Part shown: one piece after another, positions 1-64,000 of the stretch
Numbering within the stretch: the stretch's first letter is position 1
How the letters are laid out: every line of letters begins with the position of its first letter
From: Chthonomonadales bacterium
Lineage (GTDB): Bacteria > Armatimonadota > Chthonomonadetes > Chthonomonadales > CAJBBX01
Length of the DNA: 64,000 nucleotides
Direction: 5' to 3'
Assembly (NCBI GenBank): GCA_020849275.1
Contig: JADLGO010000057.1
Location: 1-64,000 of the forward strand
Made by a program: the position numbers and the translations under genes
The notes under the pieces: model-generated
Databases searched by the model: none
Told to the model about the DNA's origin: nothing
The model's input: only the letters and a program-made list of their open reading frames with translations

Positions 1-168
1 CAGCGGAGCGGTAAGCTTGTCCTCCTGCTCGCGCGTCATGCCGCTCGATCCGGCGCGCTTGTAGAAGAAGGCGAAGATCACCACTGCCGCCACGATGAGG
101 ACGACGGCCGTGATCAGCAGCGTTCGCTGCCGCTGCGGATCCGGCGTGCTGCTTGCGTTGACGGGCAT
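1..168 (-). CDS. Single-pass membrane protein, 3' end outside window
   Basis: Partial gene read on the minus strand from an ATG whose complement is at 166-168; 56 codons lie inside the window and the rest is beyond base 1. The protein opens with a short polar N-terminus (P-V-N-A-S-S-T-P-D-P), then a hydrophobic stretch of about 20 residues (roughly 17-36, L-L-I-T-A-V-V-L-I-V-A-A-V-V-I-F-A-F-F), followed by Y-K-R and a charged segment. That layout suggests an N-in single transmembrane anchor with the bulk of the protein missing here. Codon use matches the neighbours. No family can be named from this fragment. It is divergent from the downstream plus-strand gene. Confidence 0.6.
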   Translation of the reverse strand, partial: MPVNASSTPDPQRQRTLLITAVVLIVAAVVIFAFFYKRAGSSGMTREQEDKLTAPL

Positions 169-575
169 GGCCGGTACGTCGTGCCTTTCCTCCCTCGCGT
201 GGAGGGCTTGCGGGTCGGACGCCTGGCGACGGGCGCGGCGACCGGGTGCGTGCGCGGCGCCGACGACGAGGACTGCGAGCGCGCAACGCGGCGCATGGAG
301 AGGGTCGCCGTCCCGCGCAAGGGCGCCCCCCGATTGCCGACGAGCCCGTCGCGAGGCTACTGGAAGACCCTAGAGCAGGCGGCGCGAACAACGGGCGCGC
401 ACACACGGCACGAGTCGGACAGCCTGACCCGTCATCAACAGGTTCGCGCGTCGCGCAGCCCACCTTGCGTGGTTAAGCCATTATGGGTGTTCGGGCAGTC
501 ATTTGTCAATGGATGGATGAGCCGAGCATACCGGGATGTGACCATGACCGCCCGGAGGCATGGAAGGAGGCGAGC
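169..575. other. Divergent intergenic region, no gene seen
   Basis: About 400 bp between two divergent genes. Open frames here lack coding character. A weak sigma70-like element for the plus-strand gene can be proposed (TTGTCA at 503-508, CATACC at 527-532, 18 bp spacer), but the -10 is poor. Confidence 0.4.
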
Positions 576-1676
576 GTGAGACGATGGGCGATTGCGGCCC
601 TGGCGGGCGCGGCGGCAGCCCTCGCGGCGGCCGGCGTGGCAGACGCCGATGTGCCGCGAGTGGCCGCCGTGGAGAACCGCGGCCTGCTGTTCACCGATAA
701 CGACGCTGGCATTAGCGGGATGGACGCCGGCTACTCGCTGCCGATCGGCGATCGTACCCTGTGGCTGTTCGGCGACGCCTTCCTGCTGGCCCGCCGCGAT
801 CCGGCGCGCCCGTACGTGGGGGGCGTCAGCAACGGAGGCCTCCTGGTGGCGCGCGGCCGCGGCGCGGCTCCGCTTCGGCGCTACGCGATCCTCGCCGACC
901 CGGCCACCGGCCTGGCCCGCCCCGTCCTTCCCTACCTGCCAGGCGAGGACCAGACCACGCGCGTCTGGCCGATGGGCGGCTGGTACGACGCGGCGGCGCG
1001 CCGCGCCTACCTCTACTACGCCGTCGTGCGCACCAGCGGCTCTGGCCCGCTCGACTTTCGTCTGAAGGGCCACGGCCTCGCCGCGGCCAATGCGCGCGCC
1101 CCGGAGCGACTGGCCTTCGAGCGCCTGCCCGGCCCGGGCGGCGCGGCGCTCTGGTGGGGCCCGGGGGGCCGGGTCTTCGGCGCCGCCGTCGCCCATCGCG
1201 CGGGCGACCGCTGGCTCTATGTGGCCGGCGTCTCGACCGGCCCCGGCCCCAACCGCGCCGCCATGGCCCGCGTTACCGCGGAGCGCATCGCCGACCCGAA
1301 TGCCTACGAGTACTTCGCCGGCGCTCCCGAGAGCCCCCGATGGACGCGCGACCCCTCGGAGGCGGCCGATGTGGCGGGCCTGGGCGACCTCAGCGAGGCA
1401 TCGATCACCTGGAACGACTACCTGGGCGGCTGGCTCGCCGTGCACTCGGTCGGCATCAGCGAGAAGGCCGTCCTCTGCCTGGCGTCTCGGCCCTGGGGCC
1501 CATACCGCGCGATCGCCACCATCGGGACCCCTCACCAGGCCTTCGCGAAGGCCTTCTGCTACGCCGCAAAGGAGCACCCGGAGCTCGCCGAGGAGGGCGG
1601 CCGCGTCGTCTACATCACCTACGTCGACAGCGGCCGCTACTGGCTCCACCTCCTCCGGGTAACCCTGGCGCGGTGA
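576..1676 (+). CDS. Secreted DUF4185 domain-containing protein
   Basis: 366-residue protein. The start is GTG at 576 because a textbook SD (GGAAGGAGG, 562-570) lies 5 nt upstream; longer in-frame extensions would run through the promoter region. The N-terminus V-R-R-W followed by an Ala-rich core ending A-D-A is a signal peptide. The mature part has the DUF4185 pattern: an opening strand with F-T-D-N-D-A-G, then L-W-L-F-G-D, a repeated Trp/Tyr-rich blade-like layout (V-W-P-M-G-G-W-Y, A-L-W-W-G-P-G-G), and a W-N-D-Y-L-G-G-W-L strand near the end. The family is poorly characterised and looks like a beta-propeller of the glycosidase (GH43/GH117-like) kind; enzymatic activity is not established. 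It converges with the beta-helix gene, whose stop lies 30 bp downstream. Confidence 0.75.
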   Translation: MRRWAIAALAGAAAALAAAGVADADVPRVAAVENRGLLFTDNDAGISGMDAGYSLPIGDRTLWLFGDAFLLARRDPARPYVGGVSNGGLLVARGRGAAPLRRYAILADPATGLARPVLPYLPGEDQTTRVWPMGGWYDAAARRAYLYYAVVRTSGSGPLDFRLKGHGLAAANARAPERLAFERLPGPGGAALWWGPGGRVFGAAVAHRAGDRWLYVAGVSTGPGPNRAAMARVTAERIADPNAYEYFAGAPESPRWTRDPSEAADVAGLGDLSEASITWNDYLGGWLAVHSVGISEKAVLCLASRPWGPYRAIATIGTPHQAFAKAFCYAAKEHPELAEEGGRVVYITYVDSGRYWLHLLRVTLAR

Positions 1677-1706
1677 CGGCGCGCCAGCCGGGGCCGGTCC
1701 GCGCGC

Positions 1707-3059
1707 TCAGGCCGTCGTGTTGAGCCCGATCTGCGCTCCCTCGGCGCGGTTGGTGATGCGCTCGCCGCCGCGGAGCCGATTGCCCACCACCACGGCCGAC
1801 TTCACGGCCGCGTCGATCTCGATCTGCGGCTTGCCGGGCGCCATGAAGTCGCAGCCCATCACGGTCACTCCGCTGCACCGCGCCCGAATGCAGGGCGTGC
1901 CGGCCGTAGCGATGGCCCAATCCGAGAAGTGGCAGCCGTTGAAGCTGACGTTGCCGGCGCCGGCCAGATCGGCGTGCCAGTCGGTCGTCTCGATCGGCCA
2001 GAAACCGCAGTTGCTGAACTTGACGGGCCCCGAGTTGCTCTCGGCCACCCGCACGCCGGCCATGAACTGCCCGTTCGTGAAGGCGATGCCGGCGTGCGCC
2101 TGGCAATCCTCCACCAGGACGGCCAGCGGGCCCACGTCCGAGCCGCACTGAGTCAGCACCGTGTTGCCCGGACCGTGCGCCAGCTTCGTGAAGCGAAATC
2201 CCACCGAGTACATGATGCAGAAGCAGTTCACCATGTACTCCCAGTCGGTCTTGGCCAGGATGAAGCCTTCGCCCTCCTCGCGCATCAGTTTCATCACGGG
2301 ATCGGACATGCTCCACCACGGGTTCCAGTGAACGTCCTCGATGCGGCCGATGTCGTAGATCTGGTCGACCAGGATACCGCGGCGCAGCGGCTGGCCGTGC
2401 ACGCAGCGGATGAGGTGTCTCTCGCTGGTGCTCGTATCGATCCCGTTGTACGGGTTCAGCAGTTCCGTGTCGAGCACCGCCGGGTTCTTGCCGCGCATGG
2501 CCACCGTCCAGGGGTAGGGCTTCGGCCGAGCCTTCGGGTCCTGGTCGGGGTAGTAGACCACGACGCCCTTGAGCGTCGCGTCCGTGTTGAGGGTGATGAA
2601 CGGCGGCCCGTCCTCGCTTCCCGCGCCGCCGGTGACGAACAGCGTCGTACCGTCGTCGCCGGGCTTCGGAGTGTTGGCGTCGCGAATGCCGTTGTGCGCG
2701 GGCACCGCCTGGAAGGAGCCGACCAGCGAGGTGGCTACCGGCACGTTCAGACTTCCGCGAAACAGGTAGCGCCCCGGCGGCGCGTAGACCTCGCCGCCAC
2801 CGGACTTGCCGAGATCATCAAGCGCGCGCTGAAACGCGGCGGTCTCGTCGGCCTGGCCGTCGCCCTTGGCGCCGAAGTCCGTCACGTCGCGCCACCCCGC
2901 GGCCCCGCGAGCCGCTGCCTGAATGCCCATCGCGCTCCCCCCTTCGCCGGCGGCGGACTCCGCGCCGGCGCGACGCGCTCCGCCCAGCGAGGCGGCCATC
3001 CCGAGTACGCCGGTGCCCAGCAGCCGGCGGCGAGACAGGTTCGAGCCTGAGTCGGCCAT
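1707..3059 (-). CDS. Tat-exported pectate-lyase-superfamily (right-handed beta-helix) protein
   Basis: 450-residue protein starting at ATG 3059, with SD GGAGGGAGGAG a few bases upstream on the minus strand. The N-terminus holds a twin-arginine signal (S-R-R-R-L-L-G) and a hydrophobic stretch, so it is probably folded before export. The mature domain begins with [18 protein letters not shown], the signature of the Pectate_lyase_3 family, followed by [10 protein letters not shown] and parallel beta-helix repeats rich in C-x-F / N-G-x-F turns ([16 protein letters not shown]). These proteins usually act on, or bind, polysaccharides. Catalytic residues cannot be assigned by eye, so substrate and reaction (lyase, hydrolase or epimerase) remain open. 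Confidence 0.8.
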
Positions 3060-3512
3060 GGTGCTCCTCCCTCCAGTGTCGACTTCGACGCCGCGCGTCC
3101 CCCTCCTTGCCCCGGACGGAGCACTCGCCGATCGGCCGACGCGTTGGGCCCGAAACTGGCCGCGACACGCGGGGCGCCAGGGAGGATGGCAGCGCGCGAG
3201 CTCCCTTCTGGGCGGCGCGCGGGCCGCGCGCCGCCCCGGTCAAACCCAACGGCGCCAACGCCCGCACGGCGAGTCGGAATCGGGCCGGATTCGGCCCTTG
3301 ACAGGACGGGGCCGCCGTGTCACACTGTACCTGCCGTGTCAGTGCGGGCGCTGCCGTCCGCGCGACACCACGACCCTCGTTCGGCGCCGGCGTGCACGGC
3401 GCACGACGCACATCCCGCTGTCGCGGACGGCGCAGCCCGCGGAGCCGCCAGACCCTCTCGCGGCGCCGATGCGCGCCCCATCCGCAGAGCGACGCAGAAA
3501 GGACGGACGACC
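3060..3512. other. Divergent intergenic region upstream of prepilin gene
   Basis: A 453-bp stretch between the minus-strand beta-helix gene and the plus-strand prepilin gene. No convincing reading frame. It contains one good promoter candidate (listed separately) and otherwise only GC-rich sequence. Confidence 0.5.
3298..3326 (+). promoter_or_regulatory. Candidate sigma70 promoter for the prepilin gene
   Basis: Perfect -35 TTGACA (3298-3303), a 17-bp spacer and -10 CACACT (3321-3326) preceded by an extended TG (3318-3319). The -10 is weak, so the extended motif may compensate. It would give a leader of about 180 nt before the GTG at 3513. Confidence 0.45.
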
Positions 3513-4373
3513 GTGTCGCAGCGGAAAGCCTTCACCCTCATCGAGCTTCTCGTCGTCATCGCGATCATCGCGATCCTTGCCGCCATCCTCTTTCCGGTCT
3601 TCGCGCAGGCGCGCGCAAAGGCTCGACAGGCGAGTTGTTTGAGCAACTATAAGCAGACAAGCCTGGCGATCCTGATGTACTCCCAGGACTACGACGAGTT
3701 GTTCCCACAGGCCAGCCCGATCTACAACGGCAACTGGACCGGCGGCAACGCCCCGATCTTCGTGACGACACCGCCGAACCTGCGCGGCTCGACGGTCTCC
3801 GCCATCCGACTCGCACAGTGGACCGTCACGACGCAGCCGTACACGAAGAACTACGACATCTTGAACTGCCCCTCGACCATCGACTGGCTAATTAGCACCG
3901 GTGCGACCAACTTCGCGCCGCCGCGCATCGCCCAGTCCATGAACGGCCTGCTCAACAGCTACCCGCAGGCTGGCGTGGTCTCGGCGTCCGCATGCATTCT
4001 GACATGGAACGGCTTCGAGCAGAGCGGCCCCGTCGGCTACACGCACGCCAACCCGCTTCTGGACTGCCCGGACCCGAACGCAGCCTGCGTCTACGTGCCG
4101 GCGGGGTCCGCGTGCGGGTCCGGCAACGGCGGCACCGACAGCATCCTGGTCTACGGCGGCCAGCCGAGCTACAGCGTCTGGGTGCACGGCAGCGGCGACA
4201 ACCGCGTCTACGCCGACGGACATGCCAAGTGGGTGGCTCTGCACGGAGGTTGGGAGACCGACGCGTTCGCGTCCACCAGCAGCACGGACGGTAGCATCGT
4301 CTCCGGTGGATACTACAGCACCTGGTATGATGGCTGCCACAGCTGGCTGTTCCGGCCGGACTACCAGCCGTAG
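3513..4373 (+). CDS. Prepilin-like H-X9-DG protein
   Basis: 286-residue protein. Start is GTG 3513 with a partial SD (AAAGGA, 3498-3503). The N-terminus [17 protein letters not shown] is a class III (type IV prepilin) signal: cleavage is expected between Ala and Phe, and Glu5 of the mature chain is present. The hydrophobic helix continues into [13 protein letters not shown], typical of the DUF1559-like pseudopilins that are abundant in Planctomycetes and Armatimonadota. Near the C-terminus is an H-X9-DG motif ([12 protein letters not shown]). It would be processed by a prepilin peptidase not in this window and could be assembled by the pilus machinery at 56.6-62.6 kb. A small lipoprotein follows 20 bp downstream. 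Confidence 0.85.
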
Positions 4374-4393
4374 CGACAGGAGACCGAGACCGC

Positions 4394-4576
4394 ATGACTC
4401 GCACGATCGCCCGGGTCGTCCTCCTGCTCCTCGCGACGGGCGCGCTGACGACCGTCCTTGGATGCGCCTCGAAGGAGAAGGTGAAAACTGCGCCGCCAGC
4501 CCCGGACAGCATGGGGCGGATGCCGGGTACGACGCAGGGCTCCACGTCGCGCACCGCGACTCCCCAGACCGAGTAG
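4394..4576 (+). CDS. Small lipoprotein
   Basis: 60-residue protein starting at ATG 4394, with AGGAG at 4378-4382. The N-terminus (M-T-R-T-I-A-R) is followed by a hydrophobic core and the lipobox V-L-G-C, predicting lipidation by Lgt/Lsp. The mature chain is about 36 residues, polar and rich in Thr, Ser and Pro, with no domain. It follows the prepilin by 20 bp and precedes a strong hairpin terminator, so the two are probably one transcript. Function unknown; small lipoproteins next to H-X9-DG pseudopilins may belong to the same export or assembly process, but that is inference. Confidence 0.7.
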   Translation: MTRTIARVVLLLLATGALTTVLGCASKEKVKTAPPAPDSMGRMPGTTQGSTSRTATPQTE

Positions 4577-4590
4577 GGCGGGTCTTGTCG

Positions 4591-4632
4591 AAGGGGCCCG
4601 GAGCACGCCTGCCGGCGTGCTCCGGGCCCCTT
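4591..4632 (+). terminator. Hairpin terminator after the lipoprotein gene
   Basis: Perfect 18-bp inverted repeat (4591-4608 with 4615-4632) around a 6-nt loop, 14 bp after the stop codon. There is no long U tract, as is common in GC-rich genomes. Confidence 0.8.
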
Positions 4633-5011
4633 GCGCGCGCCGACCGCTTCTCCGTCTCCTCGGGCCCTCCGTCACTCCCCACTCCCGCAGGCGCGGGCTG
4701 GGCGCATCCGGCCCGCCCCGCGCGCCGGGAAGCCGCGCCTCGCGACCGCCAGAAGAGCGATTTCCGAGAAGCCGCCAGCCGTCCCGTCGAGCTAGAATCC
4801 CCTCGCCACGCTTGCGATAGGGAGGGGAGACGCACCGGGGGCGCCATCGTTTGGGGGGCCGACGACCTCTCCCTGCCCTTCCCGCCCCGCCGGCGACGAG
4901 CCAACGCCGTTGGCCCTCCCACGGACCCGCGTCGCGGGCCAGGGTGGCGCCCGCCCGGCGATGGGGCTGACCGCGAGCCTGCCGCGACGCGGCTCGCACT
5001 GGAGAACGCAG
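4633..5011. other. Intergenic, no gene seen
   Basis: About 380 bp between the terminator hairpin and the next gene. Frames on both strands are Arg/Pro-rich noise. Nothing else recognisable. Confidence 0.4.
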
Positions 5012-5386
5012 ATGAGATCGTTCGTGCAGACGTCATCGTATCGCGGTCTGCTTCTCGTGGTGGCCGCGCTGACCGCGCTCCTCTATGCGACGGGCCAGAC
5101 GGGCCGCCGCGAGGCGGCGCTCCGGCGCTCCATCGCCAGCAGCCTCGATATGCGACTGCCCGACCCGAGCTGGAGCGACGTTCGGGAGCGGATCGACGAT
5201 ATGAGGTTTCGCGCGAACCGCTACGGCCGCGTATCGCGAGCTTATGCGCGTCTCTATCTCGCCACACGCGCGGCGGAGGATGCCAGGCGTGCTCGCGGCC
5301 GCGAGGCGGCCGCCGTTCGGAGGGCGCGCAAGATCCCGCCGATGGCGCCCGTGATGGCGGCCGCCCGCGAGAGGCTCTCCGGCTGA
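5012..5386 (+). CDS. Hypothetical membrane-anchored protein
   Basis: 124-residue protein. ATG 5012 is chosen over upstream in-frame codons because GGAG (5001-5004) precedes it and the upstream extension lacks coding character. The N-terminus is M-R-S-F-V-Q-T-S-S-Y-R-G, then a hydrophobic segment (about residues 12-27) and a basic, alpha-helical, Arg/Ala-rich tail of about 90 residues with many Arg-Ala-x-x-Tyr/Arg spacings. This could be a single-pass anchor with a cytoplasmic or periplasmic basic helix. No family recognised. It converges with hpnI, whose stop is 14 bp downstream. Confidence 0.5.
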   Translation: MRSFVQTSSYRGLLLVVAALTALLYATGQTGRREAALRRSIASSLDMRLPDPSWSDVRERIDDMRFRANRYGRVSRAYARLYLATRAAEDARRARGREAAAVRRARKIPPMAPVMAAARERLSG

Positions 5387-5399
5387 GGCGGGCCGCTCA

Positions 5400-6560
5400 T
5401 CACCGGGCGCGACGCGGGCGGCCCTCCACGGGGAGGAGCCGCCCGCCGCGCCCGAGGCGCATCGCCTCCCCCCTCCATTCGATCCGGCTTCCAACCATGC
5501 CGCCGGTCCACAGCGCGAACGCCAGCAGGTCACTCACCGGCAGCAGCGGCAGCCGCCGAACTGCGCCGCCATCGCCAAGGCAACGCGCGCCGATCCATGT
5601 CGCGGCGGCCGCCCGCAACGTGAACGAGGCTGCCGCCGCGGCCCATGCCGCGGGCGCGAAGCCGGACGCGGCCACCAGCAGCAGGCCGAGGACCGCGGTG
5701 TGCGTCACTACGCTGCCGGCCACCCCGGCCGGCCGCACCGCGCGCATGGTGCGCGCCCAGCGCAGGCGCCGCCGCCACATCGCGCACAGCGGCACGCTCC
5801 CCAGAACATCGTCAACCACGTAGTCCGAAAGCACGACCCGATGCCCCGCCGCGTGGGTCCGCCATCCGAGCAGGTAGTCGTCCGCGAGCTCATCGACGAG
5901 CGCCTCAAAGCCGCCGATCTCGTCGAGCACGCGCCGGCGGATCGCGATGCTAGAGCCGAACGCGAAGCGCATCCCCTCCAGCCGTCGCGCCAGCAGTACA
6001 CTGGGCGCGAAGTCGGCGGCGATGCCGCCGGCCTCGAGCACGGAGCCGAGCCCGCGCACCCGCGCGCCACGGTAGAGGCAGGTGACCAGGCCGACCCGCG
6101 GGTCGCGGAACGGCGCGGCGACGCGGGCGAGGTAATCGGGTCGCACGCGCATGTCGCTGTCGCTCAGCACCAGCGTGTCGTGACGGGCGGCGCTGAGCAT
6201 ACCCGCGAGGTTGCTCACCTTGCGGTTGGCTCCGAGGGCCTCGCCGCCGGCCACGACGGCGATGTCGACCGCCGGGTAGGCCTCGCGAAGCCGGCGCGCC
6301 GCGACCAGCGCGGGATCGGCGGGGTCAAAGGCCCCCAGCACAAGCTGGTGGCAGGCGTGCTCCTGCCGGCAGAAGCTCTCCAGGTTGGCGTACTGCTCGG
6401 GGTCGATGCCGCGCAGCGGCTTGAGCACCGTCACGGGGAGGAGCGGGTCAGGCTCCGGGCGCGGCTCCTGGCGCCAGCGGCGCGCGGCGTCCACGCACAG
6501 CAGCCAGTAAGCCGACGAGCCCGCCAGGGCGAGGCCTAGCGGCCACTCGAGGCCGAGCAC
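5400..6560 (-). CDS. hpnI: HpnI-like GT2/GT21 glycosyltransferase
   Basis: 386-residue membrane glycosyltransferase of the ceramide-glucosyltransferase type, to which HpnI (N-acetylglucosaminyl transfer to bacteriohopanetetrol) belongs. The start is GTG 6560, 10 bp after the EamA stop. Seen: an N-terminal TM anchor, then V-T-V-L-K-P-L-R-G, the D-x-D equivalent D-S-D-M, the acceptor-side D-E-L-A-D-D-Y, and the R-R-L-R-W motif ([Q/R]-x-x-R-W), then C-terminal TM segments. It is the last gene of the hpnK-EamA-hpnI operon. HpnI, HpnK and HpnJ together make the cyclitol ether of composite hopanoids; no HpnJ or squalene-hopene cyclase lies in the window, so the acceptor could also be another lipid. 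Family assignment is firm; the exact substrate is not. Confidence 0.8.
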   Translation of the reverse strand: MLGLEWPLGLALAGSSAYWLLCVDAARRWRQEPRPEPDPLLPVTVLKPLRGIDPEQYANLESFCRQEHACHQLVLGAFDPADPALVAARRLREAYPAVDIAVVAGGEALGANRKVSNLAGMLSAARHDTLVLSDSDMRVRPDYLARVAAPFRDPRVGLVTCLYRGARVRGLGSVLEAGGIAADFAPSVLLARRLEGMRFAFGSSIAIRRRVLDEIGGFEALVDELADDYLLGWRTHAAGHRVVLSDYVVDDVLGSVPLCAMWRRRLRWARTMRAVRPAGVAGSVVTHTAVLGLLLVAASGFAPAAWAAAAASFTLRAAAATWIGARCLGDGGAVRRLPLLPVSDLLAFALWTGGMVGSRIEWRGEAMRLGRGGRLLPVEGRPRRAR

Positions 6561-6570
6561 GCGCGCGCCC

Positions 6571-6951
6571 TCAGCCTCCGCGACCGACGACGACCACGCC
6601 GGCCACGATCAGGAGCGTACCGATCCACCGCGACATCGTGACGGTCTCGCCCAGGAAGAAGTGCGCGAAGATGGCGCCGAGGAGATAGCTGACGGCGGTG
6701 AGGGGAAGCACGTAGCTGAGATCGGCCCACGAGAGCGCAAGGGCGTAGAGCACGTAGAACGTCGCCATCAGGCCGGTGCCGCACAGCACGCGCCAGTCCG
6801 CGGCGGCGGCGAGCGCCAGGCGCAGGCCCGACGCGCCGCCCCGGCCCGCGTGCTTCATTCCGGCGCTCAGCAGCGCCTCGCCCACCGACACGCAGAGGAC
6901 CGCGGCGAAGACGAGGGCCAGGACCTGCGCCTTGCTGATCGTGTGTGCCAC
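6571..6951 (-). CDS. Small four-TM EamA/SMR-like transporter
   Basis: 126-residue protein with four hydrophobic segments, the size of one EamA repeat or of ArnE/ArnF-type flippases. It starts at GTG 6951 with GAGGGG just upstream. Segments visible are near residues 10-30, 47-65, 66-90 and 103-122, with a Y-V-L-P-L-T-A-V-S-Y-L-L-G core and a final A-G-V-V-V-V-G-R-G-G. It lies 27 bp after hpnK and 10 bp before hpnI. By analogy with ArnEF, it may flip the glycosylated lipid or its sugar-lipid donor across the membrane, as a homo- or hetero-oligomer. This role is inferred from size and context only. Confidence 0.75.
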   Translation of the reverse strand: MAHTISKAQVLALVFAAVLCVSVGEALLSAGMKHAGRGGASGLRLALAAAADWRVLCGTGLMATFYVLYALALSWADLSYVLPLTAVSYLLGAIFAHFFLGETVTMSRWIGTLLIVAGVVVVGRGG

Positions 6952-6978
6952 ATGCCCCTCGCTTCTTGCCGCGCCGAC

Positions 6979-7815
6979 TCAGCTAAGGTCCGCGTAGGTG
7001 GCGAGGCGAAGACCGTGCGCTTCCACCGCCTGGCGCACCTCCGGCGAGAGCAGCGCGTCAAGGTCCGCGTCCATGTCGGCCGGGCCGCGGGGCAGGGACC
7101 GGGCGTGGCGGCTCCCGGGATGGAAGTATACCTCGTTCGTCGCGCCCTCCAGACGGCCCAACAGCCGAGCGACGTAGGCGCGGTCCATCTGGCCCGTGCG
7201 CAGGTGGCCGTAGACGCGGTCGGGCGCCGAGAAGCCGCGTCCCGCCAGGGTGCGCAGGCAGCGCCGGCGCATCGCGCGCAGGCAAGCAGCCTCCGCCCGC
7301 CGCGCGAGCGAGGCGCCAGCGCCTGCCACGTCGCGCTCTCCCGGCACACGCACGCGCCGTACGCCGTGCGCCTCGCACTGCCGCAGCAGCGCGTCCCAGA
7401 CGACCGGGTGGATGTGAAGATGCTGGTGGCCGTCAACGTGCGACCAGGGCAGGCCGAGCCGCTCGAACCGCTCGAACTGCGCCTCGACCTCGCGGGCGAC
7501 CTGACGACGGGCCGACCGCGAGAAGAAGCAGACCAGGCCCGCCATCGCGGCCGCCGGCCGGAAGCGCCCACTCGCATCCGCGAGGCGCGCGATCTCGCAG
7601 TGCGGCAGGCAGGCCAGTCCGTCGCTCAGCGCCAGGTGCAGGCCCACGCCCAGGGCCGGACACCCCCGCGCGATGTCGGCGGCTTCGGCGGCGGCGGGCT
7701 CGTTGACCATCAGGCTTGCGGAGGTCAGCACGCCGTCCGCGTGGGTGCGCTCAACGGCCGCGTTCACGCGAGCATCGGCGCCGAAGTCGTCCGCGTTCAT
7801 GATGACGGCCTTCAC
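6979..7815 (-). CDS. hpnK: HpnK-like YdjC/ChbG-family carbohydrate deacetylase
   Basis: 278-residue protein. GTG 7815 is chosen because V-K-A-V-I-M-N-A-D-D-F-G aligns with the normal N-terminus of the family; ATG 7800 is a shorter alternative and the SD is weak. Catalytic and metal features of YdjC-like deacetylases are visible: N-A-D-D-F-G near the start, G-L-H-L-A-L, and S-H-V-D-G-H-Q-H-L-H-I-H-P in the middle; the C-terminal H-P-G is present in Y-F-H-P-G-S. HpnK deacetylates the N-acetylglucosaminyl group that HpnI adds. It is the first gene of a minus-strand operon and diverges from the NodB protein, with which it shares about 135 bp of upstream DNA. Confidence 0.8.
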   Translation of the reverse strand: MKAVIMNADDFGADARVNAAVERTHADGVLTSASLMVNEPAAAEAADIARGCPALGVGLHLALSDGLACLPHCEIARLADASGRFRPAAAMAGLVCFFSRSARRQVAREVEAQFERFERLGLPWSHVDGHQHLHIHPVVWDALLRQCEAHGVRRVRVPGERDVAGAGASLARRAEAACLRAMRRRCLRTLAGRGFSAPDRVYGHLRTGQMDRAYVARLLGRLEGATNEVYFHPGSRHARSLPRGPADMDADLDALLSPEVRQAVEAHGLRLATYADLS

Positions 7816-7880
7816 GGCAGCTAGGTTCGCTGGCGGCCCGCGCCCCTCCTCCGGCACGGCGACGCGGTGGCCAGGGCGGG

Positions 7881-7886
7881 TATAAT
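7881..7886 (+). promoter_or_regulatory. TATAAT -10 box upstream of the NodB gene
   Basis: A perfect TATAAT in otherwise very GC-rich DNA; no convincing -35 at the right distance. It supports a translation start downstream of about base 7893 for the NodB protein. Confidence 0.45.
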
Positions 7887-7950
7887 CCGCCTGACATGCC
7901 GCGCCGCGCCCGCCAGCGCCGTGCGAGACCCGCCGAGAAGTTGCCAGATC

Positions 7951-9927
7951 GTGCAGCAGACCAACCCCATACTCGGGCTTCCCGCGTGTAACCCTCTCCG
8001 CCGAGCCGGCGTCCAAAGGACGAGCCGCCCATGGCGGGCGCCGCGAACGGCAGTCGCCGTGGCAGGGTTTCTTGCGCTGTGGGCGGCCGGCGCGCACGCC
8101 GCTACCCCGGCCCGGCAGGTGGAGGACGCGATCACGCTCCTCCGGCGCGGCGACAGCCGTGGAGCGGCGCTCGCGGCCCGGCGCAGCCTGGCGGCCGCGC
8201 CGCGGGAACCGCTCCTTAATAACCTGGCGGCGGCCATCCTGTTCTCGACGGGCGATGTGGAAGGCGCCGCTCGACTGTGGTCGGTGGTCCGCGAGGAGCA
8301 GCCCGGCGACGGCCTGGCGGTCTATGGCCTGGGGCTGACGGCCCTGGCGCGCCGCGGAGGGCCCGAGGCGCGCCGCTTGTTCGAGCAGGCGAGCCGCACG
8401 GGTGACCGGGGTGCGTGCCTCCTCGCGCTCCGCTACGCGGAGATGCTGGAGGGAGCGCGCGACGTGGACAGCGTGCTTGGCCTTCCCACGAGCCTGGCGG
8501 CCGGCGCCCATGGCCTCCAGGGCGTGGCGCTATTGAGGCGGGGCGAGGCCGCGCGCGCGATGCCAGAACTCACGGCCGCGCTGGCGGCCATGCCCGGAGA
8601 CCCCTACGCGGAGCCTGGCGGGCCGCTGATGACCTTCCGGCCGGAGGAGCCATTGGCGTTCGGAGGCAGACCGCTCTCGCGGGGCATCTTTGCTGGCGTG
8701 GTGAGTGCCGCGCGCGGACCGGCCGTCAGCGGCACGGTGATGCTCTCGGCCGGCGAAGGCGGCGCGGACACCGGCTACGTCGTGTTTCGCGTCGACGCGG
8801 GTCTGTCGAGCATCATTAACAGCCCGCCCTACCGGATGGCGTGGGACACCGCAAGCGTACCGAACGGCCTGCACCACGTCGAGGTGATCGTCTACGACCG
8901 ACAGGGGCAGGAGATGCGCCGCACCATGCGCGATGTTCGGACCGCCAACGAGCGCGCGCCCGCGCCGCCGCCGGTGCGCGACATGTCCACGGCGCGCGCG
9001 ATGGACGCGCTGTGGAGCGCCCTCGCGCTGTTGCCGAGCCGAGCGAGTGTGTGCGCCGCGGCCTGGCAGACCGCTCGCCAGATCGGCGACACGGCGGGCT
9101 TCGAGCGCCTGGGCCTGGCCCTCGCCGCCCTGGAGCCTGGCTATCCGGGCCTGCGGGAGGCCCTCGTTGGGGCGGCGGTCGGCGGGCCCGCGCTGTGGCG
9201 GGGCGTACCGAACGAACCCGTGGTCGCCCTCACGTTCGATGACGGGCCGAAGCCGGGCATCACCGATCAGCTTCTGGCGGTCCTGGCGCGCGAGGGTATT
9301 GCGGCCACGTTCTTCGTCATCGGACGCCATACGACCGAGTACCCGGACCTGACGCGCCGGATGGCCGAGGCCGGGATGCAGATTGAGAACCACTCGTATA
9401 CGCACGCGAACCTGACGATCCTGCCGCCCGAAGGCGTCGAGCGCGAACTACTCCGAACCCGAGCGTCCGTGATGGCGGCCAGCGGAAAGGCGATGCGTTA
9501 TTTCCGGCCGCCCGGAGGCAACATCAACGGGCTCGTCGCGCAGCGCGCGGCGCACTGGGGCATGACGCCGGTGATGTGGTCGGTGAACGGAGAGGCGATC
9601 GAGAAGGTCGGCGCGGACCGTCTGGCGAGCTTCATCGTGAAACGTGCCATGCCGGGAGCGATCATCCTGCTGCACAATGGGCGGAGCACAACGGTTCAGG
9701 CACTGCCGCGCATCATCCAGGGGCTCCGGCGCCGGGGTTTCGGGTTCGTGACCATCGACCAGCTTGCCGGGCGGCTGCCGGCGCCGGCGCAAGCAGCACC
9801 CGCGGCCGCGCAGCGGACGCGGCGGGCGGACAGGCCCGCGCCGCGGCGCCCAGGGCGCAAGGCGCGGGCAGCCGAGAGCGGTCGGGGCCGCTATCGGGCG
9901 ACGCAGGAGTCGCGGCCGCAGACGTAG
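7951..9927 (+). CDS. Multidomain exported polysaccharide deacetylase (NodB homology)
   Basis: About 658 residues; start uncertain. GTG 7951 has a weak SD (GAGAAG) and lies after the TATAAT at 7881; GTG 7921 is an alternative. The chain has a long basic lead-in and a hydrophobic segment ending A-H-A (export signal), then a TPR-like helical region (A-I-T-L-L-R-R-G-D...), a bacterial Ig/chitobiase-like segment (G-Y-V-V-F-R-V-D ... N-G-L-H-H-V-E-V), another helical stretch, and a C-terminal NodB domain. The NodB motifs are intact: motif 1 T-F-D-D-G-P, motif 2 H-S-Y-T-H, motif 3 R-P-P-G-G, plus a late I-L-L-H-N. The last 60 residues are Pro/Ala/Arg-rich and disordered. It probably N-deacetylates peptidoglycan or an exopolysaccharide. 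It is not HpnK-like and needs no partner from that operon. Confidence 0.8.
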   Translation: MQQTNPILGLPACNPLRRAGVQRTSRPWRAPRTAVAVAGFLALWAAGAHAATPARQVEDAITLLRRGDSRGAALAARRSLAAAPREPLLNNLAAAILFSTGDVEGAARLWSVVREEQPGDGLAVYGLGLTALARRGGPEARRLFEQASRTGDRGACLLALRYAEMLEGARDVDSVLGLPTSLAAGAHGLQGVALLRRGEAARAMPELTAALAAMPGDPYAEPGGPLMTFRPEEPLAFGGRPLSRGIFAGVVSAARGPAVSGTVMLSAGEGGADTGYVVFRVDAGLSSIINSPPYRMAWDTASVPNGLHHVEVIVYDRQGQEMRRTMRDVRTANERAPAPPPVRDMSTARAMDALWSALALLPSRASVCAAAWQTARQIGDTAGFERLGLALAALEPGYPGLREALVGAAVGGPALWRGVPNEPVVALTFDDGPKPGITDQLLAVLAREGIAATFFVIGRHTTEYPDLTRRMAEAGMQIENHSYTHANLTILPPEGVERELLRTRASVMAASGKAMRYFRPPGGNINGLVAQRAAHWGMTPVMWSVNGEAIEKVGADRLASFIVKRAMPGAIILLHNGRSTTVQALPRIIQGLRRRGFGFVTIDQLAGRLPAPAQAAPAAAQRTRRADRPAPRRPGRKARAAESGRGRYRATQESRPQT

Positions 9928-9988
9928 TAAGCTACGACAGCACTTCTTACGGTTGGGAACCTGTGCTGCGTGATTGAGGAGGGTATCG

Positions 9989-11041
9989 ATGCGACGATCA
10001 CTTCGCGGCGTCATGACCGTGGCTCTCGCCGTGCCGTTGACGTGCGCCGCGCTCGCGTCCAACGCCGCGCCGGCGGAGCGCGAGTTGCTGGGTGTCCGAA
10101 TCTGGCGTGACTGGCGCACGGTCCTGTCGAAGCACGGGCAGCCCACGCGCATTGAGGTCGGATCGCCGAGCGTGCAGATGGCGCCGGGCATGTCGGGCGC
10201 TGGCGCCTTCGGCGGCATGCGCGGGCCCGGCCCGATGGGAATGGGCACGGGCCTGATGGGCTCGTCGGGCATGATGAGGCCCGGCCTCACCACGGCGCCC
10301 GGCATCGGGCGTGGCGGCATGGCGCGGCGCGAAGGCGGTCTTCCCGGCATGCCGGGCATGGGCCTGGCGGGTCCCGGCGCGGTCGGAGCGATCGGCCTGG
10401 CCGGTCCCGGAGCCGGCCCCGGCATGATGACCGGCGGCATGGCCGGGTCTTTGCGCCCCGGCCCCATGGGCGGCGGCAGCTCGCTGTACGGCCCGACCAC
10501 CGGGTCTGGCCCCATGATGCCACCGATGCCCGGCATGATGGGCGGCGGCAGCGTCGGCATACTGGGCAAGGCCCAGGGAGATGACGACCGCCCCTCCGGC
10601 ATGATGGCGCTCGGCATGCCCGGCTTCGGCACCCCGACGCTGCTCGGCTCCTCGGGCGCGGGGCCCGGCATGATGCCCGGCTACGGCGGCTCCAACACGC
10701 AGGTTCAAGCAAGCGAGGGCGAGGTGACGTGGGTCTACGAGAAGGGCTCCAGCACCTACCAGTTCCTTTTCAACAAGGACGGTCGGGTCATCCAGATCCA
10801 ATCGTTCGGCTACTCGGACGGCGGCAAGACCTCGCGCGGCATCTCGCTGGGCGATACGCCGGCCCGGGTGTACCGAACCTACGGCTGGCCCGACAGCATT
10901 TCGAAAATGGGCGATACGCTCACCCTCGACTACAGTCAGAAGTCGCACGTCGCCTTTCAGCTCGTCGACCGCCATAACGGCAAGGGGATGCGCGTGGTCG
11001 GCATCACCGTCGCACAGACCGAGCGCGGGGCGGGCGAGTAA
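9989..11041 (+). CDS. Secreted SmpA/OmlA-like protein split by a Met/Gly/Pro-rich insertion
   Basis: 350 residues. ATG 9989 has a strong SD (GAGGAGGG, 9976-9983); an upstream TTG is not needed. Residues 1-27 form a signal peptide. Residues 33-55 (L-L-G-V-R-I-W-R-D-W-R-T-V-L-S-K-H-G-Q-P-T-R) look like the helix-turn of an SmpA/BLIP-like repeat. Its expected beta strands come only at 245-274 (V-T-W-V-Y ... F-L-F-N-K-D-G-R-V). Between them is a low-complexity block (about 58-243) dominated by Gly, Met and Pro (G-M-P-G-M, G-P-M-M, P-G-M-M). A second similar repeat follows at 284-342 (I-S-L-G-D-T-P-A-R-V-Y-R-T-Y-G-W-P-D ... ). Likely an envelope protein; the insertion could bind metal or act as a flexible spacer. 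No function is established. A hairpin terminator follows. Confidence 0.7.
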   Translation: MRRSLRGVMTVALAVPLTCAALASNAAPAERELLGVRIWRDWRTVLSKHGQPTRIEVGSPSVQMAPGMSGAGAFGGMRGPGPMGMGTGLMGSSGMMRPGLTTAPGIGRGGMARREGGLPGMPGMGLAGPGAVGAIGLAGPGAGPGMMTGGMAGSLRPGPMGGGSSLYGPTTGSGPMMPPMPGMMGGGSVGILGKAQGDDDRPSGMMALGMPGFGTPTLLGSSGAGPGMMPGYGGSNTQVQASEGEVTWVYEKGSSTYQFLFNKDGRVIQIQSFGYSDGGKTSRGISLGDTPARVYRTYGWPDSISKMGDTLTLDYSQKSHVAFQLVDRHNGKGMRVVGITVAQTERGAGE

Positions 11042-11072
11042 TCTCGCGCCGGATCCGCGGCAACCGCAGCGA

Positions 11073-11107
11073 AGGAGCCGGTCCGGTGACCGGCTCCTCT
11101 CTCTTTG
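11073..11107 (+). terminator. Intrinsic terminator after the SmpA-like gene
   Basis: 11-bp perfect stem (11073-11083 with 11088-11098), CGGT tetraloop, followed by a pyrimidine-rich CTCTCTTT tract. Confidence 0.85.
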
Positions 11108-11156
11108 CTCCGGCGGCGCCTCGGCGCTCGCCCCGCCCCGGCGGAGTCCGGGCACC

Positions 11157-12986
11157 ATGCAGGCAGACAAGGACGAGATCCGCGCGCGCAACGACATCGT
11201 TGAGGTCCTGGGGGCCTATGTGTCCCTCCGCAAACGCGGGCGCAACTGGCAGGGGCTCTGCCCGTTCCACCAGGAGAAGACCCCGTCCTTCCATGCCGAC
11301 CCCGTCACGCAGACCTTCCGCTGCTTCGGCTGCGGCGCCTCGGGCGACGTATTCACCTTCATCGAGCGCCACGAGAACATGACCTTCGTGGAGGCCGCCG
11401 AGCTCCTGGCGCGCCGGGTCGGCCTGAGCTTCGCCCGCCAGGGCGCGCCCGGCCCACCGCCCGGCGAGCGAGAGCGGCTCTACGACGCGAACGCCCGGGC
11501 CGCCGAGTTCTACCGAGGGGTGCTCGAAAAGGCCGCCGCGCCGCGCGACTACCTGCAGCGCCGCGGACTGGCGAAGGGCACTCTGGAGCGGTTCGCCCTC
11601 GGCTTCGCGCCCGAGGGGTGGACGAGCCTGGTCGGCTTCCTCCGCTCGCGCAAGGTCGACCTGCGCGACGCCGAGAAGGCCGGCCTGCTCCACGTCGGGC
11701 GCACGGGGGAGCACTATGACGCCTTCCGCCAGCGGATCGTGTTCCCGATCCACGATGAGCAGGAGCGCATCGTCGGCTTCGGCGGCCGCGCCATGGGTGA
11801 GGAGCAGCCCAAGTACCTGAACACCGGCGAGACGCCCATCTTCGCCAAGAGCCGCCTGCTCTACGGCCTGCCGTTCGCCCGGCGCAAGGTCGCCGCCGAG
11901 GGACGCAGCCTGCTGATGGAAGGCTACATGGACGTGATCGCGGCGCACCAGGCCGGATTCGGCAGCGCGCTCGCGACGCTGGGAACCTCGCTCACGGAGG
12001 AGCACGCGCGCAAGCTGGCGCGCCTGGCGCCGGTCGTCGTTCTCGTCTACGATGCCGACAACGCCGGCATCAGAGCGACGCTGCGCGCCTCCGAGATCCT
12101 GGAGAAGGAGGGCGCAGAGGTCCGCGTGGTGCGTCTGCCCGAGGGCGACGACCCCGACTCGCTCCTGCGACGGGGCGAGAGCGCGGCCTTCCAGCGCGCC
12201 GTCGACGGCGCGCTCGGCCGCGTGGAGTACCAACTCGAGCGCGTGCTCGCCACCTCGAGCACCGCCGACGACGCCGCCCTCGCCCGGACGCTGCGCAAGA
12301 TCGTGGCGATCCTGGCGACCGTGCCCTCGCGAGCCGAGCGCGACGCGTACATGGAGCGCGTGTGGCGCGTGCACCCGCTGAGCGTGCATGGCCCCGGGGT
12401 CGCCAAGGAGCAACTCCATCGCGACGCCGAGGCCTACGCGGCTGGCGCTCGCGGCGCCGGCCGCCAGCCGGCCCGGCCCGTCCTGCCACCCTCCCAGGCC
12501 GGCGGCGCGCCCCCGACGCCGGCCCACGGCCCGAGCGCGGCGGAGCGCGCCGAGGCACAGATCCTGCGCGCTCTCGCCGAACCGAGGTGGCGCCGCGTCG
12601 CGCTCGGCGCGGCCGCCCCGGACGACATGGTGACGCCGTTCGGACGCGAGCTGATCCAGTTCGTGAGCGCACACGCCGAGGAGCTCGCCATGGACGAGGA
12701 AGGCCTCGTCTCGCTCCTCGACCGCGACGCGGAGCCTGCTTTTTCGCTGGCCGCTCGGGAGCGGCTGCAGGAGTTCGGCATGATCACGCAGAAGGAGCCG
12801 CTGACGCAAGCCCTCATCGAAGGCAGCCTCCGCACGCTCCGTCGACATCGAATGGAAGCCCTGAAATCCGAGCTGGTTCGCTTCCTGAAGGACCAGGGCG
12901 AGCTCACGAGCGCGGACCGCGATCGCGTGGCGGAGCTGAACCGCCTCCTGCGAGAGCTCCAGAGCTCCAGCGGAGCGGCACCTTGA
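11157..12986 (+). CDS. dnaG: DNA primase
   Basis: 609 residues, typical length for DnaG. It synthesises RNA primers at the replication fork and interacts with the replicative helicase through its C-terminus. The N-terminal CHC2 zinc finger is complete (Cys35, His38, Cys56, Cys59 in C-P-F-H ... C-F-G-C). The catalytic core and Toprim domain are visible: [10 protein letters not shown] with the catalytic Glu, then [10 protein letters not shown] with the D-x-D. A Pro/Ala-rich linker near residues 435-465 separates the helicase-binding helical domain. It is followed 44 bp later by rpoD, the conserved dnaG-rpoD arrangement, and preceded by an intrinsic terminator. Confidence 0.97.
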
Positions 12987-13030
12987 GCCCTCGGGCGCGG
13001 GACCGCGCTTGCGCCGGGAGAGTGAGCGAC

Positions 13031-14146
<1,116 letters not shown>

Positions 14147-14172
14147 CGGCGCGCGCCGTCGGGATCGGAGCG

Positions 14173-14214
14173 TGCGGAAGGCCCCGCTGGTCGCGGCCAG
14201 CGGGGCCTTCCGCA
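14173..14214 (+). terminator. Hairpin terminator after rpoD
   Basis: Perfect 18-bp stem (14173-14190 with 14197-14214) with a 6-nt loop, 27 bp after the rpoD stop. It is symmetrical, so it could also terminate the minus-strand genes that end at 14279. Confidence 0.8.
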
Positions 14215-14278
14215 TGGACTGTCCCCTGCTCTCGCCGGGCTGGCCCGGCCGCCCCTCGCGGCAGCCGGCGAGCCACGG

Positions 14279-14695
14279 CTATCGGCCGTCCGTTCCCCAC
14301 CGCGCGCGGACCATCGCCATCTCTGCCGCCGTAGGCGGGGACTCGGCCCAGCTCACCACGGCCAGGCGCTGTTCCTCCGTGTACCTCCGCTCGCCTCTGG
14401 GCGCGTTCGTATGCCACACGACGGCGCTGTAGAAGCCCACGTAGAGCACGATTCCGAGACGCAGCATCGACGTAACGAACCGCGGCCGACGGCGCCGAGC
14501 CACCTCCAGGACGGCCAGGGGGCAGGCGAGGAGCACCATCTTGGCGGCCACGAAGGGCAGCACGCCGCGATCCAGGAAGTATCCCATCAAGGGGTTGGCC
14601 TCAACGGCCTGCCCCGCCCTAACAAGCCACAGAGTCGACACCAGATCGGCACCGCCGATCAGAACCAGTAGCCAGCTTTCCTTCGCCAGTCGCAT
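14279..14695 (-). CDS. DUF5658 family membrane protein
   Basis: 138 residues starting at ATG 14695, preceded by GGAGGG / CGGAG; a longer in-frame extension lacks coding character. The core D-L-V-S-T-L-W-L ... A-V-E-A-N-P-L-M-G-Y-F-L matches the DUF5658 pattern, with about three hydrophobic segments (residues 9-25, 45-65, 75-100) and a conserved N-P in the first loop. The C-terminal 40 residues are polar (P-R-G-E-R-R-Y-T-E-E-Q-R). Function of the family is unknown. It lies 109 bp downstream of, and co-directional with, the GT4 gene, so they may be co-transcribed. Confidence 0.7.
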   Translation of the reverse strand: MRLAKESWLLVLIGGADLVSTLWLVRAGQAVEANPLMGYFLDRGVLPFVAAKMVLLACPLAVLEVARRRRPRFVTSMLRLGIVLYVGFYSAVVWHTNAPRGERRYTEEQRLAVVSWAESPPTAAEMAMVRARWGTDGR

Positions 14696-14804
14696 CGCGG
14701 CACTCCGACCCTCCGAGTGGTATGCATCGTCACCCGTAGGTTCGGCAGGTTGCGGGCGTTTCTGGAGGGCGCGGAGCGGCCCGGTTCGGTAGGCCCTGGG
14801 CAAC

Positions 14805-15893
14805 TCAGCCGGCGCAGGCCCGGTAGACCTCGGCGGTTCGGCGGATCATGGTCTCGATCGTGAAGCGCGCCTCCACGTCGGCCCGGGCGGCCTCGGCGAG
14901 GCGCTCGCGAGCGGCCACGTCGCCCAGCAGCGAACCGATCGCCGCGGCGAGGTCCGCCGGGTCGCCAGGGGCCACCAGCAGGCCGGTGACACCGTCAATG
15001 ACGGTCTCCGGCAGGCCTCCGGCGCGGCTGGCGACGACGGCCGTGCGCGACGCCATCGCCTCGAGGGCGGCGATCCCCTGGCCCTCGCGGATCGAGGGGA
15101 CGGCCACCACATCGGCCGCCGCAAGCAGCGGTGCCACACAGGGGATCTCGCCGAGGAAGCGGACGGCCCCGCGCGCGCCGCACTCGCCGACCATCGCCTC
15201 CAATCGCCCGCGCTCCGGCCCATCGCCGGCGATCACGACCACGACGCCGGGCCACGCGGCGCGAAGGCGGGCGGCCGCGTGCACCAGGATCTCGAAGCCC
15301 TTCTCCGGCGCCAACCGGCCGACCGCCGCGACGAGCGGTGTGCCGGCGTCCACGCCGGCGGCCGCGCGCCAACCGGCGCCGCCAGGACCGCCCAAGCGGG
15401 CAACGTCGATCCCGTTGGGCACAACGCGGCAGCGCCCAGGCCGGATGCCCAGCGCCGCGCCGCTAATGAGGACCGCCTGCGAGACAGCGATGACAGCGCG
15501 GGCGCGCCCGAGCGCCAGCCGCAGCGCCAGGCGCGGGAGCGGACCAACCCCGGCCGGCGCCAGGTTGTGCAACGTCGCAATGAGCGGGCGCCGTGCGAGC
15601 GCGGAGGCAAGGGCGGCCACCCAGGCGCCGCGCAGGCCGTGCCCGTGCACGAGATCGCACCCCCTGGCGCGCGCGGCGCACTGGCACGCGGCGGCCAGAT
15701 CGCGCACCGGATGAGGGCGGGCGCCGATGCATGCCCTCATGGGCGCCACCGCACCGCAGTCCGGCGGCGCCGGGGCGTCGTCCGGCCAGACGAGGAGCGG
15801 CTCGACGCCTGCGGACGGGAGGCCGGCGCAGAGCCCCTCGAGGTGGCGGCGCATGCCGCCGAGGGCAGGACGGGCGATCTGCAGAACGCGCAT
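14805..15893 (-). CDS. GT4-family glycosyltransferase
   Basis: 362 residues with the GT-B fold of GT4 enzymes. N-terminal Rossmann half: M-R-V-L-Q-I-A-R-P-A-L-G-G-M-R-R-H, with the acceptor-side G-G loop, then D-L-V-H-G-H-G-L. C-terminal donor-binding half: V-P-N-G-I-D, A-V-G-R-L-A-P-E-K-G-F, G-D-G-P-E, and S-I-R-E-G-Q-G-I-A-A-L-E-A-M, an E-x7-E motif. These enzymes use nucleotide-sugars to build surface polysaccharide or glycolipid. No signal or TM is visible. It is divergent from the infB operon, sharing the region with the extended -10 promoter. Acceptor and donor cannot be inferred. Confidence 0.85.
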   Translation of the reverse strand: MRVLQIARPALGGMRRHLEGLCAGLPSAGVEPLLVWPDDAPAPPDCGAVAPMRACIGARPHPVRDLAAACQCAARARGCDLVHGHGLRGAWVAALASALARRPLIATLHNLAPAGVGPLPRLALRLALGRARAVIAVSQAVLISGAALGIRPGRCRVVPNGIDVARLGGPGGAGWRAAAGVDAGTPLVAAVGRLAPEKGFEILVHAAARLRAAWPGVVVVIAGDGPERGRLEAMVGECGARGAVRFLGEIPCVAPLLAAADVVAVPSIREGQGIAALEAMASRTAVVASRAGGLPETVIDGVTGLLVAPGDPADLAAAIGSLLGDVAARERLAEAARADVEARFTIETMIRRTAEVYRACAG

Positions 15894-15929
15894 GGGACTG
15901 CCCGAGAGCGAGGCTGGAGGGCAGGGCGT

Positions 15930-15959
15930 TTGCGGAGCGCCGTGCCCTTGTGCTATAAT
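15930..15959 (+). promoter_or_regulatory. Extended -10 promoter of the infB operon
   Basis: TTGCGG (15930-15935), an 18-bp spacer, and a perfect TATAAT (15954-15959) preceded by TGC at 15951-15953. It is the best-looking promoter in the window. The predicted transcript would start near 15967. Confidence 0.75.
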
Positions 15960-15983
15960 CGGTGTAGCACATTACGTATCCTT

Positions 15984-16014
15984 GAGAGTGGGCCGACTGC
16001 CCACTCTCTTGTTC
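15984..16014 (+). terminator. Hairpin in the infB leader (possible attenuator)
   Basis: Perfect 10-bp stem (15984-15993 with 15999-16008), 5-nt loop, followed by TTGTTCT. It lies only about 17 nt after the predicted start of transcription and about 130 nt before infB. It might terminate early transcripts or be a protein- or RNA-sensing leader element. No known riboswitch fold was recognised. Confidence 0.55.
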
Positions 16015-16145
16015 TGACTCCCGGTCGGGCAGCCGCGGCGGCGTGCCGGCGAGGGCGATGTGGGGCGGCGGGTCCGCCCTCCACGGCCCCGCCCCGGCAC
16101 GGTGGGTCGCAGGGAGAACGCGGATGAAATGAGGTGAGCCTCCAG

Positions 16146-18077
16146 ATGATGGGTATCAGAGTGAGCGAGTTGGCCAGCGAGTTGGGGATGGGCGGAGCCG
16201 AGCTGGTGAGCGCGCTCGGCGACCTGGGCGTGCCGGTGCCGGGTCCGGCGGCCATCGTCGATGCCGATACGGCGCAGGCCATGCGCGAGATGTTCGGCAA
16301 GCAGACCGACGGCGCACGGGTGGTCGAGATGAGTTCCGCCGCCACGGTGAAGGACCTGGCCGACGCGGTGGGCGCGAGCGCCGCCGATGTGCAGAAGAAG
16401 CTGATGGCGATGGGCGTGCTGGCCAGCATCAACCAGCGGCTCGGCGCGGACGTTGCCCGGAAGCTCGCGTCGGCATACGGCGTCCGCCTCCGGCCGAAGC
16501 TGGAGCCAAAAGCCGCCGCCCCGGCTGCTCCCGCCAAGCACAAGGGGCCCGGCGGCGGCCCGCAGTCGCGTCCGCCCGTGGTGACCATCATGGGCCACGT
16601 CGATCACGGCAAAACGACGCTGCTGGACGCCATTCGCCACACCAACGTGGTCGAGGGCGAGTTCGGCGGCATCACGCAGCACATCGGCGCCTACCAGGTC
16701 GACGTCGACTTCGAGGGCGAGAAGCGGCGCATCACCTTCCTGGACACGCCCGGCCACGCGGCCTTCACCGCCATGCGTGCTCGCGGCGCCAGCGTCACCG
16801 ACATCGCCATCCTCGTGGTCGCCGCCGACGACGGCATCATGCCCCAGACGATCGAGGCGATCGACCACGCCCGCGCCGCCGAGGTGCCCATCATCGTCGC
16901 GATCAACAAGATCGACAAGCCCGAGGCAGAGCCGGACCGCGTGAAGACGCAGCTCACCGAGTACAATCTGGTGCCCCGCGAGTACGGCGGTGACATCGAA
17001 TGCGTACCTGTGTCGGCCAAGACCGGCCAGGGCGTGAACGACCTGCTTGAGCACATCGCCTTCCAGGCCGACGTGATGGAGCTCCGCGCCGATCCCTACG
17101 CGCGACCGCGTGGCGTGATCGTGGAGGCGCGCCAGGAGGTCGGTCGCGGACCTGTCGCCACCGTGCTGGTGCAGCAGGGCACGCTGCGAGTCGGTGACGC
17201 CGTCGTGTGCGGGCTCGCCCACGGCCGCGTGCGCGCCATGATGAACGAGCGCGGCGAGCGCCTGAACAAAGCCACACCGGCGATGCCCGTCGAGATCCTG
17301 GGCCTCTCGGTGGTTCCTCAGGCCGGCGACCGTCTCGACGAGGTGAAGGACGAGCGCACCGCCCGGCAATCGGCCGAGCAGCGCGCGCGGACGAGCCGGG
17401 CCAACCGCCTGGCGACGGCCCAGCGCGTCACGCTTGAGGACCTCTACCGCCGCATCCGCGAGGGTGAGACCAAGGAGCTTAACCTGGTCGTCAAGGCCGA
17501 CGTTCAGGGCTCGGTCGAGGCCGTCGTGGGCCAACTCCAGCAGCTCCCGCAGGACGAGGTCGGCGTCCGCGTGATCCACAGCGGCGTCGGGAACATCGGC
17601 GAGAACGACATCATGCTGGCCTCGGCCTCGAGCGCCGTCGTCATCGGGTTCAACGTGCGCGCCGACCAGCCGGCGCAGGCAGCCGCCGAGCGCGAGCATA
17701 TCGAGGTACGCACGTTCCACGTCATCTACGAGCTCACCGAATCGGTCGAGCGCGCCATGAAGGGTATGCTCGAGCCGATCTATGAGGAGATCGCGCTCGG
17801 AAAGGCCGAGGTTCGCGCGACGTTCCGAACCCCGCGCGGGGTCATCATCGCCGGCTGCTACGTCACCGAGGGCAAGATCGTGCGCAACGCCGCGGTCCGA
17901 GTGCGCCGCGGCCGCGATGTGGTCTACACGAGCAAGGTCGATTCGCTCAAGCACCTGAAGGACGATGCCCGCGAGATCGCGCAGGGCTTCGAGTGCGGGA
18001 TCGTGGTGGCCGACTTCGCCGACGTGCAGATCGGCGACGTTCTTGAGGTGTTCGAGCAGCGCCAGGTAGAGCGCTAG
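16146..18077 (+). CDS. infB: Translation initiation factor IF-2
   Basis: About 643 residues; start ATG 16146 with AGGTG 9 nt before it (GTG 16134 and ATG 16149 are alternatives). It is short for IF-2 because the N-terminal region is minimal: two IF2_N-like helical repeats ([19 protein letters not shown]) and a short linker. The GTPase domain has G1 [10 protein letters not shown]2 G-G-I-T-Q-H-I-G, G3 D-T-P-G-H, G4 N-K-I-D and G5 S-A-K. Domains II, III and IV follow, ending G-D-V-L-E-V-F. It delivers initiator tRNA to the 30S subunit. First gene of an infB-ylxP-rbfA-nrnA-truB-ribF cluster; rimP and nusA, usually upstream, are absent here. Confidence 0.96.
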
Positions 18078-18146
18078 GGGTGGTCGCCCGCCACCGGCCT
18101 CGCCGGCGACGACTCCGGCCGGCGAGGAGCACACCGCCGCCCCGGG

Positions 18147-18434
18147 ATGCCCATGAGCATCGGTTCGCTGACCGTGGTGCTGCGCCTCCCGGAGGCGCAG
18201 TCGCTCAAGGACAAGCGCCAGGTCGTCAAGAGCCTGATCGAGGTGGTCCGACGGCGCTTCAATGTCGCGGTGGCCGAAGTCGACGATCTCGAGCAGTGGC
18301 GCCGCGCGACGATCGGCATCGTCTGCGTGTCGAACGACGCGGCGCACACCAACCGCATGCTGGATAAGGTGCTGGACTTCATCGAGAGCAACCCCGCCTA
18401 CACGGTCGCGGAGGTGGAGATGGAGATGCTGTAG
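18147..18434 (+). CDS. ylxP: DUF503 family protein (YlxP)
   Basis: 95 residues with the DUF503 pattern: G-S-L-T-V-V-L-R-L-P-E-A-Q-S-L-K-D-K-R, V-V-K-S-L-I, F-N-V-A-V-A-E-V-D-D, W-R-R-A-T-I-G-I-V-C-V-S-N-D, ending V-E-V-E-M-E-M-L. It starts at ATG 18147, with ATG 18153 as a weaker alternative. YlxP proteins sit between infB and rbfA in many bacteria and are linked to ribosome maturation, but the biochemical role is not settled. It lies 69 bp after infB and 65 bp before rbfA. Confidence 0.9.
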   Translation: MPMSIGSLTVVLRLPEAQSLKDKRQVVKSLIEVVRRRFNVAVAEVDDLEQWRRATIGIVCVSNDAAHTNRMLDKVLDFIESNPAYTVAEVEMEML

Positions 18435-18499
18435 CGCGCCGAGCCACGCGGAGCGGCGCGCCCGGCGCCCCGCGCCCTGAAGGGCACAGAAGCGCGACA

Positions 18500-18931
18500 A
18501 TGTCTACCATACGGCAGGAACAGATACAGACGAGGCTGGTCGAGGAGATCAGCGACATGCTACGCCGCGACCTCAAGGATCCGCGTCTCGGCTTCATCAC
18601 GGTGACGAACGCCGAGATCTCCCGCGACCTGCGGCACGCGCGAGTGTTCGTGAGCGTGCTGGGCAGCGAGGAGGAGCGAGAGGCGAGCATTGCCGCCCTG
18701 CGTAGGGCGGCAGGCTTCATCAGGGGCGAGTTCACGCGCCGGGCGCGCTTGCGCGTGGCGCCGGAGATCGACTTCCGTCATGACGAAGGCATCGCGCGTG
18801 GCGCCAGATTGCTCGAGCTCCTGCACACCATCGAGCTCCCTGCAGGCGCGCCTGATGGAGGCGCTCAGGGCGGCGGCGACGGCGGTGCGCAGAGCCCGCC
18901 GGATCGTGATCGCCAGCCACATCAACCCTGA
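18500..18931 (+). CDS. rbfA: Ribosome-binding factor A
   Basis: 143 residues. RbfA binds the 30S subunit near helix 1 and helps late 16S rRNA maturation. Family features: the N-terminal R-Q-E-Q-I-Q-T-R-L-V-E-E-I-S-D-M-L, D-P-R-L-G-F-I-T-V-T, L-R-H-A-R-V-F-V-S-V-L-G, and the KH-like end L-R-V-A-P-E-I-D-F-R-H-D-E-G. The usual end of RbfA is near residue 110-115; here about 30 further residues (P-A-G-A-P-D-G-G-A-Q-G-G-G...) run on in frame. They overlap the start of nrnA by 77 bp in another frame, so the tail may be a non-functional by-product of the next gene's position. Start ATG 18500. Confidence 0.93.
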   Translation: MSTIRQEQIQTRLVEEISDMLRRDLKDPRLGFITVTNAEISRDLRHARVFVSVLGSEEEREASIAALRRAAGFIRGEFTRRARLRVAPEIDFRHDEGIARGARLLELLHTIELPAGAPDGGAQGGGDGGAQSPPDRDRQPHQP

Positions 18932-19832
18932 TGGCGATACGCTCGGCAGCAGTCTTGCCCTCACCCACGCGCTGCGCGCGATGGGCAAGGCCGTGCTGCC
19001 GCTCTGCTCCGATGGTGTCCCGGACATCTACCGGTGGATGCCCGGCCAGGAGTGGGTGCAGCGCTCCACCGACCGCCGCGACTTCGACCTGGGCATCGTC
19101 TGTGATACGGGCTCGCTGGATCGCACCGGCGCGGCGCGGCCCGCGGTCGAGTCCGCCGCCGAGACGCTCTGCCTCGACCACCACGTGACCGAGGGGCAGT
19201 GCGGCGACGTGCGCCTGGTGGATGCCCGAGCCGCCGCCACGGGCGAGCTCACCTACGCCCTACTGCGCGAACTGCGCGCCCCTCTGACCCGGGCGATCGC
19301 CGACTGTCTGATGTGCGCCCTGGTGACCGACACGGGCTCCTTCCGCTTCATGAACGTGACCCCCTACACGTTCCGCATCTCCGGGGTGCTGATGCGCTAC
19401 GGCGCCTGCCCGGCCGCCATCAGCGAGCTCGTCTTCGAGAACCGCTCCCTGGCGAGCGCCAAGCTGCTCGGGCGTGCGCTCGACTCGCTGCGGCTCTCCG
19501 AGTGCGGACGGGTCGCCTGGGCCCACGTGACGGCGCGCGACTTCGCTGAACTCGACGCCACCGACGAAGAGACGGAAGGCATCGTCAACCACGTGCGCTC
19601 CATTCGCGGGGCCAACGTCGGCCTCTTCTTCCGCGAGGTCCCCGGCCGCCAGGTCCGCGTGAGCCTTCGCGCGCGCGCGGGCTTCGACGTGAGCCGCATC
19701 GCCCAGCAGTTCGGCGGTGGCGGCCACCAGCTTGCGGCGGGGTGCTCGCTGCCCCCGCCGTTGGCTGAGGCCGAGCCAGCAGTCGTGGCCGCCGTGCTGG
19801 CCAGCCTGCCCCCGGCGCCAGGCCGGCATTGA
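18855..19832 (+). CDS. nrnA: DHH-family nanoRNase/pAp phosphatase (NrnA-like)
   Basis: 325 residues. ATG 18855 is chosen because the first DHH motif falls where expected after it. Motif order: I-V-I-A-S-H-I-N-P-D-G-D (DHH motif I), D-T-G-S-L-D-R-T-G, the D-H-H motif in C-L-D-H-H-V-T, V-T-D-T-G-S-F-R-F, and the C-terminal DHHA1 G-G-G-G-H-Q-L-A-A-G. Bifunctional oligoribonuclease and pAp phosphatase is the usual activity: degrades short RNA and 3'-phosphoadenosine 5'-phosphate. The gene begins inside the C-terminal coding region of rbfA, out of frame, and is followed 35 bp later by truB. Confidence 0.9.
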   Translation: MEALRAAATAVRRARRIVIASHINPDGDTLGSSLALTHALRAMGKAVLPLCSDGVPDIYRWMPGQEWVQRSTDRRDFDLGIVCDTGSLDRTGAARPAVESAAETLCLDHHVTEGQCGDVRLVDARAAATGELTYALLRELRAPLTRAIADCLMCALVTDTGSFRFMNVTPYTFRISGVLMRYGACPAAISELVFENRSLASAKLLGRALDSLRLSECGRVAWAHVTARDFAELDATDEETEGIVNHVRSIRGANVGLFFREVPGRQVRVSLRARAGFDVSRIAQQFGGGGHQLAAGCSLPPPLAEAEPAVVAAVLASLPPAPGRH

Positions 19833-19867
19833 CGCCGAGCGCGAACGGCGGTGGGTCCGATCGCCCG

Positions 19868-20776
19868 ATGCCGAATGGCGTGCTCGCCGTCCACAAGCCC
19901 GGCGGCATCACCTCGCACGACGTGGTCGGCATCGTCCGTCGTCTCTTCGGCACGCGCCGCGTCGGGCACGCCGGCACCCTCGACCCGCTCGCGACTGGCG
20001 TCCTGGCCGTCTGCGTCGGCCCGGCCACGCGCATCGCCGAGTACCTGGCCGCTTCGACCAAGGAGTACATCGCCGGGGTCGAGTTCGGCGTGCAGACCGA
20101 CACGCAGGACGCGACGGGGCGGATCGTGGCCGAGGACGACGCCTCATCGCTGACCCCGGCCGCCGTCGAAGAGGCGCTGCGCTCCTTTCGCGGTACAATA
20201 CGGCAGGTTCCGCCGATGGTCTCGGCCGTGCACCACGAGGGTCGGCGCCTTTACGCGCTTGCGCGCGAGGGATTGACGGTCGAGCGAGCGCCGCGCGAGG
20301 TCACCATCTCGACGGTCGTTCTGGAGGAGTTCGTTGCGGGCGCCCGGGCCACGGCCCGCTTGCGCGTCGGGTGCTCGGCGGGGACCTACATCCGCGCGCT
20401 GGCCGCCGACCTGGGCTGCGCGCTCGGCGTGGGAGGGGCGATGGCGTCGCTCGTGCGCACGCGCTCGGGCTCGATCCGCCTGGAGGCGTGTCGAACGCTC
20501 GAGCACCTCGTGGCGATGCGCGAGGCGGGGCGACTGGCCGAGGCCCTCGTGCCGATCGCCAGCGCACTAGCCGGCTGGCCCCGCGCGGAGCTCGACGAGG
20601 CCGCGACAGAGGACGTGCTCCACGGTCGGCCCGTACGGGTACGTGAGGGCACGGGCCTCGGCTCCGGCATGCCCGTGCTGGCGCTGCTGGTGGACGTCCG
20701 CGGCGACGCGGTGGCGATCGCTCGGGTGGCGGACGCGGTGGCGGCGCCGCTCAAGGTGCTTGTGCGCGCGACCTGA
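19868..20776 (+). CDS. truB: tRNA pseudouridine(55) synthase
   Basis: 302 residues from ATG 19868; the frame opens 39 bp earlier at a TTG, but the N-terminus M-P-N-G-V-L-A-V-H-K-P-G-G-I-T-S-H-D fits the family directly. TruB converts U55 in the T loop of tRNAs to pseudouridine. The catalytic Asp is in G-H-A-G-T-L-D-P-L-A-T-G. Other family landmarks: Y-I-A-G-V-E-F-G, Q-V-P-P-M-V-S-A-V-H, and C-S-A-G-T-Y-I-R-A-L-A-A-D. The C-terminal RNA-binding region is short, without a clear PUA domain. Cluster neighbours are nrnA upstream and ribF 29 bp downstream. Confidence 0.95.
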   Translation: MPNGVLAVHKPGGITSHDVVGIVRRLFGTRRVGHAGTLDPLATGVLAVCVGPATRIAEYLAASTKEYIAGVEFGVQTDTQDATGRIVAEDDASSLTPAAVEEALRSFRGTIRQVPPMVSAVHHEGRRLYALAREGLTVERAPREVTISTVVLEEFVAGARATARLRVGCSAGTYIRALAADLGCALGVGGAMASLVRTRSGSIRLEACRTLEHLVAMREAGRLAEALVPIASALAGWPRAELDEAATEDVLHGRPVRVREGTGLGSGMPVLALLVDVRGDAVAIARVADAVAAPLKVLVRAT

Positions 20777-20805
20777 CGACGCGACCCTCGGGAGCGGCCT
20801 TCGAC

Positions 20806-21738
20806 ATGCGGGTCTGGGACGGAATAGAGAGCGTCGATCCCCCACTCGTCGCCACAAGCGTCGCGATCGGCACGTTCGATGGCGTGCACCTGGGCCACCA
20901 GGCGCTGATCGGCACGGCCGTCGCCGATGCCCGCGCCAACGGCCGCGCGGCGGTTGTTTTCACCTTCGATCGTCACCCGGCGGAGACCATCACGCCCGGC
21001 CACACCCCCGGCTACCTAACCACACCGGCGCGGCGCGCTGCCCTCATCGGCGAACTGGGCGCCGACGACCTGGTTGTCGCCCGCTTCGACGAGGCGCTCC
21101 GCCAGATGACGGCCGAGGATTTCGTGCGCCAGGTGCTCAGCGGGCGTCTTGGCGCGCGCGCCGTGGTCGCCGGCCAGGGCTTTCGCTTCGGCCGCGACCA
21201 GCGCGGCGACGACGCACTCCTCCAGTCGTTGGGGCAGCGGCTCGGCTTCGAAGTGCGAAGCGTGGCGCCTGTGTTGGTCGACGGCGAGCGCGTATCGAGC
21301 ACACGGGTCCGCCAGCTCGTGCAGGAGGGGAGCGTCGAGCGCGCAGCCCGGGTGCTGGGACGGCCGTACGCCATCGCCGGGGTGGTGGAGCGCGGGCAGC
21401 GTCTCGGCCGACGTCTTGGCTATCCGACAGCGAACGTGCGCACGACGTACCCCCTGGTGGTGCCCGGCGACGGCGTCTACGCGACCTGGGCGCTCCTGGG
21501 CGAGGCTCGCCGCCCGGGCGCCTGCAGCGTCGGCCTGCGCCCGACGGTCGACGGTCGAAGCCGCGTGATCGAGGTGTTCATACTCGACTACTCCGGAGAT
21601 CTCTACGGGCGCACGGTGGAGCTCCAGTTCGTGTCGCGCCTTCGCGAGCAGCGCCGCTTCGAGTCGCTAGAGGCGCTCACCGAGCAGATGCGCCTGGATG
21701 TCGAGCAGGTGGCGCGCACGCTGCGCGGTGTGCAATGA
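20806..21738 (+). CDS. ribF: Bifunctional riboflavin kinase/FAD synthetase
   Basis: 310 residues, normal length. Converts riboflavin to FMN then FAD. The N-terminal FAD synthetase (nucleotidyl transferase) half shows A-I-G-T-F-D-G-V-H-L-G-H-Q, V-F-T-F-D-R-H-P, R-F-G-R-D-Q-R-G-D and S-S-T-R-V-R. The C-terminal kinase half shows V-E-R-G-Q-R-L-G-R-R-L-G-Y-P-T-A-N, the G-D-G-V-Y-A segment and F-I-L-D-Y-S-G-D-L-Y-G. It ends the infB cluster. The start is ATG 20806. No separate FMN riboswitch is seen upstream. Confidence 0.96.
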   Translation: MRVWDGIESVDPPLVATSVAIGTFDGVHLGHQALIGTAVADARANGRAAVVFTFDRHPAETITPGHTPGYLTTPARRAALIGELGADDLVVARFDEALRQMTAEDFVRQVLSGRLGARAVVAGQGFRFGRDQRGDDALLQSLGQRLGFEVRSVAPVLVDGERVSSTRVRQLVQEGSVERAARVLGRPYAIAGVVERGQRLGRRLGYPTANVRTTYPLVVPGDGVYATWALLGEARRPGACSVGLRPTVDGRSRVIEVFILDYSGDLYGRTVELQFVSRLREQRRFESLEALTEQMRLDVEQVARTLRGVQ

Positions 21739-21829
21739 CCGACCTCGCCTGGTCCCTCGCTCCGCGGGCAACCCCCTCCACGCCACCACCCGCCGCTCGC
21801 GGCCCGGGAACAACGCTCTTCCGCCTTCG

Positions 21830-21850
21830 CGTAAGAAACACTGGCTTACG
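21830..21850. promoter_or_regulatory. Inverted repeat upstream of htrA (possible operator)
   Basis: CGTAAG (21830-21835) and CTTACG (21845-21850) form a perfect 6-bp dyad around a 9-bp spacer, about 60 bp upstream of the protease start. It could bind a dimeric regulator; no partner regulator is encoded nearby. Confidence 0.3.
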
Positions 21851-21908
21851 GGGACAGCAACATAGCGAAGGCGATTGTCCACGATAAGAACCGTGGAGGT
21901 GTTGATAC

Positions 21909-23429
21909 ATGTTAGCTCGCATCTCGTCCGGGCCGCGCGCGCGCTTCACCGCGATCGCCGCCGCCCTCGTCTTCGGGATCGGCCTGTCGGGTGCGATGGT
22001 CGCGCGCAACGGGTGGGCCGCCGAGCCGGGCCAGAAGGCCGGCAAGAGCGCGGACTCGGTTCCGCTGCGCGAGCGCACGTCGGTGCTCGCGGCGATGCAG
22101 AGCGGCTTCGTCGCCATTGCCGAGCGTGTCGAGCCCGCGATCGTGTCGGTCCGAGCCAAAAGAACGATTCGCACCGCCCAGGCCGGCCCGGACCTCGGCG
22201 ATCTGTTCGGCCAGTTCCGCGCATTGCCCGGCGTGCCGCGCGGCATGACCCCGATGCCCCGCCAGTTCCGCGCGGAGGCCGGCGGCAGCGGCGTCGTGGT
22301 GCGCTCCGACGGTTGGATCCTGACCAACGACCACGTCGTCGACGGTGCCGACAAGGTGACCGTGAAGCTCAACGACGGCCGCGAGTTCGAGGGCACGGTT
22401 CGACGGGACTTCCGAAGCGACCTCGCGCTGATCAAGATCCCGGTTGACAACCTGCCGGCCCTCCAGTTCGCCGACTCCGACGAGGTTCGCGTCGGCCAGT
22501 GGGCCATCGCCTTCGGGTCGCCGTTCTCGCTGGACGAGACGATGACGCTGGGTATTGTGAGCGCGCGCGGTCGCCAGACCACCATCTCGGAGGGTGGCGA
22601 GGGCCGCTTCTACCCGAGCCTCATCCAGACCGATGCTTCCGTGAACCCAGGCAACTCGGGCGGTCCTCTCGTGGACATCACCGGTCGCATCATGGGCATT
22701 AACGTCGCCATCAACTCGCCAACCGGCGGCAGCGTCGGCATCGGCTTCGCGATCCCGGCGAACTCCGCCAGCGACGTCGTCGATCAGCTGATCGAGCACG
22801 GCAAGGTAACGCGCGGGTTCCTGGGCCTCGTCCCGAGCGCGCTGACGCCGGTGCAGCGTGACCGCTACGGCGTCAAGTCCGGCGGTGCGCTGGTCGAGTC
22901 GGTCCAGGACGGCACTCCGGCGGCGAAGGCCGGCGTGCAGGTCGAGGACGTGATCGTCCGCTTCAACGGCAGACCCGTCAACAGCGACGTCGACCTGCGC
23001 CGAATGGCCGCCGGCACGCGGCCAGACACGACCGTCGATGTGGTTGTGCGCCGCGGCGGCGCCGAGAAGACGCTGCGCGTGACTCTCGGCTCGGCGCCCA
23101 ACGTCCCGGCGCAGGAGCAGCCGCGGAGCGACGCCGAGGAGGGCGGCAAGCTCGGCATTCGCGTCGAGCCGCTCACTCCGGAGCGGGCCCGCCAGTTCAA
23201 CCTCGGCAGCGATGTGTCCGGAGTCATCGTGACGGGCGTGCAGAACGGCGGCCCGGCCTCGGATGCCGGACTGCAGCCCGGCGACGTCATCATGCGCGCC
23301 AACGGCCGCGCCGTCCGCAACGCGGAGGATCTGTCGGCGCTGACGAGTGACGCCAAGAGCGGTGACCGCATCGCGCTCGTGGTGATGCGCGACAAGTCAC
23401 GCTCGCTGGTTACGCTGCGGATCCCCTGA
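21909..23429 (+). CDS. HtrA/DegP-like periplasmic serine protease with two PDZ domains
   Basis: 506 residues. ATG 21909 has a perfect SD (GGAGGT, 21895-21900). N-terminal hydrophobic segment (residues 13-31) is a signal peptide or anchor. Trypsin-like domain: catalytic His142 (T-N-D-H-V-V), Asp171 (D-L-A-L-I-K-I), Ser250 (G-N-S-G-G-P-L). PDZ1 follows at about 290-385 and PDZ2 at about 410-500 (V-S-G-V-I-V-T-G-V-Q-N-G-G-P-A). Such proteins degrade or refold damaged envelope proteins, and the two-PDZ architecture is that of DegP/DegQ. A dyad lies upstream; a tandem hairpin terminator follows. No sigma-E or CpxR gene is in the window. Confidence 0.94.
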   Translation: MLARISSGPRARFTAIAAALVFGIGLSGAMVARNGWAAEPGQKAGKSADSVPLRERTSVLAAMQSGFVAIAERVEPAIVSVRAKRTIRTAQAGPDLGDLFGQFRALPGVPRGMTPMPRQFRAEAGGSGVVVRSDGWILTNDHVVDGADKVTVKLNDGREFEGTVRRDFRSDLALIKIPVDNLPALQFADSDEVRVGQWAIAFGSPFSLDETMTLGIVSARGRQTTISEGGEGRFYPSLIQTDASVNPGNSGGPLVDITGRIMGINVAINSPTGGSVGIGFAIPANSASDVVDQLIEHGKVTRGFLGLVPSALTPVQRDRYGVKSGGALVESVQDGTPAAKAGVQVEDVIVRFNGRPVNSDVDLRRMAAGTRPDTTVDVVVRRGGAEKTLRVTLGSAPNVPAQEQPRSDAEEGGKLGIRVEPLTPERARQFNLGSDVSGVIVTGVQNGGPASDAGLQPGDVIMRANGRAVRNAEDLSALTSDAKSGDRIALVVMRDKSRSLVTLRIP

Positions 23430-23500
23430 CGGGGCCGCGGCGGCCCCGTCGGCGGGGCGATGAGCGCGCGCGAGGGGCCCCGGACGGAGCCCCTCGCGCG
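23428..23500 (+). terminator. Two tandem hairpins after the HtrA gene
   Basis: First stem of 10 bp (23428-23437 with 23441-23450) overlapping the stop codon; second stem of 12 bp (23467-23478 with 23489-23500) with a 10-nt loop. Confidence 0.75.
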
Positions 23501-23685
23501 TTCGCCCTGCGGCGGGCCGGCAGTTGCTCCAGGTACCCCCGGCGCGGCCCAGCGCGGCGGGCGCGGGCGGGGCCGCGCTGCACCACCGCTTCGCCGACCG
23601 CAGCCCTGCCGTCGGCGAGCGCGGTCTCCACCCGTTCCCCCTCTTCGTCCGGCGGAACCTCGGTCTTGCCCTCGGCCGTGGGTTG

Positions 23686-23715
23686 TTGTCGGCGGACCCG
23701 AGCATCGGGTACGAT
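23686..23715 (+). promoter_or_regulatory. Candidate promoter of the beta-barrel-like gene
   Basis: TTGTCG (23686-23691), 18-bp spacer, TACGAT (23710-23715). About 43 bp upstream of the start codon. Confidence 0.45.
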
Positions 23716-23758
23716 GTGAGCGCTCGGGTCGCCACACCGAGCGTTCCAGGAGGATCCC

Positions 23759-24289
23759 ATGCGCACCGCCGCAGCCGTGCTCGCCCTCGCCACGCTGGTC
23801 GCCCTCGCCCCGCCCGCCGTGGCCGCGCCGCCATTGGCGCTCTCGCTACGCGCCGGCTACTATCGCGGGTCGGGCCTCGGCACGCCGGAGGGCGGCGGAC
23901 GCCTGGAGGGCCTGGCACTCGGGGTCGACGCGACGCTCCCCCAGCCAATTCCCCTCACGCCCCGCCTGGGAGTCTCGGCTTCCGTGGCCCTTGGGGGCGC
24001 GACGCGCAGCGGCGGCGACACCGACGGCAACCTCTATCGACTGCTGGCGTTCGCGGAACAGCCTCTCGGACCAAGTGGCCTCTATGCCGGTTTTGGCATC
24101 GGCATCGGCCATGCCGAGCCGCGCGCCGGCGGCTTCCGCGCGACGACGGCCGTGGTCACGCGCTACTCGGTGGGCATGCCCCTGGGGCCATTGGGCGCGC
24201 TGGCCGGAGCGCGAGCGGAACTCGGGTACCATAGTGGCCCGGATGGGCGCCTGACCGGTTGGGAGATCGACATCCGGTTCCGCCTCTGA
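23759..24289 (+). CDS. Putative outer-membrane beta-barrel protein
   Basis: 176 residues, ATG 23759 with SD AGGAGG (23748-23753) at 5 nt. A clear signal peptide (M-R-T-A-A-A-V-L-A ... A-V-A-A) is followed by alternating hydrophobic strands with aromatic girdles (L-S-L-R-A-G-Y-Y, G-V-S-A-S-V-A-L-G-G, G-L-Y-A-G-F-G-I-G-I-G-H-A, A-R-A-E-L-G-Y-H) and the terminal W-E-I-D-I-R-F-R-L, whose last residue is a branched hydrophobic rather than Phe. This looks like an 8-stranded barrel, but no named family matched. Neighbours give no specific clue. If real, the organism has an outer membrane, as the secretin and SLBB protein also suggest. Confidence 0.55.
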   Translation: MRTAAAVLALATLVALAPPAVAAPPLALSLRAGYYRGSGLGTPEGGGRLEGLALGVDATLPQPIPLTPRLGVSASVALGGATRSGGDTDGNLYRLLAFAEQPLGPSGLYAGFGIGIGHAEPRAGGFRATTAVVTRYSVGMPLGPLGALAGARAELGYHSGPDGRLTGWEIDIRFRL

Positions 24290-24338
24290 CGGCGCGCGCC
24301 GGCTGCCCGCGCGGTGCCGGCCCGAGGGGAGCTCGCAC

Positions 24339-25760
24339 TTGAACATCATCCTCTTCAGCCTGGACACGCTGCGGGCGGACCGCCTCTCCTGCTACGGCCA
24401 TCAACGTCAGACAAGCCCGCACCTCGATCGCCTCGCCGCGCAGGGCGCGCTCTTCACCGAGTTCTTCAGCCCGCACATCCCGACTTTCCCCGGCCATACC
24501 ACTATGATGACCGGTCGGGACGTGTACGCGCACCATATCACCGGCCAGTCGGGCACGCCGGAGTTGCCCGCGAGCATCCCGATGCTTGCGGAGATCCTCC
24601 AGCGCGCGGGGTACTTCACGGGGGCCGCCGACAACCTGGGCCGCTGGTTCACACGCGGTTTCGAGTTGTACGAGGGGTACCAATGGGAGACCGCCGGCCT
24701 CCGTGAATGGCGGAAGGCCGAGGCGGTCACCTCTACCGCGCTCCGCGTCATCGATGCGGCGGCCAGCCAGGACCGGCCGTTCTTCCTGTTCCTGCACTAC
24801 TGGGACCCGCACACGCCCTATCTCCCCCCGGCGCCCTTCAGCCGCATGTTCTACGAGGGGGACGAGCGCGACCCGGCCAACACGAGCATGGCGCCCGTCT
24901 GGGAGTTCGAGGCGTTTCGCTGGTACTTCAACGAGTGGATGCCGGGAGTCACCGACATCGAGTTCCCCAAGGCGCAGTACGACGCCGAGATCGCCTACAT
25001 GGACGCGTGCCTCGCGCACGTGTTCGCGCGCATCGAGGCGCACGGACTGCTCGACGGCACGCTTCTGGTCTTCACCGCCGACCATGGCGAGGAGTTGGAT
25101 GAGCACGGCTGCTGGTTCGACCATCACGGGCTGTACGACCCCAACGTGCGAATCCCCCTCGTGCTGCGGCTTCCGGGCCGCATTGCCGCCGGCGCGCGCG
25201 TGCCGGGGTTCACGCGAACGCAGGACATCGTGCCCACGGTGCTCGACTACGCCAACTTGCTCGACCCGGCGCTGCGGCTCGACGGCGCCAGCATGCGCCC
25301 GCTGCTGGAGCCCGCGCCCGGCCGCGTCTTCTCGCCCGACCCGCTCTATCCGGCGCGCGGCACGTGCGACATCCTGCACCTCACCGAGAACACCTGGATG
25401 AAGAAGCGCGCGCTGCGCACGCACGCATGGAAGCTGATCACGGCGCTCGAGCCCGACATCCACGGCTTCCCGATGGCGGAGCTCTACGACCTGACGCGGG
25501 ACCCCGGCGAACAGCGCAACCTGGCCGAGGAGCTGCCGGACGTGGTGGCCGGCCTGCGCGCGCAGATGGACGAGCACGTCCGCCGTCGGACGACGAACGC
25601 CGGCCTGCCCGACCCGTTGCCGACACAGCCGATCCCCCTGCGGCGCATCGGCCGCGTGGAGGAAGCGGTGCCGAGGGACGAGGCGGTCGCGCCGGCCGAC
25701 GAGAAGCTCTGTGAGGGCGATTTCGTGGGTTACGAGCGCGAGGAGGAGCCCGCCGGATGA
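24339..25760 (+). CDS. Alkaline-phosphatase-superfamily hydrolase (sulfatase-like fold, Thr at nucleophile site)
   Basis: 473 residues from TTG 24339. The fold of the sulfatase/phosphodiesterase family is clear: F-S-L-D-T-L-R-A-D (metal Asp9), a nucleophile loop at residues 47-60, F-L-H-Y-W-D-P-H, and T-A-D-H-G-E-E with Asp248 and His249, then F-D-H-H-G near 260. In a formylglycine sulfatase the loop reads C/S-x-P-x-R; here it is T-F-P-G-H, with Thr49 where Cys or Ser should be. A Thr nucleophile is typical of nucleotide pyrophosphatase/phosphodiesterase members (T-F-P-N). So a phosphodiester or phosphonate ester is a better substrate guess than a sulfate. No signal peptide. Its stop overlaps the next gene (ATGA), implying coupled translation with the SASA esterase. 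Confidence 0.8.
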   Translation: MNIILFSLDTLRADRLSCYGHQRQTSPHLDRLAAQGALFTEFFSPHIPTFPGHTTMMTGRDVYAHHITGQSGTPELPASIPMLAEILQRAGYFTGAADNLGRWFTRGFELYEGYQWETAGLREWRKAEAVTSTALRVIDAAASQDRPFFLFLHYWDPHTPYLPPAPFSRMFYEGDERDPANTSMAPVWEFEAFRWYFNEWMPGVTDIEFPKAQYDAEIAYMDACLAHVFARIEAHGLLDGTLLVFTADHGEELDEHGCWFDHHGLYDPNVRIPLVLRLPGRIAAGARVPGFTRTQDIVPTVLDYANLLDPALRLDGASMRPLLEPAPGRVFSPDPLYPARGTCDILHLTENTWMKKRALRTHAWKLITALEPDIHGFPMAELYDLTRDPGEQRNLAEELPDVVAGLRAQMDEHVRRRTTNAGLPDPLPTQPIPLRRIGRVEEAVPRDEAVAPADEKLCEGDFVGYEREEEPAG

Positions 25761-27148
25761 TCCGCGTACTGCACGGCCTAGCCGATCACCAGGTGCTGCA
25801 GCGCGGCCAGAACGGCGCGGCCGAGGCCGCGCTGAACGGCACATGCGGCTCGGAGCGCGCCGGGACCGTCGAGGCGCGCGTGTGCGCGGCAGGCTATCCC
25901 ATCGCCGGCCACGACTGGCGGGCCATCGGCTTCGCCGCCGACGGGCGCTGGCACGGGCGCCTCGACGGCCTTCCGACGGGTGGTCCCTATCGCGTCGACC
26001 TGCGGCTCGCGGAGGATCCGGAGCACACCACGGCGGTGCGCGATCTGCTCGTCGGCGACGTGTGGGTGCTCGCGGGCCAGTCCAACATGGAAGGCGTCGG
26101 TGACCTGGTGGACGTCGAGCCTCCCAGCCCGTTCGTCCACAGCCTCGATATGACGGACACCTGGATGCTGGCGGAGGAGCCGCTGCACTGGCTGTGCGAC
26201 TCGCCGGACGCCGCGCACGCCGAGCAGAGCGCGCCCGCGCAGGCAGAGGCGCGGCGCGTGGCGCGCGAGAGGCGCACGAAGGGCGCGGGGCTCGGCCTCG
26301 CCTTCGCCGTGGAGATGCATCGCCTCACCGGTTCGCCGATCGGCCTGCTCCCGTGCGCGCACGGCGGCACGTCAATGGCCCAGTGGGACCCAGAACTGCG
26401 CGGCGAGGGCGGCGCATCGCTCTACGGCTCGCTGGTGCGGCGTGTGCGCCTGGCGGGCGGCCGCGTGCGGGGCGTGCTGTGGTACCAGGGAGAGTCCGAC
26501 GCGGACCCGCTCGCGGCGGTGCGCTATCGCGAGCGCATGGTGGAGTTCGTGGCCGGCCTGCGCGCCGACCTGGACGATGGGCAACTGCCCCTGGCGATGG
26601 CGCAGATCGGCCGCTTCGCCTGGCCCCCCGACGGCTCCTACCCGAGCCCCTGGAACACGATCCAGGAGGTGCAGCGCACCCTGGCGGACCAGGTGGCCGG
26701 CACCGTGATGGTCCCGACCGTCGATCTCGAGCTGGACGACGGGATCCACGTGGGAACGCAGGGCCTCAGACGCCTCGGCCGCCGCGTCGCCCGCGCCGCC
26801 TGCGGGGCGCTGCTCGGCGCGCCGGGCGGGGCCCTGCCCCTGCGGCTCGACGGGGCGGAGCGCGACGGCGCGAGCGTGCGGGTCCGGTTCGCGGGGGTAA
26901 ACGGGGCGCTGCGGCGCGATGCGCGGCCGGCCGGCTTCTCGCTGTGCGACCCCTCCGGCCACGACCTGGCGTTGATCTACAAGGTGACGCTGCCCGCCGG
27001 GTCGCCCGGCACGCTCGTACTGCACCTGAACGAGCCAGCGCCGCCCGGCACGCACCTCTGGTATGGACGCGGGAGCGACCCCTACTGCAACGTGACGGAC
27101 GACGCGGACATGGCGGCGCCGGTTTTCGGCCCCATCGTGCTGCCGTAG
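25757..27148 (+). CDS. SASA-family (sialate O-acetylesterase-like) SGNH hydrolase
   Basis: 463 residues, ATG 25757 overlapping the previous stop by ATGA. It carries the SASA-family pattern: an N-terminal beta-sandwich-like segment (D-H-Q-V-L-Q-R), then catalytic Ser109 in A-G-Q-S-N-M-E-G, A-H-G-G-T-S-M-A-Q-W-D, W-Y-Q-G-E-S-D-A, and the His in D-G-I-H-V-G. A C-terminal domain of about 110 residues follows (L-P-L-R-L-D-G-A ... L-H-L-N-E-P-A). These enzymes remove acyl groups, usually acetate, from sugars. No signal peptide is visible, so this and the coupled AP-superfamily partner probably act in the cytoplasm on an imported, multiply substituted sugar. The pair would strip two different substituents. 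Gene ends 7 bp before the convergent motB stop. Confidence 0.85.
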   Translation: MIRVLHGLADHQVLQRGQNGAAEAALNGTCGSERAGTVEARVCAAGYPIAGHDWRAIGFAADGRWHGRLDGLPTGGPYRVDLRLAEDPEHTTAVRDLLVGDVWVLAGQSNMEGVGDLVDVEPPSPFVHSLDMTDTWMLAEEPLHWLCDSPDAAHAEQSAPAQAEARRVARERRTKGAGLGLAFAVEMHRLTGSPIGLLPCAHGGTSMAQWDPELRGEGGASLYGSLVRRVRLAGGRVRGVLWYQGESDADPLAAVRYRERMVEFVAGLRADLDDGQLPLAMAQIGRFAWPPDGSYPSPWNTIQEVQRTLADQVAGTVMVPTVDLELDDGIHVGTQGLRRLGRRVARAACGALLGAPGGALPLRLDGAERDGASVRVRFAGVNGALRRDARPAGFSLCDPSGHDLALIYKVTLPAGSPGTLVLHLNEPAPPGTHLWYGRGSDPYCNVTDDADMAAPVFGPIVLP

Positions 27149-27155
27149 CCACGCG

Positions 27156-28046
27156 TCACTGGCGCGCGTCGCGCTCCGCCGCCCGATACTCCCCGCGAAG
27201 GTCCACCGGCCTGGGTGTCACCCCCGGCCCTGCGTCGACACGCGAGAGCCCGACCGCGGGCGGTGGGACGTGCCCGCCCGCCATCACGAGGATCGTCACG
27301 CGCCGATTGCTGTCGGCGGTGGGCTTCTTGACGTCACGCAGTTTGCGGTCGGCGTAGCCGCGCACCTCCACCACCTGCTCGGGTCGAAGGGTTCGCACCA
27401 TGGCGCGCCGCGCCGAATTGGCGCGGTCGGTGGAGAGCTCCCAGTTGGAGTAGGCGAGGACGCCGCCCGCGTACGGGCGGGTATCGGTGTGCCCCTCCAT
27501 GGTAATATCGTTCGGGAGCGTTCGCAGCTCCCCGGCGATCATCCGCAGGAGTTGCTGGGCATCTGGCTTGAGTCTGGCACTGCCCTTCTCGAAGAAAAGG
27601 GAGTCTCCTACCTCGATCAGCTCGATCCGCAGGCCCTCGCGCGTGATGCTGATCTCCACGTGCCGGCTCAGCGCGCTGAGCTTCGGGATGCGCTCGAGTC
27701 GCCGCTCCAGCGCCTGCTTGGCCGCCTTGAACCGCCGCGTATCGCCCGGGTCGCGCAGCAGACCCGCCATCGACGGCAGCAGGCTGGGCTTGCCGCCGGA
27801 GGCATCGCGCGCGATGCTCATGGGGCTGCTTCCGCCGGCGTGGGTCTTGAGCATCCCGCTCGGGTCGTTGAAGTAGGCGGCGATCGACTCGCGCACGTTC
27901 TGGTTGAGGCCGAGAATCCACATGACGAGAAAGAACGCCATCATTGCGGTGACGAAATCGGCGTAGGCCACCTTCCATGCGCCGCCGTGATGCCCTGCGT
28001 GGTCCGCCTTCTTCTTGACGACGATGATGGGGGTGTCGTCCCGCAT
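27156..28046 (-). CDS. motB: Flagellar/stator motor protein MotB
   Basis: 296 residues, ATG 28046, 10 bp after motA. It anchors the stator to peptidoglycan and forms the ion channel with MotA. The single TM holds the channel Asp in A-Y-A-D-F-V-T-A-M-M-A-F-F-L-V-M-W. The C-terminal OmpA-like peptidoglycan-binding domain starts near residue 160 (S-L-F-F-E-K-G-S-A-R-L-K-P-D-A, T-M-E-G-H-T-D-T, N-W-E-L-S-T-D-R-A, V-R-G-Y-A-D, N-R-R-V-T-I). No other flagellar genes are in the window. The last 40 residues are Pro/Arg-rich. Confidence 0.94.
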   Translation of the reverse strand: MRDDTPIIVVKKKADHAGHHGGAWKVAYADFVTAMMAFFLVMWILGLNQNVRESIAAYFNDPSGMLKTHAGGSSPMSIARDASGGKPSLLPSMAGLLRDPGDTRRFKAAKQALERRLERIPKLSALSRHVEISITREGLRIELIEVGDSLFFEKGSARLKPDAQQLLRMIAGELRTLPNDITMEGHTDTRPYAGGVLAYSNWELSTDRANSARRAMVRTLRPEQVVEVRGYADRKLRDVKKPTADSNRRVTILVMAGGHVPPPAVGLSRVDAGPGVTPRPVDLRGEYRAAERDARQ

Positions 28047-28056
28047 TCCCTGCCCC

Positions 28057-28923
28057 TCAGGCCGCCTGCTTGGCGCCGCCCTTGAGCGTCTGCTCCATCT
28101 CGCTGAAGCTGCAGCGGCTGGCCGGCTCGATGTTGCGGCGCGCGAACTCCACCGCGGTCAGCGGGGCGTCTCCGCGCGCGAAGGAGAGCAGCGCGGCGCG
28201 GATGCACGCCATGTACTGGGCCTCGGCGCCTAACTGATTCTCGGCCGCCGCCGCGAGCGGCGCAAAGATCCCATAGGCGAGCAGGACGCCCAGGAACGTG
28301 CCGACGAGGGCCGACGCCACGTGATGACCGATCTCCTCCGGCTTGCCGCCGATGGAGCCCATCGTGATCACGACGCCAAGCACGGCGGCGACGATGCCGA
28401 AGCCCGGCATGGCGTCGCCGGTCTTGGCCAGCGCCTGCGGCACCTTGTTCGCCTCCGCATGGCTCTTTTCGAGGTCGGCGTCCATCATCTCCGCCAGGTC
28501 GTAGGGCTGCACCGTGCCGGTGATCACCACCTTGAGCGTGTCCGTCAGGAACGAGACCGCATGATGGTTACCGCCGAACACCGGGTACTGCTGAAAGAAC
28601 TCGCTCTCGTGGGGATGCTCCGCGTGATGCTCCAGGGCCACCATGCCTTCCCGTCGGGCGAGCATGAACAGGTCGTAGAGCATCTTCAGCAGCTCGGTAT
28701 AGGCCACCTTCGTATACGGGTTTCCCTTCAGAAGGCCCAGAACGGCCTTCATGAGCGTGCCGAGAAACGACGGCGGGTTGGAGATGATTAGCGCCCCGAT
28801 CGCCGCCCCGCCGATCACGATGAACTCCGAGATCTGCATGAGCACGGAGAGTTGACCGCCGGCCATGGTGAAGCCGGCGACGATGCTCCCGAGCACGACG
28901 AGCGCACCGACGATGACGAACAT
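28057..28923 (-). CDS. motA: Motor stator protein MotA
   Basis: 288 residues from ATG 28923, because M-F-V-I-V-G-A-L-V-V-L-G fits the family N-terminus. An in-frame GTG 13 codons earlier has no better SD; AAGGG lies 10 nt before the ATG. Four TM segments (about 1-23, 29-49, 167-187, 196-216). The loop includes R-R-E-G-M-V-A-L-E-H-H, characteristic of MotA/TolQ/ExbB proteins, and the Pro/Glu region P-G-F-G-I-V-A-A-V-L-G-V-V-I-T-M. Cotranscribed with motB on the minus strand. An 8-bp dyad lies about 60-90 bp upstream. Confidence 0.94.
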   Translation of the reverse strand: MFVIVGALVVLGSIVAGFTMAGGQLSVLMQISEFIVIGGAAIGALIISNPPSFLGTLMKAVLGLLKGNPYTKVAYTELLKMLYDLFMLARREGMVALEHHAEHPHESEFFQQYPVFGGNHHAVSFLTDTLKVVITGTVQPYDLAEMMDADLEKSHAEANKVPQALAKTGDAMPGFGIVAAVLGVVITMGSIGGKPEEIGHHVASALVGTFLGVLLAYGIFAPLAAAAENQLGAEAQYMACIRAALLSFARGDAPLTAVEFARRNIEPASRCSFSEMEQTLKGGAKQAA

Positions 28924-29249
28924 TGCGGTTCGGGCCCTTGTCTGATTCCGGTAGGCGCGCACGTCGCGTCAGCCGCACAGCCGGCGCCTCCGTCCCTCAT
29001 ATTCGGAGGCGATCCCCCGTTTCATGAGGTGGACGCTCGGCGCCTGGCGATGCGGCGCGAGCCGGCGCGCGTTCGTGCTACACTCTAGCGGCCGAGACGA
29101 TCGGGCCGGGGAGCGCAGGGCAATCTCCTCGCCAGACCCGACCGGATCGCGCGCAGCCGGCTCCCGCCCCCGATCCACCCGCGCGGCCCCTCGCGTCCGC
29201 GCCCCGGCCGGTGCGCCCTGCGCGCCGGCCGAAGACTGTGAAGGCATCC
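28924..29249. other. Divergent region between motA and uppP
   Basis: 326 bp without a gene. It holds an 8-bp inverted repeat (28985-28992 with 29004-29011, 11-nt loop) on the motA side and an extended -10 element on the uppP side. Confidence 0.45.
29086..29094 (+). promoter_or_regulatory. Extended -10 element upstream of uppP
   Basis: TGC followed by TACACT (29089-29094); no clear -35. It matches the TGC-TAYAMT form also seen before infB and before the acetyltransferase at 48.6 kb. The leader to uppP would be about 150 nt. Confidence 0.4.
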
Positions 29250-30128
29250 GTGACCGACGTCCAGGCGCTCATCCTCGGCTTCGTGCAAGGTTTCACCGAG
29301 TGGCTCCCGATCAGCAGCACCGCGCACCTGCGTCTGGTGCCCGCGCTCGCCGGCTGGCCGGACCCTGGCGCCGCCTTCACCGCCATCAGCCAGCTCGGCA
29401 CGCTGCTCGCCGCCCTGGTCTACTTCCGCACCGACCTGATCGGGATCGTCTCGCGCACGCCCGCCGGCGGCCCCGCGCCCGGCGACACGGCCGACCGCCG
29501 CCTCTTGCTGCCCATCCTGGTCGGCACGCTGCCGATCGTGGTGACCGGCGCGCTGCTGCGGCACGCGATCGAGCACCAATTCCGCTCGCTCTACGTGGTG
29601 ACCGGGGCCATGATGGGCTTCGCCGTGCTCCTGTGGGTCGCCGAGCGCGCGAGGACGCCGCGGCGATCGATCGACACGGTGACGGTGGCCGACGGGCTGG
29701 TGGTCGGCTTCGGCCAGGCGCTGGCGCTCCTTCCGGGCGCTTCGCGCTCCGGCACCACGATCACGGCCGCGCTCTTCGCCGGGCTGGAGCGCGCGGCCGC
29801 CGCGCGCTTCTCCTTCCTGCTCAGCCTGCCGGCCGTGTTCCTGGCCGGCGTCTACGAGCTCTACAAGGCACGCCACGCCGTCGCCGACTCGCACATGGGG
29901 CGGCCCCTCCTGCTGGCAACGGTGGTCGCGTTCCTCGTGGGGTGGGCCACCATCCACTGGCTGCTCCACTTCCTGCGCCGCCACCCGACCTTCGTGTTTG
30001 TCGTCTACCGCTGGCTGCTGGGCCTCGCCATCCTCGGGCTGCTGCTCTCGGGACGGATCACGGCGACCGACGCGGCGCACGAGCCCATCGCCCCACCGGC
30101 CGCCGTCCGCCCGGCCCGCACCCGGTGA
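29250..30128 (+). CDS. uppP: Undecaprenyl-diphosphatase
   Basis: 292 residues. Start GTG 29250, SD GAAGG (29240-29244) five nt before. It dephosphorylates undecaprenyl pyrophosphate to recycle the lipid carrier for peptidoglycan and surface polysaccharides; also called BacA. Signature regions: G-F-V-Q-G-F-T-E-W-L-P-I-S-S-T-A-H-L and P-G-A-S-R-S-G-T-T-I-T. Multiple TM segments. It precedes a TauE/SafE gene by 28 bp. It fits with the polysaccharide-export and glycosyltransferase genes in the window. Confidence 0.95.
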   Translation: MTDVQALILGFVQGFTEWLPISSTAHLRLVPALAGWPDPGAAFTAISQLGTLLAALVYFRTDLIGIVSRTPAGGPAPGDTADRRLLLPILVGTLPIVVTGALLRHAIEHQFRSLYVVTGAMMGFAVLLWVAERARTPRRSIDTVTVADGLVVGFGQALALLPGASRSGTTITAALFAGLERAAAARFSFLLSLPAVFLAGVYELYKARHAVADSHMGRPLLLATVVAFLVGWATIHWLLHFLRRHPTFVFVVYRWLLGLAILGLLLSGRITATDAAHEPIAPPAAVRPARTR

Positions 30129-30156
30129 CGCGCGCGCCGAGGGAGAGGTACCGAGC

Positions 30157-30927
30157 GTGAACCTGACCCCCGAGCAGTGGGCGATGGGCGCCGCGGCGGG
30201 CACGCTGATCGGCTTCTCCAAGACCGGGATGCCGGGCGTCGGCATCCTCGTGGTGCCGATGCTGGCACACGCCTTCGGCGGGCGCGCGTCCGTGGGGCTA
30301 ATGCTGCCGATGCTCATCTTCGGCGACGTGTTTGCGGTCGCCTGGTACCGCCACCACGCGCGGTGGGACCGGATAGGGCGTCTTCTGCCGTGGGTCGCCG
30401 TCGGCATGGGAGCCGGTGCCTGGCTGCTCTACGTACTCGGCGAGCAACACGCGCACAAGGACCAGATGAACGTCATCATCGGCTGGCTCGTGCTGGCGAT
30501 GCTGGGCGTTCACCTGGCCCGCCTGAGGTGGGGCGAGCAGCTCACACCGCACTCACGGGTCGGCGCGGCGGCGGTGGGGACCGGCGCGGGATTCACCACC
30601 ACGGCGTCGAACGCGGCGGGCCCGATCATGGCGCTCTACATGCAGAGCATGGGCTTCCGCAAGCAGGAGTTCATGGGGACGACGGCCTGGTACTTCCTGA
30701 TCGTGAACGTCGCCAAGCTGCCCGTCTTCTACCTGCTGAGTCTGGCTACACCCGACCGTCCACTGATCACGGGCGCCTCGCTGTTGGTCGACCTCGCTAT
30801 GCTGCCCGTCATCGTCGCGGGGGCGCTCACCGGCAAGTGGTTCCTGCCGCGCGTGCGGCAGAGCGCCTTCGACGGCCTGGTGCTCGTGCTCTCTGGCATC
30901 GCCGCGCTCCAGCTCGCCCTGGGATAG
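30157..30927 (+). CDS. TauE/SafE family anion exporter-like membrane protein
   Basis: 256 residues from GTG 30157 with GGGAGAGG at 30141-30148. About 7-8 TM helices with the family motif G-F-S-K-T-G-M-P-G-V-G-I near the N-terminus and A-G-F-T-T-T-A-S-N-A-A-G-P-I-M-A in the second half. The family exports sulfite or organosulfur anions or moves other small anions. Follows uppP by 28 bp. There are no sulfur-metabolism genes nearby, so the substrate is unknown. Confidence 0.9.
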   Translation: MNLTPEQWAMGAAAGTLIGFSKTGMPGVGILVVPMLAHAFGGRASVGLMLPMLIFGDVFAVAWYRHHARWDRIGRLLPWVAVGMGAGAWLLYVLGEQHAHKDQMNVIIGWLVLAMLGVHLARLRWGEQLTPHSRVGAAAVGTGAGFTTTASNAAGPIMALYMQSMGFRKQEFMGTTAWYFLIVNVAKLPVFYLLSLATPDRPLITGASLLVDLAMLPVIVAGALTGKWFLPRVRQSAFDGLVLVLSGIAALQLALG

Positions 30928-31049
30928 ACGGCGCCTGGCGTGGCTGCGGCGGGAGTCTCGCGCGGCCGCGACGAACCGGTGGATGGACGCACACGGCTGC
31001 CCCGCCGAACCTGCCGCGCTCGTGCGCCGCGCGCTTCCCGGAGAACCCC

Positions 31050-33980
31050 GTGCCCTACTGCCAGCGATGTGTGGCATCGTTCCTCTGCGCCCTCGCCCTC
31101 GTCGCCGCGCTCGTGGCCGGGGCAAGCGCGGCGACAAACGACCTGCCGGCGCCGCCATTCGCCGCGCTCATCGCCGCGCCGCCGGGCGCCTGGGCGGCCG
31201 AGCGTCGCGCCTGCGCGGACGGCAGGACCGCCCCGATGCTCTCCTCGCTGGCCACCGCCGAGACGCGCACGGGCGTGCTCCGGTCGCCAGCGTTCACCGC
31301 GCCGCCCCGGCTGGCGTTCTGGATCGCCGGACACAGCCGCCAGCGCGCCAACCGCGCCCAACTGGTTGACACTGCGAGCGGCGCGGTGCTGCGGTCCGAG
31401 GAGGTTCCCGGCGAGGACACCGCGATCGCGCGTGCGTGGGATCTGTCGGCGATCCGCGGGCGGCGCGTGCGTCTCGAGTTGGTCGACGGCGACGATGGGA
31501 CGGGGTGGGCCTGGCTGGCCTTCGGGCGCCTCGATCCGGCCGTCGCTCCGATGCCGCGCGGCGCCGACGTGCCGGACGGGTGGACCGAGACGCACGACGC
31601 GCCCGAGCCCGTGACCGTCAACGGCGTCCCGTTCTCCCGCCGCCCGCTGTGGGCTCCGACGCGCGAGGGCGCCCGCGCCGTGCTGCCAGTCGGCGCGCGA
31701 GCGCGGTGGCTGCTCCTCCTCGGCTGTGTGAACGCGCCGGACTCGGCCGGCCCCGACTGGGGGAGCGGCGACAGCTTCGTCAACCAGTTCATCGGCGATC
31801 GGCTCGGCGCCGTCGAGCTCCGCTACGCCTCGGGGACGGTCGATCGGGTGCCGCTTATCTGCGGCTACACGGTGTGGTGGCGCGGTCCGTTCCAGCGCTC
31901 GCCGGCACCGTTCACCACGGATCCGGCGGCGCGCGCACGCCTGGACGCCGCGCTCTGCGTGGCCAACGGGCTCCGGCCAGATGGCCCGGCGTACTGGCTC
32001 GGCATCGCCCTTCGCGGCGAAACCCTCGTATCCGTGACGCTGCAAGACGACGCCGCCAGGCGCGGCCACGTCGTGTTCGGGGGCGCGACGCTCACCGGCG
32101 TAGCGCCGTCCGCGTCCAACGGCAGGCTCACGCCCCTGCCGCGCGGCGCGCTCGACCCGGCGGCGGCCACGTGGCTCGTCGCGCATGGCGTGGACGCCAC
32201 CTCGCCTTACCCGGCTTCGCGACAGGCCGCAGTGCGGGCGCTCGCGCGCTCGGCCTATACCTACTCGGCCGACGTGACCACCGCCGGGCTGGCCGCGGCG
32301 CCGCCGCGCGCGACGGCGGCAACCTATCCCGGCCCGAGGCTGCGCTTCCTCGGGCCGCCGCTCGCCGAGCTGCTGACACGGGTGTACTACGAGAACGCGT
32401 CGGAGTTGTTGACGCGCGTGGACGATGCGACGGGCATGGTGCACGAGTCGCGTGCCGGAGCGGACAACTACGGCGGGTTCGGCGGTTGGACACCCGGGCT
32501 CGGCCCCTTCCACGCCGACTCGTACACGCGCATCCGCGCGCTCACGCTGCTCACGCAGGCCGGCTTTCGCGCGAAGGCCGAGAAGGCGGTGGACTACTAC
32601 GACGGCTGGATGCTCTACTTCCCGCGCGCCTACCCGAAGGTGCAACTCGGCGGCAGGCCCGTTCCCGCCCACGCACCGGTCATCGCGAACCGGCCGCACG
32701 TCTACTTCGACTCGCTGCGGGCAGCCGGCTGGCCGACGCGCTACACGACGCGCGACTTCGGCAACCCGGAGAACGACGGCCACGGCCTGCTGCTGCTGAC
32801 CCGGTGGCGCGCGTGGGTGAAGGCAGGCCGGCCGAGGGAGTGGGTGCGCAGCCGATGGGAGGCCATCGACGCCACCGCGGAGTATATCCCGTGGTGTTTC
32901 GAGCACCCGGAGCTCTCGTTCTCCGAGCACGGCCTGCTCTACAACGAGAGCGAGGGCGGCATGCAGAAGGCCAGCATCTTCTGCGACGAGCCATGCCGTC
33001 TCGGCCTGCTCGCCTGCGCCGAGATGGCGGGTGCCGTGGGCCGGCACGACCGCGCCCGGCGGTGGCGCGCCGTGGCCGCGCGCATGCGCCGGGCGATGGA
33101 GGGCTACTACCCGCGCGCCGACGCGCGCTGGGGCGATGTGTGGGACCCGGACAAGAGCGCCGGTTGGGCGCCCGGCCATGCCGTGCTGGCGCCGATCGTG
33201 ATCGGCGCCGACTACCTCGGGTATGACGCGGCGCGCCGCCTACCGGCCGGCTGGCTGGCGCGCACCGAGCGAACCTACCGCATGCAGATGGCGCGAAACC
33301 GGCCCGCATGGTGCGCTCCCACGGGCCTCGGCTACGCGCAGTGCTACGCCGCGCAAGCCGCCCTGCTGCTCGACCGCATGGCGGACGCGGAGCGCCTCGT
33401 CGGCTGGATGGCGCGGCTCTGCTTCGCGCCGCGCCTTGCCGACCCGTACCGCGTGCCGGAGGGCGCCACGGTGGCCGGCGACGGGTCGATGTGGAGGCGA
33501 TGGGGTGACCTGGGCAACCTCTACCAGCTCGCCGAGGTCCTCTACACCGTCCACGAGATGGCCGGGATCGACGACTTCTCCGGCCCGCGTCCGCTCTTCA
33601 TCCCGCGCGTGCCACCAGGCTGGCGGGGCCTGGAGGCGCTCGGATGGCCCGTTCGCGCACGGAGCGGCGGGGCGAGTGTGCTGGCCAGGGCCGACGTCAC
33701 GCTCCGGCGCGACACGCGCGGGCGCTCGTGCCGGCTTGACATCGACCTGTCGGCGCCGATCGACGGCTGTGACGCGCGCCTCGGCCCGTTCGCGCTCACC
33801 CGGACGCCGCATGTCGTCGCGGTGAACGGCCGGCCCGTCACCGCACACTGGACCGCCGAGGGCGACTCGCGCTGGGCGCGCGTGCGCCTGGGCCGCGGCA
33901 CGCGCTGGCGCATCGCCGCGACCACCCTTGACCGAGCCCCGCGCGCCTCCCGCGCCGGGCGAGCCCATGGAGGGCGATGA
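31050..33980 (+). CDS. Large secreted six-hairpin-glycosidase-like protein A
   Basis: 976 residues from GTG 31050 (SD CGGAG, 6-7 nt upstream). A signal peptide (residues 1-26) is followed by a beta-sandwich module (about 66-165: G-V-L-R-S-P-A-F ... W-D-L-S ... W-A-W-L-A-F-G), a second sandwich with W-L-L-L-L-G-C-V and a W-G-S-G-D-S-F-V loop, and an (alpha/alpha)6-type domain (about 430-880) with Y-G-G-F-G-G-W-T-P-G-L-G, N-E-S-E-G-G-M-Q-K and G-D-G-S-M-W-R-R-W-G-D-L. It ends in a beta domain. The helical-toroid domain resembles GH78/GH95/GH63-type enzymes, but no family can be named; acidic residues in the N-E-S-E motif are candidates for catalysis. It overlaps the next gene by ATGA. Confidence 0.7.
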   Translation: MPYCQRCVASFLCALALVAALVAGASAATNDLPAPPFAALIAAPPGAWAAERRACADGRTAPMLSSLATAETRTGVLRSPAFTAPPRLAFWIAGHSRQRANRAQLVDTASGAVLRSEEVPGEDTAIARAWDLSAIRGRRVRLELVDGDDGTGWAWLAFGRLDPAVAPMPRGADVPDGWTETHDAPEPVTVNGVPFSRRPLWAPTREGARAVLPVGARARWLLLLGCVNAPDSAGPDWGSGDSFVNQFIGDRLGAVELRYASGTVDRVPLICGYTVWWRGPFQRSPAPFTTDPAARARLDAALCVANGLRPDGPAYWLGIALRGETLVSVTLQDDAARRGHVVFGGATLTGVAPSASNGRLTPLPRGALDPAAATWLVAHGVDATSPYPASRQAAVRALARSAYTYSADVTTAGLAAAPPRATAATYPGPRLRFLGPPLAELLTRVYYENASELLTRVDDATGMVHESRAGADNYGGFGGWTPGLGPFHADSYTRIRALTLLTQAGFRAKAEKAVDYYDGWMLYFPRAYPKVQLGGRPVPAHAPVIANRPHVYFDSLRAAGWPTRYTTRDFGNPENDGHGLLLLTRWRAWVKAGRPREWVRSRWEAIDATAEYIPWCFEHPELSFSEHGLLYNESEGGMQKASIFCDEPCRLGLLACAEMAGAVGRHDRARRWRAVAARMRRAMEGYYPRADARWGDVWDPDKSAGWAPGHAVLAPIVIGADYLGYDAARRLPAGWLARTERTYRMQMARNRPAWCAPTGLGYAQCYAAQAALLLDRMADAERLVGWMARLCFAPRLADPYRVPEGATVAGDGSMWRRWGDLGNLYQLAEVLYTVHEMAGIDDFSGPRPLFIPRVPPGWRGLEALGWPVRARSGGASVLARADVTLRRDTRGRSCRLDIDLSAPIDGCDARLGPFALTRTPHVVAVNGRPVTAHWTAEGDSRWARVRLGRGTRWRIAATTLDRAPRASRAGRAHGGR

Positions 33981-36520
33981 GCATGATCCTCGCGATGGCG
34001 TCGCTTGTGCTGGCGCCCGCGCCCGGGTCCGTCGAGCTGCGCAGCGGGCACGTCCGCTGCGCCATCCGCGGCGCCGCGATCGAGCGGCTCTACCTGGACG
34101 GCGCGGGCAAGGGCCGCTTCGGCATGGAGTTCGCGCGCGACATTCGCCCCGAGGACTGGGAGGAGCGGCCCGACACGCGGGTCGCTCGCTCGGGCGGCAC
34201 GGCCACCGTCGGGCCGCTGCGCGTGTGGCTGCGCCGCCATATCAGCACGGACCGCGCGAGCCAGGGCACGTATCCGCACCTCCTGGAGACCGGTCAGCGG
34301 ATCGGACAGACGTTCCGGGTGCCCGAGAGCTGCATCTTCACCTCGGTGTCGGTCATGCTGCCGACATGGCACACGGCCACATCCGCCGCCACGCTGGCTC
34401 TCTATCGCGACGGCAAGAGGATCGCCTCGCGTCGCCTCGTGAACGTGGGCGACAATTCCTGGCAGGCGCTCGGGCTCGGCGCGCCGCAGGGTCCGGGCCG
34501 GTACATGGTGGAACTCTCCGACCCGAAGGGCCAGATCGGCTGGTGGAGCCGGGAGGCCGACGTCTATGCCGACGGCGAAGCCACCATCGAGGGCCAGCCC
34601 GCCGCCGGCGACCGGACGCTTCTGGTCGACGCGCGGCAGGATGTTGGCCCGGGCACGCTCACCTACCGTCTGTCCGGCGCGACGCTCTCCGTGACGGCCC
34701 GACAGCCTGCCCGCCAGCCCGCCGCGCCGAACGCGATGCCCTGGCGCTGGCGCGCGTCGTGGATGCGTGACGGCTACGACTGCACGCCGGCCGCGGGCGT
34801 GGTGTTCAGCCGCTTCTTCACCGATACGCAGCGCTATATGCCCGTGCAGCAGCTCAAGCGGCGTGAGACGGCCGGCCTGGCCTTCGACGGATGCCGCTGG
34901 ATCGAGATGGAAGGCAACCGGGACGCCGACCCGCGCGTGGAGGGCGAGGCCATGCACCTGCACTGGGAGCTGGCCGCGCGCGAGATGTCGCTGCGCCTGG
35001 ACACGGGGGTGCGAGCGGCGGGGGCCGTCCGCGAATGGCGCTGGACGCTGCGCGCGCTCCCGCGCCGCGACTCCGTGCCGGACAGCTTCCCACGCTTCAC
35101 GTGCTCAGACCTGGCGCTGGAGCGTGACCTGAACCGCTTCTGGTGGGAGCGCGCGTTCACCTATCCCGCGCCCGCCGGCCCGGGCGCCTGGCTCGAGTGG
35201 ATGCCGACGATGCGCTGCTGGTTCGCCGGCCCGCAGCGCGACGGCGAGATGCGCCAACTGCGCACATACCCGATGACGCAGGAGGGCTACGTGCACACTT
35301 GGGGCGACACGGTCGGCTGGCCGTTCCCGGGGCCGCCCTACGACACGCGGCACTTCGACGTCAACGCCCGCTTCATCCTGGGCGTCTGGCGCTCGTTTCG
35401 CTGGACCGGTGACCTCGGGTTCCTGCGCGGACAGGCCGGCCGGCTGCGGCGGGCCATGCGCTACCAGCTTGACACGCTCAAGGGCCGCGACGGCCTTATC
35501 GTGACCGCCAGTAAGGACGTCACCGGCCTGCACCGGGGCGTGGGCAACAACTATTGGGACATCCTGCCCTTCGGGCACCTTGACGCTTACGCGAACGCCG
35601 TCTTCTACGCCTCGCTCACCGCGATGGAGGAGATCGAGCGAGCGCTCGGCGAGCCTCCTTCGCGGGACTGGGCGGACCTGCGGCTGCGGTGCCATGCGGC
35701 CTACGACGCCACGTTCTGGGACGAGGGCACGGGCCGCTACATCGGCTGCGTCGACGTAGACGGCGGCCGGCACGACTACGGATTCACCTTCGTGAACCTG
35801 GAGGCGCTCCACTACGGCCTGGGCGACGCGGCAAAGGCCGCGCGCATCTACCGCTGGATGGAAGCCGGCCTCACTTCGTCGGGCAAGGCGGACACCTATG
35901 CCCGGTGGGTCTTCGCGCCGCGCGCAACCACGATCCACAACCCGATGTGGGGCTCGAACGCGCCCGCCGCCGAGCTCGCCTCGCCGAGGCCGCCCTGGTG
36001 GCACTTCGGGTGGCTCGGCACGCCCTACGGAGAGCAGTGCCAGGACGGCGGCGCCATCCTCTACACGTCGTACTTCGACCTGATGGACCGCGCGCGCTAC
36101 TTCGGCGCCGACAACGCGTGGAAGCGGTTCATGGCGATCATGGAGCGCTACCGCATGCCCGACCGCCTCTGCGGCGGCCCCCCGCTCTACCGCGGCGAGA
36201 CGCCGCAGCAAGAGAACCCCGGGACCGTCGGCGTCGACCTTCCGTTCCCGGAGAGCGGCCTGGTGCCGTGCTGGTTCCTCTACGGCGTGCTCGGCGTCGA
36301 GCCGACCCCGGCCGGCCTGCGCATTGCGCCGCGGCTGCCCAGCGCCCTCACGCGGGCCGGCGTGCGCGGCATCGACTGGCGCGGCATGCGGGTGACGGTG
36401 ACGGCGACGCGCGACTCCGTGCGGGTGGAGGGCCGCCGCCGCGACGGGCGCCCGTACCGGCGCACGCTGAGAATTCGCCCTGGGGGCGGCGCCCTGATCC
36501 CGGCCGCCGACGCCGGATGA
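33977..36520 (+). CDS. Six-hairpin-glycosidase-like protein B
   Basis: 847 residues, ATG 33977 overlapping gene A's stop (ATGA). A short hydrophobic N-terminus (M-S-M-I-L-A-M-A-S-L-V-L-A-P-A-P-G) may be a weak signal peptide. An N-terminal beta domain contains an insertion resembling a carbohydrate-binding sandwich (G-Q-T-F-R-V ... W-S-R-E-A-D-V-Y). The catalytic-like (alpha/alpha)6 region begins near 370: F-W-W-E-R-A-F-T-Y, G-D-T-V-G-W-P-F-P, D-V-N-A-R-F-I-L-G-V, N-N-Y-W-D-I-L-P-F-G-H-L-D-A-Y. It ends with the typical beta cap G-V-E-P-T-P-A-G-L-R-I-A-P-R-L-P. Likely an exo-acting glycosidase or phosphorylase; specificity unknown. Couples to the next gene by another ATGA. Confidence 0.72.
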   Translation: MSMILAMASLVLAPAPGSVELRSGHVRCAIRGAAIERLYLDGAGKGRFGMEFARDIRPEDWEERPDTRVARSGGTATVGPLRVWLRRHISTDRASQGTYPHLLETGQRIGQTFRVPESCIFTSVSVMLPTWHTATSAATLALYRDGKRIASRRLVNVGDNSWQALGLGAPQGPGRYMVELSDPKGQIGWWSREADVYADGEATIEGQPAAGDRTLLVDARQDVGPGTLTYRLSGATLSVTARQPARQPAAPNAMPWRWRASWMRDGYDCTPAAGVVFSRFFTDTQRYMPVQQLKRRETAGLAFDGCRWIEMEGNRDADPRVEGEAMHLHWELAAREMSLRLDTGVRAAGAVREWRWTLRALPRRDSVPDSFPRFTCSDLALERDLNRFWWERAFTYPAPAGPGAWLEWMPTMRCWFAGPQRDGEMRQLRTYPMTQEGYVHTWGDTVGWPFPGPPYDTRHFDVNARFILGVWRSFRWTGDLGFLRGQAGRLRRAMRYQLDTLKGRDGLIVTASKDVTGLHRGVGNNYWDILPFGHLDAYANAVFYASLTAMEEIERALGEPPSRDWADLRLRCHAAYDATFWDEGTGRYIGCVDVDGGRHDYGFTFVNLEALHYGLGDAAKAARIYRWMEAGLTSSGKADTYARWVFAPRATTIHNPMWGSNAPAAELASPRPPWWHFGWLGTPYGEQCQDGGAILYTSYFDLMDRARYFGADNAWKRFMAIMERYRMPDRLCGGPPLYRGETPQQENPGTVGVDLPFPESGLVPCWFLYGVLGVEPTPAGLRIAPRLPSALTRAGVRGIDWRGMRVTVTATRDSVRVEGRRRDGRPYRRTLRIRPGGGALIPAADAG

Positions 36521-39500
36521 CGCGGCGCCGCGATGCCGGCCGCCGCCATCTGGCCTTCGTCGGGGCGGCCCGCCGCATGAGCCACGCGCGCCGCGCCGCC
36601 GCCGCTGTCCTTGCGGTCGCGCTTGGCGGCTCCCCAGCCCGCGCCGCCGGGCCGTTCGAGCGCATGGCCGCGCTTCACGAGACCCTCGTCTCCGTCCACC
36701 AGGCCGCAGGCATCGCTGGCCTCTTCACCTACGACCACGACCCGGCGTTCTGGCTCGACGACCTGGCCCTCGGGAAGCTGCGCGTCGGGGTGCGAACGGG
36801 CGATACGGTCGCTTGGCTGGACGGCGCGCGCGACCTGAGCGCGCGCAACACGCCCGACGGCGCGGGCGTCGAGGCTGCGGGAAGCGTCGGTGGGACCCGC
36901 GTGCGCCTGCTCGCGCTGCCCGCGCCCCGCGGCCGCGACACGCTCCGCCGGGAGGGGCTGGCCCTCTTCCGGGTGACCTGCTCGCCGCCCGCCTGGCTCA
37001 CGCTGCGCTGGACGGGCCCCGGCCGTGTACGCATCCACGGCTTCCGCCCATCTCTCACCTACCGCGTTGACTACCTCACGAAGCCGGACTTGCTCCCCAC
37101 GCCGTCCGCCTCCGTGGAGACCACGCTCACCGGCGCGACAGCCCGCCTCCGACCACGCGGCCTGCCCCTGACCACCGCGCTGCGCCTGGCCGGCGCCGGG
37201 TTCCGGCCCTGGCGCGGCGTGTCTGGAGGCGTGGAGGCCGAGGCGGTCAGGCCGGTTGGCGGCGTCAGTCTGATGGCCGCCTTCGCGGAGGCCGCCCCGC
37301 GGGCCGCCGACCTGGCTCGGGCTGACGCAGGGCGCGCCGCGCGCGAGGTCCGCGCGCTCTATCGCCGGCTGACCGGCTCGGCGTGGACCCGCACGCCCTC
37401 GCCGGCGATCGATGGCGCGTTCCGCGCGGCGCTCGTGAACCTCGAGTATGCCTGGGTGCGGCCGTACGGCTGGATCGAGAGCCCGCACCACTGGGGCACC
37501 CTCTACTCCCAGCAACAGAACCTGGCCGCGGACTGGATCGGCCAGGCCCACCGCTCGCGTGAGATGCTCCTCACGCACGCCGCGCACCTGACCGCCAGCG
37601 GGCAGGTGCCTCAACTCGACCCATACGGCCGCGAACGCGTTGACTTCGGCGGCTGGAACCAGTTCTACGCGTGGGGGGTGAGGCACTACTGGCGAGCGAC
37701 CGGCGATCACGCGTTTGCCCGCCGGGTTCGCGACCCCCTGCGCCGCGTGGTCGAGCAGACGCTCGCGGCGCACGACCCGGACGGGAACGGCCTGCTGGGA
37801 TTCGGCCAGCAGATCCACAACCAGGAGGACTATATCACGACCCCCGAGGACGGCTCCTCGCCCACGATCGCCGGCATCGAGATGCTGCGCGCGCACGCGG
37901 AGGTCACGAGCGCACTGGGAGATCGCGCGCGCGCCGAGAGACTCGCGCGACGAGCGGCGCAGATGGCTAAGACCCTCCGCCGGGAGCTCTGGGACGCCGA
38001 GTTGGGCCGCTACCCCTACTATCGCGACGCCCTGGGTGTCACCCACCTCGATGGACAGTACCACGCGCTCACGTGGCCAGTGCAGTTCGGGCTTCTGGAT
38101 GACGTCGATGCCTACACCTCGATGCGCCATCTTGCCGACACCCTTACCGGACCGTCTGGCGAGGTGTACGTGAGCAACAACTTCCCATCCCACGTGATGG
38201 CAACGGTCGGGAGCCAGGCCGGCGGGCAGCAACAGCCTTGGGCGACGGTTGCGTGGGCCCGACTGGGCGATGCGGACCGCGCCGCCCGTCCACTCGAGTG
38301 GATTGCCCGGCTCGTGACGGGGCCGGCCAACGCCGGCGCGTGGCCCGAGGTGGCCGAGGAGTGGCCGAGCTACTTCACGCCGCCCGCGGGCGTCTTCGTC
38401 TGGGGCGTCGTTGAGGGGCTGTTCGGCCTGGAACTCGATCGGCCGGCAGGCACGCTCGACGTACGGCCGTGTCTGCCGGCCTCCTGGCCCCGCGCCACGC
38501 TTCACCTACCCGCGTTCGACGTGGACGTGCGCCATGGGCCGGCGCGCCTGCGCGTGGAGTGCCGCTCCGCGGACGCGCTGCGCATGCGCTTCCGCGTGCC
38601 GGTGCCGCCGGCCAGCCGTGTGAGCGCGATGCTCGGAGGCAGGCCGGTCGCGGCGCGCATCCGGGGAGGTGTGCGCGTGCTCTGGGTGTCGGTGAGCGCG
38701 CCCGCCGCGAGGCGGGTGGTGCTCGAGGTTCGCTGGAAGCCGCTCACCATCAAGGTCGCCGCTCCGAGGGCGGTGACGCCGGGATCGTCCTGGCGCGCAT
38801 CGGTAACCGGCGCGCGCGTCGTCGCCCTGCGCGATCCGTCCGGCCTGCTGACGCGCGTGCGGATGCTGCCGCGGGCCGTCGAGGGCCGACTTCGCGAGGG
38901 CGCGGGGCGCGGGGCGCTCACGTACGGTCCGATGGGCGCGCGCGTGCTGACGCGCCGCACGCTGTTCGTGGCGTGCGCAACGCCCTGCGGCGTCGTGCTG
39001 GAGCCGATCGACTTCGCTCTGCGGCCCGACGCCGTGGCGCGGCTCGCGCTGCGCGCGACGGCCGGCGGGACGAAGATCCTCCTGGACAGCGGGCGGGACG
39101 TCGCGGGCCAGTTAACCCGGTCGCAGGTCGCGGCGCTCCGGCCGGGCATCAACCGGCTGCGCCCTACCGCCGGGCCACTGGCAGGACGTGAGGTCGAGGT
39201 GGACGCCGCACCGGTCTTCGCGGCGTCGAAGGCCCTGCGCGCGCTTTCGCTGGCGCGCCTGCGACACGTCGCCCTGCCCGCTGCGGCGCTCGAAGACGAC
39301 GGCCGGTGGCGAGAGTGGCGCTGGTGGAGCGCTTACGGTCATCCGCCCTGGAGCGGGCTCGAGCCCCCGCTGCGGGGGCTCAGTTCGGCCGGCGACCTTG
39401 CTCCGCCGAACATGCCCGGCCTCACCTTCGCCAGTCCCGGCCGCAGGGTGGCCGTGGCCTCCCGACACCTCGACCGCCCGACGCTCACGGTGCCGCTCGC

Positions 39501-40338
39501 GGGCCGCGCCCGAACCGTCTACCTGCTCCTGCTCGGCCTGCTTGATAACGGCGACGTGTTCGCGCCAGTCGGGCGTGTCACGGTGCGGTGCGGCGATGGC
39601 ACGGCGTTCGGCCGGATGCTGCACTTCCCAGGCGATCTGGACTGGTGGGGCCCGAGGCGTGTCCTGGGGGACTTCGCCACGGTCGCCTCCGGTTGGACCG
39701 TGTCGCCGACCTGGGAGGCGCCCTCGTCCGTGATGAACGTCATCGCGGTCGACCTCGGCGCGGTGCGTGCAGTCGAGTCCGTTCTGGTCGAGACGATCGG
39801 ACGGTATCCCGCGCTGGGCGTGGTCGGTGTCACGCTCTCCAGTTCGCTGACACGCGACTCCGCCGCCGCGCTGCCTCCGGAGGCCCGCGCTCTGGCCGCG
39901 CTCGAGCCCATCTCGCTCTTCCGCTTCGACACGCCAGACGCGCCAGGCTGGGAGCGCACGGGCACGGCGTGGGGCATCACGGACTCACGCGGCGACCACT
40001 GGGGCCGGCGGGGTGCGAGCCGCTGGTTCGCCAACTCGATGGCGGGCGGCGAGAGCGCCACGGGCACGATGACGTCGCCGCCGTTCCGGGTGGAGGGCCG
40101 GCGCCTCTCGTTTCTGGCGAACGGCCACGGGCAGCGCAACCACTGGGTCCTGCTAGACGCGGTTACCGGTGCGCCGCTGCGTAGGGCGGCCGCCCCCGAG
40201 CGCACCGGGCCCTTCGTGCGCCTCGCGTGGGACCTGCGCGGTCTGAGCGGCCGGATGGTGCGATTCCGCGCCGTCGATGCGGAGACGGCGCCGGCTTACG
40301 CCTGGATCGGCTTCGACGACATCGTGATGGAGCCCTGA
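36517..40338 (+). CDS. Very large six-hairpin-glycosidase-like protein C
   Basis: 1273 residues, ATG 36517 overlapping gene B by ATGA; an internal ATG (36577) begins a cleaner signal peptide (M-S-H-A-R-R ... P-A-R-A-A), so the mature start is uncertain. A long N-terminal beta region (to about 300) leads to a helical toroid (about 300-640): W-G-T-L-Y-S-Q-Q-Q-N-L-A-A-D-W-I-G, Q-L-D-P-Y-G-R, G-N-G-L-L-G-F-G-Q-Q-I-H-N-Q-E-D, L-D-G-Q-Y-H-A-L-T-W-P. A beta cap follows (L-D-V-R-P-C-L-P-A-S-W-P), then about 500 residues of sandwich modules. The last (about 1130-1273: T-S-P-P-F-R-V ... W-D-L-R-G-L-S-G-R ... A-W-I-G-F-D-D-I) resembles the N-terminal module of protein A. Function probably polysaccharide debranching or binding; no precise family. 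Confidence 0.7.
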   Translation: MTRRRDAGRRHLAFVGAARRMSHARRAAAAVLAVALGGSPARAAGPFERMAALHETLVSVHQAAGIAGLFTYDHDPAFWLDDLALGKLRVGVRTGDTVAWLDGARDLSARNTPDGAGVEAAGSVGGTRVRLLALPAPRGRDTLRREGLALFRVTCSPPAWLTLRWTGPGRVRIHGFRPSLTYRVDYLTKPDLLPTPSASVETTLTGATARLRPRGLPLTTALRLAGAGFRPWRGVSGGVEAEAVRPVGGVSLMAAFAEAAPRAADLARADAGRAAREVRALYRRLTGSAWTRTPSPAIDGAFRAALVNLEYAWVRPYGWIESPHHWGTLYSQQQNLAADWIGQAHRSREMLLTHAAHLTASGQVPQLDPYGRERVDFGGWNQFYAWGVRHYWRATGDHAFARRVRDPLRRVVEQTLAAHDPDGNGLLGFGQQIHNQEDYITTPEDGSSPTIAGIEMLRAHAEVTSALGDRARAERLARRAAQMAKTLRRELWDAELGRYPYYRDALGVTHLDGQYHALTWPVQFGLLDDVDAYTSMRHLADTLTGPSGEVYVSNNFPSHVMATVGSQAGGQQQPWATVAWARLGDADRAARPLEWIARLVTGPANAGAWPEVAEEWPSYFTPPAGVFVWGVVEGLFGLELDRPAGTLDVRPCLPASWPRATLHLPAFDVDVRHGPARLRVECRSADALRMRFRVPVPPASRVSAMLGGRPVAARIRGGVRVLWVSVSAPAARRVVLEVRWKPLTIKVAAPRAVTPGSSWRASVTGARVVALRDPSGLLTRVRMLPRAVEGRLREGAGRGALTYGPMGARVLTRRTLFVACATPCGVVLEPIDFALRPDAVARLALRATAGGTKILLDSGRDVAGQLTRSQVAALRPGINRLRPTAGPLAGREVEVDAAPVFAASKALRALSLARLRHVALPAAALEDDGRWREWRWWSAYGHPPWSGLEPPLRGLSSAGDLAPPNMPGLTFASPGRRVAVASRHLDRPTLTVPLAGRARTVYLLLLGLLDNGDVFAPVGRVTVRCGDGTAFGRMLHFPGDLDWWGPRRVLGDFATVASGWTVSPTWEAPSSVMNVIAVDLGAVRAVESVLVETIGRYPALGVVGVTLSSSLTRDSAAALPPEARALAALEPISLFRFDTPDAPGWERTGTAWGITDSRGDHWGRRGASRWFANSMAGGESATGTMTSPPFRVEGRRLSFLANGHGQRNHWVLLDAVTGAPLRRAAAPERTGPFVRLAWDLRGLSGRMVRFRAVDAETAPAYAWIGFDDIVMEP

Positions 40339-40344
40339 GAACGC

Positions 40345-42342
40345 ATGCAGCCGACGTCCACGCGACAGGCGCGGCAAGGGCGATCGCCCACCGAGTCGGC
40401 GCCCGACCCGGGCCGCTGGTCGGCCGCGCGGGCCATCGCGGTCGGTCTGGCGCTGCTGCCGCTGAACGCCTTCTGGCTGGTCCACATGGAGATGGCGACC
40501 AACCAGGGCCGGGGCACCGGCGGCTCCTCCGGGCCGTTCCCCACCACGTTCTCGCTGTTCGCCAACGTCGTCTCCCTACTGGTTGCGCTCTCGGCGCTGA
40601 ACGCGCTCCTGCGCCGCTATGCGCCCCGGCGCGTGTTCCGCCAGCAGGAGATGCTGCTTATCTACGTGATGCTGGCGATCGGAACATGCCTGCCGAGCGT
40701 CGACTTCCTCGATGTGCTGTTCCCGATGCTCGGCCACCCGGCGCACTACGCCAACGCCTCCAACGGCTGGCAGGACCTGTTCGTGAAGTACCTTCCGTCG
40801 TGGTTCCACGTGACGGACCGGGAGGCCGTGCGCGGCTGGTATGAGGGCAACGCGGACCCGTACACGTGGGAGCGCCTGCGCGCGTGGGCGGTACCGCTGG
40901 CAACCTGGGGCGCGTTCATTCTGGTGATGCTCGGCACCATGCTCTGCATGAACGTGCTGCTTCGCCGACCCTGGACGCGCTCGGAGAAGCTGAGCTACCC
41001 GATCATACAGCTCCCGCTGGACATGACGGAGCCGGAGTCCGCCTTCTTCCGGCAGCGCCTGATGTGGGCCGGCTTCGCCGTGGCGGCCGGGATCAGCCTG
41101 CTGAACGGCGTGAGCGTGCTGGTGCCGAGCGTGCCGACGATCCCGGTCAAAATCATCGATGTCTCGCCCTACTTCACGAGCAAGCCGTGGAACGCGATCG
41201 GCTGGACGCCCATCTCGTTCTACCCTTTCGCGATCGGCCTCGGCTTCCTGCTCCCCGCTGACCTCCTCTTTTCGTGCTGGTTCTTCTACTTCGTGTGGAA
41301 GGCCGAGCGCGTTGCCAGCAGCGTGATCGGGTGGTCGGACTACAGCCCGCAGTACCCCTACGTGAACGAGCAGTGTTTCGGGGCCTATGTGGGCATCGCG
41401 CTGATCGCGCTGTGGGGCGTGCGCTCGCACCTGGGGCACGTCGTTCGCCAGGCGTGGCGCCGCGCGCCCCAGGAGGAGCCCGGGAGCCCCTTTCGCTACC
41501 GTTGGGCGCTCCTCGGCGTTGCCGGCGGACTGGCCTCGATGGTCGCCTTCTTCCACGCGGCGGGCCTATCGCTCTGGGCCTGCGTGGCGGCCTTCGCCAT
41601 CTACTTCGCCATCGCCATCGCGTGCACCCGGATGCGCGCCGAGCTCGGGCCGCCCGCCCACGACCTGCACAATGGGGGTCCCGACTACATCCTGACGGCC
41701 GCGCTCGGCACGCGATTCTTCAGCGCGCAGGAACTGAGCGTGCTGACCTACTTCTACTGGTTCAACCGGGCCTACCGAAGCATCTCGATGCCCGTGCAGC
41801 TCGAGGCGTTCAAGCTCGGCGAGCGCCGCGCGATACCCGCGCGCTCCATCGTGACCGCGATCGCCCTGGCCAGCATCGTCGGGCTGGCCTGCGGCTACTG
41901 GGCGCTGTACCACGTCGGCTACCGCCTTGGCACCGAGGCGCGAATGGCGCCGCACCTGAACGCCTTCGGCACGGAGGCCTTCGGCCGCCTGACAAGCTGG
42001 ATCCAGAGCCCGCGCTACACCGACATCCCGGCGATGCTCGCGATCGGCCTGGGCCTGGCCCTCACGCTGGCGCTGCACCTGCTGCGCATGCGATTCTCCG
42101 GCTGGCTGCTGCACCCGCTCGGCCTGGCCGTCTCCGGAAGCTACTCCATGAACACGATCTGGCTTCCGCTGCTGATCGCCTGGGCGTGCAAGGTGGCTCT
42201 GTTGCGCTACGGCGGCATGCGCAGCTACCGTCAGGCGCTCGGCTTCTTCATGGGCCTGGTGCTGGGCGACTACCTGCTGGGCTGCGCCTGGCCGATCGTG
42301 GGCTCCCTTCTCGGCGCGAATGCCTACAGCTTCCAGCAGTAG
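40345..42342 (+). CDS. DUF6785-type multispanning membrane protein
   Basis: 665 residues with about 12-14 TM segments, 6 bp after protein C and in the same operon. The pattern matches the DUF6784/DUF6785 proteins seen in Armatimonadota, Planctomycetes and Lentisphaerae, distantly reminiscent of oligopeptide (OPT) transporters. Visible landmarks: N-A-F-W-L-V-H-M-E at TM1, G-T-C-L-P-S-V-D-F-L-D-V, W-T-R-S-E-K-L-S-Y-P-I-I-Q-L-P, F-Y-P-F-A-I-G-L-G-F-L-L-P-A-D, and M-R-A-E-L-G-P-P-A-H-D. No partner permease or ATPase is nearby. Likely imports or exports a product of the upstream glycosidases; transport substrate and mechanism are inference. Confidence 0.75.
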   Translation: MQPTSTRQARQGRSPTESAPDPGRWSAARAIAVGLALLPLNAFWLVHMEMATNQGRGTGGSSGPFPTTFSLFANVVSLLVALSALNALLRRYAPRRVFRQQEMLLIYVMLAIGTCLPSVDFLDVLFPMLGHPAHYANASNGWQDLFVKYLPSWFHVTDREAVRGWYEGNADPYTWERLRAWAVPLATWGAFILVMLGTMLCMNVLLRRPWTRSEKLSYPIIQLPLDMTEPESAFFRQRLMWAGFAVAAGISLLNGVSVLVPSVPTIPVKIIDVSPYFTSKPWNAIGWTPISFYPFAIGLGFLLPADLLFSCWFFYFVWKAERVASSVIGWSDYSPQYPYVNEQCFGAYVGIALIALWGVRSHLGHVVRQAWRRAPQEEPGSPFRYRWALLGVAGGLASMVAFFHAAGLSLWACVAAFAIYFAIAIACTRMRAELGPPAHDLHNGGPDYILTAALGTRFFSAQELSVLTYFYWFNRAYRSISMPVQLEAFKLGERRAIPARSIVTAIALASIVGLACGYWALYHVGYRLGTEARMAPHLNAFGTEAFGRLTSWIQSPRYTDIPAMLAIGLGLALTLALHLLRMRFSGWLLHPLGLAVSGSYSMNTIWLPLLIAWACKVALLRYGGMRSYRQALGFFMGLVLGDYLLGCAWPIVGSLLGANAYSFQQ

Positions 42343-42352
42343 GCGGGCCGCT

Positions 42353-42796
42353 CTAGCTAGCCTCGGACGCTCCGCCGGTATCGGCGTCTTGCGCCGCCGC
42401 TTCCGCCAGCGTCTCGAGCCGGTCGAAGGCGTCCTTGGACGCGGCTACCACCGCCGCGGTCGCCTCGGCGACGCGAGCGTCGCGCCGGGGCCCCGTGAAC
42501 ACGATGCGAAGGTACTCGTCGATCGCCTCCAGATCGAGTTGCGTCCCCATTGCCGCGGCCCACGCGAGCATCTCGTCGACCTCGATGCGCACGGGCATGA
42601 CGGCCGTCCCGGCCCTCTGCCCAAGGATCACGCGCAGGACGATGTCGGCAACCAGCTCATCATAGGTAGGGGGAACAAGGTCAGGCTCGGCCAGGCTCTC
42701 GCGCAGACGGGCAAACTGGTCCTCGGCCACCCACATTGCCAGGACCGTCTCTCTCCGCGACGGGCCCGGGCGCACCCGGTTCCTACGTTTGGCCAT
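42353..42796 (-). CDS. Hypothetical small soluble protein
   Basis: 147 residues. ATG 42796 is preceded by a strong SD (GGAGG at 5 nt); the longer in-frame N-terminus is not supported. Basic N-terminus (M-A-K-R-R-N-R-V-R-P-G-P-S-R-R-E-T), followed by alpha-helical, acidic-and-alanine-rich sequence (W-V-A-E-D-Q-F-A-R-L-R-E-S-L, E-V-D-E-M-L-A-W-A-A-A-M-G). No motif or family recognised. Convergent with the DUF6785 gene; the 265 bp between it and the DUF47 gene hold both promoters but nothing distinctive. Confidence 0.6.
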   Translation of the reverse strand: MAKRRNRVRPGPSRRETVLAMWVAEDQFARLRESLAEPDLVPPTYDELVADIVLRVILGQRAGTAVMPVRIEVDEMLAWAAAMGTQLDLEAIDEYLRIVFTGPRRDARVAEATAAVVAASKDAFDRLETLAEAAAQDADTGGASEAS

Positions 42797-43061
42797 TCGG
42801 TCCTCCGTTAGGCGCATCGCGCAAGTCTCTCCTGATATGGTACACCGATCCGGGAGCTTCGAGCGCACACGTCGGCCGTGCGAACCGACGCTGGCGGCCG
42901 CGTTCCGGGCCGGCTGCCGGGCCCCGCGGGTGCTGTGCCGGGCGCGACCGGGAGCCGGAGAGGAACCCGGCGGCCTCGGCGGGAAAATGCCAGTGTCTCG
43001 CCGCGTAGATGGCGCAATCGTCAGCGCCGCGCACCGTCAGTAGACGACGAAAGGCCCGTTC

Positions 43062-43691
43062 TTGCGACTACCCCTATTCGCGAAGGATACCTCCCTCTTC
43101 GAGCTCCTGGACGCGCAGGCGGAGGCTGCCCACCGCGGGGCGGCCGCATTCCATGCCATCGCGCTATCGTGGGAGAGGCGCGCCGAGCATGTGGCCGCCA
43201 TCGCCAGCATCGAGCAGGAGGCGGACGAGCTAACACACCAGCTCGCCAACAAGGTCGACTCCATGTTCGTGACACCGCTCGACAAGGAGGATCTGCGCAC
43301 CCTGTCCGGCGCACTCGATGACGTCATCGACACGATCGAGGCCGCGACCGAGCGGATCATGCTATACCAGATCCCGTGCCCGCGGCCCGACCTGGAGCCG
43401 CTCCTCGGCATCCTGGTCAAGCTCACGGAGGCCACCCACCACGCGGTGAGGTGCCTGCGCACGCTCAGCCGCCGCGATGAGCGCAACGAGCGGCTCATCC
43501 GTGTGCACGACCTCGAGAACCAGACCGACCACGCCTACCGGCGCTCGCTGGCCGAGCTCTTCAACGCGCCAGACGCGAACCCCTTGCTGGTGATGAAATG
43601 GAAAGAGATCTACGACCGCATCGAGATCTCCGCCGACCGGTGCGAGGACGTCGCCAAAGTCATCGAGAGCGTGGCCGTCAAGTATGCCTGA
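43062..43691 (+). CDS. DUF47 (PhoU-like) phosphate transport regulator
   Basis: 209 residues from TTG 43062, with GAAAGG 7 nt upstream. Alpha-helical PhoU-like protein: F-A-K-D-T-S-L-F-E-L-L-D, I-E-Q-E-A-D-E-L-T-H, F-V-T-P-L-D-K-E-D-L, L-D-D-V-I-D-T-I-E, L-E-N-Q-T-D-H-A-Y, K-W-K-E-I-Y-D-R-I-E and D-R-C-E-D-V-A are the conserved segments. DUF47 proteins accompany PiT transporters and probably control them. It overlaps the PiT gene by 8 bp (stop 43691, next start 43684). Confidence 0.92.
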   Translation: MRLPLFAKDTSLFELLDAQAEAAHRGAAAFHAIALSWERRAEHVAAIASIEQEADELTHQLANKVDSMFVTPLDKEDLRTLSGALDDVIDTIEAATERIMLYQIPCPRPDLEPLLGILVKLTEATHHAVRCLRTLSRRDERNERLIRVHDLENQTDHAYRRSLAELFNAPDANPLLVMKWKEIYDRIEISADRCEDVAKVIESVAVKYA

Positions 43692-44685
43692 GCTACCGCT
43701 GCTCGTCGTGATGATCGTGGCGCTGGCGCTCGCGTTCGACTACATCAACGGTTTCCACGACACCGCGAACGCGATCGCGACCGTCGTTTCCACGCGCGTT
43801 CTCACGCCGCGCGCCGCCATCCTGATGGCCGCCGTGCTCAACTTCATCGGCGCCATCCACTCGACGACGGTCGCCAGGACGATCGCGGCCGGTCTGGTGA
43901 ACCCCGTTCACGCCACGCAGGTGGTCATCCTGGCCGCCATCCTCGGCGCCATCGTCTGGAACCTCATTACCTGGCGCTGGGGCATCCCGAGCAGCTCGTC
44001 GCACGCGCTCATCGGCGGGCTGTGCGGGGCCGCGGCCATCCATGGTGGGCTCGGGGCCATCCAGTGGCAGGGGCTCACCGACAAGGTGCTTCTCCCGCTG
44101 ATCGGCTCCCCGATCGCCGGCTTCGCGCTCGGGTTCCTTATCATGGGGGTCCTGTTCGCGGCGCTGAGGAATGCCAACCCCGGACGGGTTGGCGGCGCGT
44201 TCCGGCACCTGCAGCTCCTCTCGGCGGCGTCCGTGGCCTTCACGCACGGCCAGAACGACGCGCAGAAGAGCATGGGCATCATCACGATGGCTCTCATCGC
44301 CCACGGCATGCTCTCGGCCCCCACCGTGCCGACGTGGGTGATCGTAGCGTGCGCGACGGCGATGGCGCTCGGCACCTCGGCGGGCGGCTATCGCATCATC
44401 CGGACGATGGGGCACCGAATCATCCGGCTTGAGCCGGTCCACGGCTTCGCTGCCGAGACGTCGGCCGCCACGGTCATTTTCGCCGCCAGCCACTTCGGTA
44501 TGCCGCTCAGCACCACGCACGTCGTGGCGGGGAGCATCTTCGGGGTCGGCGCCTCCAAGCGGCTCTCGGCCGTGCGGTGGGGCGTCGCGCAGTCGATGGT
44601 GGTGGCGTGGGTGCTGACCATCCCGGCCGCCGCCCTGACCGCGGCGCTCGCCTATGGGGCGATGGTGGCGGCCGGGATGCGCTGA
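43684..44685 (+). CDS. PiT-family inorganic phosphate transporter
   Basis: 333 residues with about 9-10 TM helices, ATG 43684, overlapping the DUF47 gene by 8 bp. PHO4-family signatures occur twice: near the N-terminus (F-D-Y-I-N-G-F-H-D-T-A-N-A) and in the second half (F-T-H-G-Q-N-D-A-Q-K-S-M-G). Also S-S-S-H-A-L-I-G-G and S-T-T-H-V-V-A-G. These are low-affinity, cation-coupled phosphate carriers in the cytoplasmic membrane. The DUF47-PiT pair is widespread and makes regulation by the DUF47 protein likely. Followed 30 bp later by the GH78 gene. Confidence 0.95.
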   Translation: MPELPLLVVMIVALALAFDYINGFHDTANAIATVVSTRVLTPRAAILMAAVLNFIGAIHSTTVARTIAAGLVNPVHATQVVILAAILGAIVWNLITWRWGIPSSSSHALIGGLCGAAAIHGGLGAIQWQGLTDKVLLPLIGSPIAGFALGFLIMGVLFAALRNANPGRVGGAFRHLQLLSAASVAFTHGQNDAQKSMGIITMALIAHGMLSAPTVPTWVIVACATAMALGTSAGGYRIIRTMGHRIIRLEPVHGFAAETSAATVIFAASHFGMPLSTTHVVAGSIFGVGASKRLSAVRWGVAQSMVVAWVLTIPAAALTAALAYGAMVAAGMR

Positions 44686-44715
44686 TCCGCCATCGCCAGC
44701 GCGAGGAGGACGACG

Positions 44716-47265
44716 GTGGACTGGCACGCACGCTGGATCTGGGAGGACGGCGCGGCGCGGCCGCGTGACCGATACGTCTACTTCCGACGCGAGATGGACC
44801 TGCCTGCGGTTGGGCCAGGCGGCGCCCGGGCGCGCGTATGCGCCGACAGCCGCTACAAGCTATGGGTGAATGGCGCCTTCGCCTGCCACGGACCGGCCCG
44901 CGGCGACGCGCGCCACGTCTGTTACGACGAGCCCATCCTCGACGGCCTCCTTCGGCCTGGTCGCAACGCGGTGGCAGCTCTCGTCTCGTTCCCCGGCATC
45001 GGCACGTGCTCGGCGATGGTGGGCCGGCCGGGCTTCCTGTTCCAGTGCCGCATGGAGCACGAGGCAGGCGGGACCGTGATGGCCACGAACGCCGAGTGGC
45101 GGTGCCTGGCCGCGCCCTACGTGCCTGGCGCCGACCGCATGAGCATTCAGCTTCCGTTTCCCGAGGACTTCGACGCATGCGCCGAGCCCGAGGGTTGGAC
45201 GGAGCCTGGCTTCGACGACTCGCGCTGGCGGCCGGCGTTCGAGGTGAGCGACGCCGAGGGCGGCCTCTGGCAGGGCCTGCGCCCCCGCGACATTCCGCTG
45301 CCGGCCTACCGCGCGGGCCCGGCGGCGCGCCTCTTCTATGCGGCGCGCCGCATAGCGTGCGCCGACCGCGCCCGACCCGGCGAGACGCCAGCGGAGGCGA
45401 TGGCGCGGGCCACGCACCTCGCCCCCGCGAACGACGGGGCCGTCGCGCCAGCGCCAGATGGGACGCTCACCATCGCACCGACCCCGCCTGGCGTCGGCCT
45501 ATCGGTCGCTCTGGACTTCGGTCGCGAGCTGAGCGGCTTCGCCTGGTTGGAGGCCGACGCGGCGAGCGAGATGTGCGTCGAGGTGGGCTACAGCGAGCGC
45601 GTCGAGGACGACGGGACCGTGAACCCGGACCACTCTGGCGGCTGCGACGTGCACTACGCCGACCGCGTGAGGCTGCGGCCCGGCCCGCAGCGATGGGAAT
45701 CGTTCCACCCGCGCGCCCTCCGCTACATGCGTCTCGACTTCCGCGAAGTGCCGAAGCCGCTCGTCGTGCGCTGCGGCGTCCAGACATCTGGTTACCCGGT
45801 GGAACCGCGGGGCGCGTTCGAGTGCTCCGACGCCTTGCTCAACCGTATATGGGAAGTGGGGCGCGAGACGGCCGCGCTCTGCATGGACGACGCGTTCATG
45901 GACTGCCCGTGGCGCGAGCGCGGTCAGTGGCTCGCCGATGCGCGCGTACAGGCCCTCGTGGCGGCCTACGCCTTTGGCGACCACGCTCTGGCGCGCAGGG
46001 CGTGGATCCAGTTCGCCGAGAGCCAGCAGGCGCTCGATGCCTTCGACGGAGGCGCCGCGCCGCCGCCGCACCACGCGGAGCCCTGGATCAAGGGGCTCTA
46101 TCCAGCCGCGCCGCCGTTCGACACCGTGCTGCCGACCTTTGGCTGCATCTGGCTGAGCGCCGCCTGGGAGCACTTCCTTCTCACCGGCGACCAGGCGCTG
46201 CTCGGTGTGCTCTGGCCGGCGGTCGATCGGCTCGTGCGGCTTCTGGCGACGAAGGAGAGCCCCGACGGGCTCCTTCACAACCTGCCGGGATGGGTCTTCG
46301 TGGACTGGGCCCAACTCGACCCGCGCGGCGAGGCGACCCACGTCAACGCGTTCTACTACGCAGGTCTTCGGGCGGCGGCGCGCATCGCCCGGGCGGTCGG
46401 CCGGCGGGACCGCGGCGAGGATCTGGACCTGCGAGCGGCCGGCGTGCGCGACGCCGTCAACGACCTGCTCTGGAACGCGGCACGGGGCGTCTACGCGGAT
46501 GCGAGGGTCGACGGGGCGCTCTCCACCGTGGTGAGTGAGCAGGCGAACCTGCTGTGCGTGGCGACTGGCCTGGCTGAGCCGGAGCAGGCCACGCGCGTGC
46601 TCGAGGCGTTCGGCGGCGGCGCGGCCCCGGAGGCATCCGTCCGCATCGCCACGCCCTACTTCGCCTTCTACCGCATGCGCGCGCTCTATGCGGCGGGACG
46701 CGACGCCGAGGCCCTGGATGACACGCGCCGCGAATGGGGGCCAATGCTCGCGCGCGGCGCCACGGCCTTCTGGGAGCAGTACGAGCCGCGGTGGAGCCTC
46801 TGCCATGCGTGGAGCGCCGCGCCCACCTACGACCTGCCGGCCGAGGTCGCCGGCATCCGGCCGCTGCAGCCGGGGTTCGAGGAGTTCACGGTGCACCCGC
46901 GCCCGGCCGATCTCACCTGGATGCGCGCGGTGGTGCCGACGGTGCGAGGCGACATCCGCCTGGCCTGGCACCAGCGCACGGACCGACCATTCGTCGACGC
47001 GATGGGCGCGGCGGCGCCGCCGGCCCACACCGAGCCTGCCATCGCCCTCTATCTGACCGTGCCGCGCGGCGCGCGCGCCCATGTGGCGCTGCCGGTACAT
47101 GGCGTGACAGACCCCGTGATCGGCATCAACGGTGCCATCCTCTTTGCCTGCGGCGCGCGCGCCGATGCGCTCGGCGCGCGCCACCTGAGCGTGGAGGACG
47201 GACTGCTCCGGTTCGAGGCGCCGCCCGGTCGCTTCGATGTGGAGGTGCGGCGCGGCGGGCCGTGA
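44716..47265 (+). CDS. GH78-type alpha-L-rhamnosidase-like protein
   Basis: 849 residues; GTG 44716 with GAGGAGG (44703-44709) 6 nt upstream. Domain order follows bacterial alpha-L-rhamnosidases: N-terminal beta sandwich (W-H-A-R-W-I-W, S-R-Y-K-L-W-V-N-G, G-P-A-R-G-D), a middle sandwich (L-D-F-G-R-E-L-S-G-F), the (alpha/alpha)6 catalytic domain with D-C-P-W-R-E-R-G-Q-W-L-A-D-A near 397-411, and the late E-Q-Y ... H-A-W-S-A-A-P. The usual acidic residues are present in C-P-W-R-E-R-G-Q-W-L-A-D. No signal peptide, so it is probably cytoplasmic and acts on imported oligosaccharides. Exact sugar not proven. Upstream neighbour is the PiT gene, downstream the SLBB gene 47 bp later. Confidence 0.8.
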   Translation: MDWHARWIWEDGAARPRDRYVYFRREMDLPAVGPGGARARVCADSRYKLWVNGAFACHGPARGDARHVCYDEPILDGLLRPGRNAVAALVSFPGIGTCSAMVGRPGFLFQCRMEHEAGGTVMATNAEWRCLAAPYVPGADRMSIQLPFPEDFDACAEPEGWTEPGFDDSRWRPAFEVSDAEGGLWQGLRPRDIPLPAYRAGPAARLFYAARRIACADRARPGETPAEAMARATHLAPANDGAVAPAPDGTLTIAPTPPGVGLSVALDFGRELSGFAWLEADAASEMCVEVGYSERVEDDGTVNPDHSGGCDVHYADRVRLRPGPQRWESFHPRALRYMRLDFREVPKPLVVRCGVQTSGYPVEPRGAFECSDALLNRIWEVGRETAALCMDDAFMDCPWRERGQWLADARVQALVAAYAFGDHALARRAWIQFAESQQALDAFDGGAAPPPHHAEPWIKGLYPAAPPFDTVLPTFGCIWLSAAWEHFLLTGDQALLGVLWPAVDRLVRLLATKESPDGLLHNLPGWVFVDWAQLDPRGEATHVNAFYYAGLRAAARIARAVGRRDRGEDLDLRAAGVRDAVNDLLWNAARGVYADARVDGALSTVVSEQANLLCVATGLAEPEQATRVLEAFGGGAAPEASVRIATPYFAFYRMRALYAAGRDAEALDDTRREWGPMLARGATAFWEQYEPRWSLCHAWSAAPTYDLPAEVAGIRPLQPGFEEFTVHPRPADLTWMRAVVPTVRGDIRLAWHQRTDRPFVDAMGAAAPPAHTEPAIALYLTVPRGARAHVALPVHGVTDPVIGINGAILFACGARADALGARHLSVEDGLLRFEAPPGRFDVEVRRGGP

Positions 47266-47312
47266 GACGCGCGGTCAGGCGTCTCGACGCCGGCATTCGG
47301 GGAGGTACGGCC

Positions 47313-48521
47313 ATGCGCACGGCGATCGATGTCGGGCTCGTAGTGGTATGGCTTCTGGTGGCCGGGACAGCGCGCGCCGACCTCGGCGCGCTCGACCCGC
47401 TCGCCCGGCCGACAACACGGATCGGGCCGGGCTTCACTCTCGCGCTCGACGTGTCGGTGCGCGGCACCTCCGAGGAGGAGCTCTGCGGCCAGTTTGCACT
47501 CGACGGTGAGGCGCGGCTCCAGCTCACCATCGGTCGCAGCCCCATCGACCGGGTGCGCCTCGACGGGGCCACGGCCTCCGAGGCGCGCGCCCGAATCCTG
47601 GCCGCCATTCGCAAGTTCTTCGCCGTCGAGCCGGAGGTCCGCGTCGGCATCGCCCGCATCCCGCGGATCCGCGTGCTGGTGGAGGGCGCTACCTTCCGCA
47701 GCGGCCCGCTCAGCCTGCCCGTGGGCGCGCGCCTCTCCGATGCGCTCGCGAGCACCGGCTACCACCCGAACGCCGACCTTGAGCGAATTGAGGTGCGACG
47801 GATCGACGCAGACGGGTCGCACATTCTGCTTCGCCCGAACTTCGCGGCGGCGCTAGAGAGGCCGGGCGACAACGCGCGAAACGACCCGCTCCTGCGGATG
47901 GCCGACCGCATCGTGATCCCGGTGGGCGCAGTCCCGGTCCAGCAGCGCACCGTGGTGGTGCTGGGCGACGTGAAGCGGCCGGGGACAGTCCCCTACCGCC
48001 CGGGAATGGCGGTGCGCGACGCGCTCGAGAACGCGCAGGGCCTGCTCCCGAGCGCGGACGTTGAGCGCGTCGTGATCCGACGCCTGAAGGGCAACGAGGT
48101 CCTCACCGTCAACGCCGAGCGCGCCCTGGCGCTCGCTCCCACCGACAACCTGGCCCTCCAGCCCGACGACACGGTGGTGGTCGCGACTCGCGACTCGGGC
48201 CTGCGCTACGCGGTGGTCGGTGAGGTGGCGGCGCCGCGCACGTTCGACTACTCCGAGCCCGTGCCACTCATGCGCGCGATCGGCGACGCCGGCGGACTGA
48301 AGCCGCAAGCGGACCGGCGCAACGTCGTCGTCATCCGAGGCATGTTGCGCGACCCGGCGGCGGCCCAGCCGATGCCGGTCGATCTCGACCGCATCGCTCG
48401 CGGCGAGACCCCCGACATCGTGCTGGGGCCCGGCGACATGGTGCAGGTATCCGCGCGGCGCAAGGCATCGTCGCCGCTGATCGATATCGGCATGTTCCTG
48501 CTGCGGCTCTTCGTCTTCTGA
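47313..48521 (+). CDS. SLBB-domain polysaccharide biosynthesis/export protein
   Basis: 402 residues. ATG 47313 with GGAGGT (47301-47306) at 6 nt. Signal peptide M-R-T-A-I-D-V-G-L ... A-R-A. Residues 33-115 form the Poly_export region (L-D-V-S-V-R-G-T-S-E-E-E-L-C-G ... V-E-P-E-V-R-V-G-I). Three SLBB-like repeats follow: I-R-V-L-V-E-G-A ... , V-V-V-L-G-D-V-K-R-P-G-T-V-P, and Y-A-V-V-G-E-V-A-A-P-R-T-F. A final hydrophobic helix (L-I-D-I-G-M-F-L-L-R-L-F-V-F) could anchor it in the outer membrane, as in Wza. The co-polymerase and polymerase genes are not in the window. Consistent with exopolysaccharide export. Confidence 0.88.
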   Translation: MRTAIDVGLVVVWLLVAGTARADLGALDPLARPTTRIGPGFTLALDVSVRGTSEEELCGQFALDGEARLQLTIGRSPIDRVRLDGATASEARARILAAIRKFFAVEPEVRVGIARIPRIRVLVEGATFRSGPLSLPVGARLSDALASTGYHPNADLERIEVRRIDADGSHILLRPNFAAALERPGDNARNDPLLRMADRIVIPVGAVPVQQRTVVVLGDVKRPGTVPYRPGMAVRDALENAQGLLPSADVERVVIRRLKGNEVLTVNAERALALAPTDNLALQPDDTVVVATRDSGLRYAVVGEVAAPRTFDYSEPVPLMRAIGDAGGLKPQADRRNVVVIRGMLRDPAAAQPMPVDLDRIARGETPDIVLGPGDMVQVSARRKASSPLIDIGMFLLRLFVF

Positions 48522-48613
48522 TCTCGCCGGGGCAGGCCGCGCAACCGCGGCGCCGCCGCGCTCGTCCGTTGGGATGAGTGACCCGCGCGGATGGGCGTCG
48601 CCCTCGCCCGATC

Positions 48614-48622
48614 TGCTACAAT
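48614..48622 (+). promoter_or_regulatory. Extended -10 promoter of the acetyltransferase gene
   Basis: TGC plus TACAAT (48617-48622), 21 bp before the TTG start codon; the SD (GGAGAGG) begins about 10 nt after it, so the leader is very short. The -35 is not recognisable. Confidence 0.6.
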
Positions 48623-48643
48623 ACGCCGGTTGGAGAGGCCGCG

Positions 48644-49768
48644 TTGAGGATAGTTGAGGCGCATGAAGGCGACGCGCTCAGGACGCTGCGCGACGAGTGG
48701 AGGGCACTCGTCGAGCGGTGCGAGGGCGCGACGATCTACCAGACCTGGGAATGGAACGAGGCGTGGTGGCGCGTGTTCGGCGCCCGCAAGCGCCTGCGAT
48801 TGCTCGCGGCGCGCGAGGGCGACGCGCTCGTCGGCCTCGCGCCCCTCTACGTGAGCCGCCACCTGGGCACGCCTCTACGGCGGCTGGCCTTCGTGGGTAC
48901 TGGCCTGTCCGATTACCTCGACGTCATCGCTCCGCGGGGTGTGGCGCCGCGGGTGTGCGCGCTCGTCCTGCGCCACCTCGCCGAGCGCCGAGACCATGAC
49001 CTGGCCGACCTGCAGCAGCTTCGCCCCGACGCGGCCATGCTCGAGCTTGGCCGCTGTCACCGAGAGGCTCTGCACGGTGCAGGTCATGCCATCCTCGTTG
49101 CGCAGGAGCCATGCCCCTACGTCGCGCTGCCGCCGACGTGGGACGAGTACGCCGCGCGGCTGGGCAGGAAGATGCGCTCCAACATCGGCTACCAGGAACG
49201 GCTGCTCGGCCGCGCGTTTGAGCGCGTCGAGAACCGGTTGGCCGGCGCGGACGACCTACATGCGGCGATGGACGATCTCTTCGTGCTCCATCAACGGCGC
49301 TGGCGAGCGCGAATGCTGCCCGGGGTGCTCGGCGGAGGCTCGAGGCGCGCGTTCCACCGCCTCGTGGCGGAGCGGTTCGCGGAGCGCGGATGGCTCCGCC
49401 TGCACACGCTGCGCCTTGACGGGCGCGCCGCCGCTGCCCTCTACTGCTTCGCGTACCGCGGGCGCTACGGCTACTACCTGGGCGGCTTCGACCCGGAGCT
49501 CGCGCGCTACAGCCCCGGCACCGTCCTGACCGCCGCCGCCATCCGGCAGGCGATCGCCGAGGGATGCCAGGAGTTCGACTTCCTGCGCGGGCACGAGCCG
49601 TACAAGTACCGGTGGCAGCCGGAGGAGCGCGTCAACCATCGGCTCCTGCTGTCGCGGCCGCGCAGCGTCCGATCGCACGCGATGCTGAGGCTCAACCACC
49701 TCGAGCGATACGTGGAGGTGCGCGCCAAGGGCTTTGCCGAGCGACGGGGGAGGAGCAAGACGGAATGA
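48644..49768 (+). CDS. BioF2-like GNAT acyltransferase
   Basis: 374 residues from TTG 48644 (GGAGAGG 48632-48638, 5 nt spacing), which puts the start just after the extended -10. The protein resembles the Acetyltransf_6/BioF2-like family often linked to cellulose or exopolysaccharide acetylation: Y-Q-T-W-E-W-N-E-A-W-W near 37-47, S-N-I-G-Y-Q-E-R-L-L-G, F-V-L-H-Q-R-R-W, Y-C-F-A-Y-R-G-R-Y-G-Y-Y-L-G-G-F-D and F-D-F-L-R-G-H-E-P-Y-K-Y-R-W are characteristic. Soluble, no signal peptide. Its stop overlaps the start of the next gene by ATGA. It could modify the polysaccharide handled by the SLBB export protein upstream. Confidence 0.85.
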   Translation: MRIVEAHEGDALRTLRDEWRALVERCEGATIYQTWEWNEAWWRVFGARKRLRLLAAREGDALVGLAPLYVSRHLGTPLRRLAFVGTGLSDYLDVIAPRGVAPRVCALVLRHLAERRDHDLADLQQLRPDAAMLELGRCHREALHGAGHAILVAQEPCPYVALPPTWDEYAARLGRKMRSNIGYQERLLGRAFERVENRLAGADDLHAAMDDLFVLHQRRWRARMLPGVLGGGSRRAFHRLVAERFAERGWLRLHTLRLDGRAAAALYCFAYRGRYGYYLGGFDPELARYSPGTVLTAAAIRQAIAEGCQEFDFLRGHEPYKYRWQPEERVNHRLLLSRPRSVRSHAMLRLNHLERYVEVRAKGFAERRGRSKTE

Positions 49769-50118
49769 AGGGGCTGCTGTTCCTGCTCGTGCTCGCGCTG
49801 CTAGCGCTCAGCGTCTGGAACCAGATGGAGATCCGGTGGCTGCGGCAGGATATCCGGACGCTCAGCGGCAAAGTAGAGCGGCAGCAAGCCTCCGAGGGCC
49901 CCGTGGAGCAGGCGATGGCTGCGGTGGTTGCGGCGCGGGCCGCCGCCGTCGGCCTCGACGCCGGGCGCGCGCGCACCACCCTGGAAGCGGCCCACCGTCG
50001 CCTGACCGAGGCCGCTGGATCGGCGGGCCAGAGGGCGCAGCCCGCCCTGCGCTGGCTTGAGGCCGAGATGGCCGACCTGAGTCGCCGGGCCGGAGAGGGC
50101 AGTCGCCCCCATCCTTGA
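49765..50118 (+). CDS. Small coiled-coil membrane protein
   Basis: 117 residues starting at ATG 49765 inside the ATGA overlap with the acetyltransferase gene, indicating translational coupling. N-terminal TM (about 4-18: L-L-F-L-L-V-L-A-L-L-A-L-S-V-W) is followed by a heptad-rich helix (W-L-R-Q-D-I-R-T-L-S-G-K-V-E-R-Q) and an Ala/Arg-rich region to the end. Probably a membrane-anchored helical scaffold. No family recognised. It precedes the M48 gene by 40 bp. Confidence 0.6.
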   Translation: MKGLLFLLVLALLALSVWNQMEIRWLRQDIRTLSGKVERQQASEGPVEQAMAAVVAARAAAVGLDAGRARTTLEAAHRRLTEAAGSAGQRAQPALRWLEAEMADLSRRAGEGSRPHP

Positions 50119-50158
50119 GCGATCCCGAGGTGGCCCGCCGATGGAAGGAGGGCTACGA

Positions 50159-50929
50159 GTGCTTTCTTTGCCACCGTACGGTCGCGCCAGACCGGCGGCC
50201 CGTCGCGGCGCGGTCCTCGCGGCCGCGTTCGCTCTCTGCGCCGTGGTGCTGTGGGGCGCCGGGTGCAAGAACACCAACTTCCTGAGTACGCGCCAGGAGG
50301 TTAATATCGGCCGACAGGGCGCACAGGCGATCGAGCAGCAGTACCCGGTCGAGGAGGGCACGCCCGCGGCGCGGCGCGTCGAGCGCATCGGGCAACGACT
50401 GCTCGAGCACTCCGACCGACGCGAGGGCGTCCCGTACTCGTTTCGCGTGATCGACAAGGATGTCGTCAACGCCGTATCGCTTCCAGGCGGCCCGATCTAC
50501 GTGTTCAAGGGTCTCCTCGACCTGGCAGGCACCGACGAGGACGCGCTGGCGGGCGTGATCGCCCACGAGTTGGGGCACATTGACGCGCGCCATGCCGCCA
50601 AACAGATGAGTCAGCAGATGGCCGCCAACCTGGGAATTCAGCTTCTGCTGAAGGGACGCACGGTGCAGGACGTCGCATCGCTCGCGTCCGACCTGCTCGG
50701 CCTGAGCTACAGCCGTGACGACGAGTACGAGGCGGACAGCCGCGGGTTGTCCTACGCTTACAGGGCGGGCTACGACCCGCGGGGCCTCCTGCGCTTCTTT
50801 GAGAAGCTGGAGAAACGCGAGGGCCAGGGCGACGGCCCTGAGTTCCTGGGCACGCATCCGGTTACGCAGAAGCGTGTCGACCGCGCGCAGCGGATCATCG
50901 AGACTCAGGCGTACCGGTACGGCCACTAG
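50159..50929 (+). CDS. M48-family lipoprotein metalloprotease
   Basis: 256 residues. GTG 50159 is strongly preferred: GGAAGGAGGG (50143-50152) lies 6 nt upstream, and this SD sits inside the alternative start at 50141. A signal peptide ends in the lipobox W-G-A-G-C, so Cys36 is lipidated and the protein faces the periplasm. The M48 zinc motif is H-E-L-G-H (136-140) with downstream Glu in D-E-Y-E-A-D-S. Conserved G-G-P-I-Y-V-F-K-G. Related to BepA/LoiP, which act in outer-membrane protein and lipid quality control. Also an odd insertion-free, compact form of only about 220 mature residues. Confidence 0.9.
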   Translation: MLSLPPYGRARPAARRGAVLAAAFALCAVVLWGAGCKNTNFLSTRQEVNIGRQGAQAIEQQYPVEEGTPAARRVERIGQRLLEHSDRREGVPYSFRVIDKDVVNAVSLPGGPIYVFKGLLDLAGTDEDALAGVIAHELGHIDARHAAKQMSQQMAANLGIQLLLKGRTVQDVASLASDLLGLSYSRDDEYEADSRGLSYAYRAGYDPRGLLRFFEKLEKREGQGDGPEFLGTHPVTQKRVDRAQRIIETQAYRYGH

Positions 50930-51001
50930 CGTGGGCTTGCGCGCGACGACCCGGGTGACCGACCGCAACCGTGAGCCCTCCGGGCTCGGGGGTGACGCAT
51001 A

Positions 51002-51778
51002 TTGAAGATTGCCGCGGTGCTGCCTGCCTACAACGAGGCGAGCCGCATCGCCGACGTCGTGCGCAGCGTGTGCATGGCGCCGTCGATCGCGGAGGTGATC
51101 GTCGTAAACGATGGCTCGACGGACGATACGGCCGCCCGCGTGCGCGCCGTCGGCGGAGCCGTCCTGCTCAGTCTGCCGCACAACCAGGGCAAGGGCGGGG
51201 CCATGGCCGCCGGAGCGGATGCCACGGATGCCGACGTGCTCGTTTTCCTGGACGCCGATTTGCGCGGCCTGCGCCCGGAGCACGTGGAGGCGCTGGTGGC
51301 CCCCGTGAAGACGGGCCGCGTGGCGATGGCCGTCGGTAAGTTCCACGGCGGTCGCCGGATCACGGATTGGTCTCAGCGGCTCGCGCCGAGCATCAGCGGC
51401 CAGCGCGCCATCAAGCGCGCGGTCTTCGAGCAGATCCCGGCGATCGCCTGCGCGCGCTTCGGAGTTGAGATGGCCATCACCCGGTTCTGCCGCCACTACC
51501 GCGTGCCGACCGAGACGGTCGTGCTCCGCGGAGTCACGCACCCGATGAAGGAGGAGAAACTCGGCTTCGTGCGCGGATGGTCGGCGCGCGGCCGTATGTA
51601 CACTGAGATCCTGCGGATCATGCTCGATCCCCGCGCGCCCCGCCGCGCGGAGGTGACGGTGCCGCGCCTTCTCAAGCGCCTATGTCTGAGCCACCTGCGC
51701 GACCGGCCCGAGCGCGAGCGCCTGCTGACCTCGCTGCGTGCAGCCCGCGACGAGTGGCGCAGGCGAGACCCGCCGTAG
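51002..51778 (+). CDS. GT2-family glycosyltransferase
   Basis: 258 residues from TTG 51002. GT-A fold: V-L-P-A-Y-N-E-A near the N-terminus, V-I-V-V-N-D-G-S-T-D-D-T, N-Q-G-K-G-G-A-M-A, and the metal-binding D-A-D in V-F-L-D-A-D-L-R-G-L. A basic stretch near residue 120-140 (G-G-R-R-I-T-D-W-S-Q-R) precedes S-G-Q-R-A-I-K-R. No TM segments. The pattern resembles soluble GT2/GT81 enzymes such as glucosyl-3-phosphoglycerate synthase, but no acceptor can be named. Sits 72 bp after the M48 gene and 34 bp before an unknown gene. Confidence 0.8.
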   Translation: MKIAAVLPAYNEASRIADVVRSVCMAPSIAEVIVVNDGSTDDTAARVRAVGGAVLLSLPHNQGKGGAMAAGADATDADVLVFLDADLRGLRPEHVEALVAPVKTGRVAMAVGKFHGGRRITDWSQRLAPSISGQRAIKRAVFEQIPAIACARFGVEMAITRFCRHYRVPTETVVLRGVTHPMKEEKLGFVRGWSARGRMYTEILRIMLDPRAPRRAEVTVPRLLKRLCLSHLRDRPERERLLTSLRAARDEWRRRDPP

Positions 51779-51812
51779 CGCGCCAGAGGACGCAGCGCGG
51801 TGAGGAGGGCCC

Positions 51813-52439
51813 GTGGACGCGTTGACGCCCGCACAGAGGGTGGCGCTGGACGAGCTGGAGGAGGCCTACGTACGCCGGTACGGCGCCGCCATCGAGTTCC
51901 TCAAGGCACAGGTCGGAGAGGGCGACGCGTTCGCCAACTCGGCGGCCCGCTGCATGCTGTCGGACAACGGCGCCTGGTGTGAGTGCATCGACCTGCCGCT
52001 GGAGTTCTCGGGTGTCTCCGGCACCCCGTCCGCCTACCGGCTCGTCGACGAGTGCACGGCCACCGAGGTGCTGCGGCGCTACCATGCCGCGCGGAGGGCA
52101 GCCGCGGCTGGCGACGCGCGAATGTACGACCTGTTCGCACTCTACGCGCGCGCCGGCGTCGCAAGCCTTGAGGCGGCCTACTTCTACCACTACGAGCGAT
52201 CGGTCACCTACTCCGGCTCCCACGCCCGCGAAGGCGGCCTCTTTCGGGCGGACCAGATGCCGCTGTTCTTCCGGTGCAGGGTCGACCTGGCGGTCGGCGA
52301 GACGGACCTGCCACTGCGCCGCGGCCTCACGTTCGCGCTGTCCGGCATCGGCGAAGGCGTGCTGCTCGTCGAAATGGACGAGGAGGGGGTCGACGTGCGC
52401 GACCTTGGCGCCGAGCCGCCGAGCACGCTCCCGGCCTGA
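51813..52439 (+). CDS. Hypothetical protein, no family recognised
   Basis: 208 residues, GTG 51813 with GAGGAGGG immediately upstream. No signal peptide or TM. Alpha-helical first half (L-D-E-L-E-E-A-Y-V-R-R-Y-G-A-A-I-E-F-L) with two Cys in M-L-S-D-N-G-A-W-C-E-C-I, then a Tyr-rich part (Y-D-L-F-A-L-Y-A-R-A-G-V, Y-F-Y-H-Y-E) and a C-terminal beta-like segment (M-P-L-F-F-R-C-R-V-D-L). Coding character and SD are good. Convergent with the TerC gene 90 bp downstream. Confidence 0.6.
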   Translation: MDALTPAQRVALDELEEAYVRRYGAAIEFLKAQVGEGDAFANSAARCMLSDNGAWCECIDLPLEFSGVSGTPSAYRLVDECTATEVLRRYHAARRAAAAGDARMYDLFALYARAGVASLEAAYFYHYERSVTYSGSHAREGGLFRADQMPLFFRCRVDLAVGETDLPLRRGLTFALSGIGEGVLLVEMDEEGVDVRDLGAEPPSTLPA

Positions 52440-52528
52440 GCGATCCGAGCGCCACGAGGCCATCGCGGCGGCACGGGCGCCTGGGCCCTGGCCGCCGCGC
52501 GCGCGGGGCGGCGTCGAGCGAGCCGCCC

Positions 52529-53485
52529 TCAGCCGACTCCGGTCGCCTCCGCGCCGCCCGTCGCCTCTGCGCCGCCCGTCGCCTCCGCGCGCGTCGCCCA
52601 CAGCGAGACGGCGACGGCCGTGGCCAGCATCGCCGCGATCGCTCCCAGCGAGACCCCCGGGTGCAGCTTGAACGGCAGGAGCATCTTCGCGCCCACGAAC
52701 ACCAGGATGCCGACGAGGGCCAGCCGCAGGTACCGGAGCCGCGCGATGGCGCCGGCCAGCACGAAGTAGAGCGACCGCAGCCCCAGAATGGCGAAGACGT
52801 TGGAGGAGACGACGAGCAGCGGGTCGGTGGTCACCGCGAAGACGGCCGGCAGGCTATCGACCGCGAACAGCAGGTCGGTCATTTCCACCGCCACCAGCGC
52901 CAGAAGGAGCGGCGTGGCGTGGAGACGCCCGGACTGCCGGACCACAAATGCCTCGCCGTGGTACCCATTGGTCAGCGGAAGGCGCCGGCGAAGCCATCGC
53001 AGGAGCGAGCTGTCGCTGGGGTCGGCCTCGTGCTCGCGCTCTCGCAGCATTCGGATGCCCGTCACGATCAGCAGCACGCCGAACCCATACAGGATCCAGT
53101 GGAACCGAGCCACGAGCGCGGTGCCACCCACGATCATGATGCCGCGCATCACGATGGCGCCCACGACGCCCCAGAAGAGCACCTTGTGGCGGCTGCCCCG
53201 GGGAACGCCGAACCGTGCGAAGAGCACCGCGAAGAGGAAGACGTTGTCGACCGAGAGCGACTGCTCGATGACGTAGCCCGTGACGAAGAGGATCCCGTCG
53301 TGGGCGCCACGCGACCAGGTCACGAGCGCCGCGTAGCCACCGGCGAGCGCGACCCAGGTGAGAGTCCAGGCGAGGGCCTCGCGGAACCCGACGGTGTGGG
53401 CGCGCCGGTGCACCACGCCAAGGTCCAGCAGCAGAGGCGGCACGACCGCGGCGGCGAGCACCGCCCAGAGAGCGCCGTCGGACAA
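52529..53485 (-). CDS. TerC/Alx-family integral membrane protein (Mn-riboswitch controlled)
   Basis: 318 residues from TTG 53485; the SD (AAAGGA, 53500-53495) lies 8-10 nt upstream and is inside a hairpin. Seven to nine TM helices with the family core E-Q-S-L-S-V-D-N-V-F-L-F-A-V-L-F near 60-75 and E-M-T-D-L-L-F-A-V-D-S-L-P-A-V-F-A-V near 205-222, whose Asp residues are metal-binding candidates. TerC/Alx proteins export manganese in E. coli and Bacillus. The upstream yybP-ykoY element supports that role. The C-terminal 25 residues repeat E-A-T-G-G-A, encoded by an 18-bp tandem repeat. It is downstream of glyA but has its own leader. Confidence 0.9.
   Translation of the reverse strand: MSDGALWAVLAAAVVPPLLLDLGVVHRRAHTVGFREALAWTLTWVALAGGYAALVTWSRGAHDGILFVTGYVIEQSLSVDNVFLFAVLFARFGVPRGSRHKVLFWGVVGAIVMRGIMIVGGTALVARFHWILYGFGVLLIVTGIRMLREREHEADPSDSSLLRWLRRRLPLTNGYHGEAFVVRQSGRLHATPLLLALVAVEMTDLLFAVDSLPAVFAVTTDPLLVVSSNVFAILGLRSLYFVLAGAIARLRYLRLALVGILVFVGAKMLLPFKLHPGVSLGAIAAMLATAVAVSLWATRAEATGGAEATGGAEATGVG
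52542..52589. repeat. 18-bp tandem repeat at the 3' end of the TerC gene
   Basis: About 2.7 copies of an 18-bp unit (52542, 52560, 52578), with one C/T difference, encoding the E-A-T-G-G-A repeats at the C-terminus. Confidence 0.7.
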
Positions 53486-53489
53486 TGGT

Positions 53490-53520
53490 CCGGTTCCTTT
53501 CCACGGCCGGGCGGAACCGG
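53490..53520 (-). promoter_or_regulatory. Hairpin sequestering the TerC ribosome-binding site
   Basis: Perfect 8-bp stem (53490-53497 with 53513-53520, loop of 15 nt). The 3' arm contains GGAACCGG, part of the SD AAAGGA just before the TTG. It is the likely expression platform of the riboswitch: when formed, it would block ribosome binding. Confidence 0.6.
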
Positions 53521-53582
53521 TGCCAGGAAGAACAAAGACCTCCGGCGCCGACCCGAGCCGTCCCTCAAGACGATGGTCAGAC

Positions 53583-53675
53583 CGAAGGTCTCGCTGCTCG
53601 CGCGGCGCGCCGGGGACCATGGGTCCCGTATTGACGACACGCCGACCGCGCGTTCGCGGCCGCTACTCCCCTTCG
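53583..53675 (-). ncRNA. yybP-ykoY (Mn2+) riboswitch
   Basis: Read on the minus strand: CGAAGG pairs with CCUUCG to close the element (53670-53675 with 53583-53588). Inside are the hallmark GGGGAGUAGC (L1), a P2 hairpin, then GUCGUCAAUACGGG and a GGGACC/GGUCCC hairpin, and AGCAGCGAGACC before the closing arm. These are the conserved parts of the yybP-ykoY class, which binds Mn2+ and controls Mn exporters of the TerC, MntP and related types. Length about 93 nt fits the class. It lies about 98 nt before the TerC start codon, with an SD-hiding hairpin between them. Secondary structure was drawn by eye. Confidence 0.85.
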
Positions 53676-53727
53676 CGATGTGGCTGTCGATTGCGACTAC
53701 GCGGCCGACCCCGCGGCCGGTTCCGAG

Positions 53728-55254
53728 TTAACCGCCCTCCGCTTCCGCGATCCCGACCGAGCCCATCAGCAGATCCAGATCGAGCTGCGGATAGACCGGA
53801 AACTCGCCCAGCAACTCCTCCACTCGCCGCCGGCCGGCGGCGGCGGCGTCGGTGTCCAGGGAGTACCTCGCCTTGCTCGTGCCGGTGGGGCGCACGCCCG
53901 CGAGCACCTCCCGCATGGCGCGGCCCACCTGGCGCATCTCGCCCGGGCCCATGCCGAGCGTAGTGACCGCCGGAGTGCCCACGCGCAGGCCGCTCGTGTA
54001 CCAGGGCCCGTTGCGGTCGCCGGGAAGGGAGTTGCGGTTAAGCGTGATGCCGCACTCCCGCAGCGCCGACTCCGCCTGCCGCCCCGTGATCCCGTAGGTC
54101 GCGTCCACGTCAACCAGCAGCAAATGGTTGTCGGTGCCTCCCGTGAGCACCGTCATTCCCTCCGCCATGCACGCCTCGGCGAGCGCGCCCGCGTTCTCCA
54201 CGATGCGCGCCGCGTACTCGCGAAACGAGGGTTGCGACGCCTCGCGCAGCGCGACTGCCTTGGCTGCGATCACGTGCCCCAGCGGGCCGCCCAGGATGAG
54301 CGGGCAGCCCCGATCGACCCATTCAGCGAACTCGGCCTTGCACAGCACGATTCCGCCACGCGGGCCGCGCAGCGTCTTGTGCGTCGTGGAGGTGACGATG
54401 TGCGCGTGCGCCACCGGATCGTAGTCGCCCGCAAACACCTTCCCCGCGACCAGGCCGGCGAAGTGCGCCATGTCCACCATGAACACCGCGCCCACCTCGT
54501 CGGCGATCTCGCGCATCCCGGCGAAGTTGATGCGGCGCGGATACGCGCTGTAGCCCGCGAGGAGGATGAGTGGCCGAACCTCGCGCGCCTGCTCGCGCAG
54601 GCGGTCCAGGTCGATCCGCCCCGTGGCGGGGCTGACGCCGTAGGTATGCGTGTCGAAGAGTTGGGCCGACACGTTGTGCCGGTAGCCGTGGGTCAGGTGA
54701 CCTCCCGAGTAGTAGTCCAGGGCCAGAAGCCGCTGCTCGTGCATCATCCGGCGCAGCGCGGCCCAGTCGCCGTCGCCTAGCTTGGAGACGTCCGACTGGC
54801 CGAGGCGGTCGAGTTCCGGCTTCTGCACACGGGCGGAAAGGATGGCAAGGAAGGCGACCAGGTTCGCGTCCGCGCCGGAATGGGGCTGCACGTAGGCGTG
54901 CTCGGCGCCGAACAACTCGCAGGCCAGGCGCGCGGCCTCGGCCTCCACCACGTCCACGTTGTCGCAGCCGGCGTAGAAGCGATGGCCGGGGTAGCCCTCC
55001 GCGTACTTGTCGGTGAGCAGGTTGGCGTGAGCAAGCTGCACGGAGAGCGAACTGTAGTTCTCGCTGGCGATCAGCTTCAGGTTGCGTCGTTGGTCGCGCA
55101 GCTCGGCCACCACCGCGCGCGCCACGGTCGGCGCGGCGCCCCGCAGGTGGTCCAGCACGGCGTAGACGGCGGCCGCGCCGGTGTCGGCGGCGCGCCCACC
55201 AAGGCCGCTAAGGTAGGTGCCAAGAACGCTGTCTCCGACCGCCGATGCACTCAT
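53728..55254 (-). CDS. glyA: Serine hydroxymethyltransferase
   Basis: 508 residues from ATG 55254 (GGGAGG 4-5 nt upstream); the extended upstream frame is not coding. Converts serine and tetrahydrofolate to glycine and methylene-THF. Conserved segments: [23 protein letters not shown], the PLP lysine in [37 protein letters not shown]. At 508 residues it is longer than the 415-435 residues of the E. coli type, with an added N-terminus of about 70 residues ([10 protein letters not shown]) and extra insertions, like the long form found in some bacteria. It lies 134 bp downstream of the threonine aldolase gene. Confidence 0.93.
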
Positions 55255-55388
55255 CGCGCCTCCCAGAGGTGTCGTGGCGCACGCCGCGCACGCAGCCCCT
55301 CGCGGGGCCGCCCGCGCTCGCGCCGTCGGGTACCGACCACCCACATGATACCTCGCCGCGAGGCCGCGCCGAAAGCGGGGGCGGCCGC

Positions 55389-56414
55389 TCAGGTCGTGGC
55401 GGCTGTCCAGGCGCGCACCGCCCGGCCCACGTCGTCCTCGTCCACGTCGCAGTGGGTCACCATTCGAATCCGGTCCGGGGCGGTCGCCAGGCACAGCACG
55501 CGGCGGGCGGCGAGTCGCTCCACGATGCCCGACGCGGGGCCGTCGATGCGCGCGTAGACCATGTTCGTCGCCACGGCCCGCGGGTCAACGTGAACGCCCG
55601 GCAGTCCGGCGATACCCTCCGCCAGACGCCGGGCGTTGTGGTGGTCGTCCACCAGGCGCTCCACCATCGTATCCAGCGCCGCCAGGCCGCAGGCTGCGAG
55701 CACGCCAGCCTGTCGCATCCCGCCGCCCAGCAGCTTGCGGACCCGGCGCGCGCGCTCCACGAATGCGTGGTCGCCGCAGAGCACCGAGCCGACGGGACAT
55801 CCGAGGCCCTTGGAGAGACAGAACGTGAGCGAGTCGGCGCAGGCGGCAAACGAGGCCACGGACACGCCCGCCGCCACGGAGGCGTTGAAGATGCGGGCGC
55901 CATCCACGTGAACGCGCACGCCGCGCTCCGACGCGATCGCGTAGACCTGCCGGTGCACATCGAGCGGCACCACGACACCCCCCGCGGAGTTGTGCGTGTT
56001 CTCGACGACGATGAGCGTGGTGCCCGGAGCGTGAAGGTCGGCCGCCGTGATGCTCTCGGCGATGCTGGCCGGGTCGGGCACTCCGGCCGCGCCGCGGAAC
56101 GAGCGCGTGAGCACGCCACAGATGGCGGCGGGCGCGCCCACCTCGTAGCGCATGGAGTGCGCGTCCGCGTCCATGAGCACCTCGTCGCCGGGGCGCGTGT
56201 GAACGCGGATGGCGATCGTGTTGCTCATGGTGCCGGATGGCACGAACAGGGCGGCCTCCTTGCCTGTCAGGCGCGCCGCAGCCTCCTGGAGTCGGTCCAC
56301 GGTCGGGTCGTCGCCCAGCACGTCGTCGCCGACCTCCGCCTCAACCATCGCGCGCCGCATGGCGGCGCAGGGCCTGGTGACCGTGTCGCTGCGCAGATCC
56401 ACCACGCGATGCAT
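55389..56414 (-). CDS. Low-specificity L-threonine aldolase
   Basis: 341 residues from ATG 56414 with GGGAGG 5 nt upstream. PLP enzyme that splits threonine (or allo-threonine) to glycine and acetaldehyde. Pattern: [43 protein letters not shown], and the PLP lysine in [13 protein letters not shown]. It is immediately upstream of glyA, so both feed the glycine/one-carbon pool. No regulatory element is seen between them. Confidence 0.93.
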
Positions 56415-56526
56415 GAGCGCCTCCCGCGTGCGGCATTAGGCGCCGGGACCGTCCATTCCTGCGGGCGGAGGACGGCCCGGCGATCCGCCACGAGGGCGCC
56501 GCCGCCAGGGACGGCAGTGTGGTGCG

Positions 56527-56585
56527 GGTGCGGCTGTGTGCCGCACCTCGCGCTCGGGGCGGGCGGCGACGCGCCGCCCGCCCCG
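56527..56585 (-). terminator. Tandem hairpins ending the type IV pilus operon
   Basis: A 14-bp stem (56555-56568 with 56572-56585, 3-nt loop) preceded, in transcription order after it, by an 8-bp stem (56527-56534 with 56540-56547). They lie between the PilP-like stop (56612) and the threonine aldolase start. Confidence 0.65.
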
Positions 56586-56611
56586 CGAGAGCGTAGGCGC
56601 TCGGCAGGGGG

Positions 56612-57334
56612 CTACTCGGGCGCCGCCTCCTTGCCGGCCGGGTTCCACACCTCGCCCACGCGCATGCCGGCCGGGCCCCCCTTGCGCTGTACCGACACGC
56701 CCTCCTCGTTCACCGCCAGCAAGCGATAGCCCGGGGCGATCCCCTCGCCCGCGCGGAACACGAGCACTCGCCCGCCAACCGAGATCGTGGCGACGGACGG
56801 ATCGCCATGGACCACGCCGACCAGTCGGATCTCCGGCTCGGGCGGCGGCGCCACCGACGCCGTGGCGAGCGACCCGCCGCGCGGCGCGCCGAACAGGCCG
56901 GCCAGCGGTGAGTCGCCGCCGGCACGCATTCCGCCGAATCCCGGCAGCGGCGGCGTCGCGCGCAGCGTGACGCTCGGCTCCGCCGAGGGCGCCGCCGCCT
57001 TGCGCACGGGCTGACTGGGCGCCTTGCCCTCCTCCGGATCGTAGATCGGCACGAACGGGTCGTGGATGGCCAGGCCGAGCGCGGTCCCGTCGCCCGGCTT
57101 GCCGGTCTCCGTGGCCGCCTGCCGGGCGGCCGCATCGGTCTCCGACACCGCCGCGACGCCGGGGAGGTCGACGGGCGCCGCCGCCGCAGCCGCCGGCTTC
57201 GGCGACGCCGCGGACTTGCGCGGTCCCACGGCCGCCAGCAGCGTGTGCACGATGAAGAACACGAGCACGACGGTCAGGCCGACCATCGCGGACGCCTTCA
57301 CGCGATCCGCCGAGCTCAGGTTTGAGAAGTTCAT
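56612..57334 (-). CDS. PilP/GspC-like pilus assembly protein
   Basis: 240 residues from ATG 57334 (GGAGA upstream). N-terminal TM (about 14-36: S-A-M-V-G-L-T-V-V-L-V-F-F-I-V), a Pro/Ala linker, the H-D-P-F-V-P-I-Y-D-P segment, then a beta domain near the C-terminus (E-I-R-L-V-G-V-V-H-G, A-T-I-S-V-G-G-R-V-L-V-F-R-A-G, I-A-P-G-Y-R-L-L). That is the HR-like domain of PilP/GspC proteins, which link the inner-membrane complex to the secretin. It is the last gene of the operon, after pilQ, which is unusual: the standard order is pilMNOPQ. Sequence similarity is modest, so the name is provisional. Confidence 0.65.
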   Translation of the reverse strand: MNFSNLSSADRVKASAMVGLTVVLVFFIVHTLLAAVGPRKSAASPKPAAAAAAPVDLPGVAAVSETDAAARQAATETGKPGDGTALGLAIHDPFVPIYDPEEGKAPSQPVRKAAAPSAEPSVTLRATPPLPGFGGMRAGGDSPLAGLFGAPRGGSLATASVAPPPEPEIRLVGVVHGDPSVATISVGGRVLVFRAGEGIAPGYRLLAVNEEGVSVQRKGGPAGMRVGEVWNPAGKEAAPE

Positions 57335-57422
57335 CGGTCAATCTCCAGGTGCCCGGCCCTCGTGGGCCCGCACGGGGCGGGCCCCGGCGGGCCGGGCGGT
57401 AGCGGCGTGCCCTCTCGCACCC

Positions 57423-59195
57423 CTATGGGCGAAGCATGCGGATGGTCAGAAAGACCATGACCTCCGTGCGGCGGTGGCTCTTGCTCTCGTTGCGGAACAG
57501 GTTGCCCAGGAGGGGAAGGTCGCCCAGAATGGGGATCTTCTGCATCGTGCGAATGTCCTCGTCGCGGATCAGGCCGCCGATAGCGATGGTGTCGCCGTCC
57601 TTCACGCGCACCGTCGTGTCCGCCTCGCGGGCGGCCGTCTGCGGAAGGCCGTCCACGAAGCCCGTCAGGGTGCTCACGACCGGGTGCACGCGCAGCGTGA
57701 TGTTCTGGTCATCGTTCACGCGCGGATGCACGAGCAGCACGATGCCCACCGGCACCTCGAGCACGGTGAACTGGGACCCACTGGTGGCGCTGGAGGTCGC
57801 CAGGACGCGCACGCGCAGCGTGTCGCCGATGAAGATCGAGGCGTCCTGGTCGTTGACCGCGGTGATGCGCGGGCTGGCAAGCAAGCGGGTCTGTTTATCC
57901 GTGACGATCGCGTTCACGAAGGCCTGGAACGACCAGGGAACGCGGCTGAAGACGCCCATGCCCGAGGGTTTGGTGAAGAAGTGCGTGAAGTCGCCGCCGA
58001 TGCCGCCCGTGTCGTTGGTGGAGACCTCCGTGCCGGCGGGCGCCTCGTAGAAGCCGAAGCGGGTCCAGCTCCACTTCAGGCCGATCTCGCTCACGCGCTC
58101 CGGCGACGTCTCGACCACGCGGGCCTCGATCTCGAGCTGCTTCGGCGCGACGTCCGCCTCGCCCAGCACCCGTGCCGCTTCGTCCAGCGCTGCCGGCGAG
58201 CCCTTCAGGAAGAGCGATAGCGGGCTGCCGACCACCGGATCCTTGGAGCCGCCGGGGACAGCGGGGTCATCGCCCGCGCCCTGCTTCTTGTCGTTGCCGT
58301 CGGTGAACATGCCGGCGATCTGGCCGCTGATGATGTTGAACTTGGGCCTCGGCGGCGCGTAGCTCTCGGGTCCGGCGACCACCTGGACGTCGGGAACGGC
58401 GCGCTGCAGCAGCGCGATGAGCTGCGCGGGCGGCGCGTAGCGGATCTGGTAGACCCGCGTGTCCTCCGACGGCCTCGCCGCCGTGTCGAGCATCGCGAGG
58501 GCGGAGCGCCCCTTCTCCACCTGTCGCTGCGTACCGCTGAGCACGACGGAGTCGCCGGCGGCCTCGGCCACCAGTCCCTGAACCATCTTCTGCAGCGCGG
58601 ACGCGATGGGCGCCGGCTGGCGGTTGCGGATCGCGATCCGCTCCGTCACGCGGGTGGTGTCGGGCGAGGGCCGGTCGCTCTGCTCAAGCAGCGCCTGCGC
58701 GCCATCCAGGTCCTCGGTGGCTCCGACCAGGACCACGGCGTTCCCCTGCGGACGCACCGTGAGGTCGGCGTAGGCGGCCTGGAGCATGTCGGCGGCTGCC
58801 TGGGCGGCAAGGTGCTTCAGCGCGGCCGTGCGGGTCTCCCCCATTCGTTCCAGCGTGCCCCGCATCTCGGCGCGCGGCGCCACCACGAAGGTATCGCCGA
58901 CCCGGCGGGCGGCGAGCCCGGCCAGGTTAACTACCATCTCGATGGCCTCGTCCGGCGCCTTGTCGCGCAGGTGCACGCTCACCTGGCCGCGGGCGCCAGG
59001 GCTGAGCGCGATGTTCACCCCGCTCTGCGCCGAGAGCGCCCGTATTACGTCGGTAACCTCGGCATTGGCGTAGTCGAGGGTCACGAGCTTCGCCCGCCCA
59101 CCGGCGGCCGCCTCCCCGGCCGCCGTGGCGGGCGGCGCCAGGATGACGATGCCCGCGGCGGCGACGCCCAACCAGCGTATCAGTGCGGCTGTCAT
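57423..59195 (-). CDS. pilQ: Type IV pilus/T2SS secretin (PilQ/GspD-like)
   Basis: 590 residues from ATG 59195 with AGGTGAGGA upstream. Signal peptide ends T-A-A-G. N-terminal domains: an STN-like N0 part (V-T-L-D-Y-A-N-A-E-V-T-D-V-I-R-A-L), then N1-type domains (A-A-D-M-L-Q-A-A-Y; A-P-I-A-S-A-L-Q-K-M-V). The C-terminal secretin core is clear: L-E-I-E-A-R-V-V-E-T, L-L-A-S-P-R-I-T-A-V-N-D, V-G-I-V-L-L-V-H-P-R-V-N, and the closing I-P-I-L-G-D-L-P-L-L-G-N-L-F-R. It forms the outer-membrane channel for the pilus, so an outer membrane is implied. Confidence 0.94.
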   Translation of the reverse strand: MTAALIRWLGVAAAGIVILAPPATAAGEAAAGGRAKLVTLDYANAEVTDVIRALSAQSGVNIALSPGARGQVSVHLRDKAPDEAIEMVVNLAGLAARRVGDTFVVAPRAEMRGTLERMGETRTAALKHLAAQAAADMLQAAYADLTVRPQGNAVVLVGATEDLDGAQALLEQSDRPSPDTTRVTERIAIRNRQPAPIASALQKMVQGLVAEAAGDSVVLSGTQRQVEKGRSALAMLDTAARPSEDTRVYQIRYAPPAQLIALLQRAVPDVQVVAGPESYAPPRPKFNIISGQIAGMFTDGNDKKQGAGDDPAVPGGSKDPVVGSPLSLFLKGSPAALDEAARVLGEADVAPKQLEIEARVVETSPERVSEIGLKWSWTRFGFYEAPAGTEVSTNDTGGIGGDFTHFFTKPSGMGVFSRVPWSFQAFVNAIVTDKQTRLLASPRITAVNDQDASIFIGDTLRVRVLATSSATSGSQFTVLEVPVGIVLLVHPRVNDDQNITLRVHPVVSTLTGFVDGLPQTAAREADTTVRVKDGDTIAIGGLIRDEDIRTMQKIPILGDLPLLGNLFRNESKSHRRTEVMVFLTIRMLRP

Positions 59196-59258
59196 GGTCC
59201 TATCCTCACCTGGGTCCGTATGGCATGGCCTCGATTCGATCCTCGGCCGGTTGTGCGG

Positions 59259-59891
59259 CTAACTGGAGGGCGCCGAGCGCGGCGCCGCCCCCGGTTGCGC
59301 CGCGGCCAGGTACTCCGGCGGCGCGTCCACGTAGCGCGAGATGGTGACGGCGCTCTGAAGGTAGGGGTGCCCGATCGGCGCCAGGCTGATGCGGCAGTCG
59401 CGGGGCGCGATCAGCCGACGGCTCTGCTGCAAGCCGGAGAGGAACGCGCGCAGCGATGGGTAGGTCCCCTCGAACGTGATGGTGCTCTTGATCTCCAGCA
59501 CATCCTTCGGCAGGTCGTCTTCCTTCTTGCCCTTCTCGCTCTTGGACCTGGCGGGTTGCGCGCCCGGCTTGGGCGGCGGCGGGGCGAGCGAGGTGACCTG
59601 CCGAATCTGGTTGCCGGTGCGGCTGCACAGCACGGTAAGGCCACGCAGGAAGTCGCTCTGCTCCTGCCGGCTCATCGGCATCGTGGCGATGAGCGGGTCT
59701 GGCGGCAGTCCCTCGATCGCCCTGAGCCGCTCCAGATAGAGGCTGATGTCGGCCTGGGTCCTGCGGATGTCGCGATGCAGGCTCCTCAGCTTGTTCTGCC
59801 GCGGCACCATCACGATGCAGCAGACGAGCAAGGCGAGCGGCGGCATCAGGATGGTGAGCCACCGCTGGAAAGGCGCGGGTAGTCCAGACAT
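59259..59891 (-). CDS. pilO: PilO-like pilus assembly protein
   Basis: 210 residues from ATG 59891, separated from pilMN by one base. Short cytoplasmic N-terminus, TM (about 11-28: L-T-I-L-M-P-P-L-A-L-L-V-C-C-I-V-M-V), a coiled-coil (L-R-S-L-H-R-D-I-R-R-T-Q-A-D-I-S-L-Y-L-E-R-L) and a ferredoxin-like C-terminal domain (I-T-F-E-G-T-Y-P-S-L-R-A-F-L-S-G-L-Q-Q-S). This is the PilO layout; it dimerises with PilN in the inner-membrane alignment complex. A Lys/Pro/Glu linker near 100-125 is unusually long. Confidence 0.85.
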   Translation of the reverse strand: MSGLPAPFQRWLTILMPPLALLVCCIVMVPRQNKLRSLHRDIRRTQADISLYLERLRAIEGLPPDPLIATMPMSRQEQSDFLRGLTVLCSRTGNQIRQVTSLAPPPPKPGAQPARSKSEKGKKEDDLPKDVLEIKSTITFEGTYPSLRAFLSGLQQSRRLIAPRDCRISLAPIGHPYLQSAVTISRYVDAPPEYLAAAQPGAAPRSAPSS

Positions 59892-59892
59892 G

Positions 59893-61560
59893 CTATGAGC
59901 CCCCCAGGCGCGCGATCACGTTGGCCGGGTCGGCCGGCGCCCGCTCGGCAGGCGGCGCGGCGAACTGCGTCTGAAGGTCGAACTTCAGCCCACGACGCTC
60001 GTCGCGGTCGTCAAGGCGAGTGAGCCCGTTGAGGCGCACCGGGTCCAGGCGCGGCGACATGTTGATCGTGTCCATAACGTCCGCCACCACGCGCGGCGTC
60101 GACGCCTCTCCGCTCAGCGCGATGACTCCGTGTGAGTCAATGACGAGCGTGTTCAGACAGGCACGAGGAGCGATGGATGCGGACACGAACTCCACCGCCT
60201 CGCGCAGGGGTTGGCTGCGCGCGCCGATGACGGACACCAGCGTCTTCTGCCGGTCGAGCCGCTCGACGCGCGCCGCGTGCTCGCGGGTCAGCGCCGCGAG
60301 CTCGGCCTGCGATTGCTTGAGCGAGTGCTGGGTGCGAGAGATGCTGAAGCCCACCACGAGCGCGGCGAGCGTGGTCATAAGGAGGATGGAGACGCTGGCG
60401 GCAGTGCTGACAAGCATGGCCCGCGGCGCCACCCGCCGCTCCACGATGACCCGGTCACCCAGGCCGAGGTCGAGCGTGGGAGCGTCGGTGTAAGGCCCCC
60501 CCGCGCCGCGGAGAGCCAGGCCGACCGCGGCCAGGAACCGCGCGCCGTCGGGCCGATCGAGGAGCGCGGCGGCCTCGGGAGCCGCTGACATGTCGTCGAT
60601 GCGAGTCACGAGCTCCGGCGTACCGCGCGTGTACTGGCGGACCACCGCGAACAGCTCGGTCGCGTCCGGGGCATCGATGGCGAACTGAACGCGCACCGTC
60701 TCGCCTGCCTGCGGGAACTCGCGCAGGTAGTAGTCGATGGAGCGCTGGACCTCGGTGATGAGGAGGCTAATAGCCTGGCGATGGTAGCCCCCCGCGGGCG
60801 TCGCCGCAGGCTCGGGCGCCGCATCATCCTCGTCGGCATCCGTCACCAGCAGACCGCCGAGCGGCTGCCGGGGCATCACGGAGTCGCGCGCCGGGGACTC
60901 CGATCGGAGCTCCGCCGCTCCGGTATCGATCTGCCGGTAGAGGTGGAGCTCGCCGCGGCCGGTGATGAAGATCTCGGTGGCGGATGAGGACATCACGACG
61001 ATGGCTGTCGTCTCGCCGGCGCGGACCGAAGGCTGCAGCGCACGGAAGACCGCCACGGAGCAGGGCTCGATGGCGGAGGGCCGCAGGCCCGCGGCGTCGG
61101 CGGTGGCGCGGTGGTTGGCGACGAAGCGCTCCTCCGCGCCCATCAGCAGAACCCGGGCGACGGCCTCCTCGCTGTCGCGCACCACCGCGTCGGGGAGCCG
61201 GAAGTGGTCGAAGGAGCTCTGGCCCGCGGGGAGGATGCGAAAGTGGTCCATCTCGCCGCGGAGCACGGCGCGGACCTCGGACTCCGGAACCGGCGGGATC
61301 TCCATGACCCGTGCGACGAGATCGCAGCCGCGCATCCCGATGACGGCCTGCGCCGCCCGCGCGTCGAGTTGCGCGCAGACCGAACGGATGACCTCTCCGA
61401 CAGCCGCCGGGTCCAGGATGCCGTCGGGCGCGACGGCGCCGGGCGGGACGGCGGCGCTGGCCAACCCGAGGAGCTGGGCGCCTGATCCGGTCTGCCGGAC
61501 GCACGAGGCGCGCACCTCGTGGCTCGCCATGTCGATGCCGATGACAGTGCGTTGTTTCAC
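59893..61560 (-). CDS. PilM-PilN fusion protein
   Basis: 555 residues from GTG 61560 (GAGGAA upstream). The first 360 residues are PilM-like, an actin-fold cytoplasmic ATPase (V-I-G-I-D-M-A-S-H-E-V-R-A-S, M-R-G-C-D-L-V-A-R, E-P-C-S-V-A-V-F-R-A-L, S-I-D-Y-Y-L-R-E-F). A TM follows near 385-405 (V-S-T-A-A-S-V-S-I-L-L-M-T-T-L-A-A-L), then the PilN-like periplasmic coiled-coil and ferredoxin-like domain. In canonical operons these are two proteins, with the PilN N-terminal peptide bound in a groove of PilM. The fusion has the PilN TM and C-terminal domain but not a separate N-terminal start. Alternative: a coupled misprediction is unlikely because the frame is continuous with good codon use. Confidence 0.8.
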   Translation of the reverse strand: MKQRTVIGIDMASHEVRASCVRQTGSGAQLLGLASAAVPPGAVAPDGILDPAAVGEVIRSVCAQLDARAAQAVIGMRGCDLVARVMEIPPVPESEVRAVLRGEMDHFRILPAGQSSFDHFRLPDAVVRDSEEAVARVLLMGAEERFVANHRATADAAGLRPSAIEPCSVAVFRALQPSVRAGETTAIVVMSSSATEIFITGRGELHLYRQIDTGAAELRSESPARDSVMPRQPLGGLLVTDADEDDAAPEPAATPAGGYHRQAISLLITEVQRSIDYYLREFPQAGETVRVQFAIDAPDATELFAVVRQYTRGTPELVTRIDDMSAAPEAAALLDRPDGARFLAAVGLALRGAGGPYTDAPTLDLGLGDRVIVERRVAPRAMLVSTAASVSILLMTTLAALVVGFSISRTQHSLKQSQAELAALTREHAARVERLDRQKTLVSVIGARSQPLREAVEFVSASIAPRACLNTLVIDSHGVIALSGEASTPRVVADVMDTINMSPRLDPVRLNGLTRLDDRDERRGLKFDLQTQFAAPPAERAPADPANVIARLGGS

Positions 61561-61630
61561 GGATCGTTCCTCGGACCGCTCGAATGGCGGCAGAGAGGAC
61601 CCCTACCTGTGCCGGGCATCCCCTCCTCCG

Positions 61631-62152
61631 TCAGCCGCTGGACGGTCGCTTCTGTCGTATCTGGATGGAGCTGCCAAACTCCCGCACGGAGCCGTCCACC
61701 CGCACCCTGGCCGCGATCGCGACGGCACCCACCGCCGCCGGGTCGCCCGGAGCCGTCGAGCTCTCCCACGATCCGGACGCGTACGTCAGGTAGGTGAACG
61801 AGAGCATCTCGACGCCTCCCGCGACCACCGACCCTTCCCCCGGCTGCCCGTTGAGCGTGGTGCGCAGCGTGCCTGTGCCGCCGTCCAGCCAGTAGCACAC
61901 CGTGCCATCGGGCGCCGTGAACGTCACGCTGGATGCCGTGGCCTGAGTCAGGCCCGACGCACCCCGAATGCGATCCGCGATCGTGTCGACGGCCTGGCGC
62001 GCGTCGGTCGTGGCCGTGTTCTGGTCAATCACCACGTCCCGCGAGTCGTAGGTGCTGTACGTGAGCCCCACGACCGCCGCGCCGAGGATCAGCGCCAGCA
62101 TCCCCCCGACGAGCATCTCGATGAGCGTCACCGCCCTGCATCGCCTCGTCAT
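61631..62152 (-). CDS. Minor pseudopilin
   Basis: 173 residues from ATG 62152, overlapping the upstream minor pilin's stop (ATGA). Type IV prepilin signal: M-T-R-R-C-R-A then V-T-L-I-E-M-L-V-G-G-M-L-A-L-I-L-G-A-A-V-V-G, with Glu5 present and Ala at -1. The mature part carries the PilW/GspJ-like segment S-T-Y-D-S-R-D-V-V-I-D-Q-N-T-A-T-T-D-A-R-Q-A-V-D-T and a C-terminal beta sheet (V-A-I-A-A-R-V-R-V-D-G). It probably primes pilus or pseudopilus assembly. It precedes the pilMN gene by 70 bp. Confidence 0.85.
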   Translation of the reverse strand: MTRRCRAVTLIEMLVGGMLALILGAAVVGLTYSTYDSRDVVIDQNTATTDARQAVDTIADRIRGASGLTQATASSVTFTAPDGTVCYWLDGGTGTLRTTLNGQPGEGSVVAGGVEMLSFTYLTYASGSWESSTAPGDPAAVGAVAIAARVRVDGSVREFGSSIQIRQKRPSSG

Positions 62153-62610
62153 ACTCCTGCCCTCGCCAGATGCGTACGCGTCTGGTAGAGCGTCTCGCCG
62201 GAGCTTACGAGCGCAACGCTGATCGTCACCGTCCGGAGCGCGCCGTCCGCCGGCACGGCGCCCGCCACGCCCGCGGTCCCGGAGCTCACGGCGTCGCTCA
62301 CCACCTGCGTGATGACGCGATAGCGCTCGCTTCCGGAACCCTGCGCGACCTGGGCCTGCGCCCCCGAGTAGTAGAGCGTCGCCGCCCCCTCGGCGGTGTC
62401 GGCGAAGCCGGTCATCTTGACCGCCTCCATTGCGCGCCGTCCGAGCAGGTAGGCGGCCCCCATGTCGTCGGTCTGCACGGACACCTCGAAGCTGAAGCGC
62501 CACAGGCCCACGACCGCCATCAAGCCGATGCCAAGCAGTACGGCAGCCACCATCAACTCGACGAACGTGAAGCCACGCAGTGATTGTCGGCGGCGGCGCT
62601 TTGTTTTCAT
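62149..62610 (-). CDS. Minor pseudopilin, first gene of pilus operon
   Basis: 153 residues from ATG 62610 with GGAGGTG 9 nt upstream. Prepilin signal M-K-T-K-R-R-R-R-Q-S-L-R-G then F-T-F-V-E-L-M-V-A-A-V-L-L-G-I-G-L-M-A-V-V-G; the Gly at -1 and Glu5 are canonical. The mature domain (V-Q-T-D-D-M-G-A-A-Y-L-L-G-R-R-A-M-E-A-V) looks like a PilV/GspI-type minor pilin. It is the operon leader: two minor pilins, then PilMN, PilO, PilQ, PilP-like. Start overlaps nothing upstream, and the 465 bp before it are non-coding. Confidence 0.85.
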   Translation of the reverse strand: MKTKRRRRQSLRGFTFVELMVAAVLLGIGLMAVVGLWRFSFEVSVQTDDMGAAYLLGRRAMEAVKMTGFADTAEGAATLYYSGAQAQVAQGSGSERYRVITQVVSDAVSSGTAGVAGAVPADGALRTVTISVALVSSGETLYQTRTHLARAGV

Positions 62611-63075
62611 TAGCCCTACACCTCCGGCCGGTTCCTCCGCACGGAGCCGCCTGAGCGCGCATGGTCTGCGGTTGGCGCGCGGTGCGTGTCGGCGTCGCGC
62701 CCGCGGAAGCAAGCTCCCCTGGCTGCCGGTGAGGCCCGCGCGCGCGTCCGGCGGCGCGCTGCGGCAGGCGGTCTCGCACTCGGCGACGGCGCCCGGGCGA
62801 GCCCCGAGGCCGCCCGCGGCTCCGGACACTTCGGGTGGAGCGCGGCTCCGCGCCGCCTCCGCACCCAGAGGAGTGTTTCCACGTGGGCATCGGGCCCGTC
62901 CCCGCAATGTCACCGGTTGTGCCCGCCCGCCGCCGCCTCGCCCGCACTCCCAACGCAGGACTCGCCCGGCCGGCCCTCGTACATCTAGCCGGTCCCTGCC
63001 CTGGCCGGCATGGGGCGTCCGCGGGCCGCCCGCTGGCGACCGCGGCCACATTACGCCCGTGAGGTCAACTGCGAG
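62611..63075. other. Divergent non-coding region upstream of the pilus operon
   Basis: 465 bp. Frames here are Arg/Pro-rich noise on both strands. I looked for a cyclic-di-GMP riboswitch and a cobalamin box and saw neither. Promoters for the pilus operon and for the isomerase gene must lie here, but none stands out. Confidence 0.5.
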
Positions 63076-64000
63076 ATGAACACCAAGTTCGCGTTCTCCG
63101 CCGGAGTCTGGAACCTGAACACCGGCGCCGACCCGTTCGGCCCCGCTGTGCGGCCCGAGCGCCCGTTGGAGGAGAAACTCACCACGCTCAAGGCGCTGGG
63201 GTTCGACTACGTGCAGCTGCACGACGACGACGCCGTGCCGATGGACGTGCCGGCGGGCCAGGTGGAGGCGTACGCCCGCCGCGTGAAGGCCATGTGCGAC
63301 GCCGCTGGCCTGGCGGTCGAGTTCGTCGCCCCGCGGCTCTGGGAGGACCCGGCCTTCGTCGACGGGGCGATCACTGCCAACGACCCCAGGGCGCGCGCCG
63401 CCGCCCTCGACCGCGCGAAGCGCACCATCGACATCATGAACGTGCTCGGCACTAAGCGGATGGTGCTCTGGCCCGCGCGCGAGGGCACCTACATTCGCGA
63501 ATCCAAGGACGCCGTGCACGCCTTCGGCCACCTCCTCGAGTACCTCAACGCGATCCTCGCTTACGACCGTGGCGTACGCATCCTGGGCGAGATGAAGCCC
63601 AACGAGCCGATGGACCTGATGTACCTGCCCTCCACGGGCCACTTCCTGGCGATGGCGGCGCGCACGGCGGACCCGCCGCGCGTCGGCGTCCTCATCGAGG
63701 CGGCCCACTGCATCCTCCTCGGGCTCGACCCGGCCGACGAGATGGCCTACGCGCTCTGGCACGGCAAGCTCTGGGGAGTGCACCTCAACGACCAGAACGG
63801 CCTGAAGTACGACCAGGACAAGAGCTTCGGCACCGTCGACCTCCGGCGCGCCTTCAACGCCGTGGACGTCCTGGTGCGCAACGACTACGGCGCGCACGGC
63901 GAGGTGGTCGGCCTGGACGTGAAGGCGATGCGCACGCAGCCGCACGACGCGGCCATGAAGCACCTCTCCAACAGCAAGGAGGTGTTCGAGCGCCTGGTAG
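63076..64000 (+). CDS. Xylose-isomerase-like TIM-barrel sugar isomerase, 3' end outside window
   Basis: 308 residues visible from ATG 63076; the end is beyond the window. Close to short (Streptomyces-type) xylose isomerases. Preserved: W-N-L-N-T-G-A-D-P-F-G (against W-Q-G-R-D-P-F-G), L-H-D-D-D (catalytic His49), G-E-M-K-P-N-E-P (Glu172, Lys174), I-E-A-A-H (Glu208, His211), K-Y-D-Q-D (Asp246, Asp248), L-D-V-K (Asp281). One M1-site ligand is changed: where xylose isomerase has D-L-N-G-Q, this protein has H-L-N-D-Q (His236). A His at a metal site is known in L-rhamnose isomerases, so the sugar may not be xylose. Divergent from the pilus operon. Partners unknown beyond the window. Confidence 0.8.
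   Translation, partial: MNTKFAFSAGVWNLNTGADPFGPAVRPERPLEEKLTTLKALGFDYVQLHDDDAVPMDVPAGQVEAYARRVKAMCDAAGLAVEFVAPRLWEDPAFVDGAITANDPRARAAALDRAKRTIDIMNVLGTKRMVLWPAREGTYIRESKDAVHAFGHLLEYLNAILAYDRGVRILGEMKPNEPMDLMYLPSTGHFLAMAARTADPPRVGVLIEAAHCILLGLDPADEMAYALWHGKLWGVHLNDQNGLKYDQDKSFGTVDLRRAFNAVDVLVRNDYGAHGEVVGLDVKAMRTQPHDAAMKHLSNSKEVFERLV

Follow-up and report, generated by a model that had tools for sequence, protein, structure and literature searches.

The window, the whole stretch of 64,000 nucleotides from a Chthonomonadales bacterium that was analysed, contains four ORFs of 976, 847, 1273 and 665 amino acids on the + strand, designated A, B, C and T (Table 1). Each was chosen over every overlapping ORF by a codon-usage gene caller trained on the genome, which bears out the lengths, order and strand given in a first-pass annotation of the sequence. 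The start of the locus was wrongly placed there at 30940; A begins with a GTG at 31050 and a TauE-like permease gene upstream finishes at 30927. Two ATGA overlaps had also been described, the first of which stands: the A stop and the B ATG overlap at 33977-33980, and a ribosome-site-like GGAGGG lies immediately upstream of the B ATG. The second, at 36517, is doubtful as the start of C because no clear ribosome site was visible when one was looked for upstream, and because the N-terminus of C homologues is a short signal peptide ending in ...AQPRFERM, whose equivalent in C begins at M21 (36577). Judged from these homologues, M21 is probably the true start of C, which would then probably carry a signal peptide and be separated from B by a gap of ~56 bp, with no overlap. 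The multispanning protein T follows the C stop after 6 bp on the same strand, as had been reported. We infer that A-B-C-T are co-transcribed.

Table 1. Positions of the A-B-C-T genes and of neighbouring features in the window
Feature	Position	Strand	Evidence
Sulfatase	24339..25760		
SASA acetylesterase	25757..27148		
UppP-like gene, then 28 bp, TauE-like permease	29250..30927	+	named by eye
A, exported protein 976 aa	31050..33980	+	gene caller; start GTG 31050
B, six-hairpin glycosidase-like 847 aa	33977..36520	+	gene caller; Pfam
C, six-hairpin glycosidase-like 1273 aa	36517..40338 (start probably M21 at 36577)	+	gene caller; homologue N-termini
T, DUF6785 + DUF6784 multispanning carrier 665 aa	40345..42342	+	gene caller; Pfam; predicted fold
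GH78 alpha-L-rhamnosidase-like	44716..47265	+	PF17389 123 bits, PF17390, PF08531

On the + strand, A is immediately preceded by the UppP-like and TauE-like genes. Further upstream, a sulfatase gene overlaps that of a SASA acetylesterase, and this pair is separated from A by two opposite-strand flagellar-motor-like genes. Downstream, a GH78-like gene is found 2.4 kb beyond T, from which it is separated by an opposite-strand gene and by a PHO4-type transporter with its neighbour; it is possibly related to A-B-C-T.

Domain architecture of A, B and C

All three large proteins had originally been described as containing a six-hairpin (alpha/alpha)6 region, a claim that profile comparisons support for B and C and carry only weakly for A. 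B matches Pfam DUF608, the GH116 catalytic region, at 30.0 bits (cut-off 26.3), over positions 99-215 of the 361-position model alone, and the GH65 C-terminal domain at 27.2 bits, above the Pfam cut-off; each of these domains is matched by 19 of 20 members of the B family. The profile of this family aligns with a putative rhamnosidase in the PDB (3cih, E 3.2e-8), and within the family D528 (YWDILPFG) and E759 (FPESG) are invariant and E407 is nearly so; D528 and E407 are candidates for the acid/base Asp and the nucleophile Glu of GH116 catalysis. The N-terminus of B is short and hydrophobic, ambiguous as a signal peptide, and the protein is presumed to be exported. C itself falls below the Pfam cut-offs for both Rhamnosid6H (19.0 against 24.5 bits) and MGH1-like (15.3 against 27 bits), its homologues matching these models better (up to 2e-8 and 6e-10, respectively). 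The C family profile matches RhaB (E 3.4e-6) and ExoMA2 (PDB 8ic6, E 4.8e-9), a GH116 exo-beta-D-arabinofuranosidase in which a beta-sandwich precedes an (alpha/alpha)6 barrel (PMC10509167). B and C also align with one another (97.6% over 360 columns by hhalign), and besides its six-hairpin region C possesses a large C-terminal beta region.

Protein A consists of a signal peptide, a ~120-aa beta-module (residues ~48-163), a middle region, a helix-rich region (~400-850) and a beta-rich C-terminus. The beta-module is common to the C-terminus of C (~1145-1271; 99% by hhalign). No Pfam family matched A at E values up to 1 and a PDB sequence search with the single protein found nothing, while the A family profile reached 8ic6 at E 0.0036 and some A homologues weakly match Rhamnosid6H (GH78) or GH94. 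These matches only suggest that the helix-rich region is probably of the six-hairpin type. The AlphaFold2 model of A settles no fold, as its alignment had three usable rows and its pLDDT is 43; a Foldseek search with it gave no match under 1e-3, and the resulting list was not used. A is, by its sequence, an exported protein family without a Pfam assignment. Neither A nor C relatives were found in a viral sequence collection. The earlier remark that none of the three proteins fits one GH family cleanly is confirmed by the lack of a Pfam match for A, the sub-cut-off scores of C and the partial GH116 match of B.

Some of these matches raise the question of whether the trio consists entirely of hydrolases, or whether at least one member uses the six-hairpin fold as a phosphorylase or as an inactive binding protein. 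Weak matches to GH94 or chitobiose phosphorylase are seen for the A and B families, and the C family profile also matches a putative phosphorylase (4zle). Nevertheless, invariant carboxylates are present in all three families, and A has a signal peptide, whereas phosphorolysis is usually cytoplasmic; we consider this explanation very unlikely.

The carrier T and the DUF6785 family

T matches DUF6785 (PF20581) at 552.1 bits against a cut-off of 25, across the entire model (2-498 of 498), and DUF6784 (PF20580) at 101.9 against 26.4 bits, so that its first assignment to DUF6785 holds. Its description as an 'OPT-like' carrier is supported by the predicted fold. The AlphaFold2 model of T (pLDDT 89.2, pTM 0.90; 61 family sequences) has a single PDB match under 1e-3 by Foldseek, namely HvYS1 (7wst_A; E 2.8e-8, TM 0.60/0.66), which extends over the full length at 12% identity. 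A PDB sequence search with the single protein T found nothing, and no Pfam OPT (PF03169) match was obtained at E values up to 1 for T or for any of the 27 members of sequence set A4; a different member of DUF6785 falls just short of the OPT cut-off, with 25.7 against 25.8 bits. The link between T and OPT rests on the predicted fold and this borderline family member, since the T family profile gave no alignment with one classical OPT protein. HvYS1, barley Yellow stripe 1, is a proton-coupled symporter of an Fe(III)-phytosiderophore, Fe(III)-deoxymugineic acid, and not of sugar (PMC9691689).

Of the 291 genomes of the phylum, 204 carry DUF6785 genes, and the named relatives belong to Armatimonadetes (mostly Chthonomonadales), Candidatus Poribacteria and a few other lineages; a literature search returned no paper naming DUF6785. 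The 4.8-Mb genome studied here has 24 DUF6785 copies, 23 intact and one broken, the latter containing internal stops (C65:32292-33776); this is an unusual expansion for a single genome of that size, and a search of the genome for Pfam OPT gave no match. In this genome, LacI regulators are enriched near DUF6785 genes (5/15 within 5 kb against an expected 0.85, P 0.001), and Pfam neighbour tallies show a weaker enrichment of pilin and Gfo/Idh/MocA genes. At six loci a DUF6785 gene is grouped with a LacI or GntR regulator and a DUF1559 prepilin-like gene, frequently together with a gene for a small transmembrane protein; this recurrent arrangement suggests regulated uptake modules. The genome also encodes a second C-like protein of 1310 aa (L015:675-4607). 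Its gene and a DUF6785 gene other than T are 4.3 kb apart, and a subtilase with Ig-like domains is encoded in between. The earlier observation that SusC/SusD are absent nearby is correct, and no TonB plug domain (PF07715) was found in the whole genome, which makes TonB-type uptake unlikely.

Linkage of the trio to the carrier and proposed role

Among the 291 phylum genomes searched, 19 have A and 16 have C, and the complete A-B-C-T quartet was found in no other genome of the set. The first-pass annotation had held that a neighbourhood unique to the strain would count against its reading, and this is partly the case, as the quartet was found in this genome alone. In most genomes A, B and C lie apart from one another, and most of their homologues have no DUF6785 gene nearby. 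Given this separation of A, B and C, and the doubt over one of the two overlaps, the multi-enzyme assembly of fixed stoichiometry that had been deduced from the ATGA overlaps is rejected.

The co-occurrence of the carrier with the trio across Armatimonadota, proposed at the outset as a check, holds in part: the quartet was found only in this genome, while A-C together with a carrier recur in a second family and A is linked to carriers above chance. Three genomes belonging to family f16 carry A next to C, and two of these have a DUF6785 gene (T) and a DUF1559-type pilin in the same cluster, in the orders GxGYxYP - A - C - GH42 - pilin - GH29 - T (L127) and GH42 - pilin - GH29 - T - flavodoxin - A - C (L126). 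In the third (L124), GH51 lies upstream of A-C, and no T is present on the 14.5-kb contig. Elsewhere, a DUF6785 gene is located 393 bp from A, with GH29 just past A (G217), 3.3 kb from A (G253), and 2.8 kb further on from an A gene cut by a contig break (G097). With one locus counted per genus, 4 of the 12 other genera have DUF6785 no more than 10 kb from A, against 0.68 expected under random placement (P 0.003), a count that includes G097, hand-joined across its contig break; with 24 DUF6785 loci to a genome, chance alone should produce some such linkage. In two f16 genomes B lies just after GH29, at distances of 14 and 31 bp, and at two further loci it is near DUF6785. In Armatimonadetes fen_943, an A homologue near DUF6785 (L178:15300-18662) is split into two ORFs and has an unread base in its N-terminal part.

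The contexts of T's own relatives are mixed. The three closest (69-70% identity) are found in other, varied contexts without the trio, whereas relatives at 63% identity close GH29-GH95-GH32-T gene runs in Bacterium HR16, where the families were checked with Pfam, and in Chthonomonadia Ch118, where they were assigned by similarity; the glycosidase runs stop ~10 bp before the T relatives. These observations bear on an alternative in which A, B and C make up a unit that is secreted and degrades glycan, while T, one of two dozen DUF6785 carriers, follows it by chance and imports something else, of the kind carried by known OPT proteins, for example peptides or metal chelates. The varied contexts of the nearest relatives favour it, as do the metal-chelate substrate of YS1 (PMC9691689) and the conserved neighbourhood, with an apparent cation ATPase (identified by eye), of DUF6785 in Poribacteria. 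The 6-bp, same-strand C-T spacing, the glycosidase runs that stop just before close T relatives, the association of A with carriers above chance and the LacI enrichment near DUF6785 genes argue against it. With so many DUF6785 genes in the genome and a quartet that is unique, this alternative stays serious, although we judge it unlikely.

A further scenario is that A, B and C trim surface glycan or exopolysaccharide belonging to the cell itself, with T recovering the fragments for reuse, and that nutrition plays no part. The patchy distribution of A and C is what strain-specific surface glycans would produce, and the UppP-like and TauE-like genes directly upstream would suit such a role. However, GH29 is repeatedly linked to A, B and T, and GH42 or GH51 to A-C, all of them families that typically break down foreign glycans, and GH78, sulfatase and SASA esterase genes lie within the same window, so that envelope turnover appears distinctly improbable.

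The explanation preferred here, to which we give about an even chance of being correct, is that the genes make up a small module for trimming a glycan, perhaps a fucosylated one, and importing the products through a DUF6785 OPT-like carrier. Outside the inner membrane, exported A, B and C would cut back a complex heteroglycan, probably bearing L-fucose, to yield monosaccharides or short oligosaccharides; T, with its OPT/YSL-like predicted fold, would then import a released product, probably by proton symport. We infer the catalytic activity of A, B and C, the glycan substrate, the proton coupling and the transport of sugar by T. Fucosylated glycan is the likeliest substrate class, given that genes of GH29, the alpha-L-fucosidase family, turn up repeatedly next to A, B and T in separate lineages. 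The glycan-processing and transport system first envisaged for this locus is retained in part, on the strength of the predicted fold of T, the recurrence of A-C with a carrier, the A-carrier linkage and the T relatives in glycosidase runs, but without its assembly component. More broadly, and only tentatively, as we rate it somewhat below an even chance, the DUF6785 carriers may together form a class of OPT-fold importers for oligosaccharides that spans the phylum and has gone unrecognised, used by Armatimonadota with exported glycosidases that include new six-hairpin families such as A, here in a genome lacking TonB plug domains. Armatimonadota are described as specialists in polysaccharide degradation whose genomes each have 51-349 annotated GHs (PMC12485897). 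DUF6785 carriers, in dozens of copies, may be the phylum's route for pieces of complex sugars, and the fold assignment, for a family found so widely across its genomes, provides a concrete carrier to test for glycan uptake.

Comparison with known systems

Among the closest parallels to this locus are the GH29-GH95-GH32-DUF6785 runs of HR16 and Ch118, which likewise consist of glycosidases (GH95 is also (alpha/alpha)6) with a relative of T close behind; the enzymes there belong to named GH families, and A, B and C are absent. The GH116 enzymes, including ExoMA2, and the GH78 rhamnosidases share the six-hairpin region, as judged from the B and C family profiles, but the matches of B and C themselves are short and weak, those of C lying below the Pfam cut-offs, A has none, and A and C possess the additional beta-module in common. 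T resembles the OPT/YSL transporter HvYS1 in its predicted whole-chain fold, yet differs in its low identity, in the lack of a Pfam OPT match and in a context of glycosidases rather than of metal or peptide uptake. Finally, the polysaccharide utilization loci (PULs) of Bacteroidota also cluster glycosidases with a membrane carrier, in their case SusC/D, whereas the present genome has no TonB plug domain and the carrier is an OPT-like multispanning protein.
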